This document shows, one piece after another, positions 1 through 64,000 of a DNA stretch of 64,000 bases. Position 1 is the stretch's first letter; each line of letters starts with the position of its first letter. A program made the translations under genes and the position numbers. This DNA comes from Hyalella azteca. Taxonomy: Eukaryota; Arthropoda; Malacostraca; Amphipoda; Hyalellidae. Below the pieces are notes generated by a model. That model ran no database searches and was not told the DNA's origin. It saw only the letters and a program-made list of their open reading frames with translations. The DNA is taken from contig NW_025944327.1 of NCBI RefSeq assembly GCF_000764305.2, positions 248,001 to 312,000 of the forward strand, given 5' to 3'.

Positions 1-223
1 GAGATGGGGTGAGGCCACTGTTGGAGTTAGTGTCCAGCCCTGACACCTACGAGCCTCACGAGTTTGCCTCACTAACTCGTGAGGCTCGTAGTCGTCAGGG
101 CTGGACAGCGTCGGCTCGACCTTCACGCCCCCCGCCGCCACGAGCGCCCCCCTCAGGGCCGCGGCCTCCATGTCCACCCTCACTTCATCAGGCTTAGCGT
201 GACCTTGTGATGAGTTTAGGACG
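1..223 (-). CDS. Possible coding exon, GC-rich, running off the left edge
   Basis: The minus strand is open from after a TAG near 226 to position 1, with strong GC enrichment. It reads KPDEVRVDMEAAALRGALVA, AGGVKVEPTLSSPDDYEPHE and on. I do not recognise it. A donor-like GAGTTA/GTGAGG falls at the centre of a large palindrome (41-109), so the exon may end there, with the remainder an inverted copy of its 3' end. It could be a downstream PIP5K exon, another gene, or LINE 3' sequence. Confidence 0.22.
41..109. repeat. Inverted repeat, arms about 28 bp
   Basis: The arms start at AGCCCTGACACCTACGAGCC and run into CACGAGTT; the reverse complement follows after a 9-nt spacer, with only a few mismatches. 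Because the arms are coding-like, both strands read a similar peptide (SSPD-YEPHE and TREAR-QGW). Confidence 0.85.
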
Positions 224-236
224 TCCTAGTCCACGG

Positions 237-755
237 TCACGCTGATGCGCCGCCTTCGTCGTCCTCCGTCTCCGAATCGTCGTCGGATGTAACGTTGGAC
301 GTGTTCCGTCTATTAGCCCTCCTTTGGGCGAGCTGATGCAAGATGCTGTTGCTTGTCACTTGCTGAGGGTGGTTTCCCATTACTGGACAATCCGGGATCT
401 TGCTCAACCACTTGTCCAGTTGTCTCTTGAATGTTGCAAGGGTAAACTCCCCTCCTCTCAGCGCTTTTGGCAAGGCATTAAAGAGCCTCGGTCCTACCAC
501 GGACAGTGATCCCTCACGAAGAGTCTGTACTCTGGCCGCGGCTCGGTTGTTAAATGGGGGAATCCTGCACAGTCTCCCTCTTCTTTCGTTGTAATATGTC
601 GTTATTTTGGAGGTCTCACTCTCAAAGTTGGGAGCCAGTCCGTTTATCATCTTCCACGTGTACAGTATGATATACCTTTTCCTTCTTCTCTCCAGTGAGT
701 ACAGTTCCAGGTAACGATTGATTGAGAAGATTGAGTACGATTTAACTCTGTTGAC
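237..755 (-). mobile_element. LINE reverse-transcriptase C-terminus (Jockey/CR1-like), 5'-truncated
   Basis: The minus-strand frame reads YLELYSLERRRKRYIILYTW, KMINGLAPNF, then RGRLCRIPPF, RVQTLREGSLSVVGPRLFNA and LPKALRG. This is the typical end of ORF2 in Jockey/CR1-group non-LTR retrotransposons. The frame is open from after a stop near 757 to a stop at 237 and ends in an acidic tail (TSDDDSETEDDEGG). Only the last part of the element is present, as expected from incomplete target-primed reverse transcription. The flanking element at 814 points the other way. Confidence 0.75.
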
Positions 756-813
756 TCATACTATACTGGAGTGTTCCAGTGAATAGTCTGGAATTAGGGA
801 AAGTCAGTAAAAA

Positions 814-1789
814 GTGAGTGAGTTACCAATTGATTGTAAAACATGGCAGCCAAAGTCTGTGTTAGTAAACCTGCCGGAGAATGTCTGGAATGCAAAAAAA
901 TGCAATTTTGGACAATTGGCACTAAGATGTAACACATGCAGACAATTTTGTCACTTCGAATGTTCACTACTTCCAGAATACCAACTTGAAAAATATTTAA
1001 AAACGAGAACATCATTCATGTGTAGAAAATGCGTTATGAACGAGAGGTGGGCGAAAGAAGCCATGGAGAGTGTGCAGACGGTTCAAGCGTCCGAGAGAAG
1101 AAGGCCTATCATGAATGGGTCTCTCTGTTCGACTAAGAGGCGGCTACCCTCAACTCCCCTCACTCCCTCAACTCCCCTTACTCCCTCAACTCCCCTTACT
1201 CCCTCAACTCCCCTTACTCCCTCTACTTCCTCCCCCCCATCCCTCACTGCTGCCCGACATGATCCGCCTACCCCGACCCTTGACCGTAGAGTTGCCCCTC
1301 TCCTCTTTAAATGCCTCGAACAAGAAACATTTAACTGTTAAGAAACGCGTTTGCTGGAGATATCTTCAGGGCAAGTGCGATGGGGAGAATGAAGAAATGA
1401 ACTGTAACTATTCTCACCCTAAGATCTGTCAAAAATTTGCAACATTTGGAAGCAAAAACCAACGCGGATGCAAAAACGGGAGAGACTGTCAATATTACCA
1501 TTCGTTCCTATGCTGGAATATTATTAAAAATGTAGCTTGCAAACGTGATTCCTGTCGGTTTTGCCACCTTAAACTCAACCTGCAATTGAGTGGTAATGCC
1601 GAAGAGAGACGTGACCCTGATAGTTCCTCCTCGGAACACAGGATAGATTATACTGCCAAACCTAAAACATCAGAAAGAAATTACATGGTTAAAAAGAAAT
1701 CAGTTCTGGGAAGGGCGAATCTATCGAAATCAAAGGTACAGAGCAGTTCCAAAAATTTCCGCACCGGCCAACACTACCTACCGGAGTGA
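814..1789 (+). mobile_element. LINE ORF1 with PHD-like and CCCH zinc fingers (frameshifted)
   Basis: A Cys-rich segment (CLECKK in one frame, then LRCNTCRQFCHFECSLL and FMCRKC in another) resembles a C4HC3 PHD finger broken by a frameshift near 898. A 15-bp minisatellite encoding STPLTP follows at 1150-1215. Another frame shift leads to three CCCH-type fingers between 1340 and 1580 (VCWRYLQGKCDG, NCNYSHP, ICQKF, GCKNGRDCQYYH, CKRDSCRFCH). A stop at 1787-1789 precedes the endonuclease ORF. ORF1 proteins of some Jockey/CR1-group LINEs carry PHD-like or zinc-knuckle modules that bind RNA. Disrupted and unlikely to be functional. Confidence 0.6.
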
Positions 1790-1948
1790 AGAAGAACAAA
1801 CAGGACTCGATATCAAGCGCAGCAATTTTTTAGGCCTACAGAGGCAAGTAGATCAGATTCAACAACAAATGCAGCAGCTGTTGACATTGCACGAACAACA
1901 GCAGAAATCACAGCAACAGCTGCAGAGTCAGAGACCCCTGGCAGTGCA

Positions 1949-2725
1949 GTGTTACAGCAACTAAGGACGCAAGGAAGGGAAGAGTCTAGCATCATGATAG
2001 CTAATATAGAGGGACTCTTCCCAAGAAGAAAACGCCACAAGATCGGCGTACTTAAAGAAATTGCTGAGACAGAAGGAATAATCATGCTTGCCTTAATCGA
2101 GTCACACCTAAGAGAAGATATCCAAGATGGAGAAATCGAGATGAAAGGCTTTCAACATTACCGAGCAGATCGAAAAGAAGGGAGAAGGATAGGAGGCGTT
2201 ATAGTCTACCTCAGAAACTTCCTCGCGGCAAAAACAGTTTTCCTGCATTTAGGCTCCAATGGATATGTGGAACATGTTATACTATACATCCCCTATCTCC
2301 ATCTGTGCATAGCTATCGTATACCGACCGCCTGACTGCCCGCCTGAAAAATTCAATGAAACTCTCGATGAACCTTCCCCAAAAATTCAACGAACCTTCCT
2401 TTCATTCCTCCTTGAAAATTCAATGAACCTTCCCCAAATATTGTGGTTGCGGGAGATTTTAACCTACCACACATACGATGGCCAAACTTGGACTGTGCAG
2501 AACGGCGCAGAAATCAAACCAGAAACCAGGCAACACAACTACTTCGATTCGCTAGGGAGCACTTGCTAAGCTAACAGGTTCTTGTGCCAACGAGAGAACA
2601 TAATATCCTGGATCAATTCTACACCAGCAATGAAGAACTGGTTGCTGTTATTCGTGTTGAGGAGACCACACTGTCTGACCATCGACTAGTGGTGGTCAAG
2701 ACAACAATTGAGAGGGGAACCTAGC
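1949..2725 (+). mobile_element. LINE ORF2 apurinic-like endonuclease domain, 3' truncated
   Basis: The first frame reads ANIEGLFPRRKRHKIGVLKE, the catalytic-type Glu in LIESHL, then YRADRKEGRRIGGVIVYLRN and IVYRPPD. After a frameshift near 2440 the sequence continues VVAGDFNLPHIRWPNLDC. SDHRLVVVKTTI near 2680-2710 completes the SDH active-site motif. These are the diagnostic motifs of the APE endonuclease that starts LINE ORF2. It continues the ORF1 region upstream in the same orientation. The reverse transcriptase that should follow is missing; from about 2725 the DNA belongs to another element on the opposite strand. A local duplication around 2370-2440 repeats a GAACCTTCCCCAA segment. Confidence 0.7.
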
Positions 2726-2779
2726 CAAGATGTTGTATGTATGTGTTTTTTGGTATGTTTTTTGTGTGATGATTTGCCA

Positions 2780-3510
2780 TTGTAGTGAACGAATGCCTGT
2801 TAAATAGTTGGCAAGCCAACGTTTGGTGTTGTTATGCAGTGTTGTTTTATAGATTTTATCCGTGAGTGGGAAGCGTGGGATGGCATCAAATGCTTGCTAA
2901 TGTCAATTGTAATCAGTAGTGTGCGATGTGCAGGTCGCTTGGAGTTAATGCCATCTTGTATACGTTGTGTGAGGTTGGTGAGGAGTGTGGTGGTGGAGTG
3001 ATGGGTTCTGTAACCGTGTTGTGTGGGTGAGAGGGGAATATGAGGCGTGATTATGGAGAGTGTAAGGCGCTCTACAACTTTGGATGGTGTGCAGAGGAGC
3101 GTAATGGGCCTGTAGGAGGCTGCCTCGGTGGGGGGTTTGTTCGGTTTCAGGGGAGTTATGATTTTGCCGGTTTTCCAGATTGATGGTATGATGCAGTTGG
3201 CAAATGAAAAGTTGGCTATATTTGTGAGAGTGCATATGATACCATGCGGGCCGAGATGTTTCAGATGAATGTTTGAGATGTTGTCTGGCCCCATGGCTGA
3301 AGAATTTTTGAGCTTTTTTATGACACGTAAGGTGTCTGATGCTGTGGATAAGATGTAGTTATTCGCCAGTGGAAATTTGTGTTTGCGCCTGTAAATATGT
3401 CTGTCTGCCCTATGCTTGGGTAGATGACTGATGCTAGCATAATAATTTACCAATATGTTGGACTGTTGTTTGCGGGAGGGGATGGACTCGTTCGAAATGT
3501 CCGCCATATC
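2780..3510 (-). mobile_element. LINE reverse transcriptase, N-terminal half (frameshifted)
   Basis: The minus strand reads IKKLKNSSAMGPDNISNIHL, SYRPITLLCTPSKVVERL, PTQHGYRTHHSTTTLLTNL and LLITIDIS. These match the RT fingers and palm of Jockey-group LINEs (GPDNI, YRPI-LL, QHGFR, D-SKAFD). The frame breaks near 2896, one base short of the KAFDA motif, and continues in the next frame as FDAIPRFPLTDKIYK to RWLANYLTGIRSLQW. The 3' half, including the YADD catalytic site, is absent. Decayed copy. Confidence 0.75.
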
Positions 3511-3675
3511 CACCCCATCCTTTGCCGGCTCGATATGGGCATTTCCTCGATATGGGTATCGACATCAGTACTCATCAACACTCCGAGATCTCGAACTAGT
3601 TGCTTCTCCTCAATTTCCTGTTGGTCAACTCAGCCATTCATCCAACTCTGGTTGATAAATGAGTACCTGGCTTGT
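3450..3675 (-). mobile_element. Second LINE fragment (RT C-terminal DLGVL motif) joined to the previous one
   Basis: The minus-strand frame reads IEEKQLVRDLGVLMSTDVDT, HIEEMPISSRQRMGWIWRTF. The pattern V-DLGVLMS-D...H...A..R-GWI-RTF is common just after the RT palm in CR1/Jockey elements. It comes from a position later in ORF2 than the adjoining fragment at 2780-3510, so the two are different insertions or a rearranged copy. Confidence 0.55.
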
Positions 3676-3815
3676 CCAGGGTGTTGTGTAATGCAATCAA
3701 ATGGTTCTGGCGGGTCAGCGAGCCAGTGATGGTCGTAGAACTACCAGTGGTACCAAGTGCCCGGAAAAACTGACTGAACCACCACTACCAGGCAAAATAG
3801 GCCAAAAAGGGTAAT

Positions 3816-3837
3816 TACACACACACACACACACACT
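3816..3837. repeat. (AC)n microsatellite
   Basis: A short dinucleotide run sits at the distal end of the exon 10 donor array. Confidence 0.9.
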
Positions 3838-3945
3838 TACGACAAGTGCCCTCCCCCTTTACGACACGTGGGTCCCCCACTCACGGCCCGTACCCCTCAT
3901 AACCCCCACTCACGGCACATGGTCCCCCTCATAACCCCCACTCAC
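3838..3945 (-). repeat. Tandem copies of the PIP5K exon 10 donor
   Basis: The real donor reads CATGTGCC/GTGAGTGGGG on the minus strand. About 30 bp units downstream repeat it: a good copy with the hexamer at 3908-3913, a second at 3879-3884 and at least one degenerate copy near 3861. Each unit keeps the exon end (ATGTGCC) and a usable GTGAGT. Confidence 0.85.
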
Positions 3946-4205
3946 GGCACATGATCTTCCTCATCAATAGGGTCAGCAGCGTCGGCCTGGATGCTCTCCA
4001 TGGCGGTGCTGTGTGCCACCAGTCGCTGCCTGTTGATACTTCGGCTTCTGCTCAGTCCCCCGCCACCATCACCTCCACCGCCATCACCGCCACCACCGCC
4101 ACCATCAGACCCTGACCCGCCAGAGTCATCGTCACTCCCGCCACAGCCGCCAGACGCGCCCACGCCGGCGCCGCTCTTGCCGTTGTTACGACCGTTCGCT
4201 CTCTC
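3946..4205 (-). CDS. PIP5K: PIP5K exon 10 (glycine/serine/aspartate-rich insert plus STAMESIQ)
   Basis: This exon of 260 nt has an acceptor ending CGTACGACCAG and a donor GTGCC/GTGAGT, ending in phase 2. It starts [20 protein letters not shown] and runs through a low-complexity stretch of Gly, Ser and Asp of about 40 residues. It then reads [20 protein letters not shown] and [17 protein letters not shown]. The STAMESIQ segment and its acidic follow-on are recognisable in animal PIP5Ks; the Gly/Asp run is an expanded insert. Both splice junctions are duplicated in the flanking introns. The next exon should begin with the continuation to the ERLLLYIGIIDILQSYR block and is not in the window. Confidence 0.9.
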
Positions 4206-7200
4206 CTGGTCGTACGAGGGAACAATTATTATACCCAATAATTAAATTATTGATTCATTTAAATAATGATCATTTTATTAATTAGTGATTATTCTACTGG
4301 TCGTATGCGGGTAGAATTATTACCCAATAATGAAATAAATAATTAATTTAATTATTGATTAATTAAATAATTAATCATTACTCTCCTGGTCTTACGCGAG
4401 TAGAATTATTACCCAATAATGGAATCAATGAGTAATTATTTGACTCGTTGAGAAATGGAGATTAAAATAAAGACATCATATACTTTAGAATATTGTAGGT
4501 ATATAGTTAGTTGTTTTGAGCAAACATTTATTGGAATCGTGTCTATATAAATGTATAATTCTATGCTAACTCTTTTCAAAATACGCGTATCGTACTTTAT
4601 AAACGCATATAATCGCTCTACACAGGGGAAAGATAATTAGCCTTGTTAAATAGCAATTAGCTCGATAATAACGTTTTGGCTCAACTCAGAAACCAAACAA
4701 TGATAAACAAAATAAGTTAATTTTCAATGGTGCATTATATTCGACGGAATTACGAGCCGAATTATTATTATCAAACCTGTTTCTCTCTCGCCGCCAGATC
4801 CAGATTGTGGATGCCAACTAGCAAGGAGTAGTCCATGATCTTGAACGAAGCTAATACCTGCAAGAAGTAACACTGTTAGTATACTTGCTGGATATACTGG
4901 ATACTTGCTGGATATACACTGTAAATATAGATACTTAAGGTCGAGGTCACACCAATTTGCCGGGGGCGTGCCAGGCATTTGCCAGTCACGGTCCAGTCAA
5001 TATTCTTCACTGCATTTCTATAGCAGCATTCACACCAATATGACAGTAACGGTCAAGTCTAATATACATACTTCAATGAATTTCTATATATAAATATTAA
5101 CACCAGTCGTGCAAGACACATGCCATGCCCACGGTGTGAATGCTTACATGGAAATTTATTAAAGAATATTGGACTGAACCGTGACTGGCATATGCCTGGC
5201 ATGTGTCCGGCAGTATGGTGTGAACCCGGTCTTTGAGAACGAATACGTACTGCAGGTATTCTTACGGATATACTAAGTATACCCGGAGTAACAAAAACTC
5301 AATGTATACCCAAGACACATGGGGTAGTACATAAAGCTTTAAGCTTTCAGTTATCATTGCCTAATTATTATCTGCCTAGCGACCACGGAGTTAGTGCAGC
5401 GACAAATTCATACGCCGCCTGCCGTTTAGCTTCCCTTCAGCTTCAAGTGAACAGCTAGACGGTGAACACTGAGCAAGTGACACGTAGAAAATACTGCGGG
5501 TAAACGTCCACTACTGGCAAGAATGCTAGCTGCGGCACTCACCCGACAGACATGGGGCACTCACCCGACAGACATGGGGCACTCACCCGACAGTCGTGAG
5601 GCACTCACCCGACAGTTGTGAGGCACTCACCCAACAGTCATGCGGCACTCACCCGACAGTCATGCGGCACTCACCCGACTGTTGTGAGGCACTCACCCGA
5701 CAGTTGTGAGGCACTCACCCAAACTGATGAACTTAACACTCATGAAGTAAACTGATGAACTTAACATTCATGAAGTAAACTGATGAACTTAACATTCATG
5801 AAGTAAACTGATGAACAGTCTGATGATAAATTTGCGAACTTTTATACAAGGAAAACTGTAAATTTATTGCAGAATTAACGTGTTGACGTTAATTAAACGT
5901 TTACAAGGCTAACATGTCTACACGAATGAGTTGAATTCCCCCCCAGACATCTGACGTCGAATCAACGTATAATTAAACGTTATTTTGTTGAATTAACGTT
6001 AATACATATTGTTACGTTGAATGAACGCTAATTAAACGTTGTTTGCTTGTCATTTACTCGGGATAAAACAACGTACCTTGCGCTTGTAACCCAGACATCT
6101 GACGTCGAATCAACGTAGAATTAAACGTTCTTCTGTTGAATTAACGTTAATAAAACATTGTTACATTAAATGAACGCTAATTAAACGTTGTTGCTTGTTA
6201 TTTACCCGTAGGACGAGGGCTAAGACAACGTACCTTACGCTTGTAACCCAGACATCTGACGTCGAATCAACGTAGAATTAAACGTTGTTTCGTTGAATTG
6301 ACGTTAATAAAACATTATTACGTTGAATAAACGGTAATTAAACGTCGTTTGATTGAAGACAACGTACCTTGCGCTTGTAAGTGGAGCCTTTGAGATCATA
6401 CTTCTGATGCATCTTAACAGAGGAAGGCAGCAAGTTGTTCATGGTGACTAGGCGGATGTTCTTCGCGTTGCACTGCACGCACACAAGATTTTTTTAATTT
6501 ACTTAAAGAATACGTGAATAAAAACATTTATTATTTGATGGAAACAAAGTTCATTTTAATTCAGTAACAGAATACGTTAATAAAGTTTTTATTTTTTGAT
6601 TGAAATAAGTCATGCATTCTAGGTGAGTTTCACGATGAGCAAAATAGATTTTAGTAGTCATCGAAATCGATAGTAAGAGTAATACAAGTCAATATTTATT
6701 TGGAAAAGGAGATCGGTAATTTCAAATACGGTAAGTATGTATTCGAGTAATCTGTAAAACGTACTTTTATATAGAACGCAACAAGCAAAGTAGGTATTGA
6801 TAAAAATAAACAGAATGGTCTCGGGAGAAAAAATGAGCGTTTAAATTGATCGAATGTCATCATGAAAAAAATAATAAGCGGCACGGGTCTCCGCTTAGCG
6901 ATATTGCTGATATGGCGGACGCAATCAGGAACCATGGCTGTTATTTATCACCAGCAGAAATCATATAAATTCATCATAATTACTAATAATTAAGTAATCA
7001 CTGCCACCTTGATATCCAGTAAATCAGCCTAGATTATAACACGAAACTGCGGCTTTTCAGCATCAAATGACTCAAAAATTGCAGTCACTTCTAAAGCAAA
7101 GGAATAGGGCTGGTAATCGGCGAGCGCAAGGCTCTATAGCGTCAGTGTAAGGAAAAATTCATAAAAACCTGCTTGCATGGACTTCAAATACAACTTAAAT

Positions 7201-10200
7201 GACTCTAACAGAGCTAATGTTAAAACCGCGATATGACATATTTGTTATGTGAAGTCTGTTGAAGTGAAAAAGGCGTTTTGACTCTTTTTTAAGTAGCAAT
7301 CACTCTTTTTTTAAGTAGCAATCGCATCAGGCAAGAACCAGTAAGGCCCGATAAAAATCGAAAATATCGCAAAAAGTTTAATATGTAGTTGAAAATTTTA
7401 ATTTCGTGAAAAGAACGACTTTGTATAGCTCGCAAAATCGGCCTATCTATCACATCCTGACTCTGTACAAACCATAAAAGACTATTATTATAGAGGAACG
7501 ATGAAAAAATATCACTCTCGAATTTTGTAGAATATCATCACCAAATTTCTCCACAAATTAATAAGAAAGATAAATTACTTAAAAATAAATCAAGTAAAAT
7601 TTCACCTGTAAATAACCTAGAAAAACATAAAATTACGGGGAAAAAACATTTAAAATGTTTACCAAAATAAATTTTCCCACACACGACCTATTCACCAACT
7701 CAAAAATGAACATAAATAGCAAATAAGCCATTCATGATGGGAGCGAAATAAAGCAAAAGAGCGAGACAACAAAAAAAGCTTCACGAGTTGGACAAAGTTT
7801 AAAAAATAGGAATTAAGTTGAAAGGATCAATTTAGGCTTGGTGTGGGTTGGCTTTAGAAAACCAAGCAAACAAAATAATAATAATAATTGTTGATAACAA
7901 TATAAACAACAATAATTAAACGTGACATACTGCAGGTATAAAAGCGCGAGAAAACAGCTATGCACCACAAAACCAAACTTCGCACGGCATTTGAACATAT
8001 AGACATCAACTCAATACAAACATTTTGCAAGTTTAGTTCCTTCAAAATCGATCCGTTTGCTCTTACCATCACAAATTTTACTATTAAACTCAATGCTTCC
8101 TATAGAAATATAATAGAGTACGGTATTATAGCCTTTGCTAACAATATATACCGACCACGGCACTCTTTAAAGTTAAACGATTTTGCATACGCAAAAAAAG
8201 TTACGCAGTGCGCTGGAATAAGCCTGCATCGTCTCCAATCGAGGAATTTCACATGCACCTCTTCCTTTAGATAAATCACGTGCACCTCTCCCTTTAGATA
8301 AATTACGTGCACCTCTTCCTTTAGATAAATCACGTGCACCTCTTCCTTTAGATAAATCACATGCACCTCTTCCTTTAGATAAATCACGTGCACCTCTTCC
8401 TTTAGATAAATCACATGCACCTCTTCCTTTAGATAAATCACGTGCACCTCTTCTTATTACACTGGCACACTCTTCAGATAAATTCTAAGCCAATAACTAA
8501 ACAATTATAACTTTACATACGCAATTAACTCCAGCTCGGGAAAATACGCAGTTTCTTCAGAATAGGTACCTACTTGAGAGCTTTTTTAACCTAGCTAAGG
8601 ATTTGAGTTCAATTTGATGCCTAAATAAACCATTAAAACATATAAATTAATATATGTTAAAATGGAATGATAAAAATGATGATAATAATATTCAAAACAG
8701 AGAGGTTTTAGCATTCACTGAACTTTCGATCATTTTCTGAGGTCTTAAATCCAAATTTACTACCAAAAAGGAACAAAAACCGTCCAAAATAAACAAATGG
8801 ATCGATGACTAACACACGTGTTGAGTTGAAAATAGTAGCGCAGTGCACACGCAATTAATTATATCGGTAATTATTGCACAATTAAACTTCGATCAGGACT
8901 TTAGGAACAATTGACGTACGTTTCCTGGCGCTGTGTACAACTTTTATGTACTACAACTCCTCAAAACGGGACAAATGAAATCAAAAATAGACTCCAAGCT
9001 CGATAAATTTCTAGGCTCCCTGGAAAATATCCACCGCTGAAATTACACAATAAATTAATGTTAAGAATTTAAAACCTAAAAAAAACAGCGTATCTATTCC
9101 GATCCCACATAAAAACTTCACGCATCCAATGCCTCATATATAGAATAAAATAACCGAGTTTATGCATGCCTCTTGCGTTAACATGAAAACGTTTCTTTCC
9201 GCGCTCACAAAATAGAATACAAGAAACGTCATTCTCTACATTTCAGTTGTAATACCAAGTCTTAGACTATGGACAGAACCTGACACAATAGTGGCAAAGG
9301 AAGCTGAGTCTTAATGACCTCAATGCTCTCATGGCCAGAAAAATATCGAATATAAGTAAATAAATAGTGCGTATTTTAAACGAATACCAAATTGGAGAAA
9401 AATCCCTAAAAACCCTTAAAGAATTACACCTTACTTCCTCTTTAATTTTTATTAACGAATGAGTTGCGTCTATTCCCATGATAAACATAAGAATAACAGG
9501 AATAACCTATAAATTCATGGGATTACTCACCAATTAGTATTCATAAATACGGCCAGATCTACTGATATTTGTCAGAAATATAGTAAAAGAGTACCTATAA
9601 ATAAAATCGTTATTAATCGACCATCCGCTCCCAATTAAACCAAAAATCATCATAACCTTAACCTCGAAAATTAGGACATTGACCCAAATACACCATGAGC
9701 AAAATTATAGAGAAATTCATGGAAAAAAAGCCAAGTCATATCACTGCACCAGTTTAATCCAAATTACCAAACTTAATTAGCAGTTAATACCTACTGTCAT
9801 GAATTAAAATAGGATGATAAATTTGACTTGAGCGCAACGTTTTGCAGATCATGTCCATTAAAAAATCTGGTGAGATGTAATCAAAACGAACGCGTGGTGA
9901 ATTAAATGAAGCGCATTACCCAGCAAATGTGTCAACACTGAGATGGTAATCATACACTCAGAGATATAAGCGGGACAATGCAAATAGCGGTACACGCCAA
10001 AGGGTGTTATATATAGTGCCATATTCGCTCTCGGCTCGTGCTATGGGCAAGAAAGTGCGTCACTAATTGGACAATTTAACCAAGTGAATTTTTCTGAGCG
10101 AAGCCAATCAAAGTAATTCAAGCAGAGGAAGATATAAGACCTGGTCATCAAAGTCAGGTAAGTTGCTCTGTATTTTGTGTGTCAAGCGTCGTGGGTTCAT

Positions 10201-13200
10201 CACTTTTTTCTTAGGGCCCTTGAAGTGCTTTCTCGGCAGGTTATGGTCTTGCAACTGTGGCAATTAAATATTACACACTTTTATTAATAATACTCTCATT
10301 TATAAAAATATCAACATTGGTTCTTTAATAGTATGAAAATAGAAGGAAAATTAAGGATGATGCTTGAATTGGAATTTGACGGTCTTATATTAATAATTTG
10401 GCGGTCTATATACAAAACCTGAGAAAATCTTCACGAAAATATTCAGAAATTCAGATATTGACTAAAAAATTTATTAAAACATCACCAGTTAAATGCGAGT
10501 TACTTTATGTAGACACTAATTTTTTACGGTGAAATACAAATTCTGATGTATAAACGAAGTTTTACGACGTGAGAGACAAGCGCTAGACACAAAAGCAAAA
10601 TTCTTATCATGGATAAATGGGCTTCTCAATCGACGAGCGCCATAACTGTTTTCTGTCATAGCCTAATACTCCCGACGTCATATGATAGAATAGAAATAAA
10701 GATTACTTGGCAAGTTTTAAATTCAGTGTTTTAAAGGTAACACCTTTCAGCCGTACAACATTGCTATATGCAATCTTGAAAGAGCTGACACTCAGGTAAA
10801 CAAAAATGTTATGAGTGTTAACATAAATTCAAATGTGAATCTAATAGCTGTAATTTTTGGTTATGAAAACGCTTCTATAATCCTAAATGCCTAATTAATT
10901 TGTTAATTTTTTGTCCCGATGTGTTCTGCTTTTATACATCCAACGTAACAATTTTTCAAAGAAAATCATGCACATATTACTGACAAAGTTCGACTGGAGG
11001 TAATAAGTCGATCCAGTTTAGATTTAACATTAATAAGATTAAGGGTGTTATCACTATTAAGATGAATTAGCATAATGAATGGCCCATGCATCATTAATCT
11101 TGTTAAGAATGAAAGGGCTATTCGATTTTCAATGGAATCCTTCTAGGTTTTAGTGGCGAGAGGAAATTCCTAAACGATGTCCACAAAACCTATAAATAAA
11201 AAAAAAAAAAACCAAAAAAAAATCCAAATTTATACAAAAATATAAATTGCTAAACCTAAGCGATGTTCGCAAAATTGTTTAGCAGTTGGTACTGAATTAG
11301 TAGCCTTAAATTATCGCAGTAACGTAATTCTTACCAAGTCGAATGTAGGGTAGAGGTTAATAATAATAATAATTTAGTATCAATCGCGTCACATAGTGGC
11401 ATTCCTTCATTCCATCTATGAGTTGGCAAGCGTATGCTAAACAGTTACAAACTTCAGAGAGGAAATCGGTTCACTTGAAACAAAACCTCTGTAAACTCCA
11501 GACACAATAACTAATAATAGTGTTAGCAAGAAAATATTAGAAGCCTACATGGTGAATGATGGTTAATTCCTTGTGATGGTGAATTCAAGGAGCAAAACAC
11601 CATATATTTATGCTGATTATTCCTGTTCTGAGGAAGGCAGAACGAGATTTAATTAGTTCATAAATGAAACCCACGCTGCTGTAAAGCGGAGCATAAGAGA
11701 GGGTAGATTAAGGTATGCGAATAAGGATATTACGTAGCAAGGAAATATTCACATGGACAACCCAGCGTAGGAAATAAAGGAAAACATCATGCTGACTTAA
11801 TGTTACATTTTCGAAGCTGTGTTATGTTTATTCAAAATACAAATCTGGAGTTTCCGAGATAATTTTTGACCGGACTTCTTGGATGAGAGTTATTTAGAAA
11901 GCAGGTGTGGTTCGGGTAACGATCTCACGCTTTGGATAGGTCGAAACTTGGATATGATGTACTGTGAGGAATTTAGGACGTCATCGCATAATTTTGCAAT
12001 GCCATAACAGACAAGGAACTTTTCCACTCCTCAATGAAGGAAAAAAAGGTGAAAAACCGACTACCTTCCGCTGGCTTGGCCTGCGAAGCCTGCACCACTT
12101 CATGCCGGCACTCAGCACCTTCGGGAGAGCGTGTCATGAGCGGAGTTCAAGATGATCATAGAAGTTATATAATTATAATTGAGCTAAATTAAGTTTTTTG
12201 ATTACGTAGATCACTGGAAACATCAAAATATGCACGAGGTACTCATGATGTTCATATAAGTTCTGAATTCAGAGCCGTTCCTAAATTCCCGACATCATCG
12301 AAAAAACACGCGGGCGTTTAAACAAACCGATTTAAAAATGCACAATTTCGGCCGACTATGTAAGTTAAGTTTTCATCTTCTTTAGTGGATGAATATTCAG
12401 TTTGACCTGTGCTCGGCGGAACTAAACATGCATTCACGATGAACTCGACAAATGTATTTTTAACTACGACATGCATTAGTTGATATTTTTAAGCAGCTTT
12501 TGTGATGCGAGTTAAGTCGAAAAATATCCATGAATAAAAATAGATGCTTATGAGTATGGAACTGATCATGCATCACTTTACTGTTAGCCAATATACAATG
12601 AAATATTTAAGAAAAATTCATCTATTTTTGACAATCGTTAATATTCACTTTATCTTCTAGAATAGAATTCATGAGAACCGTTTGGAGTCTTGGAATATAG
12701 CAGGAAATAATCTCCCTCATCCCTAACCCCTGCAGTTCGGTAGCATATACAGTGGCAAATCGAACAAGAATCCAGGACCAAAATTAGTGGTTACCCCCCC
12801 GAAACCCTCACAACGTCTAAAATACAATACTTCTATACAAACCAGGTCAATTTATAGAATCCAACAAAGCTAAATATCATTGGCGAAAAATTTAACTGAT
12901 GACTCGCTTCAACATCCGCAGCATATACAGAAGCAACCATATATAGCAAGAAGATAGGTTCGAAACATGTTAACGATGCCTTTAAACAGACAGCAATATT
13001 CACAGCAGCCAACCACTTCCTTAAAAATAAACTTTGTTTGCAAGAACTAACTCGGGTTAACCATTCCCCCGACACCAACACCTACCCTGGAACCCGGCAC
13101 CATCAACGCAAGACTATATAAATAAACCCAAAATTTGCTTTCACCAACAAACTAATTTCAGTAATCTCCCTTAATACAGGCACCATCCGCAGAAGCCCAA

Positions 13201-16200
13201 CAAGAACCCACCCCGAAATTCCTCAGCTATGACAAGTAACGGCTGAACACGTAGCATTCCTTGCTGCCACCAAGACAGTTGGCAACTGAACAAGCAAACG
13301 CGAAGGCAACCGAGCAAACGTGGAGGCAACTTCACAAGCCAACGTGAAGGAAACCCAGCATGCTTGCCCCCAGTCAGCCAAGCAAGCCAACGTGAATGCC
13401 GCTGAGCAAACTTGGAGGCAGCTGAACTAGTCAACGCGAAGGCAGCTGGACAAGTCAGCGCGTAGGCAACTGAAGAAGCCAGCGTGAAGGCAACCGAAGA
13501 AGCCAACGCGAAGGAAACCCAGCATGCTTGCCCCCTCAGCCAAGCAAGCAAACGTGGATGCCGCTGAAAGAACGTGAAGGCAGCTGAACAAGCCAACGTG
13601 CAGGCAGCTGAAGAAGCCAGCGCGAAGGCAGCTGAAGAAGCCAGCGCGAAGGCAGCTGAAGAAGCCAGCGCGAAGGCAGCTGAAGAAGCCAACGCGAAGG
13701 TAACCGAGCAAACGTGAAGGCTAAGGAGCCATCAAAGGTGGATGCAGTTCGCACACATGAGCAGAGTGGCGGCGTCTCGTCATAGTAGACGACTTCGCAG
13801 TCGTCGCCGCTGTCGTCCGCGGCTACGAGGTGCACGCGCGGCGACTGCGCGCACAGCGTCAGAATAGCAGCCCTCCCCTTGTGGCAACCGCAGGAACAAC
13901 GTCAGTAACATGTCCTACTCCCAAACCAACAGAATAAATAAGGCTAAGTACGAATCTTATTCAGGATTAGGGTCGTAAACCTTTTTAATGCCTTCACTGA
14001 TAAATAAGGCTAGGTACGGATCATTTTCAGGATTAGGGACGTAAAACTTCTCCAATGACTAGAGCCTTCATTGAATGAGTAAGGCTAAGTACGGATCTTA
14101 TTCTTATTCAGGATTAGGGACGTAAAACTTCTACAATGACCATATGGCCTTTATTGAATGAGTAAGGCTAAGTACGGATCTTATTCAGGATTAGGGACGT
14201 AAACCTCTCCAATGACTAGGGCCTTCACTGATAAATAAGGCTAAGTACGGATCTTATTCAAAATTAGGGACGTAAACCTCTCCAATGACTATAGGGCCTT
14301 TATTGAATGAGTAAGGCTAAGTACGGATCTTATTCAGAATTATATAGGGACGTAAAGTTCTACAATGACTATAGGGCATTTTTTAAATAAATAATGCTAA
14401 GCACGGATCTTATTCAGAATTAGGGACGTAAACCTCTCCAATGACTTTAGGGCCTTCACGTGGCGAGACGAAACTCATAAACGATGTTTACAAAAACAGT
14501 TTTGCAGCTGGTATTGAATTAGTAGCCTGAAATTATCGCAGTAACGTTCTTACCAAGTCTAATGTAAGGGATCTTATTCAGAATTAGTACGGATTCAGTA
14601 CGGATCTTATTCAGAATTAGGGACGTTTACCTCTCTCCAATGCATATAGGGCCTCCACTGAATAAATTATGCTGAGGACGGATATTTTTCAGAATTATCG
14701 ACGTAAATCTGACGCCAAGAACAAGTCTTATTCCAATGCACCGGGCATTCAGCGAAAGAAAAATGCTATTATGGTTAATTAATTACATAATCATTGATGT
14801 AAACCTGACGTTAGGAACATTATGTGCATGCCTTGTCTCATTGCAAAAAGCCTTAATGACAAAGCAATGAAAGGTAGAAAAGAGCCTTCTTTGATATAGG
14901 CTCACATTAGGTGGACGTTATAACAAGCTGGCCAAGTTTAACTTTTTGTGTTCTTGAGAACTTCAACGTCACAAGCATGGAGTGAGAATTGTTTCATATA
15001 TTATTCATCTAATGCTTATATTATCGATAAATAGAGCCACGATTTCATGGTAACAGCCGCACTGTCGCACAACGCCGGAAATTAGGGTGCGAGAAGAAGC
15101 TACACTCAGAAAAATGAAGACTTTGTTCAAATAGCGATGCACTCTTAGCCTTGTGCCGGTGACCCTGGGTCAGTTTTGCATGGCAAAAAGACGTATCAAG
15201 TCTACGTGCAGGAAATGTATATACATCATTGCTTGGAAAACCTGACCCATTTATTATTCTGAATGTAGCGTTTCAGCGGTAGCTTCAAGCTGAACGTTAA
15301 CAATGAAGTAATAAGAGTTATTCATCATATGAGTACTTCCATTGTTGAATTATTCAGTGCTGTATTAATTTTCAAATTATTAAGTACAAAGGCACAACAC
15401 GTTTTAGACAAATGCCTTGAGTAATGCATAAATTATCAAAATTTTGCAACTACCAAAACAATTTACCCAAGCTCTGTGAGCTAGTGTTCCCAACTAATCA
15501 GCATGTCACCACATGGAAGACTTTGCAGTCAAATCAACCCACCGGGTATTTCATCTATATAAGAGTAGTAATATTACTCATATTATTGTTATAGAGAGTA
15601 ATCAATACTTGACGCATTGCCTGTCCCATCAAGCCATCATTTGAGCTTATACAATAATAATTAAGAAAGGCGGTAATAATATACAGTAATAATCATGTAC
15701 TATATTCACATGATTCTGCCAACAATGAACAGATTTGTTCACTACAATCATGATTTATTAGCGGTGCGATATATTAACATGGGACGAGAACAGCTCTACA
15801 AATTGGGATTGAAAAATCAATAGAACGACGAACTCATCACTGTGCATGAATAATTTATATTATAATTGTGATGTTTAGACATTTACAAGAAGAGTTGCTG
15901 CGGATTTAAATATAGAGACAAAGATAGAAATATTCGACATTCAGGCCCGTTAAATTCAATGCTACAAAATCGCGTACTCCACTCCAAGAGTGTGCAACTT
16001 ATTTTTAATTAGACATTTTCCAACAATTCGTCTTCGTCTTGAAGGCGAAAAAAACACCGCCTAAGGACACCAGATTGTAAGGATTAATTCATCAGAATGT
16101 ATACGAGGGCTAACCATGAAATGTATACACGAGGAGGCAGTCACTATTCAGAGGCACACGTCAGAAGTCGCTGATTGTGGAACGTTATAACGAGGAAAAG

Positions 16201-19200
16201 AAAAAAATTTGATGTGAGCCCGTTCTGTGAAGGGAAATTCCACTTATGTCATGAGTGTTGTTGTGACACTGCACGAAATGCGTGAACTGCATGCGGACTC
16301 GAGCTTACATTTAGAGAAAAAAACATTCAGTTAAGGCGGGCATCGATCTGCAAACATTAAAAATTTTAGCTAACAGTTATGACAAACTGCCGATTTGAAG
16401 AAACGTAGTAGAAACTCATGTGCTATAGATGGAGCTCTTTGAATATTAACCCTCTCCCGCCGTATGTCACTCTCCGGGAACATAACTTCCAATTTAAATC
16501 ATACGTAAACTATTGAGTGTAGCAACCTGAGGACGTTTATACGCATGCAGAGAACATTTTAAAGTTGTCGTACGTGGCGGCAACCATTAGTGCATGTCAT
16601 TTTGCGTTCACTAGAACGTATCCTTTTTAGCGCATTTTCTCATTTATGGAAAAAATGCACTATTGTGCTCGCCATGTCCGTCCGTCCGTCCGTCCGTCTG
16701 TCTGTCTATCTGTCTGTCCGCCCGTGACTTCACGTTTTCGTCGACTAGAAAATGCGCTCTCTGTCATTCACTGCAGTGAGTACTGCGTTATATTTTTTGG
16801 GAAGTAGGCGCGTGACAATATTATACTCCGGCTACTCATGTCAGGCAGTAGAGGGTTAAGGTTATACTCATCTCAGCAATCAGAACAATAGCAGACTCTT
16901 GAATTGCCTCATGTGAAAACGTAACACTTGAATGCCGCTACAGTCAAGTTAATGATAATATATGTTACCGACGTAAGGACCTTGGGCACTTGTGACGTCA
17001 CACGACGCAACAGAAACAATACGGTGGCAGCCAGCGTTATGACGTCACACGACGTAACAGAAACAATACGGTGGCAGCCAGCGTTGTGACGTCACACGAC
17101 GCAACAGAAACAATACGGTGGCAGTCAGCGTTGTGACGTCACACGACGCAACAGAAACAATACGGTGGCAGTCAGCGTTGTGACGTCACGCGACGCAACA
17201 GAAACAATACGGTGGCATATACATTTTCTGATGATGTTTTAGCAGTTCTATCAATTATCATTGCAAGACACCGTGTGAGAGCGCCATTTAATAACAATAA
17301 TTCTATAATATTATCTTATGAAGATGAATACTACACACGAAATGTTATGTACAACGCACACAAACACAAAAGATGGCGAACAAATAATAAATACAAATAA
17401 CAATGGATACAGAGGTCAATTACACATGTTGATTTACTTAAATTATTAAATATATTGAAATTTATTACACGAGCTAATTAGACGGTTAATTCGCCCTAGG
17501 AAAGTTCGAGACTAGCTTATAAATTTTTATAGTTTGGTAGTGATCGTCGAGAAACACACCTCAAGTAACGAACGTTAGTGCTGATAATATCTGCTACTTA
17601 CTACGTGGAGAAAGGTTACTTACAGGGATACTAGCGACTGTTATTGTAAGAAAAAATTGATATCACAAATGCTTACATGTGTTTATTATTAGGTAAGTTG
17701 GTGCTATTATGATATTTAACTAGTTAACCGTTATAATTAAGTCACCACTGGTTTAAAACAAGAGATTGTGACCAGTAGATTTGATTTGTATTCAACTAGA
17801 GAGAAGTTATTAATGGGCTAGAGGTTTTGCAAATATTTAATACAGTTTCATACTTAATCTTTCTAAATTCATTAATAGGCGTGACTCTACAATTTCAACT
17901 CATAATTATTATTAGCTTTGAGTCCGTCAAATCGAAATAACGTTCCTTGAAGCCTTTAGTTTGTCTAACCCACACGCAAAGCGTCAAACTTCCATAAATT
18001 AATTCTACATGACGGTTATAAAATTCGATATACGTATATAAATTTTTTAGGTAAATGCTGAAGCCTCCAATGTGTACCTAACTCAATGAGATCTTTATTT
18101 GAAATAAATACGATCACGGCTAAAATAAATGATTGCCCCCAGTTGAGAAAGCCAATTGTTTGTGTTTTGTTGCATTTTTTTCAGAAAAGACGTAAGGAAG
18201 TACAGCAGTAAACGAAACAAATAATTACAGCTTTAGTAAACTGAAACTCCAATATTCTTGAAATTAATTTCTAGAGAAAATAGGTATAGTACATATCTAG
18301 CAACAAAGTAAAAGATAAAAAAATAATTGTGAAGAACGAAGATTTTGTACAAGAAGCGATATCTTGGATAATAATGCTCAGACATCCAAAATATATTACA
18401 ATGACAACAGAAACAAATGAACGTAAGAAGATCAAGTAAAAATAAACACAATGGATTAAAAGAGAAATAATAATATTAATCTAATCTATTTCATAAATCA
18501 GGTGCATGACCGAGCCGATGACCCATGATGATCAAACTATTAACTGTAGTGTGAACACATAAACCTAAGGACAATAATAATTCCAAGGACGACAAGTTTA
18601 AGGACAATAAACTCTAAATACATAAATCTAATAAAAATAACCTATAAACTAGGGTGTAACTACATGAATCTTTGGACAAATTCTACAGAAAAACACCGAA
18701 TAGTAGAAAAAGGAACTAGAAATTTCTGAGATCAGTTAAGAAGATACAGTGTATGATGTGGGTAACCAGCATACACGGGACCATCACAACCGCAGACATC
18801 CCTCTAGAAAATACACACATACAACAAACATATACAAACCGTACAACTAAAACAACAAGAAATAATATCATAAACAACATATACCAAATTCATCAATCAA
18901 TTTAGCGCAATCTTTTCTCTCCAAACACATCATCACCAATTCACTCACTTCAAACAACCCCACCATACACTCTCCATCAATCACATAATACAATATATTC
19001 TTACACTCCCATGTCTTATCACTTATCAAAATAATCAATCTAGAATAGCCATCACAACAATCGCAACACTCGAATCTTCATCATTCATCAGTCACGCCAA
19101 TATGTCTCATAAACAATGGCTCGCGTTTTCCCAATACTAAACTCTATAATAACCCTCGGTAGTCCAACAAAATATCGCCCACAAAAAGCATATTCCAACA

Positions 19201-22200
19201 CCCACAGGCATAATTTAAATCTATCCAATTGCAGCATCAGGCACATTATGAGTAATCATCAGTTCACTCTGCAACTGTCGTATTTTAACTCAAACAAAAC
19301 TCCGAAAACGTAGAAAGAATTGAGCCTTTTTAAATAGTTTACCTGGCAGGCCTGGAACATAGAGAATGGCGCCAAAAGTACAAATTTCGTGAGAGGTACT
19401 AAAAGGGTGTTCAGACCTCGTCCTCGTCAATATACGATTTCTGCCGAGGTGCGGGATTTTGTTTTAGTGATTTCTTTCGAAACTTTTTTTCGAGTCCCAC
19501 GCGTGTAACCAGCTACCCCTCCTAGCACCACTCACCTGGTAGGTGTACAGGCCGAAGAACTTAGGTAGTAACGTGCGTGGGTTCTGGTTCAGGTTCTGCA
19601 AAGAGAAAAACATACAGGGTACACTGTTAGAAAAAACGGTGAAAAAACGGTCCCACTGGCGTTCTAGTGGCCGGTCGCCCCGTGAAAATAGGTAAACTGT
19701 TTCGCCATTTTTATCAAATGTTTTAAGGATTTCAACTGTTAAATTATAATAAAAACGGCAACACGGTGTTTCTTTTCACGTGCCGACCGGCCACTGAAAC
19801 GCCGGTAAAACCGTTAACGGTAATTTTTCTAGCAGTGTATAGGGTTCAAGAAAGTATTTAGGGTTCTAAACAGGGTTTAGAGTTCAAGAAAGAGTTTACG
19901 GTACTGAACAGGGTTCAAGGTTGTAAACAGAGTTTAGAATCACTGTCAGTGAGCAGACATCATCGTAAGTAAATGGGGTAAAATATTTGATCAGCTTGCG
20001 CTGTTCTTACGACACATGTTATGTTCTTACGACATATGTACGTTACAAGCCAGGGTGACTCACGTAGTGCCTAAGAACATATCCATTGGAATTCATTATA
20101 AAATCATGGCAATACGATCACATTACCAATTATATTAAAAAATTCAAATCCACGAAATCCCATTAAAAAGAACATATCCACAAGATCATGCCAATAAGAT
20201 CATATTCACAAGTTATTCATATCGTCATATCCATAATATATTCTAAGGACATCGTCTCCTTTCATGGTACAACCCGAGGCCGGATGGCAGATTGTCCTAG
20301 TCGACTCGAGGTTATCAAGTTTGATGGAATATTGATTGAAGAAATGAATTTGATGGCGAATTTCGGAGGATATTTCATGACTCTAACACTACCATCACTA
20401 ACCATGTACTGCCATGACTGTAACACTATTGACCATGTAATACCATGACTAACACTATTGGGTGGAATATTGATTGGTGGAATATATACAATGTGACACT
20501 ACCATCACTAACCATGTAATGCCGTGACTGTCACACTGCCATCACTAACCATGTACTGCCATGACTGTAACACTGTTATCACTAACCATGTAATGCCATG
20601 ACTGTAACACTGCCATCACTAACCATGGACTGCCATGACTGTAACACTGCCATCACTAACCATGTACTGCCATGACTGTAACACTGCCATCACTAACCAT
20701 GGACTGCCATGACTGTAACACTGCCATCACTAACCATGTACTGCCATGACTGTGACACTACCATCACTAACCATGTACTGCCCTAACTGTGACACTACCA
20801 TCACTAACCATGTACAGCCATGACTGTAGCACTATCATCACTAATCATGTAGTACCGTGACTGCAACACTATTGACCATGTAATACCATGACTGTAACAC
20901 TATTGACCATGTAATACCGTGACTAGGTGGTATTGACCATGTAATATCACTAACCATGTAGTATCCAGGCAGAAGTTTCTGCAGGAACTCTGCCTCCTTG
21001 TGCTGCACGGTCTTAATGATGAACTCATCATCATTAGTGACGTAGAATATAGAGCCGCTGGCGCCAGGGTTGCTCAGCTCCCTGAGGTCTTCATTGCACA
21101 GCGACACCAGGTAGTCGCTCGGCGCGATACGGAACAGGTCCCGGAAATGTCGGAACGCCGTCGGGGCGTACACTTTGAACCTGCGGTGGAGGTGGGGGTG
21201 AGGTACGGTTTAGTACACGAGGTACTGGGATACGGAACAGGTCCCGGAAATGTCGGAACGCCGTCGGGGCGTAAACTTTGAACCTGCGAGGGAGGTGGGG
21301 GTGAGGTACGGTTTAGTACACAAAGTTCTGGGATACGGAACAGGTCCCGGANACTAGGATACAATATTACCATAAAAATGTTCTTTTAAATAAAACAAGT
21401 TTCAACTTCATAACGTTCTTAGTTTTTTATTTATTAACAAATTAAAAAGGTTAGTTAATTCTGGTTCACCCTGTATATGACATATGACAATGAGGAACTA
21501 TAATAAGTTTAGTCGGGGTATGAGACGATCGGTGTGGTGTGTGTAAGTATATATGACATACACTACCTATGGCATATAAGAGATATACATATAATCCGAG
21601 TACGCTACCTGAGTAAAACATACAAGAGGTATATACCTATAATCAGAGTATGATATATGAGTATAACACATAAGAAGTATACCTATAATCAGAATATGGA
21701 TGAGCAGGCGTAGTCTCGGAGCCGTTGGGAGGGAACGAGATGGTCTCGACGACATAGAAGTCCTGGATGAGCACGTCCAGCTCTGGGATGCCCGCCAGCG
21801 ACCCCACCGCCTGGTGGATGCCCAGCTGGATGGACCCCATGATTTGGTTCGTGCCGATCTGGGCAACAGGGACGGGTGAGAGGACGCTGGTCTCACCTCT
21901 ATAATAACCACCCCCCCCTACCCTCAACACACCTCCCCTTCCCTTCTCTCACCACCTCTTTTATTCTAACCATCCCTACCTTCACCACCCTTCCCCTACC
22001 CTCACCACCCTTCCCCTACCCTCACCACCCCTCCCTCTACCCTCACCACCCCTCCCCTACCCTCACCAACCCTCCACTACCCTGACCACCCCTCCCTCTA
22101 CCCTCACCACCCCTCCCCTACCCTCACCAACCCTCCACTACCCTGACCACCCCTCCCTCTACCCTCACCACCCCTCCCCTACCCTCACCAACCCTCCACT

Positions 22201-25200
22201 ACCCTGACCACCCCTCCCTCTACCCTCACCACCCCTCCCCTACCCTCACCATCTTATAGGTGACCTGGCCGCCCTCCCCCACCCTGCGGTGGCCGATCTT
22301 GCGCTCCTTGTCCNCTTGTAGGTGGCCTGGCCGCCCTCCCCCACCCTCCACTACCCTCCCATACCCTCACCTTGTAGGTGGCCTGGCCGCCCTCCCCCAC
22401 CCTCCACTACCCTCACCAGACCTCCCCTACCCTCATCACCCCTCCTACCCTCACCACCCCTCCCCTACCCTCACCTTCTTATAGGTGACCTGGCCGCCCT
22501 CCCCCACCCTGCGGTGGCCGATCTTGCGCTCCTTGTCCCTGAGAGTGTCGTGTCGCCCCCCCGGCGTCCGGGGCTGGGAGGGCGGGGGTGTGCGTAGCGG
22601 GTCTGTCTCCCCCGCGCCCCCCGACACCTGTGGGGGGAGGAGGCATTAGTGGGGGGCACAAGGGGGCGGCATGCGGAGGGGATTAGGAATTTATGAGTTC
22701 GATACAACATACAATACTACGAGACAGAACATCATACATTCAATATTACCTACGAGACAAAACATCATACATTCAATATTACGAGACAGAACATCATACA
22801 TTAATATTACGAGACAGAACATCATACATTCAATATTACCTACGAGACAAAACATCATACATTCAATATTACGAGACAGAACATCATACATTAATATTAC
22901 GAGACAGAACATCATACATTCAATATTACCTACGAGACAAAACATCATACATTCAATATTACGAGACAGAACATCATACATTAATATTACGAGACAGAAC
23001 ATCATACATTCAATATTACCTACGAGACAAAACATCATACATTCAATATTACGAGACAGAACATCATACATTCAATATTACGAGACAGAACATCATACAT
23101 TCAATATTACGAGACAGAACATCATACATTCAATATTACGAGACAGAACATCATACATTCAATATTACGAGACAGAACATCATACATTCAATATTACGAG
23201 ACAGAACATCATACATTCAATATTACGAGACAGAACATCATACATTCAATATTACGAGACAGAACATCATACATTCAATATTACGAGACAGAACATCATA
23301 CATTCAATATTACGAGACAGAACATCATACATTCAATATTACGAGACAGAACATCATACATTCAATATTACGAGACAGAACATCATACATTCAATATTAC
23401 GAGACAGAACATCATACATTCAATATTACGAGACAGAACATCATACATTCAATATTACGAGACAGAACATCATACATTCAATATTACGAGACAGAACATC
23501 ATACATTCAATATTACGAGACAGAACATCATACATTCAATATTACGAGACAGAACATCATACATTCAATATTACGAGACAGAACATCATACATTCAATAT
23601 TACGAGACAGAACATCATACATTCAATATTACGAGACAGAACATCATACATTCAATATTANAAACGATACTTGGTCCAAACGATACTTGGTCCAAACGAT
23701 ACTTGGTCCAAACGATGCTCGGTCTCAACGATACTTGGTCCAAACGATACTTGGTCCAAACGATACTTGGTCCAAACGATACTTTGTTCAAACGATACAT
23801 GGCAAACGATAATAGGTTCAATATCGCATACATTGATCGCAGCAGAAACTAGGCTTTTGAATATACGCGCGCAGAACTCCATGGAATGACTCAAGAAAGA
23901 AATCATTCCGTGTAGACCATCTACAAAATCAACGATCATACTTAAAACCATTCATTATTTAGCGAGAATCACTCTAAGTAAATTATATTAATACTGGCAA
24001 CATTCCCTTTTGTTTGATATTTCGAAAAGTGGTTCCAGGATCAACATGGAAGGTGATCGAGATTATTGTGTGTAATCTAATTCTATAACTTTTATAGAAA
24101 GAATCGTAAAAATCGTTGTTAGATGCTGCTAAATAGTTGATGTTCGAGGCCGTTAATATGATGAAATGCACTTTCCAACGTGAGCGCTGTATTCAATCCT
24201 TCATTTATTCAAGGATCTTATATATATAGAAGAATTAACATTGAAACAAAATGATGACGTCGCACAAACCTGTCATTACTTATAAATGCTTAGTGTAGAC
24301 TTGTTTTTTTTTTTAATTGGAACGTTTCACGGAAGCCTAACTTTCGCAATTTTACATACCTACACATGCCACGATTGGCAAGGCGTCATCTTAGGGGCAG
24401 AGTTTCTTTTTAATTGAATGTCACGGTTATTTTAATTAAACTGTGAAACGGGAATTAACAGTAAACCCGCTGCTATAGTTGAGACTCTGGCTGTCAGCGC
24501 CGATTCAGAGCAAACAAGCGACTCTAATAACGGCGCCAAAGTATTTTTTTAGTGCGAGGCTCTAATAAAGGCGCCTAAATATATTTTTCAGTGCTACCGT
24601 ATGCGCGGCATCGATTTGTGCCGGCGTGTTATGTGTAAGTGTCGACCATTCAGGAACTGACAAATTTGTTGAGACAAATACAGTAATTTTTTAAGTAAAA
24701 AAAACAATTTCCTCATAACCTTTAACATTAAACTGGTTGATAGGAACTCACATCAACGGGAGGAGGTCTGGTTTTGCCATCTCTAACCCCGTCCGCTTCG
24801 CCATCTGTAAAATAAAAAAGTGTCACATACATGTCAGATTTTCAAAGGTCGATACCTACAAAGGTAGATTTTCAAAGGTAGATTTTCAAAGGTCGATAGG
24901 TTCAGAGATTAATTGTACATTGAGATTAATCACGGAACGATAAATTTCTGCAATACGTAGAAAACATCAGTTGCGTGTACATTGCATGCTCTGCTAATCG
25001 TCAGTCATTTAGCACGAGTTCGGAAGCGTGTTCTCATTGTAATAAAACTTATATAAAAGCTAATTATTTCAAAGCCTTCAGTACTGCACAAATATACAGA
25101 TAATGATGAAATACTTACCTGCCTCATCGCTTTTGATTATTTAGAAATTCATATAATAATTATTATGCACTTATCCAGCCAACAAAGTATGTATCAACCT

Positions 25201-28200
25201 ACATACGAGCCGTCGTTGACATGAGTAGATCCAACAGAAAACAATCGAGTGTATATCCTAAGTATTATACCTACGGCATGATGTGCCAGCTCATTCAAAT
25301 ATTACCAGATGATTTTCAAGTTTCATAAACGTTTACACAGGTTACAATCGCTCTAAATAGACCAACATTGTGAATATAGCGCACTAAAAAAACCGGTACT
25401 GCATCTCCTTAATGCGTACTGACGACCGACAGAATTATATCATTATTGCAATTTTTAAGAGGTTCGAAATTTCAACATTCGTTTCTCAAAGTTCTCTCTT
25501 CCCCGATTGAATTCGTCTTAATCCAGACAATTTTTATCGCAGATCATCGATCGAGAGCATGCAATGGTATTGCGAATTGCTTGCACTTAGCATTCATTAT
25601 TAAGTTAGTAATGACCATCAACAATCTGAGCTATAGATACTGCATGAAAAACTGCTATGATAAAATGATTCACATCGAGCAGAATAATGTCCTGAAACTC
25701 TGGCCATTCGCCAGACGCGAAATACCCGACAATTTTAACAACTAAAGCGGCGATTGTGTCAATGTTAAACGACTATATCAGAATAATAGTACAGCTCAAT
25801 ATTGTGTATTGTTGATTGCGTACGCACCACGCTTTCGTTATAACGCCAATGCGCGCAGCACACATACATCTTTGCAGCACTGTAAGAAAACGGTATACAA
25901 GACGAAAAATGAGCATATAGAAACATTGGAGGGTTGAGAGGCCTCGATTGTAATTGCCATCGAAATAATAGGCAACAGAAGTAATACGGTACCTATTATA
26001 TAAACGAAATTGAGACTGCCATCTCCAATAACTTTGTAAAAAGCCCCATCTTTTTAGTGACGTAAAGTGAAATGTGTACATCTAATTGCATTTTTTCCCT
26101 TTGAAACAATTTTTATAGTTGTTTAGAGGGCTTTGTCCAAACCCGTCAAGGATAGGAATCGGGGAAAGTTTCTTAAATTACGTCTCTTAAATTATAGCTT
26201 CAGCAACACTTAACACGACAAATAAAAGAATCAGCACACAGCTGCTGGAGCAAAAACATCTGGTAGCGTATAGCAGGTAAGGTGCAACACTTGTGCCGCC
26301 CTCACGTCTTCCATGCCAGAAAGAAAATAATATGAATCACCAGCAAACAAACATTTGATTCGCAGCAATCCAAACTAAGTATTATTGAATCTTTCCTGCT
26401 AATCAAAACTGAAGGTAAACAACTTTAAGCTTTGGACTGAATAATAAGAAATGTGGAAGTCAGACATGAAGGGACTTCAAGAAAACGTCCTCAAGTTCTG
26501 ATGTTCGAGTGTAAGATATGAAGAAAACGTAGAACGATATGCAACATATTATAATATATATAGAATGATATGAAATATATAGAGAGAAATCTCGTTAATC
26601 CGGTGATAATTGAATGACCAGAACATCTAATAATAAAATTATCATTTGGCCATCAGAGTTTTGGGACAACCTTCAATTTCAAGCCTAGAATTTCAGAAAG
26701 TGTAAGATTAGGCAAAGAAATTTTTGGGAAAAACAGTAGAAATAAGCACATTAGTTACAAGCGCGCTAAAACAGCTAGTAAAAGTTCATCTATTACGATG
26801 AAAAAGAAAAAAAAACATGTAAGCATATTGAAAAAAAAAACGAAAAACCGCGAAAGAGACGAACTCCTCATGTTTGCCAAAAAATAGCCCGTATAATCTT
26901 AATAATAGCGAGAAATAAGTAATAGCGGAATAAAATTCATATACTTAATATAAATTTTATTATGAAATAAAATTCATAATAAAATTCATAGCGAAATAAA
27001 ATTCATATATAACGCACAATAGCGTTGACAAGAAAGCAATAGCGAGCGGCACAAATGAGAACCGCGCTCAAAGGACTGGTGGGAACTTCAGGTCGGTAAG
27101 TGGGAAAGAGAAATTAGGAGCGTGAGTATTGTGCGCTGGATTGAATAGTACCTACTGCTTTTCTTGTTGCTTAGACTGATTCTTTTGTAGAAGTGTTCTC
27201 CAAAATCATTTAATGGTTTCAAGTAAATTTCAAATTTTCAATAGTAATTAAGATTATATGATTAAGATACTCGACAGAATGCGTGAGCCTAGTAAACGAT
27301 GGAATTTAGAGAAGAATGACAAAAAGATGACGATACAAAAGTGCCACAAATTAAGACGGGACGAGTGAAGATGCGATAATGTAAACAAGATCGATAAAAA
27401 CATGAATTGAGATAACAGCTGATAAGCCGAGCGCGGTTGGCTGAACTCGTAAGGCGCTTATAACACTTCTAGGGCATCCGTACATCACAAAGGCGGAGCT
27501 CTTGCACACTATGGATGAAATTAATGAAATGATGGAATGATGCACCACAGAGAGGCATGGATAATGGAATACTACATCCATGCATCCAGAGATGCATGGA
27601 TGGAGGAATGCTGCACACCAGTGAGGCATGGACGAAGGAATGCTGTGTGATGGGGTTACATGGATGAAAGAATGCTGCACGAGAGATAGTCATGAATGAA
27701 GAAAATGTTTCATCTAGAGATACATGGAAGGAGGAATGTACGCCTAGCATCACGGATCACAATTGCACATTCTGCACGCCTGGCATGGACGCGCATGCTG
27801 TACGCATGGCGCCGGATGCGCATGGAGGCGCAGGCGCGACAGTGCGCGGCTCTCAAGGCGACGGCGGCTGAAGTGCACGCGGAAGAGGAAGTCGTGCGCG
27901 CCAGCGAGGCGGGAATCAGGAATAACGATGTTAGGAATCAGGAATCACGGCGACGGGAATGAGGAATCACAAAAGCGGGAATCGGGAATCACGAAGACGG
28001 CAATTATGAATAACGATGACGGGAATCAGGAATCACAATGGCGGGAATCGCGATCACAAAAGCGGGAATCGGGAGTCACGATGGCGGGAATCAGGAACAA
28101 CGACGACGGGTATGAGGAATTACAATGGCGGGAATCGGGAATCGCGAGATTCCCGAATAACTCAAGTGGATTATTTTATTACCGTAAAATGGGGTTACTT

Positions 28201-31200
28201 AGACCATTTTTTTTCTTATAAATGATGCCATTTTCTTACTAGCTAAATTAAACTTGAATTGAAACATGCAAAATACAGGTCTATACTCTAGCTTTACTCA
28301 CTATAAATTGCTGGCTCCTGCCTCTCATAGTCTTTATGTAATTTAAAAAAAGTGATGGTCTTTGTTACCCCAGCTCTTGGGGTATCTTAGACCGTGTGGT
28401 AAAATCAATTATATATTTTGGTAAAATAACTCCAAATAACTCTACTTTTTGGTGCATTGTAGTAGAGCTCTTCTATTTACATATGCAAATGACAAACTTG
28501 AGGAAAGTGTCATAGTTTGCAAATGGGGGGCGCCACCCCATAATGAGGGAAATGTGACTACCTAATGGCAGCCCTGATGGGGTAATATTGACTGGCTTGG
28601 GAATTAAGTTAAAATTACCATATATAAGACTCTGTAGAGTCTGAAACATAAAGAAAAAACATAAATAGGCTGTAAAACATAAAATATGTTATATATGGTA
28701 ATTTTATATTAACTTCCAAGCTGGTCTATGTTACCCCGTCAGGGCTGACATTAGGTGGTCTAAGTTCCCCCATTTGGGGGCGGCACCCCCCATTTGCAAA
28801 CTATGACACTTTCCTAAAATTTGTCATTTGCATATGTAACTAGGAGAGTTCTACTACAATGCATCAAAATCTGGAGTTATTTAACCAAAAAATTGGAGGG
28901 GGTACTCTGACAGGCTTTAAATAATAGCTTTTTTTCGTGGGTCACATTTTTAATTTTTTAACCTATTAGATATGCAAACTTTTTAAATCTTTCCATTGTG
29001 TAATGCAGCCTCAGTATTAGGCCTTTAATGCCCATTGATAATTTTTCTATGTCAAATAGTTTTTGAGTTTTGGGGGTTTTTGTTAAAAAAATGAAAAGTG
29101 GTCTAAGTTACCGTACTATATAAGAGGTGGATATAAAAATCAACTCTCAAACTATTATAAGCTTCAAAAAGTATAGATGGCGACCAATAATGCACTCAAA
29201 GAAATGAATTACTTTGTCTAAATAGTGATGCACTTTTTACCATAGTATGAGTCATCCTGACCCAGTTTGGCCTGGCCCATAGGGCGTATCAATGCTACGT
29301 GAAGAAAGTTTATCACCATTTGGACCAAATGATTATTAATTCATCAGAATTTGTGATGAGATGAATAGAATATAGTTACAGTCACTCCTTTAAACTCTTG
29401 TACTGTATGTATATTTACTGGCTCAGTAGCAGCTATGTATCCTAACACACATTGAAGAACGACGACATCAACGATTTCTCAACCAGGCGGGTAAATGAGG
29501 TCAAAATAAACGAATTATCACCACATAAATAACGTTTCATCATCTAATTAAAAGCTAGCTGAATACAATCGTATGTTGAGAAGCAGACAACATGCATTAT
29601 TCTACGTTAGAAGCAGCATTACTTTCACCAGCATGAGAAGAGCGCTGCCATATATAGCGGCATAAACGTTGCTCTGATATTATGCCTACAGTACAAGCAG
29701 TGAACTTACCCTAACAAAATTTAGAGTAGCCCCTGCTTCTGGTATCTCAAATCAGAAGCTGCCGCGTCTGTAAATTCTCTCTGGGTTACTACTTTAAAGC
29801 AACAACTGGATGCTGAATACTACACATCCATATTTAATAATGTGGCGCACGAGCACCTACACGTTTCTTCATTAGATCTGTAGTTCCGTTGTGAACCGTT
29901 CATACGATTCCTAAGCCTACAAATTCTAACAGAAAATTATATTTTTTATCGAAATAATGTAAATTTTTTACTATTAAAATGAAACCGCTGAGGCAAAAGC
30001 AAGCGCGATTAGTATTAAAAGTTTTAAAACCAAATAAGTAAACGATGACACTCCTGTTAAGTTGGCGGCAGAAATTGACGCAAGCGAATGTATGAAAGCC
30101 ATGCAGCGTGTTATGTACATGCACCATACACTTGCAAGACGCGCGTGCAAAAGCAGGTGGCATTTTGTTTCCCAACGTTCAATGTTTTTATTGCATGTGA
30201 TTCTGCACCTGAAGAGATCAAATTTAAATTACTACAAGGTTACTAAAGGTCGACCATTTATTGAAGCTGCACATAAACAAGTAACAGTGTTTGCTGTTCT
30301 CATGATAGTGAAGAGCAATCATATGGTGAAGCATAGCCGGGCTTTGCAGTCAGTAGTTCTGTCCAAAGCAGAACTTGTCACCTCCAAAAAGGAAGGTAGT
30401 ACAAGGTGCTGAAGGCAGCACTAGGCGCTGAAGGCAGCACAAGGCGCTGAAGGCAGCACAAGGCGCTGAAGGCAGCACAAGGCGCTGAAGGCAGCACAAG
30501 GCGCTGAAGGCAGCACAAGGCGCTGAAGGCAGCACAAGGCGCTGAAGGCAGCACAAGGCGCTGAAGGCAGCACAAGGCGCTGAAGGCAGCACTAGGCGCT
30601 GAAGGCAGCACAAGGCGCTGAAGGCAGCACAAGGCGCTGAAGGCAGCACAAGGTGCTGAAGGCAGCACAAGGCGCTGAAGGCAGCACAAGGCACTGAAGG
30701 CAGTGGAAGTCTCCACACCCACGCCGCTGTAAGGTCACGGCACTGAGAAGCGCTCAGTGATTCATTCACTCATTTATATTTATAGGTCCATGTCCTAAAC
30801 TTGTACATTCTGCATAATTATTCTCGCTTTATCAATATTAAAAGCCACTTCCATGATGCCATAAATAAATAAACAATAAAAATAATAAATCCACAATAAT
30901 AATAAAAGAAATCGTGAACTCTCAGCTTGTTGCTTGGCAAACAGTTTCGAGTGTTAATGAGCAAATAGAATAATTTAACACATCCTGTTAATATATACTA
31001 ATTAAAAATAGTTCATTGTAAGTATTTATCATTAAATTATCTTATTAAATATTTTGAATATCGTTAAATCGGCATGATATCCGTGGTATAGACGAGAAGA
31101 AATTCGCCTTGGATTGGCGTCGGAAGATAAGCGATATGTCGGACATCATCGCTCGGAGACGAAAATTGGGGGGGCACGCTTTACGGGGACAAAGCAGTCC

Positions 31201-34200
31201 TCAATGTCATGGCATGCGGAGTTATAGCGCACGTTTATGTATTAATGCCAAACAATTTCGTACCCTATAATGATAATTTAAAGTTTTAAACCTTATTAAC
31301 ATAATAAAATACTTCAATATTTGTTTCGAAGTGTTTACTAATGTATACGTACTTCCGAGTACGTATAATTACATATTTAATTCATTAATTGCATATTTAT
31401 TCAAAACTCCACGTTGTTTTGAAAGTGAAACACTAGAAAGACAATGGCCAGGACCAACGCGGACCCTGGAAAATAATTTATTCTTCACACGACACACAAA
31501 AGGAATAAGAGAGAGAAGCGTATAATTAGAGAGGGGCTCGGAGAAAAGAGGAGCTCGGGGAAAAGAGGAGCTCGGGGAAGAGAGGAGCTCGGGGAAAAGA
31601 GGAGCTCGGGGAAAAGAGGAGCTCGGTGAAAATAGGAGCTCGGGGAAGAGAGGAGCTCGGGGAAGAGAGGAGCTCGGGGAAGAGAGGAGCTCGGGGAAAA
31701 GAGGAGCTCGGGGAAAAGAGGAGCTCGGGGAAAAGAGGAGCTCGGGGAAAAGAGGAGCTCGAGGAAGAGAGGAGCTCGGGGAAAAGAGGAGCTCGGGGAA
31801 AAGAGGAGCTCGGGGAAAAGAGGAGCTCGGGGAAAAGAGGAGCTGGGGTAAAAGAGGAGCTCGGGGAAAAGAGGAGCTCGGGTAAAAGAGGAGCTCGGGT
31901 AAAAGAGGAGCTCGGGGAAAAGAGGAGCTCGGGGAAATGAGGAGGTCGGGGAAAAGAGGGGCTCGGGGAAAAGAGGGGCTCGGGGAAAAGAGGAGGGAAA
32001 AGAGGGGCTTGGGGAAAAGAGGGGCTCGGGGAAAAGAGGAGCTCGGGGAAAAGAGGGGCTCGGGGAAAAGAGGGGCTCGGGGAAAAGAGAGGCTCGTGGA
32101 AGAGAGGTACGGCACACTCTCTCTTATGCCAATTGAATTAAAAAAATTCTAGCTCCTATTTGACAAATTGTACTTGATAAGTATTCTTTCAAACACCAAT
32201 ATCCTGCTGGAGTTAGTTACTTTATCTTCATCCGTAAGAGTAGCAGCGGTAATCAGCATCGGCACTACCGTATTTTATAACAGCATTAGAATAATCAGCA
32301 GCTTCAGTATGATCGGTCGCCTCAGTATAATCAGTAGTCTCAGTCTAATCAGTAGTCTCAGTCTAATCAGCAGTCTCAGTATAGTCAGGAGTCTCAGTAT
32401 AAACAGCAGCCTCGGTATAATCAGCAGCCTCAGTATAAGTCACGTCATAACATCATCAGCAGCCTCAGTATTATCAGCAGCCACAGTATAATCAGGCTAA
32501 ATCAGCGGTATCAGTATAGTCAGAAGCCTCAGTATTAGCGACGCCATGTCAGCCTCAGGTCCGTAGGAATTGTACTAGTCTAGCCTCAACCGACATGCGG
32601 CCGAACTCGACTCATTGGCCAAGTGAAATTTATGAAAAACGTGACGGACGAATAATGTTCAGCCCTAATAGCGAATGTTCATCGATGATGGACAGAGAAT
32701 GATCAGTCATGACGAACAACGTATGTTTAGCCACGACGAAGATGGAATGTTCAGCCATAACGAACAGAAATTTTTCGGCCATGCCGAGTCGACACTGAAA
32801 TTTCCACGAAAAGGGATCGTTGGAACGTATCGGAAATGTTCGCATGTTACAGCTCGTCAAATTTACGAAAACAGCAACAGACGAACAGATAATGCCGCCT
32901 TCCAAGGAAATGATTATCGGACATAGACGATAACAAAACGACGTGCTACAAAATGCGATTTGAATTCAACCATACACACACACACACACTCATGATACAT
33001 GGCTGCTGCGGTACATACATTATGAATAGAGCGCCGCACGTTAAATCAAGTTCAGTATAACTCTGATGTGGCGAGATTCGTAGAGCAAAGAGCACAACAC
33101 TGCACACAAGGTCGATATCAAAGCTGTCAAGATCAAATAGACTCAAGCAGAAGTTGGGAGCATAGAAGGGAGATTTTCAAGGCAACGCTTGAGTTCCCAA
33201 GGCTGCACTGTCGAAACTGTCGGACCTTGACAAACATTCCAACGCCAGCTCAGAACTCACCCTCTCTCTTATAGACCTGGGCCATACTTTCAAAATTCGT
33301 TAAGTGAACGTAAGTACTTACGCTCTATTTTCTTGTCTATGATTGGAGGATTTTGCTTGAAAGGCCGACAATGATTGGCTAATGAACTTATGATCTCTTA
33401 ACTTTTTTTGAAGGTATAGGCCACTTCACCTCACGATGGAAGTGAGCTACCAACTGCATTGCAAGATCTCACCTCGTCAAAGAAAGACAATGTCAAAATA
33501 TATAACAGTCAATGATACAAAAATGAAATACCTGGAGTTGATGATACAAAAATGATGCTAGAGATTTTAGACTTCGCACACAGCCACACGATGGCGTAGA
33601 AATTAACTCACTTAGAAACTTGTTCAATACATAGTTAAGGTTTTTGTTGACATTTAACACTTTATTACTCAGAGCAGCAAGTTTTATAGAGAGTATCATT
33701 TCCGGAACTCTGAGAACTAGCTTGTACTTGTCACCAAAACGTAGATATCAGTCAGCAATTAAGCCCAAACATCGTTTATTCATAAATAATTTCTGACAAG
33801 AGCATTGAAGACGGATCTTTTGCTGTAAGATTATCTGCAGGCAGGAAATTCGATCTTTTCACGAAACGTTGAGGCTGCTATCTGGCACGCCGGCTCGTTA
33901 TCGCGTGCGCGCTGATAACGGGAGTCGCGAGGCCTTCAGGCTCAAGCACATGACATGAATATTGAGTGTGGCATATCATAACATGAATGTTGAGCGAGGC
34001 ATATAATAACATGAATATTGAGCGATTCTAAAATAACATGAATATTGAGAGAGGCTGGAATAACATGAATATTGAGTGTGGCATATATAACATGAATAGG
34101 TATTAAGTGATGGTAAAATAACATGAATATTGGGCGAGGCTAAAGTAACATGAATATTGAGCGAGGCTGGAATAACATGAATATTGAATACTGCAGGGAG

Positions 34201-37200
34201 GCTAAAATAACATGAATATTGAGAGAGGCTGGAATAACATGAATATTGAGTGTGGCATATATAACATGAATATTGGTTGTGGCATATATAACATGAATAT
34301 TGAGTGATGTTAAAATAACATGAATATTGAGTGATGTTAAATAACATGAATATTGAGTGATGTTAAAATAACATGTATATTGAGCGAGGCTAAAATAACA
34401 TGAAAGGCTCGCTTTGGAGGCCACTCTGATCCATGCGAGGCGCAAGCGGGAAGAGCATGAAAGTAACAAAAACGAGCATTGAAACTCGTGCATTTACAAG
34501 CAGTATACCTTGAGCCCAAGTTAAGTCCAATGAAGCGCTTTATCGTGGACATCGATGCAATGGGACTCAAGTGAGTCGTGCTTCTGACAACCCATTCTCT
34601 CAGACTCAATGCATTGAAATTTAGGTGGAAACAATTTTTTTTGTAATCATCCAGCCACCAAAGTTACAATCTTCGTCGAACGGAAGGTAAAGGGAGTATA
34701 TTACACATCGGCCAAAACTGCACTAGTAAACTCTACTTGGCCATATTTACTAAAAGAAATTGAAATAATTTCTATGTGTTGAGAAACATAATAAAGACAA
34801 TCAACCTTCTGCTAAAAATATCTGTACAAAAATGACGACTACGTGCCAAGGACACAGTATTAAGAACAGCGTTGCATGCAGTAAATGAGTCTTCAACATT
34901 ACAGAGATTAAGCCGTTTAAGTGCCAAAACTTTCCAGCTGTAGCCACAAAACGCTCAAACGACTGTTTGCGAGTCGGTTGTTTAAAAGGCAACTTCACAG
35001 AAGCAAATTTATATTAAAAGAGAACTATGATGATTCCTACACGCTGCGAATTAGGATCCAAAGGAATTCGCTATTGAATGTATCCATGCACACATACCTA
35101 TATAAACATAATTGGGGACGTGAAAATCATTCTATTAATACATGCTACGTGATGCCATTCCATTCACTATGGCTCGCAAAACGCGATAAAGGCAACAGAG
35201 AAGAAAATAACAGACGCACGCCCTTTAATTAAAGCAAAACAGACTTCATCTCTCTCCAGCAGAGCGAGTGATGCAACGAGCGGCACATGCACACACAGGA
35301 AGCTCACTCTTACCTGATACCTTGAGTGCTTCACAAGTAAATAACAACTAATAATAATCAAATAACAAGTAAATAACGCGGTGTACGCAGTGATCAACTG
35401 AACGCGCGTGTTCACGTGAAGAACACACGTGGGCACGCACGTTGTAACCGTTGGTTAATAAATTAAGCACTACCTTAAATAATACTTTTTTGCCACGATT
35501 GCATAAAGGCATTCATGGTGATTGACTTGTTATTTGACTCTGTTTGAGCGCAGTTACGTAGATATTTCGATGCGCTTAAATTTATCCTGTAACCGAATAA
35601 CTGTAACCAAAGAACCCCGCATTTCTGAGGTCAAACTTTCAGTAATTAATTAAAGGTAAATGTAAATCCTGCGAATCACAAGCTCGCTTATCGAAATTAT
35701 AATTATGCGTAATATTTGTATTTTTTCGAGTATATGTCCACATAACAATTCCAACTCCAGCACTTAAGTTTCAGCCAGCACATGATTTATTCAACAATTC
35801 GCAAGGCATATAAACCTATACCAAAGAAAGCCTTGTAAGGCAAACAGATTAAACTGATATGGGGGCAGGGGGTCTATTTATGCATTTACGGGATCAGTTA
35901 ACTGGTGGATGCTACAAATGCATTGCAGTCGTTGTTCATTACAAGGCAAGGTAGACATGATACGTTCAGCCCCAATATAGATAGATGCCCTTTATTCAAT
36001 AACTCGGTACATTGGTAAGTAAGCAAGGCGAGCTGTGTGACGATAAGATGTTCGTCATACAGCTCGCCTTGCTCCATTTTTAAGTTGAGACTCGGTAGAC
36101 AACTTAGTATCTGTTATAGGCTGAAATTCTATTACACGACTAAATCACATTTATCGCTCGCATGCATTTAAATCTAAACAAGTAAAAGACGTAGATTTAC
36201 TTGTATGCGCGTCCATTTAAAATGCATCCTCTAAATATTATTCAACTATTGGAGTGTGTAACGCAAACCGATCGTTCGTTGCCGGGATAAACCCCCTCAC
36301 TTATTTAGCCGACCAAGAATCAAATATTCCACTACCCGGAACAGGCAAAAATTCGTAGAAATAAGCGTGTGCGAGTATGGTATTATATTATACATACATT
36401 ATAAGTAATATTGAATCAAAGTATTGTTGCAAATGATAACAGTGAGCAATTCAAAGCCATATGATGCAAATACTCGATGCAAAACATACGAATTGTTAAT
36501 TATAATGCGTTTCTGAAGAGATCACAAGAAGAGTCTATATGAGAAGCGCATGACTCATCATATCTCAAGCATAAACACACCATGTAGGGGTGATTCCATA
36601 GATTATTTTTAGGCTGATGTGAAGCACGTACCCCCACAAGGTATAAAATAAAATCAGGGAGTTAGTGAACTGCAATTAGGATAAAATGCACACTTTCTAC
36701 TACTGCTGCTATTATGAACATAAACTCTATTAGGTTTATACATTACGATTATAATTAGGCTCGTAAAACTAAAAACGACTACATCAGTTTCAGTAGTTGA
36801 GGCTCAATAAGTTTAACTCTTACATGAGCATCTTAATACATTCCCTACTTGTAACTAATGGAACTTCAACAAAAAAAAGCACAACGATCAACATTGAATA
36901 GCATGCTTTTATATAGTTACATCTCACCAGGCATCTGATGTTAAACTGACGTTGATTCAACGTATTTCCAACGAAATCAACTCTTAGTCAACTTGTTTTA
37001 ATCAACTAATGAACAACATAATGAATTAATTTGTTTCGATCAACTAATCAACGTCACATGCCTTTAGGGTTAGACGTTGGCTGAGCATGACTAGGAAAGT
37101 TAGAAGCAAGACGGAGCATGGAGCTGAGCTGCACCGAGCGCAGACTGCTGGATCCTAGCTAGTGCAGGAATGCGAGATGGCTGCCACTCAACACAATGAT

Positions 37201-40200
37201 GAGTCATATCGTACAAAATGATGCACTATCCTAAAAAAATATGCACCTGCCGTGAGCGGACGTGGCACTTATAGGTTCTCCAGCTGGACCAAACTGGGTC
37301 AGGAAGACCAACACAATTACAATAAGTATCCTTAGTATCCTTAGTATTTGTTTGGGACATAGCAGTCCCAGGCCACGATGGATCGCCGCCTCTGATTATC
37401 GTTCATATATGCCATATTGTATGGCTATTTGGACAATGACCTGCAAATTTTTTAGATTGTTATTTCTTGCTCCGTTGAACTCCATTGCACTCCAAAGCGT
37501 CATACGCTACACGCGTCCACAAATCACACAACAGACTGAGCCTCAGGAGTTGAACATTATGTTTAAATCACACAGCTAAGATATGAAGTGAAAAGTGCAA
37601 CGAAAGCGCAGAAACACTAAATTACAAGGTGCACAGACGGACAACTAACAAACAAACACTCAAACATACAAACGTAGACCGCAGAGCACACAAAACACGT
37701 ACGACCCGCATAAACACACGAATGTGCATGAGCACAGCACAAACACACAAACATACAAACGTGCATCCGCACAGCACAAACACACAAACGGGCATACGCA
37801 CAGCACAAACACACAAACATACAAACGTGCATCTGCACAACACAAACACACAAACGTGAATACGCACAGCACAAACATACAAACACACAAACGTACATAC
37901 GCACAGCACAAACACACACACACACACACGCCTATACGCATTGCAGGCCATCACACACCAGCGAGACCCGGATGACGATGCAGGTTTTCGCGCGCCGTTG
38001 AGGTCACAGCAACTGGCGTTGGTCAGTTTCCAAAACTTTTTTACTAGCAAATTGGGTTTGTCTTCGGCCACATACTAATCTTCAAGCATGCGGAAATCCC
38101 CGGTCGCCTGAACGACCGATAAGTAAAAGGAAAATAATAGCCTTAATATGCACGACACTCCAGCAATTCTCAGAAATAGCGAGGCTACCACGAAGCGGTT
38201 TCGGTAGGCAGATAATAGCAGTTAGGGTCGCTCCACACCATGTTACGTTAAATATATTCAAACTATTCATTTTTGGGCATACTATTGCAATTTTATGACG
38301 TCATAATTACGAGTAAGTGCCGTACCGTACTCGGGATATTCAACTATTTATTTCTGGACACACTATTGCAACTTTATGACGCAATATTACGAGTAAATAC
38401 TCGGGGTATCGAGCTATTTATTTCTAGATGCACTTTTGCGGTAAGAGCCAGCATGTGGTAATCCATTATCACAATTCACGCAGTAGACATCAATAGAGCG
38501 TTCGAAGAAGAATAAATCTTTTCAGTGATTTAGGCAGAGAGGGAAAGAAACAACATGCAGAGGATATGAAGACAAAACTCGAAACGGATTGAAGAATAGA
38601 CGGATCTCAAAACATGTTTCTCCAGAAGCATCGCAACTCAGGTGAGCTTTTACTGAGCCACACGGAAGTACCGGCTAAACCAACGTGTATTTCAGGCACG
38701 AATAGCATTATTATGGATAGGATGGCTTCAGTGGCGAAGACTAAATCCACCTCTGACAGACTTGAATCTTAGGTAGGAATGCCAATATGATCAACGGTAC
38801 AAATGGTCTTGCATGATCGATGCATTTTTTTAAACCTAAGGATTTAATTCAGTTCGGTAGGAATATCATGGCAATAAATTTAATACAAGCGCTAGCGAAT
38901 GCTATAAAGGTTTGATTACCATAGCAAATGAATTAGACTTACTGGTAGGAATAGCGTCGCGATATGACAGACTGATGCACAAACGTAAGTAAGATGGTCA
39001 AGATACGCAGAGCACGAAGCCATATGACAATGAATGATCGAAAATGCCTTACGAAAATGGGTCTTTTATACCATAGGTATTCAAGAGCAATTTTCTATGG
39101 CCACCTATAATACATCATCGTTAACGATAAAGCAGTACCGGTAATAGAATATCAGATGGAGCATAATGTGTGAAGGTTACTTTGAGGTCATGCCTCAGTC
39201 ACATGTCTGGTTTGTCTGCATTGAGAGACCGAAAAAGTTAAAGGAGAGAAGACCCTTATTGAAAATTATGATTGCTTCATCCGTGGCCAATCATTAACTA
39301 AATAATTTTCACGTATTGAACGGTTAAAATTACGGATTAGGACACCATAAATTTTTCTTCGGGATAACCGAATATAGGTGAAAAATAAATAGGATAAATC
39401 TGGGTTATACGTAACGCACTTAATTGCATTCAGAACAAGAGCTCAACAGATATTATTATTATTATATATAGCGGGAAATTTTATCAGAACGAAAAGGATC
39501 CGAGAGTGCAAGTTATTTCATATTGGATTACATTAGAAAACTTTAATGGCATCGTTGGCGAAGGTAAAATTTTTTAGAGAATGACATGCGAAGGTCATAA
39601 GGGCATATATATAAATGCTGGTCCCTGACCTTGAGACTTCCAGTCAGCATGGAATGTTTGGGAAGAAAATTATTTGCCATGAAAGTAATTATCAATAAAT
39701 AATTTAATATAGGATCTTCTCGAGATTTTGAATGTGCCTAACGTCAAAATCGAATAGTTAACAAGAAATGTGTAATCCAAGTTGGTAGTTCTGAGAAATT
39801 CACATCACGCTTAATTTAATTAAAAGAAATATACCTGAATAAATAAATAAAAAGTGATAAAATAATTTAAAACATTACTTGCGCTCAATCTCTTTCATTA
39901 CCTTGAGCAATATTACCGATGACTTCAGCGCAAACTTCACGAGATCGGATTGATGATGAGTCCGTATTTCGAAAACTTGAAGCAATACTGAGCTTTTCAT
40001 CCACTGAGTGTTCAGAGCCAGCGTTCCATTTACACAGCGAGCCACTTTCACTGGTTGACGCTGAGTCCAGGAAGGCCACGTGACGACAAATTGAACCTGT
40101 TCGAAAATTTGAAGCAATACTGAGCTTTTCATCCACTGACTGATCAGAGCCAGCGTTCCATTCACACAGCGAGCCACTTTCACTGGTTGACGCTGAGTCC

Positions 40201-43200
40201 ACGAAGGCCACGTGACGACAAATTGAACTTGCAGACGATGGAAATATTCTCGTAGTAGACGACGTTTCCGAGTTATTTAGAACCACACCTCCAGGCTGGG
40301 ATTCATCGAGCGGTGCACAGGAGTCGTTAAACTCGGGAAGATGTCCGCCGTTTGGTTGTAGCTCTGATACAGTTATGCGCGCATCCAAGCGCTTTGAATC
40401 GCTGAGGCGTTCGGGATTAGTTTCGTTCGTTTTGAGATGAAGTGAAGAACACGTGAAAGAACTACTGAAGTCCTGATTAGAAGCTAGAGATTGTGAAGAG
40501 GCAAGCGCGGTGACATAGCTGTCAGAACAGCTGACGGTGTCGTCAGATGTATTTAAATCTATTGAAAAAACAAACCGCGGAGATTTATCACTCTCGTTAA
40601 TATTGTCCTCAGTTCCTGCTAGAAATTTAGCTGGCTTAGTATTAATCGATGTGTGGGCTTGATGCCGACAACTGATCCATCGTGAGGATTCACGTAATCG
40701 TTTGGCCCGCTCATATTCCATGGAACGTTTAACGATATTAGAAATATCAGAGTGCACTGTGCGATAACTTCGGAAATTTGGCCTCAAAACCCTTTTCTTG
40801 ATAGGAAGTTTAGAATACAAACTTGATGAGCTAAGTTGACGGATCCGTTTTTTCCTAGCATTCCAGCCACGCGTGAAATCCTGATCAGTGTTGATAATCC
40901 AGGAGGTATTATGGCACATACTGACTGTGTCGCGGTGGGCGTTCTCAGCGACCGCTTCACTGCACAACACTTCGTGTTCAGGGGGCGGCACTTCAATGGA
41001 CGTCTGTTCAGAGGGGCACTGTTGTTCATTGCGATGCTTTACAGAATTTCTTTTTACGGCGGATAAAGGAAATTTGTGGCGTCTGGAAGGACGGCGACGA
41101 CTGCTCCGTTTCCCAGCATAGAGAGAAGGATCACTGAATTTTCTGAAGTGGCTGGTATCTTTGGCTCTCCAGCCTCGGTCTGTGTTGGGCTCGAGGTTAC
41201 CAATCCAGGAGCAGTTGCAGCGAACACTGTGATTGCTCACACGTCGCCGTAAAGGTCTTAACTTATTTGGGTTGGTATCAGCAACACACTTATCGTCATC
41301 TTCGAAGGCTAACACGAAGTTGTTCACTAGTACGAATGGAACAGTCCAATGTTCAATCGTGGTGCCAGATGTATTTCTAGATCGAGATTCATTGTCTAAA
41401 TTTTGTTTAGCAAGAGCTTGATGATCTTGTAGAGATTGCTGATAGTTGAGGTGACCTGATGAGACTTCGTTTGCGGGAATGACACTTATATTCGAGTTAT
41501 CCGAAATGGTGGAGTTAGCAGCATGCGACTCGCTGAGTGATTCAACAAATGACCCGTAGTTCGACGGTAAATTCTCATCCAGCGTCTTCCCAGTTTCGCT
41601 TATCACGGAATCCTCAGGAGGCGACGAAACGACTGAAGTAGTTTGACAATAACTCGACGTGATCGCATCGGAGTGAGAGTCTAGCGATACAGCAGGCGTG
41701 ACAAGCAATCTGTTATCAATTGATGCCTCAGCACGCACCTCTACAGCAGCAGATGATGACTCATCTTTAGAAGCAGACTCACTTCTGTATCTGACATCTT
41801 GTGAATTACACGCACGTTCTCCAGTTAGGACTAAAGCCGATGTAGAATAGACTTCCTTGGAAGTCACGTAATTTTGATACTCGTCACTGGTAGGAAGTGG
41901 ATCATAGACAGTTTTTACGGATGCATCAGTCTTATGACCTACAACAGGATCTTCGTTCAGTCTGGCAGACGTGGCAAAGTCAACACGATTTTCTGATAAA
42001 TTAACATCATTTGATATTTTTTGGCGTTTACTAAACGATCTTCTGAGAATTCGTCGAGACCAAGATAAAGGATTCTTGCGCGAAAATGTAGAAGGTTCTC
42101 TTTCAGCAACAGCGGACGTTTGTTCTTCCGAGGCGAGTACGGAGTCAGTACCGGCGATGTTTGTGGTCTGTTCATCTTTGGTTGGAACAACGTCACCTTC
42201 TTTCTGACGCCGAAACGATCGTCTTGACAAGCTTTGCCGAAACCTATTCCACCGTTTCAATAGATCCCCCATACTGTTGATCTTCTGTGAGTCTAGCATC
42301 CAGGCGAAACTTGTATCCAAAAAGCGTACCTTCTACATGAGGCATCCATCACAGTGAACATCCTTGCACGGATATATCCTGATGCAAGCAATTGTTAAAC
42401 ATGACGTCAGTTGAAGTAACAATAACCAATTGAAATTAAACCCCAATATGATTGTATCTAAACAACATGCAGCGTGCAGAGTCCACCTACTGCGGTAAAA
42501 ATTCACCAATAATAGCACGAAAATTTTCTGAGATTGAAGCGCACTTCCGAGAACCACCTACAACGAGACACAAAAGTCAACTGGGTCCAAAAAGAAACGA
42601 GAAATTTTATCGGCAGCTAAAGTGGTTAAGGTTTATCAGCGACAACGGACCTTATCAGAAGGCAGGCAGCACAATGCTGTAGGACGCATCATGAATATAA
42701 AGCCAGTTAATCAATCATTCGATACTCTTATGCAACCAATACAAGCAATGGATCGAATACGTAACAGTGGAGCTCTACACCACACGCAATAAATCCGCTT
42801 GAAATTTGAAAATAAGCAAAGCCTTTTCATCAAACTTATAGTGGTGAAACTCGAGCTCACACAAGGAATATGGCGAACCTAAACTTCCTGGGTCGTGATT
42901 CATACAGTTTGGTAAACTAACAAAGAAAACTAAGAACATAGCGAAGAAACTCTTACCATATACTTATATATACAGCCATGTTCAGGAAATGGGGAACAAT
43001 TATATAAAGGAGTATCAGCTGTGGCCATGTGAGGGCTAATAATTGGCCGCTCTAAAATAATCCTGCATTTTAAAACAAGTACCGTAGTAGAAATCATAGC
43101 TTATGAACGTAAATCACTAAACATAAATCATACCAAGCGACATAACATGTCTTAATTCGCCAGTTATTTCGGCATTTCTCAAACAAAGGTGCAAGAACAT

Positions 43201-46200
43201 ACGACCAATGACGAGTCATAGATTGATAAGGAATTGTAGTAAATTAGGCCGCGCAGAGTATAACTTATCAGTAGATTTCACACATAATAAAAGACAATAA
43301 TAACAAACGCTGCGATGATTACCTAGCATTGCAAAATTTAACGTCGACAGCAAACTTCAGCATTCAACGTATCATTGGTCAGCCTTTATTTCGTGTCTGA
43401 TTTAACTTTATGGGAAAAATAATAAAGCTTATCAATCTCCGATACACAAAAAAGTTCTATGTTACGGCACCAGAACAATAACAAGCATGATAATTTAGGG
43501 CTAAGGAAAACAACGAACTTGCCTCGATAACAATAAAGCATCAGAAATTGCTTGACAAATATACGGTAGTGCAACTGGCATTCGAAACATCAATGATGGA
43601 GTCCAAGTTTATATAATACACGTTTACGGGAGTCCGACGATGGCAGATGTAATTTCTGCCTAGAAATTTTTTCACATTGAAAAAAGGCCATGTACGTAAT
43701 TTCTGAATAGAAGTTTTTCATATTGATAAAATGCCATGTACGTAATTTTTGCCTAGAAGTTTTTTCATACCTATTGAAAAAAGGCCATGTACGTAATTTC
43801 TGAATAGAAGTTTTTCATATTGAAAATAGGCCATGTATGTAATTTTTGCCTAGAAGTTTTTCCATATTGAAAAAAAGGTAATGTACGTAATTTCTAAGCC
43901 TAGTAGGTATTCATTATTCTGTAATCAAACGCTTTTTTGTTTAAAATTATGCTTCATTGATTTAAATTTGAGGCCTGCGGCTGAAACCACAGCATATATT
44001 TATATTCTGTATTCATATCTTATAAATTTGTTCAACTGTTTATTCATGTTTTTTCATTCTATAATTACTTTCGGGTTCGTTGGATGGTACTGTACTTATT
44101 CCTGATCACTTTCTTTGTAATAATCTTATCAATCTCTTATCGTTTGAACACGCATAATCTATATAAACGCAAAAGAAAAGATGACAAAACAAGGCCGATA
44201 CTATTTTATACATCAATAGCAGCATGTGAACGACTCTCTCGGTCTAATTTGCTCACTCTCAGCCATTAACCTTTATTCATGTGTCGAAAACCTAACACAT
44301 GCAGATACAGAAATGCTGGACCATTAATTATGTGTCCAGCATCGTCACACAGAAACACCAAAGCAGGACCTTTATCCTTGAGAAAAGGTATACTCAGTTA
44401 AAAAACAGCACCCTCCCACAACTATATACACAAATGCTGGACCATTAATCAAGTGTCCAGGATCGTTACACTGATACACCAATCCATACCTTCATCCTTG
44501 TGAAAAGGTATCCTCACAGGGTATAACACAGCACCCCCTACAACTATATAAACAAATGCCGTCGGAAAGCCCGGACTTGGCAGTCCAGAACTAAACCACA
44601 ATATCTACTCTATATCTGTAATGTAAGCCGGAGCTATAGTATGTAGTAGGCATGCGCTGCGTGGGCCTTCATACACAACCAACCCTGACATGCTGTCCAG
44701 ACGTGTTAATTACATGTCTGTCTTGCTCCTAGATAATTTATACAGGGGCTCGCGGGTGAAGCTAAGGCACACATAGATGAATAAGAAGAAATTTGTCCAA
44801 GATAATATAAGAAATGTATAAGTACGGAGTTCCTTAAGAACTAAAAGTGGTACTCATGGCAATTTAGAGCAATTGTAAGATTTCGCTATATTCCCCCCAC
44901 GTACGTAAAATGTCATTAAGGAGGGCCAACACCAAACAAATTGAGATTAGAAACAATTTGCGAATTAAACTGTATTAACCCTGCTAAGCATTATTACTGA
45001 GCAAAATTATTAATTACAGAACAATCTGATCTTTAAAATAATTCTGGGACAAAATTATAAAAGAGAATCACTGAGGAAGAACGAAATTTGTGAGTCAGTC
45101 AAGTTTATAATTGCTGAACTAAACTGACCATTTGGTCTTCCGCAATCTAGCATCATTTGTTTCCCATTAGATATCTACCCGAGCTATTTGCTGGAGTCGA
45201 ACACAGTATATGTTCAACATAGGATATTCAATAAGAGCTCTTCGTGGTTATTAGATACTTCCGACCGCTAGAGATACTTCCGAAGCAACCAAAAACACAC
45301 GGCACAATTCTACTCTATCCGGTTTGATAAAAATAATGGCAAGTACCGGTAATTTACACGGTTAACCCCTTTTGCAAGATTTTCAATTTTTAATCCTCAG
45401 TAGGTAACGCATTATATACATATATATGTGTGTAGATTGAATTGAAATAGAGATTTGCAAAATCAAGTTAGGTGACGTCTGCGTAAATGATTTATATGTT
45501 AAAACAAACGTCTGAGGAATGATTTCTAACACCAGGCAGCCTGCAAGCATTGCGTCACTAAATTATTCATCAGATTTCATGTAATTGATAACGGAGTATA
45601 TGAAACAAATGCAAAGCACAAAAATTTGCCGAGGACGGATGTCGCACTTGATAAAATGACATCAGATTGGGGGCAATAGAATTCAAGGCAATGGATCAAG
45701 GACGGTAAACAAAGAAGTGTAAATCGTCATGCCTGACTTGTCAAGTGGGTGAGACTTATATTTAATATATGCAGCCTCCGACGATAAATGTCAGCACTGG
45801 CGTTGAGTCTTTCGTGCCCTGATGATACGTAAATTTAAAACAAAACTAGTCTGTAAATACGAAGAAAATAACCGGACAATGAAACACATCACCACAATAA
45901 GTCTAGCATGCAAAACACATACATAAGTTAGTATTACACAATCTCTGAATGAAATTACATTCAAAAGACAAAGTAATTAACTAACATACGGTACTCATAA
46001 AGCTCTATCTATGACTTAATCACAATCACATGCCTGAACAACAAATACAGAGTGCTGAGTGATATGAATAAATACAAACTCACAACACATGGTAAACAAA
46101 CAAACATACACTTAAAAAAACAGTGTGTATATGCATGGACAAGCACACTTACACTACATGGTATTTATGCCAACACACACTCGACACACAGTTTATTAAA

Positions 46201-49200
46201 TACAATACGCCTCTGAATGCATACCTAAAAAATACTGTAAAAATATATTTTTAGCATGATTAGCCAACGCAGGAGTGAAATCCAAGAACCCAAAGCGAAG
46301 ACAATTATTTAAATTTTAACCCGGGATAACGAAAATTCACGTGGTAAATTAGAAAAGAATCGCTCAATTCAAATACACTAGACAAGTTTCCGAAGTTAAA
46401 TTGCACACAATTTTTTCTCAATCGTTAATAATAAATCTCACCAAAATTTAATTATTCTCACCGATTTGTTTCACTCATTTGTGGAGAAATTGTGGCAGGC
46501 TCTAGAGTTTCGGAAGATAATATCAAAACAGAGTGCAATTGAACGCACCGCTTAATTTACAAAATCTTATCCGTACAGACGAGGTGAATGATATTTGCAA
46601 TTTATCACCTTTACTGGTTTAGTTTATAGATGGCAAAGATGAACAGATTTACGATCAGGCAACTTCATTCCCCGAGACTGTGCAGCAGTTGCACGGAGCA
46701 TCTTCAAAATGGTGGGAATTTTTACCCTTCAGTATATGATGATGATCGCAGAGGAATAAGTTACTCATAACGTTAAAACGCCCACATTTATTTGATAAAC
46801 AAAAATATTTAAACGCTGTCCTCGCGGCTGTACCAGCAGCACAGCAGCAGTGCCCGAGGCTGTACCAGCAGCACAGCGGCAGTGCCCGGGGCTGTGCCAG
46901 CAGCACAGCGGCAGTGCCCGGGGCTGTGCCAGCAGTGCCAGCAGTGTCTGCAGGCACAGACATATCGATCGCAGCGCCAACAGAGGGAGACGGGAGCCGC
47001 CGACTCGCGCTGGTCACTTGTAATTATTCGCACCATACTTATGGTGACGTCATTATTATTCGCACCATACTTATGGTGACGTCATTATTATTCCCATAAT
47101 GATTAGTCTTAATAACACCATTATTGTTTATAATCGCACAATAAATAGTCATAATAGCCAATTATTACTCATGTTCGCACAATGAATAGTCATTATAGTA
47201 CAGTTATTATTCATAATTGCACAATAAATAGTCATAATCGCACAATCATTATTCATAATCGCACAATATATATAGTCATAATCATGATCACACAATCATA
47301 GGCTATAACTGCGCACCTATGGTCCATGATCATAATCATTAAACGCACTGAAGCAATCGTTGATCACAATCACCATCATTCTCCGTGATTGCGAAACCTT
47401 ATCCCGAAAAACCAATCGTCGTGATGATTGTCTGGCAATTGTAGACGAGACAGTGGCATGTTGTACCTAAGCACTCAGATAAGTTAATGGGTCATGTTGA
47501 CCGAATATATCACCCATTATAACCATTAATGATTCATAAATTAAAAATTAAATAAATAAAAAATAAATAAATAAACATAAATAAAAAATAAATTAAAAAT
47601 TAAAAGGGTCCAAATAGTTTCACACTTTCTAACCCATAATACGAGCAGAGAAAAGGCGTAGCACTGATACCTCTGATGCCGGCAAAACATAGGTCATTAT
47701 AACTCATAAATCGATGAAAAAGTATAGAAATAGTCAAATAGAAAAAAAAATAACTAAATTTTCGAATAATTAATTACCTCAGACTCCTGGAGGACTTCTG
47801 ATGACCAAGCAGGACATGCGTCTAAAGTCCCAGGAAAACAATGACCAATGAACTTAATATCACGAAACCAAAAATAGAGCATTAATTAAATTAAATCACC
47901 TTCATTCGAAGTAGTATATTACCTATATAAGTAGTATATTACCTATTACCATGCATACCTACGAAGCAAATATTTTTAGTAGGACAATAATCAGTAATTC
48001 TTCAACGATCACTTCATTGTACAGAAAATAGAGACAATTTCAAAATAATAACCGTATAATAATAAAAGTTCGTAGCAAACGTGTGTTAAACCCACAAAAT
48101 TGTAGCAAACGTTCTTTCAACTCATCAAGTTAATAGCAGACGATCTTTCAAACCATCAAGTTAATAGCAAAACGTTCGTTCAAACCAACAAGTTAGTAGC
48201 AAACGATCCTTCAAACCATCAAATTAATAGCAAACGTTCGTTCAAACTAGCAAGTTAATAGCAAACGATCTTTCAAACCATCAAATTAATAGCAAACGAT
48301 CTTTCAAACCATCAAATTAATAGCAAACGTTCGTTCAAACCAACAAGTCATTAGCAAACGTATATTCAAACGAACAAACATAGCAAGCTGGCAAATATTA
48401 AAGGTGCTTGTACAAGTCAAGTCACACTCGTATGATACAAGAAGTAACGGTGCTGAGGTCACCAACCTGGCCCATACTTCCAAAAAAAGTTAAGATCGTA
48501 AGTTCATCAGCCAATCATTGACGGTCTTTCGAGCAAAATCCACCAATCATAGACAAGAAAATAGAGCGTAAGTACTTACGTTCACTTAGCGAATTTTGAA
48601 AGTATGGCCCCAGAGCAGCGTTTGTAACGCTCCACGCAGCGACCGATTGATGTATGTCTCTGATGAACGCATGGGAACAGTGAGCGAGTGCTACGCGCTT
48701 CCTGTTCAAAGATATATGCCGCTACACTGACGATGATACACTACAACAAATTATTAGAATAATTAGGGAAAAAGTAATTACTTTATACAAGCTTGATTGA
48801 AGACCAGGGAATGTTTTATGAAAAAGTTTCTTGTTCCAAAAAATTAATGTATCATGTGATCTAAATAGTGGCACACTTAATACGGGTGGTGCAGATATAC
48901 GACCTTTTGCCGGGTCAAATTGGGTCAAGATGACCCACAAGAGAGGACAAAGAGCACCGCAATGTGGACAAAATCTCACTGATTTTTCTGAGTGCCAACT
49001 CGTTATCAGTGATTTCTTTGGGCATGATTCATTTTCTTACGAACACCGCATTGAAACGTCCAATAATTGGAGTAATACGAAACACGAATAGAAAAGTACA
49101 AATTGTATGATAACAAAATTTAAAACTGACGCTTTGCGATATGCAGGTAAGATAATTTTTTTCGGGCATCAGGTCAAACAACATTTTGGTGGCGAAGCTA

Positions 49201-52200
49201 AGGAAAGCGAGGGCAAAACAGCAAGGCGAGAATCATGCTACAAAATGTAGGCAAAGTTTGAAGATTTTGCTCCACGGATGGTAGAGTGAAGAGTGCAACT
49301 AGCGACACACGTTGGCAAGTTTCACGGATCAGGCAGCCACAGAACGAGACAGCTCAAACAGCATTTTTTATGCATGTCAAAAAAGAGCGGGTAAATAGTT
49401 AAAATCAACACAGATAAAGTCATTTTGGCCAAAGATCAAGAATTCTAATTGATCGAAGACGAAAAGCACGTTGGACGGACATCTAGTATTCATTCAAGGC
49501 TGCACTGAGCAAGGAAGACTTCTTCCTTACCAAGAGTTATTTTACTTAATGCCAGACGTTATACGCAGAATAATTTACTTTTTTTGTGCAAATAATTCTT
49601 CACAAAAATGAGCGATGTTTTGGTAAAGTCAGGACGAACCTGGTAGCCAACAATCCGTTCGTGACTCCAAACATCGCACGAAACATGTCACATCAAACGA
49701 AACGTTTAAATAATTACGGCCTAGTAATGGTTATATAATAGCTGTCGCACATTATACAATAGACGTCGTTTAAACTTTTCTTGCTTAGTGATGATTATAT
49801 ATTAGCTACCGTATCGCATAAGCTGTCTTCCGAATGCAAACAAGACTAAGTGCGACTTTATTTATATTATCCCTTGAGTAAAGAAAATTTAATTTGAAGA
49901 TAATTATTATCCCTCGAGTTTTTAGCCCGCTGCGAACCTGAGGCGGGTCCGTACATCATAACCACTTCTCTCGCTCACGTTGACTTGCTCGATCACGTAT
50001 CGTGGTCAAAAAACCGTGCACCTCCAGCGAGAAAAAACAGCGTTGCTCAATAAATAGCAAGCACACGAAAAAATCCCACACAATGTCAATTGCAAAAAAC
50101 GTACTAGTCAGAAGTTCTGAACTATTGTGAAGTGTACACAGATTCGACTGTGCTTGAAATATACAGCGTGTTTCCATACAATATTTTCAGTTCTCGTATT
50201 TGTAGAAATGTGCGGCCGACAATTTAAGAAACCAAATTTGCATTTTGACTACTTGCATCCTTTTAGTCTTGAGCTCCACTGACATTCTTGGGCTGTGCAC
50301 TGACATTCTTGGGCTGTGCACTGCCAGTCTTGGGCTGTGCACTGCCAGTCTTGTGCTACAGTCTTGTGCTGTGCACTGCCAGTTTTGGGCTGTGCACTGT
50401 CAGTCTTGTGCTGTGCACTGCCAGTCTTGGGCTGTCCACAGCCAATCTCGAGCTGTCAATGGTCAGTCCTGTACTCCTGTGCGTTGCAAATCAGATGTGT
50501 TCACAACACCGCACGGCGCACGCACGACGTCAAGCTACACAACTTTCGCTCGGTACAGCGACGTGCGAATGTTTTTGCACGTGCGAATGTTCTTACATGG
50601 GCGAATGTTCTAAACGTACGGATGTTCTAATACATGCGAATGTTCGTACAGGTGCCGACCGCTCTAGCGCGCAAGCGTGACAATGCACACGAATAAACCC
50701 TATACCAGTCATTAATAGATGAATTTAATAGCATTTAGAGTGCATCGAGCTTACAGCAACTTAATCCTGAAGCCATAGAAAGAAACAGTTCTCTTTAGCT
50801 AGAACTTGACAAATGTATACAAGTATATTAAAGAACTGACCTTAATGGTCAGTATGAAAAAAGAGGCTTAATAGCTTCTTAGGCTCATCGTGCAGCAGCA
50901 ACATGTAAAAGCAGCATGCAACAGAAGAAGCAGGAGCGTGAAGCTGGCAGCGGTACGAGGTGACCAGCACATGAAGGTCACACAACACCTGTGTCCACTA
51001 ACACACTTACCCAACGCACACAAACACACATACCTTTATAACGCATACATGGATGCATTCATGCCGTATACTCGGCTATACTCCACATACCACTTACCTA
51101 ATTATGATGTATGCCTCATATATCGCATACCCAGCTATAGATATCTACAAACCGCATACCTCGATCTACCTCACATATATACCGCATACTTCGATATACC
51201 TCACATACCGCATACCCAGCTATAGTTATCCACATACCATACCTCATGCCCAGAAATATATACCCCAAATACCGTATACCTAATGCAGACGCCACTAACA
51301 TCTCATACCTCAAAGAAATACTCATATTCGCACGTGTATTGTGATTCCTTTGTTTTCGTATTAAATTACATCTAAACAAACAAGGTCTGTTAGTTGGTGT
51401 GTGTGCAAGCTGAAGTACGGGAGGTTACAGTCACCAATCATATTATACATTACACGAAGCTATTTTACAACAAATGAGGATAAAATATTCGGGTATAGCT
51501 TTGTAGAATAAAATTTTCGGTAGCGAAGAAACATCAGCCGTAGGTATACTCAGAAGTGTAATTTAATAACCCCTCCAGAATTCCAATCTAGCAGAAACGA
51601 AGCTATTTCCCATGTTCCATGTAAAATGCAGTACTTAGAAGTACGTATGTGGATTATTTCCTGTTTTGGATAAGTCATTTTGTCCGAATAATCACACACT
51701 GCACGTAGCACTGCTAGGTACGCACTTTCACTGAAATAATGCACACCAGGGCAAAAAGTACATCGCTATTTAGACGGACAAAGTCAAACTCATTTCTCTC
51801 AGTGTAAGGGTGGGCGACATAGGTACAAGTAGCCCCAAAAAACAGGTTTGGTATTAAAACTCCGAGGTCTCGTAGCCATACGTTTGAGGTGTGTATATAT
51901 AATATTAATAACAATAATATATAATAAGTATATACCCATACAATTTTCATCACATGGTGCCATAGAAGGTTGCATGGTGTCATAGAAGGTGGAATAATGC
52001 GGCATATCACGATAAGGCCGTCGTATCTTCAGGAATGCGGTGCCATGAACCTACAAATGTTAATACACTGAGCACAATCTGACTCAAGATAGACGTGTAT
52101 TATCAGTGTATTTCCCGAGGCCCCTGGAAGCTGATGATGTTCCGACCATGATTTGCAATAGGGGTGACCTCAGATGAATGGGCGGGTCATGAAATTGACA

Positions 52201-55200
52201 TTCCAATCAATCAGTCGTCAATTGTTTCCTTTTGTAGTGTTATTCCTACCAGTGATTGTAGGCGTAACTATGAAGTTATTCCTACCCACTATTGGATGCG
52301 CACTATGAAGTTACCTATTCCTGTCAGGTATTGGATTCATACCTATTAAGTTATTCATAACAGCGATTTTAAGCATAACTAAGAAGTTTTTCCTGCCAGT
52401 TATTGAATGCATAACTATGATGGTATCTTTCCATTTGCATTTTTAGCGCATTTTCTCATTTATGGAAAAAAATGCACTATTGTGCTCGCCATGTCCGTCG
52501 GTCTGTCTGTCTGTCTGTCTGTCCGTCCGTCCGTCTGTCTGTACGTGATCTCAAGTTTTCGTCGACGAGAAAATGCGCTCTCTGTCACTGCAGAGAGTAC
52601 CTACTGAGTTATATTCTTTATAAATCTGCCCATTTTCCAATAGGAGTTAATAGTTTATACTTTATAAGAAACTGGCAATGGTTGCTTGGATATGAAAACC
52701 ATTGAGTAAAATATCAATAGACAGTTAATGTTCAGGAGAGGCTGATTTTTAAAATTATAAAACTTGACATGAATTACTCAACTGTTTCTTGTTTCATCTA
52801 CATAACAAAAATATGATCTTAACTTCTAGTGGTATAATTTGTTAATTATTAAATAATTTGTTCATTATCAGCAACTGGTAAGACAGGAATGAAGCTTCCT
52901 CATGCATATTTGTGGATCCAATGGCAACATTTCTTCATGTTTGGTCAATCTCATTGACATATGATTGCATGGGAATCAAGGATATTGTGCGACAGATTTT
53001 CATGAATTATGCCAAAATGTTAGGTTTCTCTCACATTAGTTCCTTTTCAATGCAGGAAGATAATGTTGTCCGTTAGGTTAGAACATACATAGTGAGTGCA
53101 GCTAATTTGAACAAATTACCACTTTATTGAAATTTGATTGCCAGCATCAACAAAATGAAACCAAATATTTCATAGATGATTTTCTGATAATATAGATAGG
53201 TATATATGCTAACGAATAATATAAAATAATTGAAATTGCATGCCTTTTGAATAATTGGGATGGAAAAATTTTGCAGAGGGTATCGGCATAGACGACATAC
53301 CGTAGTCTTTGGGCAAAAGCATGATTGAAAAACTGTGCCTCTTCAGTAAATCTTCATAAGGTATAGTTTTAGAGCTCCAATTCCAACAGTGTAGTTAATT
53401 TGCAAAAGTCACAGCTCTTATTGCTTTTATTATCAGCTGAACTTGAAATATTAAGGTTTGGTCATCCTGTAAAAATAAGTCCTCATCAATATCATCCCAA
53501 TTGTGGTCACATTAAAGTAAAAACACTATGGTGTACATCAATTAAATATTGGGCAAACACTGTTTTGCGCATTTTCTCATTTATGGAAAAAATGCACTAT
53601 TGTGCTCGCCATGTCCGTCTGTCTGTCCGTCCGTCTGTCCGTGACCTCAAGTTTTCGTCGACGAGAAAATGTGCTCTGTCACTCACTGCAGTGAGCACTG
53701 AGTTATATTTTTTCTTAAATGTCACGGCTCTAAAGCCAGACTGTAAGATAGTGCCTATTAGACTGAAATATTAGTGTCTTTCCAGGCTTTCATTACCAAG
53801 AAAATATATAACCAGTATCATCAAGCTTGGAATACATCACTTTTCTATAGGCAATGAATATATAGATCTTTCAGGCTGCAACTAGAGCTTTTCCACCATT
53901 TTTGGAACTAGGAAATTTTTTTCTATCAATTGTTGATAAAAGTGCATCACACTGTTTGATTGAAAATTTAGTGAAAATTTGCCACTCTGGAGCTGAAAGA
54001 TTTCAGTAGTGAGAAGGAAAATTTTAATCCAGCTTTCTGAGCAAAAACTTGAGCTTTCCTGTCATTTTATGGAGCTGAAAGATTACTGCTAGATGAATAG
54101 TTAATTGGATTGAAAATAAAATGGCACAATCAAGTTGGAAGTTTCTAAATTCATTGAAAATTTGCTACTTTGGACCTATAATCTTTGATACAAAGTGGTA
54201 GTCAATTTCTTGCAGGTTGCTGCAAACTTAATGTCTTCTTAATGACCATGTCCCTTTGTAATTTAGGAGCGCACTAGCCAAAATTGGAGCACTTGTCCTG
54301 GAAAAGGAGTGGACGCTCTGGCCAACTGCAGTACAGCACTTCAGCACCCAATTCACTGCCATTCCCTTATCAATTAACACTCTTACAGTGCCTTCAAACT
54401 GCATCCCCCCATTTTCAAGATCTGCAATTGTTATGGCATAGCTAATTGACCAACCACTTTCTGGAATTCCATCATGAATATGCAGTTCAGCTTAGTTTAC
54501 AAAATAAATAGGTGCCGCTAGTCAGGCTATCAGCATTTATTATGGTACTTTATGTGAGACAATATACTACTTCAGGATCAGGTCCATTTTTCATACATAT
54601 ACCTATAAATGAAAGAGTGCACTTATTTTTTTGCTTGAAAAATCTTAAAAATATATTTTCCTCGTTTTATTTAAAACTCTGTTAAGCCTATTAGTATTTA
54701 AAAATGATCAAGTGTTGGGCCAGAACTACCTATATATATCTTGTATTCATAAACCAACATTCATATAATTCTACCCTGGCCAGTACCTCCACTCCAGGCT
54801 CCACTTAGCAGTAAGCACTAAACTCAATGACAATCTGAACTGTCTGGTGTCAGCTATTACAGTGACACAGGCATGGAATATATCTATTTGGCAAGCTGGG
54901 ACTGGATTTTTTGAGCTGTGGTTTTATGGGTTTGCCAGCCATGATTCTATTTCTTTGAGCTGTTAATACCATATCATGGCCGTGAAAAGTCATTTACGTG
55001 AGGCGAATTAATTATTTACAAAGTCCCATGCACGTGTTACCCAAATCTCTGATTTTACCCCAAAAACAGTCACTAACATTTGTCTTCACTTAAGCGGCAA
55101 CTGAACAAGTGATAATACAGTCTGATCTCAACCAAGCATGGAAAATATCTACTTTCAGGGCCGCAACTAGAGGTTTCCTGCCATTTCCGGAACCACGAGA

Positions 55201-56004
55201 TTTCCACCAGATGAATTACCTCTTATCCAATTGTTAACAAAAGTGTACAATCAAGCTTCAAGATTCAAAATGTAGTATTAGAAATTTGTCATGATAAAAG
55301 CCACAAGATTTCAAAAACAAGTAAAAAAATTCCAATCCTGAGTCCTGACTGCAACTAGGTTAGTCAACAACTCAACGTTTTGGGTTGACTTGTTGATGTT
55401 ATTACGTTCTGCATGTTATTTTGGCTGGAGTTGGGACTTGGGAGCATTGAAATTGATGTATATATAATGCAGATTGTGGAACTTGAAAATTCTATAAAAC
55501 GACATGTTTACAAAGTGCAAACCCCAATTTTTTCAATCAAACAAAAAATTATGACAATAGAGCCACAAAATTTCACACCTACTAAAATGATATATTAGAG
55601 CCGCGATATTTCAGAAAAAATAGGACTTTTCCAGCCCTGCAGTGACAGACAGTCACAGACTGACAGTGACTTGACTATCAGTGTCGACACCGACAGCCAG
55701 AGCCGGGCAGCATTAGCCTAATACTAATAGCCTCTACTCTAGGCTCTAACAGAGTAGCTCCCTGATTTTTTTCCAAATATTTTCAATGCAAAAGAATGAG
55801 ACGAAATAATTTCAGCAAATAAGATTTTCATCACTCAACAACACACATCAACAGTATCATGTATATTGGTTAAAAATTATGATACGGCATTCAAAACAAC
55901 GAACCTTGTTCCTTTGCTGGCGAGCCCTTCTTCAAGTTTTCCATCGGCACATCATTCACTGATGAAACATCGGTGTCAGCCATCATCTCGAAGAACTCGT
56001 ACTC
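3946..56004 (-). CDS. PIP5K: Type I phosphatidylinositol-4-phosphate 5-kinase gene (exons 1-10 span, 3' end outside window)
   Basis: Enzymes of this family phosphorylate PI4P on the 5-hydroxyl to make PI(4,5)P2 at the plasma membrane, which controls actin, endocytosis and signalling. Nine exons on the minus strand join in phase. They give the IGHRRV and TYKK entry to the kinase domain, the glycine-rich loop GASGSIFYV, the ATP-binding lysine in FIIKTV, the catalytic DLKGS motif, MDYSLL, and the STAMESIQ segment. Exon phases agree at every join except across the unreadable exon 8; exons 7 and 9 are both phase 0, so its loss would keep frame. The activation loop and C-terminus would lie on exons beyond position 1. 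The span is over 52 kb, mostly repeat-filled intron. The closest Drosophila relatives would be sktl and PIP5K59B; orthology was not tested. No promoter was identified. Confidence 0.93.
4206..4440 (-). repeat. Tandem copies of the PIP5K exon 10 acceptor (period about 90 bp)
   Basis: The real acceptor on the minus strand is a TATAATAATT tract followed by CGTACGACCAG/GAGAG. Copies with the same layout occur with the CAG at about 4297 and 4386. The furthest copy keeps the first five exon bases, GAGAG. The units are otherwise very AT-rich (ATTATTGGGTAATAATTCTA). Confidence 0.8.
4441..4776. other. Intron 9 body, no feature seen
   Basis: AT-rich intronic sequence between the acceptor array and exon 9; no coding frame or repeat recognised. 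Confidence 0.5.
4777..4857 (-). CDS. PIP5K: PIP5K exon 9 (MDYSLL motif)
   Basis: This exon of 81 nt (27 codons) is phase 0 at both ends, with acceptor TTACTTCTTGCAG and donor AAACAG/GTTTGA. It reads [20 protein letters not shown] then LAAREKQ. The Asp of MDYSLL is the metal-binding residue equivalent to protein-kinase DFG. In the family the preceding residues are QRDCR, which should come from exon 8; that exon is not found between here and exon 7. Confidence 0.95.
4937..5234. mobile_element. MITE / foldback element with long terminal inverted repeats
   Basis: The left end GGTCGAGGTCACACCAATTT continues through TGCCAGTCACGGTCCAGTC and an AATATTCTT block. The right end is its inverted complement (GACTGAACCGTGACTGGCA up to GTGTGAACCCGGTC). 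Imperfect terminal inverted repeats of about 75 bp surround a centre with further internal repeats. No coding capacity. A target-site duplication could not be fixed. It lies between exon 9 and where exon 8 should be. Confidence 0.75.
5535..5712 (-). repeat. 22-bp array, eight copies, carrying a donor-like GTGAGT; probable remnant of exon 8 end
   Basis: On the minus strand the unit reads CACGACTGTCGG/GTGAGTGCC. In phase 0 the bases before the GT read (H)DCR. The family sequence just before exon 9 is QRDCR followed by [12 protein letters not shown], and exon 9 begins with VLASF in phase 0. So the array carries the expected end of the missing exon 8 with a consensus donor. The body of that exon is not upstream of it. 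Confidence 0.7.
5716..5818. repeat. 28-bp tandem repeat, three to four copies
   Basis: The unit contains AACTGATGAACTTAACATTC; it abuts the donor-like array at the place where exon 8 would be expected. Confidence 0.85.
5930..6367 (-). repeat. Tandem copies of the PIP5K exon 7 donor (period about 135-155 bp)
   Basis: The real donor TACAAGCGCAAG/GTACGTT recurs with its exon part at 6071-6090 (perfect) and 6228-6245 (one change). A truncated fourth unit begins near 5940. Units also share CCAGACATCTGACGTCG and runs of AACGTTAATTAAACG. Confidence 0.85.
6368..6472 (-). CDS. PIP5K: PIP5K exon 7 (catalytic DLKGS motif)
   Basis: This exon of 105 nt (35 codons) is phase 0 at both ends. It reads [20 protein letters not shown] and [20 protein letters not shown] is the catalytic-loop signature of phosphatidylinositol phosphate kinases. 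The acceptor is TGTGTGCGTGCAG and the donor CGCAAG/GTACGT. Three partial copies of the exon end lie downstream in the intron, two with the donor and one truncated. Confidence 0.96.
6473..8240. other. Intron 6, proximal part, no feature seen
   Basis: AT-rich intron; only short open frames without recognisable similarity. Confidence 0.5.
8246..8452. repeat. 27-bp minisatellite, about seven copies
   Basis: The unit contains CTTCCTTTAGATAAATCACG followed by TGCACCT. Each copy has a pyrimidine run ending TTTAG on the plus strand. Confidence 0.9.
8453..13160. other. Intron 6 interior, no feature seen
   Basis: AT-rich DNA with short A-runs (11195-11220) and no coding frame, RNA gene or clear transposon that I could support. 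Confidence 0.45.
13270..13722. repeat. 24-bp minisatellite nested in a larger unit
   Basis: The core unit GAAGCCAGCGCGAAGGCAGC plus TGAA is repeated, with a higher-order copy bearing AACCCAGCATGCTTGCCCCC near 13350 and 13515. The long frames here on both strands are products of the repeat. Confidence 0.85.
13737..13848 (-). CDS. Candidate exon-like island next to the 24-bp array
   Basis: A GC-rich island on the minus strand has branch-like TTCTGAC, acceptor GTGCGCGCAG and a frame [39 protein letters not shown]. The acidic, Cys-containing reading looks like coding sequence but is not recognised. It sits in the PIP5K intron between exons 6 and 7, whose protein sequences are contiguous in the family, so it is not part of the standard transcript. 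No good donor was found. Confidence 0.22.
13920..14700. repeat. About 65-75 bp tandem repeat, eight or more diverged copies
   Basis: Units share AAGGCTAAGTACGGATCTTA, TTCAGGATTAGGGACGTAAA and CTCCAATGACTAGGGCC. A 100-bp insert near 14460-14560 resembles sequence at 11160-11350, so a segment has been duplicated. Confidence 0.85.
14701..16620. other. Intron 6, dispersed-repeat copy only
   Basis: Mostly featureless. At about 15113-15230 lies one copy of the dispersed family described at 29204. Confidence 0.4.
16627..16798 (+). mobile_element. Helentron-associated non-autonomous element (HINE/DINE-1-like), copy 1
   Basis: The 5' inverted repeat AGCGCATTTTCTC is repeated in inverted form near the 3' end (GAAAATGCGCT). 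Between them lies a (GTCY)n microsatellite (CCGTCCGTCTGTCTG), and a short palindrome CACTGCAGTG precedes the T-rich end. This combination of 5' and subterminal inverted repeats, GTCY tract and 3' hairpin is the known structure of DINE-1/HINE elements mobilised by Helentrons. Two more copies share all parts. Confidence 0.7.
16993..17216. repeat. 47-bp tandem repeat, five copies, each with a consensus CRE (TGACGTCA)
   Basis: The unit contains GTGACGTCACACGACGCAAC, AGAAACAATACGGTGGCAG and CAGCGT. The palindrome TGACGTCA starts at 16993, 17040, 17087, 17134 and 17181, exactly 47 bp apart. Copies are almost identical, so the array is young. Confidence 0.92.
17217..19535. other. Intron 6, distal part, no feature seen
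   Basis: AT-rich; no coding or repeat feature recognised. Confidence 0.45.
19536..19595 (-). CDS. PIP5K: PIP5K exon 6
   Basis: This 60-nt exon is phase 0 at both ends and reads [20 protein letters not shown], almost identical to the family consensus [16 protein letters not shown](V/Y)Q. The donor is CAG/GTGAGT and the acceptor TTTTTCTCTTTGCAG. A mariner-type MITE begins only 26 bp upstream of the exon, so the branch point probably lies inside the MITE terminal repeat. The next exon is 13 kb downstream. Confidence 0.95.
19622..19837. mobile_element. Mariner-type MITE, 216 bp, TA target duplication
   Basis: The ends CACTGTTAGAAAAAA and TTTTTCTAGCAGTG are inverted repeats, flanked by TA on both sides (19620-19621 and 19838-19839). 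Internal inverted repeats include GGTCGGCACG-type segments around AACGGT. No ORF. It lies immediately upstream (minus strand) of PIP5K exon 6. Confidence 0.85.
19840..19935. repeat. Short AGGGTTCAAGAAAG-type tandem repeat
   Basis: Diverged 14-30 bp units beside the MITE. Confidence 0.7.
20380..20954 (-). repeat. About 37-bp array seeded on the PIP5K exon 5 donor, 11 or more copies
   Basis: The real donor reads CTACATG/GTTAGTGATATTACATGG. Downstream the unit TACATGGTTAGTGATGGCAG plus TGTTACAGTCATGGCAG recurs at about 37 bp spacing, each with ATG/GTTAGTGAT. Near the exon some units are rearranged (TTGACCATGTAATACC on the plus strand). Confidence 0.9.
20955..21180 (-). CDS. PIP5K: PIP5K exon 5 (glycine-rich loop and ATP-binding lysine)
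   Basis: This exon of 226 nt has acceptor CCACCGCAG and donor TACATG/GTTAGT, ending in phase 0. It reads [20 protein letters not shown], then [40 protein letters not shown] and [15 protein letters not shown]. It carries the nucleotide-binding loop (GASGS) and the invariant lysine of IIKTV. Both borders are duplicated in tandem: the acceptor side at 21181-21352 and the donor side at about 20380-20954. Confidence 0.97.
21181..21352 (-). repeat. About 104-bp tandem duplication of the PIP5K exon 5 acceptor and exon start
   Basis: Upstream of the real acceptor is a nearly perfect copy of the first 56 nt of exon 5 with its acceptor (TCGCAG/GTTCAAAGTTTACGCC), plus part of a third copy broken by the N at 21352. 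Confidence 0.9.
21352..21352. other. Single N inside a repeat (probable assembly join)
   Basis: The N interrupts the third copy of the exon 5 start. Similar single Ns are at 22314 and 23661. Confidence 0.6.
21575..21682 (-). repeat. About 46-bp tandem copies of the PIP5K exon 4 donor
   Basis: The real junction TATTCTGATTATAG/GTATAC is followed by CTCTGATTATAG/GTATAT and then CTCGGATTATATGTATAT, each within a unit ending TATGTGTTATACTCA or similar. Similarity fades away from the exon. Confidence 0.8.
21683..21858 (-). CDS. PIP5K: PIP5K exon 4 (kinase N-lobe)
   Basis: This exon of 176 nt has acceptor TGTTGCCCAG and donor TATAG/GTATAC, ending in phase 2. It reads [20 protein letters not shown] and continues [20 protein letters not shown], then [19 protein letters not shown]. 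This matches the family pattern of LMGAIQLGI, VGSL, ERDVLMQDFYVVE and TPAHHYNDFRF. The last Arg codon is completed by the first base of exon 5. Copies of the exon end plus donor recur in the intron just downstream. Confidence 0.95.
21911..22250 (-). repeat. C-rich minisatellite derived from exon 3 intron start
   Basis: The minus-strand unit GGTGAGGGTAGGGGAGGGGT recurs, with a higher-order unit of about 62 bp repeated three to four times. GGTGAGGGT is the intron start of exon 3. Confidence 0.85.
22251..22474 (-). repeat. Partial copies of PIP5K exon 3 end plus donor
   Basis: A copy at 22251-22313 duplicates about the last 60 nt of exon 3 (GACAAGGAGCGCAAGATCGG onward) and ends AAGATG/GTGAGG. 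It is broken by the N at 22314. Shorter copies of GGGAGGGCGGCCAGGCCACC followed by TACAAG occur at about 22315-22345 and 22372-22405. Confidence 0.85.
22314..22314. other. Single N inside a repeat (probable assembly join)
   Basis: The N falls within the duplicated exon 3 end. Confidence 0.6.
22475..22627 (-). CDS. PIP5K: PIP5K exon 3 (start of kinase domain, IGHRRV)
   Basis: This exon of 153 nt (51 codons) has phase 0 at both ends, acceptor CCCCCCACAG and donor AAGAAG/GTGAGG. It starts [20 protein letters not shown], a Pro/Gly-rich linker, and ends [20 protein letters not shown] plus K. The family equivalent is K-IGHRxVxxxGETTYKK at the N-terminal border of the kinase domain. It is very GC-rich compared with its surroundings. 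The sequence just 3' of its donor is a tandem array built from copies of this exon end. Confidence 0.88.
22705..23660. repeat. 29-bp satellite-like array, about 32 copies, with a higher-order block
   Basis: The unit is GAGACAGAACATCATACATT plus CAATATTAC. The first 340 bp form a higher-order repeat of about 90 bp (three variant units) repeated four times; the rest is almost perfectly homogeneous. Since 29 is not a multiple of 3 and the unit has no stop in the used frames, long spurious ORFs run through it. It stops at an N. Confidence 0.95.
23661..23661. other. Single N between two arrays (probable assembly join)
   Basis: Separates the 29-bp array from a 16-bp array. Confidence 0.6.
23662..23810. 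repeat. 16-bp array, about eight copies
   Basis: The unit is ACGATACTTGGTCCAA, diverging at the distal end. Confidence 0.9.
23811..24751. other. Intron 2, no feature seen
   Basis: No coding or repeat feature beyond short GGCGCCAAA/GGCGCCTAAA similarities near 24530. Confidence 0.45.
24752..24804 (-). CDS. PIP5K: PIP5K exon 2 (N-terminal tail)
   Basis: This is a 53-nt exon with a strong pyrimidine-rich acceptor (TTTTTTATTTTACAG) and a consensus donor GAT/GTGAGT. In the frame set by exon 3 it reads (D)[17 protein letters not shown]. It begins with two bases that complete a codon with the last base of exon 1 and ends in phase 0 with exon 3. It encodes part of the poorly conserved N-terminal tail. 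The intron to exon 1 is about 31 kb and contains an intronless 804-codon ORF. Confidence 0.68.
24805..27680. other. PIP5K intron 1, no feature seen
   Basis: AT-rich intron with a short AAAGGTAGATTTTC repeat at 24855-24900; no supportable gene. Confidence 0.45.
27745..27912 (+). CDS. Exon-like GC-rich island, very tentative
   Basis: The plus strand is open and reads [40 protein letters not shown], an Ala/Glu/Arg-rich helical-looking segment. GC content jumps relative to the flanks. No good splice sites are seen and no family is recognised. A short GGAATCAGGAATCAC array follows immediately. Confidence 0.15.
27913..28150. repeat. About 22-bp degenerate array (GGAATC...AATCAC)
   Basis: Diverged copies of GGGAATCAGGAATCACGATG and similar. 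Confidence 0.85.
28178..29116. mobile_element. Long foldback element, about 940 bp
   Basis: The outer ends GGGGTTACTTAGACCA and TGGTCTAAGTTACCG are inverted repeats. Inner arms of about 230 bp (28400-28630 and 28680-28905) are inverted copies with modest divergence, for example GTCATTTGCATATGTA against TACATATGCAAATGAC. The spacer is about 50 bp. No coding capacity, so non-autonomous. Confidence 0.8.
29204..29330. repeat. Dispersed repeat family, best copy
   Basis: The core contains ACTTTGTCTAAATAGTGATG and CCTGACCCAGTTTGGCC. Related copies occur near 15113, 37210, 48850 and 51715 (some inverted). Likely an old MITE or SINE; ends not determined. Confidence 0.6.
29331..30394. other. PIP5K intron 1, no feature seen
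   Basis: No supportable gene or repeat. Confidence 0.45.
30395..30708. repeat. 19-bp minisatellite, about 16 copies
   Basis: The unit GGCAGCACAAGGCGCTGAA is nearly perfect throughout. Long ORFs read through it on the minus strand but consist only of repeat. Confidence 0.95.
30709..31524. other. PIP5K intron 1, no feature seen
   Basis: No supportable feature. Confidence 0.45.
31525..32108. repeat. 17-bp minisatellite, about 33 copies
   Basis: The unit GAGCTCGGGGAAAAGAG shows sporadic G/A variants. Long Ser/Pro and Glu/Lys ORFs on both strands are repeat artefacts. Confidence 0.95.
32270..32926 (+). pseudogene. Possible decayed repeat-protein coding region (Gln/Tyr-rich, then 8-residue repeats)
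   Basis: At 32300-32520 an 18-bp repeat reads QQPQYN/QQSQYS-type units in one plus frame, interrupted by stops. At 32675-32770 a 24-bp repeat keeps frame and encodes [24 protein letters not shown] and FFGHAES. An open tail follows ([20 protein letters not shown], then [20 protein letters not shown]). Substitutions between the 8-residue units are mostly conservative. No family recognised. The stops between the two blocks suggest a relic or separate exons. Confidence 0.25.
32927..33277. other. Intronic, microsatellite (CA)n near 32972 only
   Basis: A plus-strand frame at 33068-33274 is open but unrecognised. Confidence 0.35.
33278..33423. mobile_element. MITE family GGGCCATACTTTCAAAA, copy A
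   Basis: Terminal inverted repeats of about 26 bp: GGGCCATACTTTCAAAATTC on the left and, on the right, AGTTAAG-type sequence ending TTGAAGGTATAGGCC. About 140 bp long, non-coding. Two more copies are at 48469 and 63459. Confidence 0.8.
33424..33944. other. No feature seen
   Basis: No supportable feature. Confidence 0.45.
33945..34410. repeat. AACATGAATATTGAG array, about 25-30 bp units, 17 or so copies
   Basis: Units share AACATGAATATTGAGCGAGG or AGTGTGGCATAT linkers, giving several unit types mixed. Confidence 0.92.
34411..36018. other. No feature seen
   Basis: No supportable gene or repeat. Confidence 0.45.
36022..36073. other. Perfect 22-bp hairpin with 8-nt loop
   Basis: AGCAAGGCGAGCTGT pairs with ACAGCTCGCCTTGCT; the stem continues through a G:U pair and TGACGA/TCGTCA. 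Isolated palindrome in AT-rich DNA. Confidence 0.85.
36074..37660. other. Intronic, one degenerate dispersed-repeat copy near 37210
   Basis: At 37290 the sequence GACCAAACTGGGTCAGGAAG matches the core of the family at 29204. Nothing else supportable. Confidence 0.4.
37661..37935. repeat. CA-rich array (ACACAAACGTGCAT-type units)
   Basis: Units of about 28-32 bp contain GCACAGCACAAACACACAAA. Cys-rich ORFs on the minus strand are repeat artefacts. A GC-richer segment beside it (37960-38070) is open on the minus strand ([20 protein letters not shown]) but is too weak to call. Confidence 0.9.
38080..39884. other. Region 3' of the 804-codon ORF, no feature seen
   Basis: AT-rich. A short duplication TATTTATTTCTGGACACACT-like occurs at 38345 and 38410. 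No strong polyadenylation signal was identified. Confidence 0.4.
39885..42299 (-). CDS. Long intronless ORF, about 804 residues, unknown function (nested in PIP5K intron 1)
   Basis: This is the only long non-repeat ORF in the window, and I do not recognise it. The open frame starts after an in-frame TAG; the first ATG is at 42299 ([17 protein letters not shown]), with another nine codons later. No signal peptide or membrane segment is visible. The protein is rich in Ser, Asn, Asp and Arg. Near the N-terminus two basic motifs resemble each other ([11 protein letters not shown] and [16 protein letters not shown]). Two diverged boxes of the form SWI-N-RGW-SLY followed by Lys/Arg clusters lie around residues 360 and 460. 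Near the C-terminus (about residues 690-780) a 44-residue unit with SICRHVAF and [11 protein letters not shown] is tandemly duplicated, nearly identical at DNA level over 132 bp. It lies on the PIP5K strand inside a 31-kb intron, so it may be a nested lineage-specific gene, a retrogene or a very large alternative exon. A donor-like CAAG/GTAATG near the stop and a good acceptor about 60 nt on could give a different short C-terminus. Confidence 0.6.
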   Translation of the reverse strand: MLDSQKINSMGDLLKRWNRFRQSLSRRSFRRQKEGDVVPTKDEQTTNIAGTDSVLASEEQTSAVAEREPSTFSRKNPLSWSRRILRRSFSKRQKISNDVNLSENRVDFATSARLNEDPVVGHKTDASVKTVYDPLPTSDEYQNYVTSKEVYSTSALVLTGERACNSQDVRYRSESASKDESSSAAVEVRAEASIDNRLLVTPAVSLDSHSDAITSSYCQTTSVVSSPPEDSVISETGKTLDENLPSNYGSFVESLSESHAANSTISDNSNISVIPANEVSSGHLNYQQSLQDHQALAKQNLDNESRSRNTSGTTIEHWTVPFVLVNNFVLAFEDDDKCVADTNPNKLRPLRRRVSNHSVRCNCSWIGNLEPNTDRGWRAKDTSHFRKFSDPSLYAGKRSSRRRPSRRHKFPLSAVKRNSVKHRNEQQCPSEQTSIEVPPPEHEVLCSEAVAENAHRDTVSMCHNTSWIINTDQDFTRGWNARKKRIRQLSSSSLYSKLPIKKRVLRPNFRSYRTVHSDISNIVKRSMEYERAKRLRESSRWISCRHQAHTSINTKPAKFLAGTEDNINESDKSPRFVFSIDLNTSDDTVSCSDSYVTALASSQSLASNQDFSSSFTCSSLHLKTNETNPERLSDSKRLDARITVSELQPNGGHLPEFNDSCAPLDESQPGGVVLNNSETSSTTRIFPSSASSICRHVAFVDSASTSESGSLCEWNAGSDQSVDEKLSIASNFRTGSICRHVAFLDSASTSESGSLCKWNAGSEHSVDEKLSIASSFRNTDSSSIRSREVCAEVIGNIAQGNERD
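42300..43635. other. Region 5' of the 804-codon ORF, no feature seen
   Basis: No promoter or upstream exon could be supported; the nearest in-frame stop is about 30 nt before the first ATG. Confidence 0.4.
43636..43905. repeat. About 53-bp array, five copies
   Basis: Units contain GGCCATGTACGTAATTTCTG or TTTTTGCC followed by TAGAAGTTTTTCATATTGAA. Confidence 0.9.
44290..44575. repeat. About 120-bp tandem repeat, two to three copies
   Basis: Units share AAATGCTGGACCATTAAT, GTGTCCAG and GAAAAGGTATCCTCA. Each contains a short CTGGACxxxGTCCAG inverted repeat. Confidence 0.8.
44576..46844. other. No feature seen
   Basis: AT-rich intron. Confidence 0.45.
46845..46945. repeat. About 32-bp GC-rich array, three copies
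   Basis: The unit includes GTGCCAGCAGCACAGCGGCA and GTGCCCGGGGCT. A GC-rich minus-strand frame beside it ([20 protein letters not shown], 46930-47015) could be coding but is unsupported. Confidence 0.85.
47024..47096. repeat. 32-bp duplication with two CRE (TGACGTCA) sites
   Basis: ATTATTCGCACCATACTTAT followed by GGTGACGTCATT is present twice. Confidence 0.9.
47100..47320. repeat. Degenerate TAATCGCACAATAAATAGTCA array
   Basis: Diverged units of about 25-35 bp follow the CRE duplication. Confidence 0.75.
47321..48070. other. No feature seen
   Basis: AT-rich, with an AAATAAATAAA run near 47550. Confidence 0.45.
48071..48372. repeat. About 31-bp array, ten copies
   Basis: Units read TAGCAAACGTTCGTTCAAAC or TAGCAAACGATCTTTCAAAC followed by a CATCAAATTAA-type linker. 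Confidence 0.92.
48469..48610. mobile_element. MITE family GGGCCATACTTTCAAAA, copy B (inverted)
   Basis: Same terminal repeats as at 33278 in opposite orientation; the ends are GGCCCATACTTCCAAAA and TTTTGAAAGTATGGCCC. Confidence 0.8.
48611..50270. other. Intronic, one dispersed-repeat copy near 48850
   Basis: A related copy of the family at 29204 (GTCAAATTGGGTCAAGATGA). Otherwise featureless. Confidence 0.4.
50275..50470. repeat. About 20-bp array, nine copies
   Basis: The unit CTGTGCACTGCCAGTCTTGG diverges at both ends. Confidence 0.9.
50471..51030. other. Short ACGTGCGAATGTTC repeats at 50560-50650, otherwise nothing
   Basis: Degenerate units GTGCGAATGTTCTTACATGG. Confidence 0.5.
51040..51290. 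repeat. ATACCTCACATACCGCATACC-type degenerate array
   Basis: Units of about 30 bp, diverged. Confidence 0.75.
51291..52200. other. Intronic, dispersed-repeat copy near 51715-51800
   Basis: An inverted copy of the family at 29204 (GACTTTGTCCGTCTAAATAG on the minus strand). Confidence 0.4.
52235..52425. repeat. About 36-bp degenerate array, five copies
   Basis: Units share AACTATGAAGTTATTCCTAC and CCA-TATTGGATGC-type linkers. Confidence 0.75.
52441..52617 (+). mobile_element. HINE/DINE-1-like element, copy 2
   Basis: Shows the same 5' inverted repeat, GTCY tract, subterminal inverted repeat and T-rich 3' end as copy 1. The 3' palindrome is partly degraded (CACTGCAGAGAGTAC). Confidence 0.7.
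52618..53562. other. No feature seen
   Basis: AT-rich intron. Confidence 0.45.
53563..53714 (+). mobile_element. HINE/DINE-1-like element, copy 3
   Basis: As copies 1 and 2, with a shorter GTCY tract and an intact CACTCACTGCAGTGAG palindrome. Confidence 0.72.
53840..55620. repeat. Region of old, diverged internal repeats
   Basis: Phrases such as GCTGCAACTAGAGCTTTTCC, ATCAATTGTTGATAAAAGTG and GGAACTAGGAAATTT recur in diverged form near 53875, 54010, 55160 and 55560. No coding frame recognised. Confidence 0.55.
55905..56004 (-). CDS. PIP5K: PIP5K exon 1 (first recognised coding exon)
   Basis: This 100-nt exon is flanked by an acceptor ending TTTACTTAG and a donor ACAAG/GTTCGT. It reads [20 protein letters not shown] and then [13 protein letters not shown] plus one base. 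That leftover G joins the AT that begins exon 2 to give an Asp codon, so the phases fit. A TAG lies in frame at the acceptor, so either translation starts at the MM pair within this exon or an upstream exon feeds into it. The sequence has no conserved domain; the assignment rests on strand, splice sites and phase with exon 2. A decayed LINE begins about 280 bp upstream. Confidence 0.62.
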
Positions 56005-56279
56005 CTAAGTAAATTTTTGCACAACATATCACATTTTTCACTTTAATCGGATTCAGATTATTTACATGCCTATGCTACACGAGATAGAAATGGAGCAGAA
56101 TAGCAAAACACAACCACGCTCCGAACATAGCAACAGACTACTGACACAGCGCGCTTGCGTGTTAGCCTTCACACAATTTAACGCCCACAGTTCGTAGAAA
56201 ACCATAATTTTGAGCAGTAACTATTTAAATTTGGAAAAACGTCTGTGTAGAAATCATTTTGAACGTGAATTAACTAGAC

Positions 56280-57710
56280 AATCGAATTTCTACCTATAAT
56301 GTTTCAAATTCTATTAATCTTGAATAAACCATGAGTATACTTGCATACTTCAATGAGGTCACCACGCAGACGTCGATAACAGAGGCTTGGAAGTTCATAG
56401 TTCTAATCTTTCTTCATAAGACATAAGACATCGTAGAGACGATGTAAGTAGCGAAGTTGTGGTCCGCCATGTAAGCGATCACGCTACAGACTCATCAGCG
56501 TATAAAGTTCTTCGCGTAGAATATTGCGCCGTACGCACATATCCTGATGACCTCACCGTTGTTATATAATATTTAATTCATTAGCACTGCATTAAATATT
56601 TATAGTATCACTACACGGCACTTCTGACTTATTTATGCCTTCACTTGAAAATTATGACAATAAGTATTTTAATGAAAGTCTTCATCTTTAAGCCTGGAAT
56701 TATACCTGCTGCACATCTCTGAACAAAATTGTCTGTGTTTTGACCTTTTTAGGATTCTGCGACAGAACAACGATTTCATCGCTTCTGCATCTATGGACTC
56801 AAAGGAGCGTCGGATCAGTGCTATTGAATTTGATAACTTTGCTTTTAATTCTAAATATGCTAGGAAAATTATATTCCATGTCAAAAGAAACTCCCAAGTC
56901 TCTTTCCTCTGTCTAGTTCCCATTCACTACTCTCTCGTTGAAACCATGCTTTCTCATTCTTTAAGCTTGCTGTTCATTATTCTTACCAAGATGCTTTACT
57001 CAACACTTGTCAGCATTAGAACGCAGTTGCCACGCATCAGTACAACTAAACCGTCAACATCATCATGCAATTGCTCTTTATCTGACGCTTCCTTCACTGT
57101 ACTATAAATTTTTGTATCATCAGCATACATCGAGCACACGCTTCTGGCAGATCGTTTATAAACACAACGAAGAAAACAGGCCCGATAACGCTTCCTTGTG
57201 GCACGCCATTGTGCACTAAAGCCCAGTCTGATACGGACGTAGGAATACTGACACGGTATCGTCTCCCTACTAGGAAATCTCTGATCCATTAGAGTATAAT
57301 ACTTTCAATTCCCAAAAACTTTAATTTACGCAACAGCCGCTCCTGTGGGACACTGACAAATGCCTTGGCAAAATCGAGGTACACAGCATCTACAGCCTCC
57401 TTTTCGTCCAGCAGGCGGGTCCATTCATTCGGAGTAGACAAGAGGTTAGTGGTGCAGGATCTCCCAGCAATGAAGCCATGTTGACAGTCTGATTGGAGAT
57501 TATTAGCAGTCAAATGGTTGATCAATCGATCCCTCATAACAGATTCCACTAGTGACCTTGCAAGCGAAACGTGTCAAACTGAAAGGGCGATATCTTCCAG
57601 GGAAGCTTTTGTCACCTTTTTTGAACAATGTTGTCACTTGAGCTTCTTTCCAGTCAGCCGGCAAGATCTCTTCGTTCAAAGTATTTCGGAAAAATGACGT
57701 CAAAGGACCT
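56280..57710 (-). mobile_element. Decayed LINE, RT and C-terminal region (Jockey/CR1-like)
   Basis: In minus-strand order: LNEEILPADWKEAQVTTLFK, the RYRPFSLT block, QHGFIAGRSCTTNLLS, DAVYLDFAKAF, an in-frame TAA after LGIESIIL, WIRDFL-GRRYRVSIPTSVSD, NGVPQGSVIGPVFFVVFIND, then after a frameshift MYADDTKIY (catalytic YADD). A final segment reads SYEERLEL and, shifted, LPSLCYRRLRGDLIEVCKYT. These are the standard RT blocks and C-terminus of the group. Several frameshifts and stops make it inactive. Its 3' end lies about 280 bp upstream of PIP5K exon 1. Confidence 0.85.
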
Positions 57711-59100
57711 GTGACCGGACGTTCCTAACGTCAAAGATGGCCTTGCAAAAAAGGTGGAACGTCAGTCACGAACCCAATATCTAATAATTCTCTTAGAACT
57801 AGTGGTGCAACAAAACACAGTTTTCCAGTCAACACTGAGATTTAAAACACTTTTATTTGACATAAACTAGGGCACTTTAAAACCAGGAATTTAACAGTTA
57901 TAGTCTAAACAAATTGACGGAACAGGTGGCTCGTAATTTTTTTTTTTAGTTATTCTTATAGGAGCACTGGAAACTAGTCCATAAAGCAAGCCCCTTGCCT
58001 AAACTGGCTTTGATTGATACCTAACAGTCTAACAGCTCAGTAAAACGTGGTAAAGGGAACAGTGAAAATTCCGCTCGTAAATGTAGCCTAGTAGGAGCGA
58101 GGGCACGTTGCGGATAAATGAGCAGAAAGCCAGAAACCGTATCAGCACATCAGCTAGTCAATAGCTGCCACAATATTGGTACGGGACGCCTGTCGAAGAC
58201 CACCACTGCCGTGCTTCGAATGGATTATCATGATCCCTTCCCTGAAGAACGTAGCCTACAACACATCTTGACTGTGACATTATCAGCCACACGCCATCAG
58301 ACAGATCACATCCATTGAATTAGATCAATCAGCCCACAGGAAAATAAGCCTGGCGTCGTATGGCCCAGCGTAGTCTGCCAACACGCGAAAAAAAAATTAC
58401 ACCACCCGGACGGAGCGCGCCGGAGCCGTCCGTATCTGTCCCGTGTGTCGAATCAGCCCACGGTCGATCGGCCACGCGTCGTACGACGATAAATTTTAGA
58501 GCAGAACTATGCTATCTGGAACCTAACCCCAGATGCTGTGAGCTAAAAGTTACGTAAGTTAGCGAAGCTGCGGGTAGTCAATCGCCGGCGGACGATAAAG
58601 TTTGGAACAGTTATGTTCTTGTTAAGAATAAGCACCCCCGTTAAAATTATAATCGGAAAAATTTACAAGGAATTTCTTACACGTGTTCGTCGCAAAAGAA
58701 AAAAATTTAATTTTCTTTCATGCTCAACGAGTTCTTCCATTTTTTTCACCTAATCAATGGTGATCTAGTAGACCATTGCGTCATACACTCATCCAGGACC
58801 AAATGGACTAGGTACGGGAGTAGCTAGAGATCATGCAATTTATACGCGTGTTGAATCAGCCCGGGAACCATTTACCAGTTGAATCGAGACTTGACCCAAC
58901 GTGTTCCCAGTTTCAATTTTTAATCAGCACTGCTACATATATAGGTTTGTGACAGCTTCAGGTCGCTGTTAGAAGTATTGCTAGAAGATTAAAAGCAAGC
59001 CAATTCGTTGTAGTCTGTGGGGCCCGCCTCGATGAAATTTAGTATTATTGCTAATTTGAAGGCGACGTCTAGGCACGCAAAGACAATCAGTGCTCGAATC
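57711..59100. other. No gene seen; one small duplication
   Basis: A GACGATAAA-type block is repeated near 58484 and 58591, and GAATCAGCCC recurs at 58330, 58451 and 58854. Possibly an unrecognised transposon. Confidence 0.35.
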
Positions 59101-59109
59101 GAAACGTGA

Positions 59110-60440
59110 TTCATACTAGACTGATCAGTAAGAAGCCTAATTATGCAATGAAAATTGCCACAAAGGATAAGAAAAAAATTTCTACAAGAAATTATACTCG
59201 ACACAGCAAAATGTCCAGAACAAAACTACGAATGCAAGGTAGTGGTAGCGAAACGCTTCGTACAAGTAATTCTACGTCCTACGTTTCAGCTAACTTTCAC
59301 CTGGCACGTATTTCTCGCTGCTAAGTTAACCTTCACAACCTGAAGGTAACAGTACTTGTGATCCGCGACCAAGAGCAACAACGGTACACACTCTAAATCA
59401 TGCTGCACGAAAGGCTAAGCCAGTGCAGGCTTACAAAAGGTTTCCCTAACTTGCTCGTCACCTCGAGTTCTAAAAGTCTAAAACATTTCGTAGGAATAGC
59501 ACAGGACTATAAGTCCCTACCAGAGGTGATCAGAATTAAAAGTACCCGTCAAACCGGGACATCATTAGTCGTTGCGGAGAGCAACTTTCCGAAATTCCAT
59601 AGGAATCAAGCTCGGCACAATGAGTCAAACTTTCCTGAAGTGCCAAGGAAAAATGTGTGGCCCATAATAACATCATCATATCTAAGAATCACTTCGTCAA
59701 ACAGTCATCAGACAGCCTCGCCTCGCGTAGGGAGCGCGATAAAAAGATAGTATTCAGCGAACATCGATGAGAAGGATTCGTTCACATTTCAGCAAATGGA
59801 AATTGTCCCGATGTAATCCTTAAAGAATATTTGCATTCAATTCTCTGCTGGGATTCAATCTGAGTGCAGCCTGAGAAGAATCTCCTACCGTTACCTAGCG
59901 CAAAAAAAAGGAATACATAATCTTCCATTGACATTCGCCTCCACAGATAAGTATTGGTCCTGCATTCAAAGTTTTACTTAATACATCACTGCTAACAAAG
60001 AGGCTGATAAATGGGGACCAGCACTTAACATGAAAACTAAGTGACGGTGGAAAACTTCCTCAGGAACTTGACGATTGAAATTACTAATGCATCGTTGCTC
60101 GGGACCGGGACGAATAAGAAATTCTCAACGAACTAAGACTCCAGAAAAATGTTTTCCACAACCATTATAATTAATCGTTGCACAGCGGACGCAAAAAGTT
60201 CAACAAACAAAGAGCAATATTAAGTCCTTTCCTATGTGTCACTAACAAAGCAGACATCTTCACTAACAACATTGAGTGAGTGGTAGGACAGACGTCCTCG
60301 AAATGTATACCTAAACGATAGAACAAAATTCGCACTGTGTCTAGAAATACTAACGGTAAAGAAAGAACTAAGAATATATACAGAAGCAAAAACAGCATAA
60401 AATGAACCTGTTCCACCAAAATGTTATTAAATAGCATAAA
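59110..60440 (+). mobile_element. Possible Ty1/copia retrotransposon relic
   Basis: Weak similarities in the expected order on the plus strand: KHFVGIAQDYKSLPEVIRIK resembles the end of the copia integrase block (FVGY-QDSKAYRV), and CVTNKADIFTNNIE near 60235 resembles the end of copia RNase H (PTNKQIADIFTKPLE). The frames are broken and no LTRs were found. Low confidence. Confidence 0.25.
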
Positions 60441-62134
60441 AAACTGAAAACTAAGCATACAAATCCCATAACAGGGACTTGTTTTCTAAGAAAAAGTTTG
60501 CGGTTACACTTGCCGAGCATCTCAAGTTGGGAGAAAGTAGCCGCGATTTGTACTGAAGTCGAGCAGCTCAAGGGGAACCAGACGAAGATTCTCCTCCAAA
60601 TCACGATGTACATATGAGTTACAAATAAAAATATGCCAAGTAATTCCACCCATTATAAATAAAAAGAGATGCCGAACTTAATCATAGCTTCCCTTGAAGT
60701 TCCTTCACTCAAAACCAACACACACACAAAAAAAAAAAAAAAACGTTACAGAAATTAATACACAGATTTGCGATCACGTGGAATGTAATTAGTTATAATT
60801 ATTCTCATCGTTCAGCGAGCACAAGTAACAATAACAACATTTACCGATTTAATAGTTAAAAATAGGCCAATAATTAGAAAAATGGGTTAGGAGCGATAAG
60901 ATCTGAGCAAAATATGAGAGATTCTGACACATGAAAAACATTACATCAATTCGAATAAATACTAACAAGAAGCAATCATCTTGAAATTTAACCCAGTAAA
61001 CAAAATTCTAAAATGGATCTCTCCGTAAATTCCTTGCGATTCTCAAGTGAAACCAGAAAGTTCACAGAAGAACGATACGAAGTATCACAGTTAACCACCA
61101 AACCAGCAGAATGCAACAAATCATCTACTTTATTGCTATACAAGAGTTGTCCTTGTTTCGAACGCTGTCTCAACAATATTTTAACATATATATTGGCCTA
61201 GAAAAGCTGCTTATCTGATGTGTATAGCCATGCAAAAATTAGGACTTCATGACAGGAAAGAAATTTTCAACACACATCATGGATTAACTCCAGCCTATGT
61301 TGGATGGATTCAACCGATCAATTAAATACAAATTTATTAAATACTTCCAACTCTGCATTGATCGAATAATGACTTTCAGGCACGAAAAATCAACGTGTAT
61401 AGTACCATATTTTCATCAGATCAGACAGTAAAAAAAACAATGCCTTGCACTCACGAAGCCCAGCACAATCACACGTTTCCGTGGACTTTAAATCGAAATT
61501 TGATAAATTTATTGACGTTAACCAACTAATCGAGTTGAAGTCTACACTGAATCAGGAAGCGCGCAACACTAAACGTTATCTACTGAGTTATTCAAGTAAC
61601 AGACATACTATAAATTTGTGTCGTTCTAATAATCGTGCAATTGGCATGAATATAACTCAGAAAAATTAGTAACTTGGTGCATTCCTTGTTGTCGATATAT
61701 TAATAAAAATCTCTGAGCGAGAGTAAATTTGGCTGAAGGGTTCATTATAACTCATCAAATAAAAATAAATCAAGCATAGCACCAAGCTATGAAACTTTTA
61801 CGCGTGTGGAGCAAAGAAATACCTACACCAGCAAAGAAAATGACTATCGATCAACAAATCCTCAGACAAAATAATGTTTGATGAAAAAATCACACCGAAT
61901 CGTTCTGAATTCATCTGCGTGCTGAGCTTGATGCATCAAAATCGGATGGACAACGTAGAAATAATATAAGAATTGAAACAAGAAAAGAATTTAGACATGG
62001 CAACATGAAGGACTGGAGCGATCGCTAGGAAGATGGTCTGGTAATCCCGCAGCTTTATTTGGACACGTCGGGCATTCAGAGAGCAGAGTAAGTGGGCTGG
62101 ATGCTGGAGTTTGCAGAACACGGTTTACGTGGGT
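60441..62134. other. No feature seen
   Basis: AT-rich; short open frames only, including a hydrophobic minus-strand frame near 60370-60650 without recognisable similarity. Confidence 0.4.
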
Positions 62135-62372
62135 GGAGTGGGTAGCAGGGTTGACGTTAAGGCCCTGGGTGGGCAGCAGGGTTGACGTTAAGGCCCTGGG
62201 TGGGCAGCAGGGTTGACATTATGGCCCTGGGTGGGCAGCAGGGTTGACGTTAAGGCCCTGGGTGGGCAGCAGGGTTGACGTTAAGGCCCTGGGTGGGCAG
62301 CAGGGTTGACGTTAAGGCCCTGGGTGGGCAGTAGGGTTGACGTTAAGGCCCTGGGTAGGCAGTAGGATGGCT
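62135..62372 (-). repeat. 31-bp array, about seven copies, abutting the 62.4 kb exon-like island
   Basis: The minus-strand unit is CTGCCCACCCAGGGCCTTAA followed by CGTCAACC. The first copy merges with the island sequence (CTGCCTACCCAG). The unit length is not a multiple of 3, so it is unlikely to be coding. Confidence 0.92.
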
Positions 62373-62383
62373 CCAGGAGTCAC

Positions 62384-62434
62384 GTAGTCGCCAATCATGA
62401 GTGCGCTGTTCACAGGGAAGTTGCTGCTGCTCGC
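62384..62434 (-). CDS. Candidate exon following the 63.6 kb island, 3' limit uncertain
   Basis: The acceptor TATTCATTCTACAG precedes a frame reading ASSSNFPVNSALMIGDY and then VTPGAILLPTQ, in phase 0 as required by the 63622 donor. The end is unclear. A donor at GACTAC/GTGACT would give 51 nt and keep phase with PIP5K exon 1. Alternatively the frame runs into the 31-bp array and meets TAA, which would make this a terminal exon of a different gene. The frame is clean and the codons look coding, but I do not recognise the protein. Confidence 0.4.
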
Positions 62435-62544
62435 CTGTAGAATGAATACATCGTTAATCTTCATTCATTTAATAGAATTGATGCGTGCATTGCTCGAACT
62501 ACGGAAAAAAATAAGCTACAGCTAAACTACCGACGTCAGTGACC

Positions 62545-62905
62545 ATCAGCGCGTTCAACCCCTCAGAGGAGACTTCTGACGCGTGTCTGTGCTCGTCAGA
62601 AGTTCTAAGGGATTTCACGTTCCCAGGGAGATTGTTCCTGAGCGTCCCACCGCTGAGCTCGCGGTGTCTCAGTTGTGGGGGTTAAGTTATTATGTAGGTA
62701 GGATTCCTTACATTTCCCTTCTTGTCTCTCTGTCTCCAAATGCTGTCGGTCTGCCTGAGGTTGGAGCGCGACCCGGACATGGGTCCAAATTGACAGCCAA
62801 CTTATCCCCGTTTAACAAGGGGGGACCCGAAGCCCATGTTTTTTTTAACTGGGTCTAGGCCCCGCCTCGCGCTGTGATGCGAGGCGGGGAAGGTCAATAA
62901 CAACA
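62545..62905 (+). mobile_element. Possible retroelement 3' end with terminal hairpin
   Basis: A GC-richer block ends in a perfect 11-bp hairpin (CCCCGCCTCGC...GCGAGGCGGGG, 62859-62888) followed by AATAACAACAACC, which resembles a short microsatellite tail of a LINE or SINE. The open frame before it (62583-62858) is not recognised. Confidence 0.3.
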
Positions 62906-63125
62906 ACCACCCAGTTCAACAAGGAAATTATTTAAAGAAATGTAAGTAATGTGCTGGAAAAATAGATATCGTCTTTTAATCTACTCATTTTCACAAGAGA
63001 GTGATGCTTTGACGATTATGAGAACGAAACCTACATTGTACTGAAAGTTACTCAGACATCAGTCTACCGCAGTGATTACGCAACGAATCAGCGAATTGTT
63101 CTAACATCTCAGTATGGTTTCCTAC

Positions 63126-63440
63126 AGTCACGCACCTGTCTGATCACCGTCACGCGCCTGTCTGACCACCGTCACGCATCTGTCTGATCACCGTCACGCG
63201 CCTGTCTGATCACCGTCACGCACCTGTCTGATCACCGTCACGCACCTGTCTGATCACCGTCACGCATCTGTCTGATCACCGTCACGCACCTGTCTGTTCA
63301 CCGTCACGCACCTGTCTCATCACCGTCACGCACCTGTCTCATCACCGTCACGCACCTGTCTGTTCACCGTCACCCACCTGTCTGATCACCGTCACGCACC
63401 TGTCTGATAATAGTCGTTCATTTGTCTGATAACCTGCTGT
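63126..63440 (-). repeat. 22-bp array, about 13 copies, donor-like unit
   Basis: The minus-strand unit is CAGACAGGTGCGTGACGGTG plus AT. The nearby candidate exon ends CAGACAG/GTGAGTGATG, so the unit looks derived from that donor. Confidence 0.88.
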
Positions 63441-63458
63441 CACGCTCCTGTGAGTGAG

Positions 63459-63601
63459 TAGCCATACTTTCAAAACTCGCTCAAGTACACGTAGCGGCCG
63501 GTCTTTAGCATTTGATTGGTGGATTTAGATTGAAAAGCCGTCAGTGATTGGCTAAAAGAGTTAAGAATTCTTAAGAGTTTTAAGAATTTAGAAAGTCTGG
63601 C
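63459..63601. mobile_element. MITE family GGGCCATACTTTCAAAA, copy C
   Basis: AGCCATACTTTCAAAACTCG on the left, with the inverted counterpart ending AGAAAGTCTGGC on the right; internal sequence matches copies A and B (GATTGGTGGATTTAGATTGA). It sits between the candidate exon donor and its array. Confidence 0.72.
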
Positions 63602-63621
63602 TCGTGATGAGCATCACTCAC

Positions 63622-63788
63622 CTGTCTGTGGTTAACGAGGTGCTGCAGGGGCGCGTAAGCAGGTCCAGCGTGGTGGTTGAGGACAGTCGCGGCCGAGACG
63701 CCGCCAGAGGAGGCTGCTGCTGCTGTGCGCTGCGGCGGCCGCGTCCCGACGATCGTAGCTGCTGGGGCCAGCTGAAGCCCGGATGCTC
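63622..63788 (-). CDS. Candidate exon, Ala/Pro-rich, unassigned
   Basis: This GC-rich island in AT-rich DNA is bounded by an acceptor ATCGTGGCAG and a consensus donor CAGACAG/GTGAGT. The minus-strand frame reads ASGLQLAPAATIVGTRPPQR, then an Ala/Ser stretch, then LNHHAGPAYAPLQHLVNHRQ, and ends in phase 0. I do not recognise the protein. It could be an upstream PIP5K exon or belong to another gene on the same strand. The intron just downstream holds a MITE and then a 22-bp array whose unit resembles this donor. Confidence 0.5.
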
Positions 63789-64000
63789 CTGCCACGATAA
63801 CATCAATAAGTGAAAATGCTTCAATAAATAAATAGAAACGCAGAGCCGATTTCTTCATTGCAATATTTTTCAACAGTTCCATTACTATGCAAAGCTATGA
63901 CTTTCACGAGGCAAGGCAAATAAGATATTAAAAAATTATTGTCGATAATTTTTCCTCTCGCAAACAATTTTCTTGCATCGATGTTCTAGGATCAAATCAC
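63789..64000. other. Upstream of the candidate exon, no feature seen
   Basis: AT-rich intron-like sequence to the window end. Confidence 0.4.

Follow-up and report, generated by a model that had tools for sequence, protein, structure and literature searches.

Tandem arrays that copy splice junctions in a PIP5K gene and other genes of the amphipod Hyalella azteca resemble the mirages of amphioxus

Genes of the amphipod Hyalella azteca carry mirages, tandem arrays whose units span an exon-intron junction; this kind of structure is known, and its abundance here is striking. The likely explanation is that local tandem duplication is very frequent in this amphipod and that copies covering a junction are tolerated in the same way as intronic ones. 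The window examined (the whole stretch of 64,000 nucleotides that was analysed) had been reported in a preliminary description to hold arrays at seven junctions of a PIP5K gene, five donors and two acceptors. A uniform ungapped self-comparison round each junction returned the same list, with tandem copies across 7 of the 14 PIP5K junctions (the donors of exons Ea, Eb, Ec, Ee and Eh and the acceptors of Ec and Eh). Junction-copying minisatellites are no oddity of amphioxus, as 12 of 102 junctions of this amphipod outside PIP5K (7 donors and 5 acceptors) are spanned by tandem copies.

The PIP5K gene in the window is a partial type I gene on the minus strand with seven exons, Ea to Eh, recovered by tblastn with a human protein and the relatives found as queries; two more exons lie below the window. 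Its core shares 88.5% identity with that of the isopod Idotea, and no insect among the matches listed exceeds 79.4%. In the numbering used previously, Ea is exon 3, Eb exon 4, Ec exon 5, Ed exon 6, Ee exon 7, Eg exon 9 and Eh exon 10, with exon 8 missing. The exons are given below, all by tblastn with the 14 junctions placed by sequence.

22475..22627, minus strand: PIP5K exon Ea, first intron base 22474
21683..21858, minus strand: PIP5K exon Eb
20955..21180, minus strand: PIP5K exon Ec
19536..19595, minus strand: PIP5K exon Ed, both borders without an array
6368..6472, minus strand: PIP5K exon Ee, end ..STYKRK
4777..4857, minus strand: PIP5K exon Eg, borders uncrossed by arrays
3946..4205, minus strand: PIP5K exon Eh

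The seven arrays, most of which were also picked up by Tandem Repeats Finder, are as follows (a slash marks the junction).

21910..22538, minus strand: array at the Ea donor, 20/61-bp units and diverged copies of the exon end (Tandem Repeats Finder, self-comparison)
21573..21698, minus strand: array over the Eb donor, 46-48 bp, TATAG/GTATAC (Tandem Repeats Finder, self-comparison)
21126..21351, minus strand: array over the Ec acceptor, 103 bp, identity 117/123 (Tandem Repeats Finder, self-comparison)
20376..20963, minus strand: array over the Ec donor, 37 bp, ACATG/GTTAGTGA, 11 junction-crossing segments (Tandem Repeats Finder, self-comparison)
5942..6380, minus strand: copies over the Ee donor, 134/157 bp, AAGCGCAAG/GTACGTTG (self-comparison)
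4201..4437, minus strand: array over the Eh acceptor, 89 bp, CGACCAG/GAGAG (Tandem Repeats Finder, self-comparison)
3874..3964, minus strand: array over the Eh donor, 32 bp, ATGTGCC/GTGAGTGG (Tandem Repeats Finder, self-comparison)

The units of these arrays are unrelated in sequence and the arrays were therefore born independently, as had been proposed for each border. The earlier estimate that each copy includes 5 to 60 nt of exon holds roughly for the junction-crossing copies (about 3 to 55 nt, with 64 nt in one suspect Ea copy) and fails at the Ea donor, where most crossing units reach only about 1 nt into the exon. The introns are lengthened from their ends, in agreement with the intron growth suggested previously. 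The next PIP5K exon below the window also has an array at its donor, with a period of 40 bp and about 30 nt of exon. Separately, a 29-bp array of about 32 copies (22707-23660) starts 80 bp upstream of the Ea acceptor and stops at an N at 23661, where a 16-bp array starts.

An exon is absent between Ee and Eg, and its body was found neither in the window by tblastn nor among the seven genome matches of the PIP5K profile. One more array lies in this interval.

5534..5720, minus strand: 22-bp array, unit GACTGTCGG/GTGAGTGCC (..DCR/V) (Tandem Repeats Finder)

This unit fits the end (..DCR) and the donor of the absent exon, and the relatives P0037 and P0120 have RDCR ahead of the next exon (VLxSF).

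By position, the PIP5K junctions are not clearly above the array background. Arrays cover 7-39% of the window, and like duplications include 26-33% of the positions sampled in the PIP5K region, depending on the cut-off, and 42-50% of the PIP5K positions that lie 40-600 nt off a junction. The 7 of 14 junctions with arrays (6 of 14 at the strictest cut-off) correspond to P values of 0.07-0.15 against all positions and 0.44-0.61 against the near ones. For comparison, the same genome (518,993,365 bases in 4890 contigs) was searched, and the PIP5K profile recovered PIP4K. Nine chaperonin regions and 18 kinesin gene regions (part of 141 kinesin matches) were added, picked by adjoining profile matches and size and not by arrays. 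Four PIP4K introns were read from the sequence; CCT and kinesin introns were inferred from adjacent profile matches together with GT..AG and were accepted for 47 of the 94 neighbouring match pairs, with the other 47 left out. The CCT-epsilon of this sample is 94% identical to that of the talitrid amphipod Trinorchestia longiramus, the closest named species among the matches listed, 88% to one further protein and 80-83% to named decapods, krill, mantis shrimp and isopods among the same matches. An amphioxus origin of the window was considered and rejected on these CCT-epsilon and PIP5K identities.

Of 24 complete or partial genes for which introns were accepted, 9 had junction arrays. Outside PIP5K the arrays lie at 2 of 8 junctions in PIP4K, 2 of 48 in CCT/HSP60 and 8 of 46 in the kinesins (44 used in the position and birth tests and 2 later ones without arrays). 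An inspection by eye had suggested that about 8 of the 11 PIP4K junctions carry arrays, a figure that was dropped when the uniform rule gave 2 of 8 in the four ordered introns, and the idea that every gene has junction arrays was dropped with the 2 of 48 of the CCT genes. Across the gene groups, the frequency of junction arrays rises with that of arrays overall; array cover is 0.5-10% in eight of the nine CCT/HSP60 regions and 22% in the ninth (C1035, which has no accepted intron). The preliminary description considered a process that targets junctions, and this proposal was not borne out by position, as the 12 copied junctions outside PIP5K compare with 15.2 per 100 expected from random positions of the same introns. 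Whether the dropped introns had hidden arrays was addressed with 184 exon-match edges, resolved or not, a test that needs no junction choice and excludes the two late kinesin pairs. Among the CCT edges, 6 of 98 lay in copies, compared with 9.5% of the intron positions; for the kinesins the values are 11 of 86 edges and 19.4%. Among positions 24-90 nt inside exons of the genes other than PIP5K, some of which fall beyond short exons, 28 of 1100 lie in copies.

These counts can be accommodated by a simple course of events. For the mutational mechanism, we infer that tandem duplications would arise along introns, the units seen at junctions being about 16-233 bp. A duplication covering an exon-intron border would place a second exon end and splice site within the intron, where the array may then be enlarged by slippage or unequal exchange. 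The copy joined to the exon body should still yield the original mRNA, presumably through splicing at the exon-proximal copy, and because of this a junction copy may be as harmless as an intronic one. Junction duplications would then survive, presumably as neutral changes, like those within introns, and duplications within coding sequence would be removed. Of the causes proposed previously, the one supported is that duplications are tolerated when they leave a functional site. The claim that the arrays create many decoy splice sites stands as well: of the 56 copies at 20 junctions (shifts of at most 800 bases), 53 retain GT/AG, and the set includes the doubtful C814 intron (shift 604), which is outside the position and birth count. 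Copy identity reaches 0.973 for the dinucleotide, compared with 0.937 in the exonic part and 0.907 in the intronic part, and there is no sign of a purging of decoys.

The explanation that competes most directly with tolerated duplication is that splice junctions are favoured sites for the birth of tandem duplications, for example through a transcription-, R-loop- or repair-linked process. An array with many copies covers much of an intron but was born only once, and therefore a count of births was made in which each array is one event and one unit is placed in the collapsed intron. Outside PIP5K, this count gave 12 births at score 15, where 8.10 were expected (P 0.12). Score 20 gave 12 with an expectation of 6.10 (P 0.02), and score 25, the strictest cut-off, gave 11 with an expectation of 5.05 (P 0.015), all P values being uncorrected for settings; the kinesins alone gave 8 against 4.90, 8 against 3.55 and 7 against 2.59 with rising cut-offs. 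With PIP5K included, 18 births compare with 10.45 expected (P 0.021, again uncorrected for settings). The inclusive count and the strictest count without PIP5K speak for seeding at junctions. However, the mildest cut-off outside PIP5K does not reach significance, the position-matched comparison is without excess, the exon-match edges fall below the intron rate and the birth model depends on the present unit length. PIP5K was itself selected because of its arrays, and the excess in this gene (6 against 2.35, P 0.03) is gone at stricter cut-offs (3 against 2.13 and 2 against 1.95). We consider preferential birth at junctions unlikely. The excess of births outside PIP5K nevertheless leaves room for a junction bias of at most about two-fold. 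On a doubtful but conceivable extension, junctions would be hot spots at which a transcription- or repair-tied process makes tandem duplications arise roughly two-fold more often, and introns would regularly lengthen by array growth from exon borders.

Local assembly error had also been raised in the preliminary description. Such an artefact, in which contig overlaps are left unmerged or haplotypes are stacked in a scaffold built from short reads, could explain parts of two of the seven PIP5K arrays. Single Ns lie at array edges at 21352, 22314 and 23661; the N at 21352 truncates the third copy of the Ec acceptor, and the Ea array has a copy at shift 225 that matches the real junction at 93 of 94 nucleotides and lies in sequence that ends at the N at 22314. 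This Ea copy is probably a contig-join artefact (an unmerged overlap) or a second haplotype. The missing PIP5K exon and a PIP4K exon out of order beside adapter-like sequence point the same way. Against an artefact as the general cause, which we regard as very unlikely, the other five arrays are free of any N, many copies differ from each other, and junction arrays are present in other genes too. A selected function, in which extra splice sites serve robust or alternative splicing, is more improbable still. Decoy dinucleotides are kept slightly better than their flanks (109 of 112 against 968 of 1049), but the difference is small, the copies were chosen by their match at the junction, and junctions are copied no more often than intron positions. 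Tolerance of frequent local duplication remains the reading that we prefer.

The preliminary description took the phenomenon to be undescribed, and this has to be revised. Passages of two papers describe amphioxus genes with minisatellites at junctions, named mirages (PMC3087553, PMC3902484). In the amphioxus globin BflGb6, units of 150-160 bp are present as 6 and 3 units in two haplotypes, and RT-PCR suggests that regular splicing of the globin mirages is undisturbed, according to passages of the first paper (PMC3087553); the corresponding passages of the second treat PGBD5 mirages and also mention Adh and TnC (PMC3902484). As far as these passages go, the amphipod arrays are alike in having tandem units with exon and intron parts across the boundary, in affecting both 5′ and 3′ exon boundaries and in keeping AG/GT signals in many copies, and unit lengths are 10-160 bp for amphioxus and 16-233 bp for the amphipod. 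They differ from the amphioxus mirages in belonging to another phylum (an amphipod crustacean), in having been counted against intron positions and in being known here from genome sequence. A literature search over titles and the starts of abstracts, with few subscription papers covered, returned no crustacean report of such arrays. For the draft genome of the amphipod Trinorchestia, a passage gives 6.18% tandem repeats (PMC7062882).

Two further systems invite comparison. The amphipod arrays resemble ordinary intronic minisatellites in periods, divergence and density, and are unlike them in that the unit includes an exon border. Introns are reportedly also gained when an exon segment containing AGGT undergoes tandem genomic duplication, the coding unit making a new intron. 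Tandem duplication that copies splice signals is shared with this model, but the amphipod units already contain the junction and intron and lengthen an existing intron; a coding unit making a new intron was not found among them. Arrays of this kind confuse gene prediction and assembly, and they supply decoy splice sites as well as material from which introns could lengthen or new ones form. With near-identical sites in tandem, RNA-seq could directly test the choice made by the spliceosome.

Several irregularities of the assembly were noted in the comparison genes. A PIP4K exon (protein 164-206) lies after the last exon in L002 (contig C1979, about 38814), directly preceded by adapter-like AGATGTGTATAAGAGACAG, and shares a 21-bp array with the intron of its proper place. 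This exon is probably a misplaced contig. The adapter-like sequence, which we take to be the Nextera mosaic end, is a further sign of short-read scaffolding. In L045, a stretch with 236 Ns, one chaperonin exon match is present twice (1699-1884 and 4576-4761), by local duplication or misassembly. Two successive sets of identical kinesin exon matches (profile 62-138 and 137-210) at C226:44005-46735, partly in L068, are a local duplication.

In the window itself, none of seven open frames scanned against Pfam had a match above a curated cut-off, the best being a weak one to reverse transcriptase. An 815-codon open frame on the minus strand (39885-42332), without a Pfam match above the cut-off, contains a 132-bp tandem duplication (39968-40228) whose length is a multiple of three. 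Within the PIP5K intron below Eh, frames at 811-3564 resemble pieces of a non-LTR retroelement, with weak zinc-finger matches on the plus strand and a weak reverse-transcriptase match on the minus strand (2800-3564).
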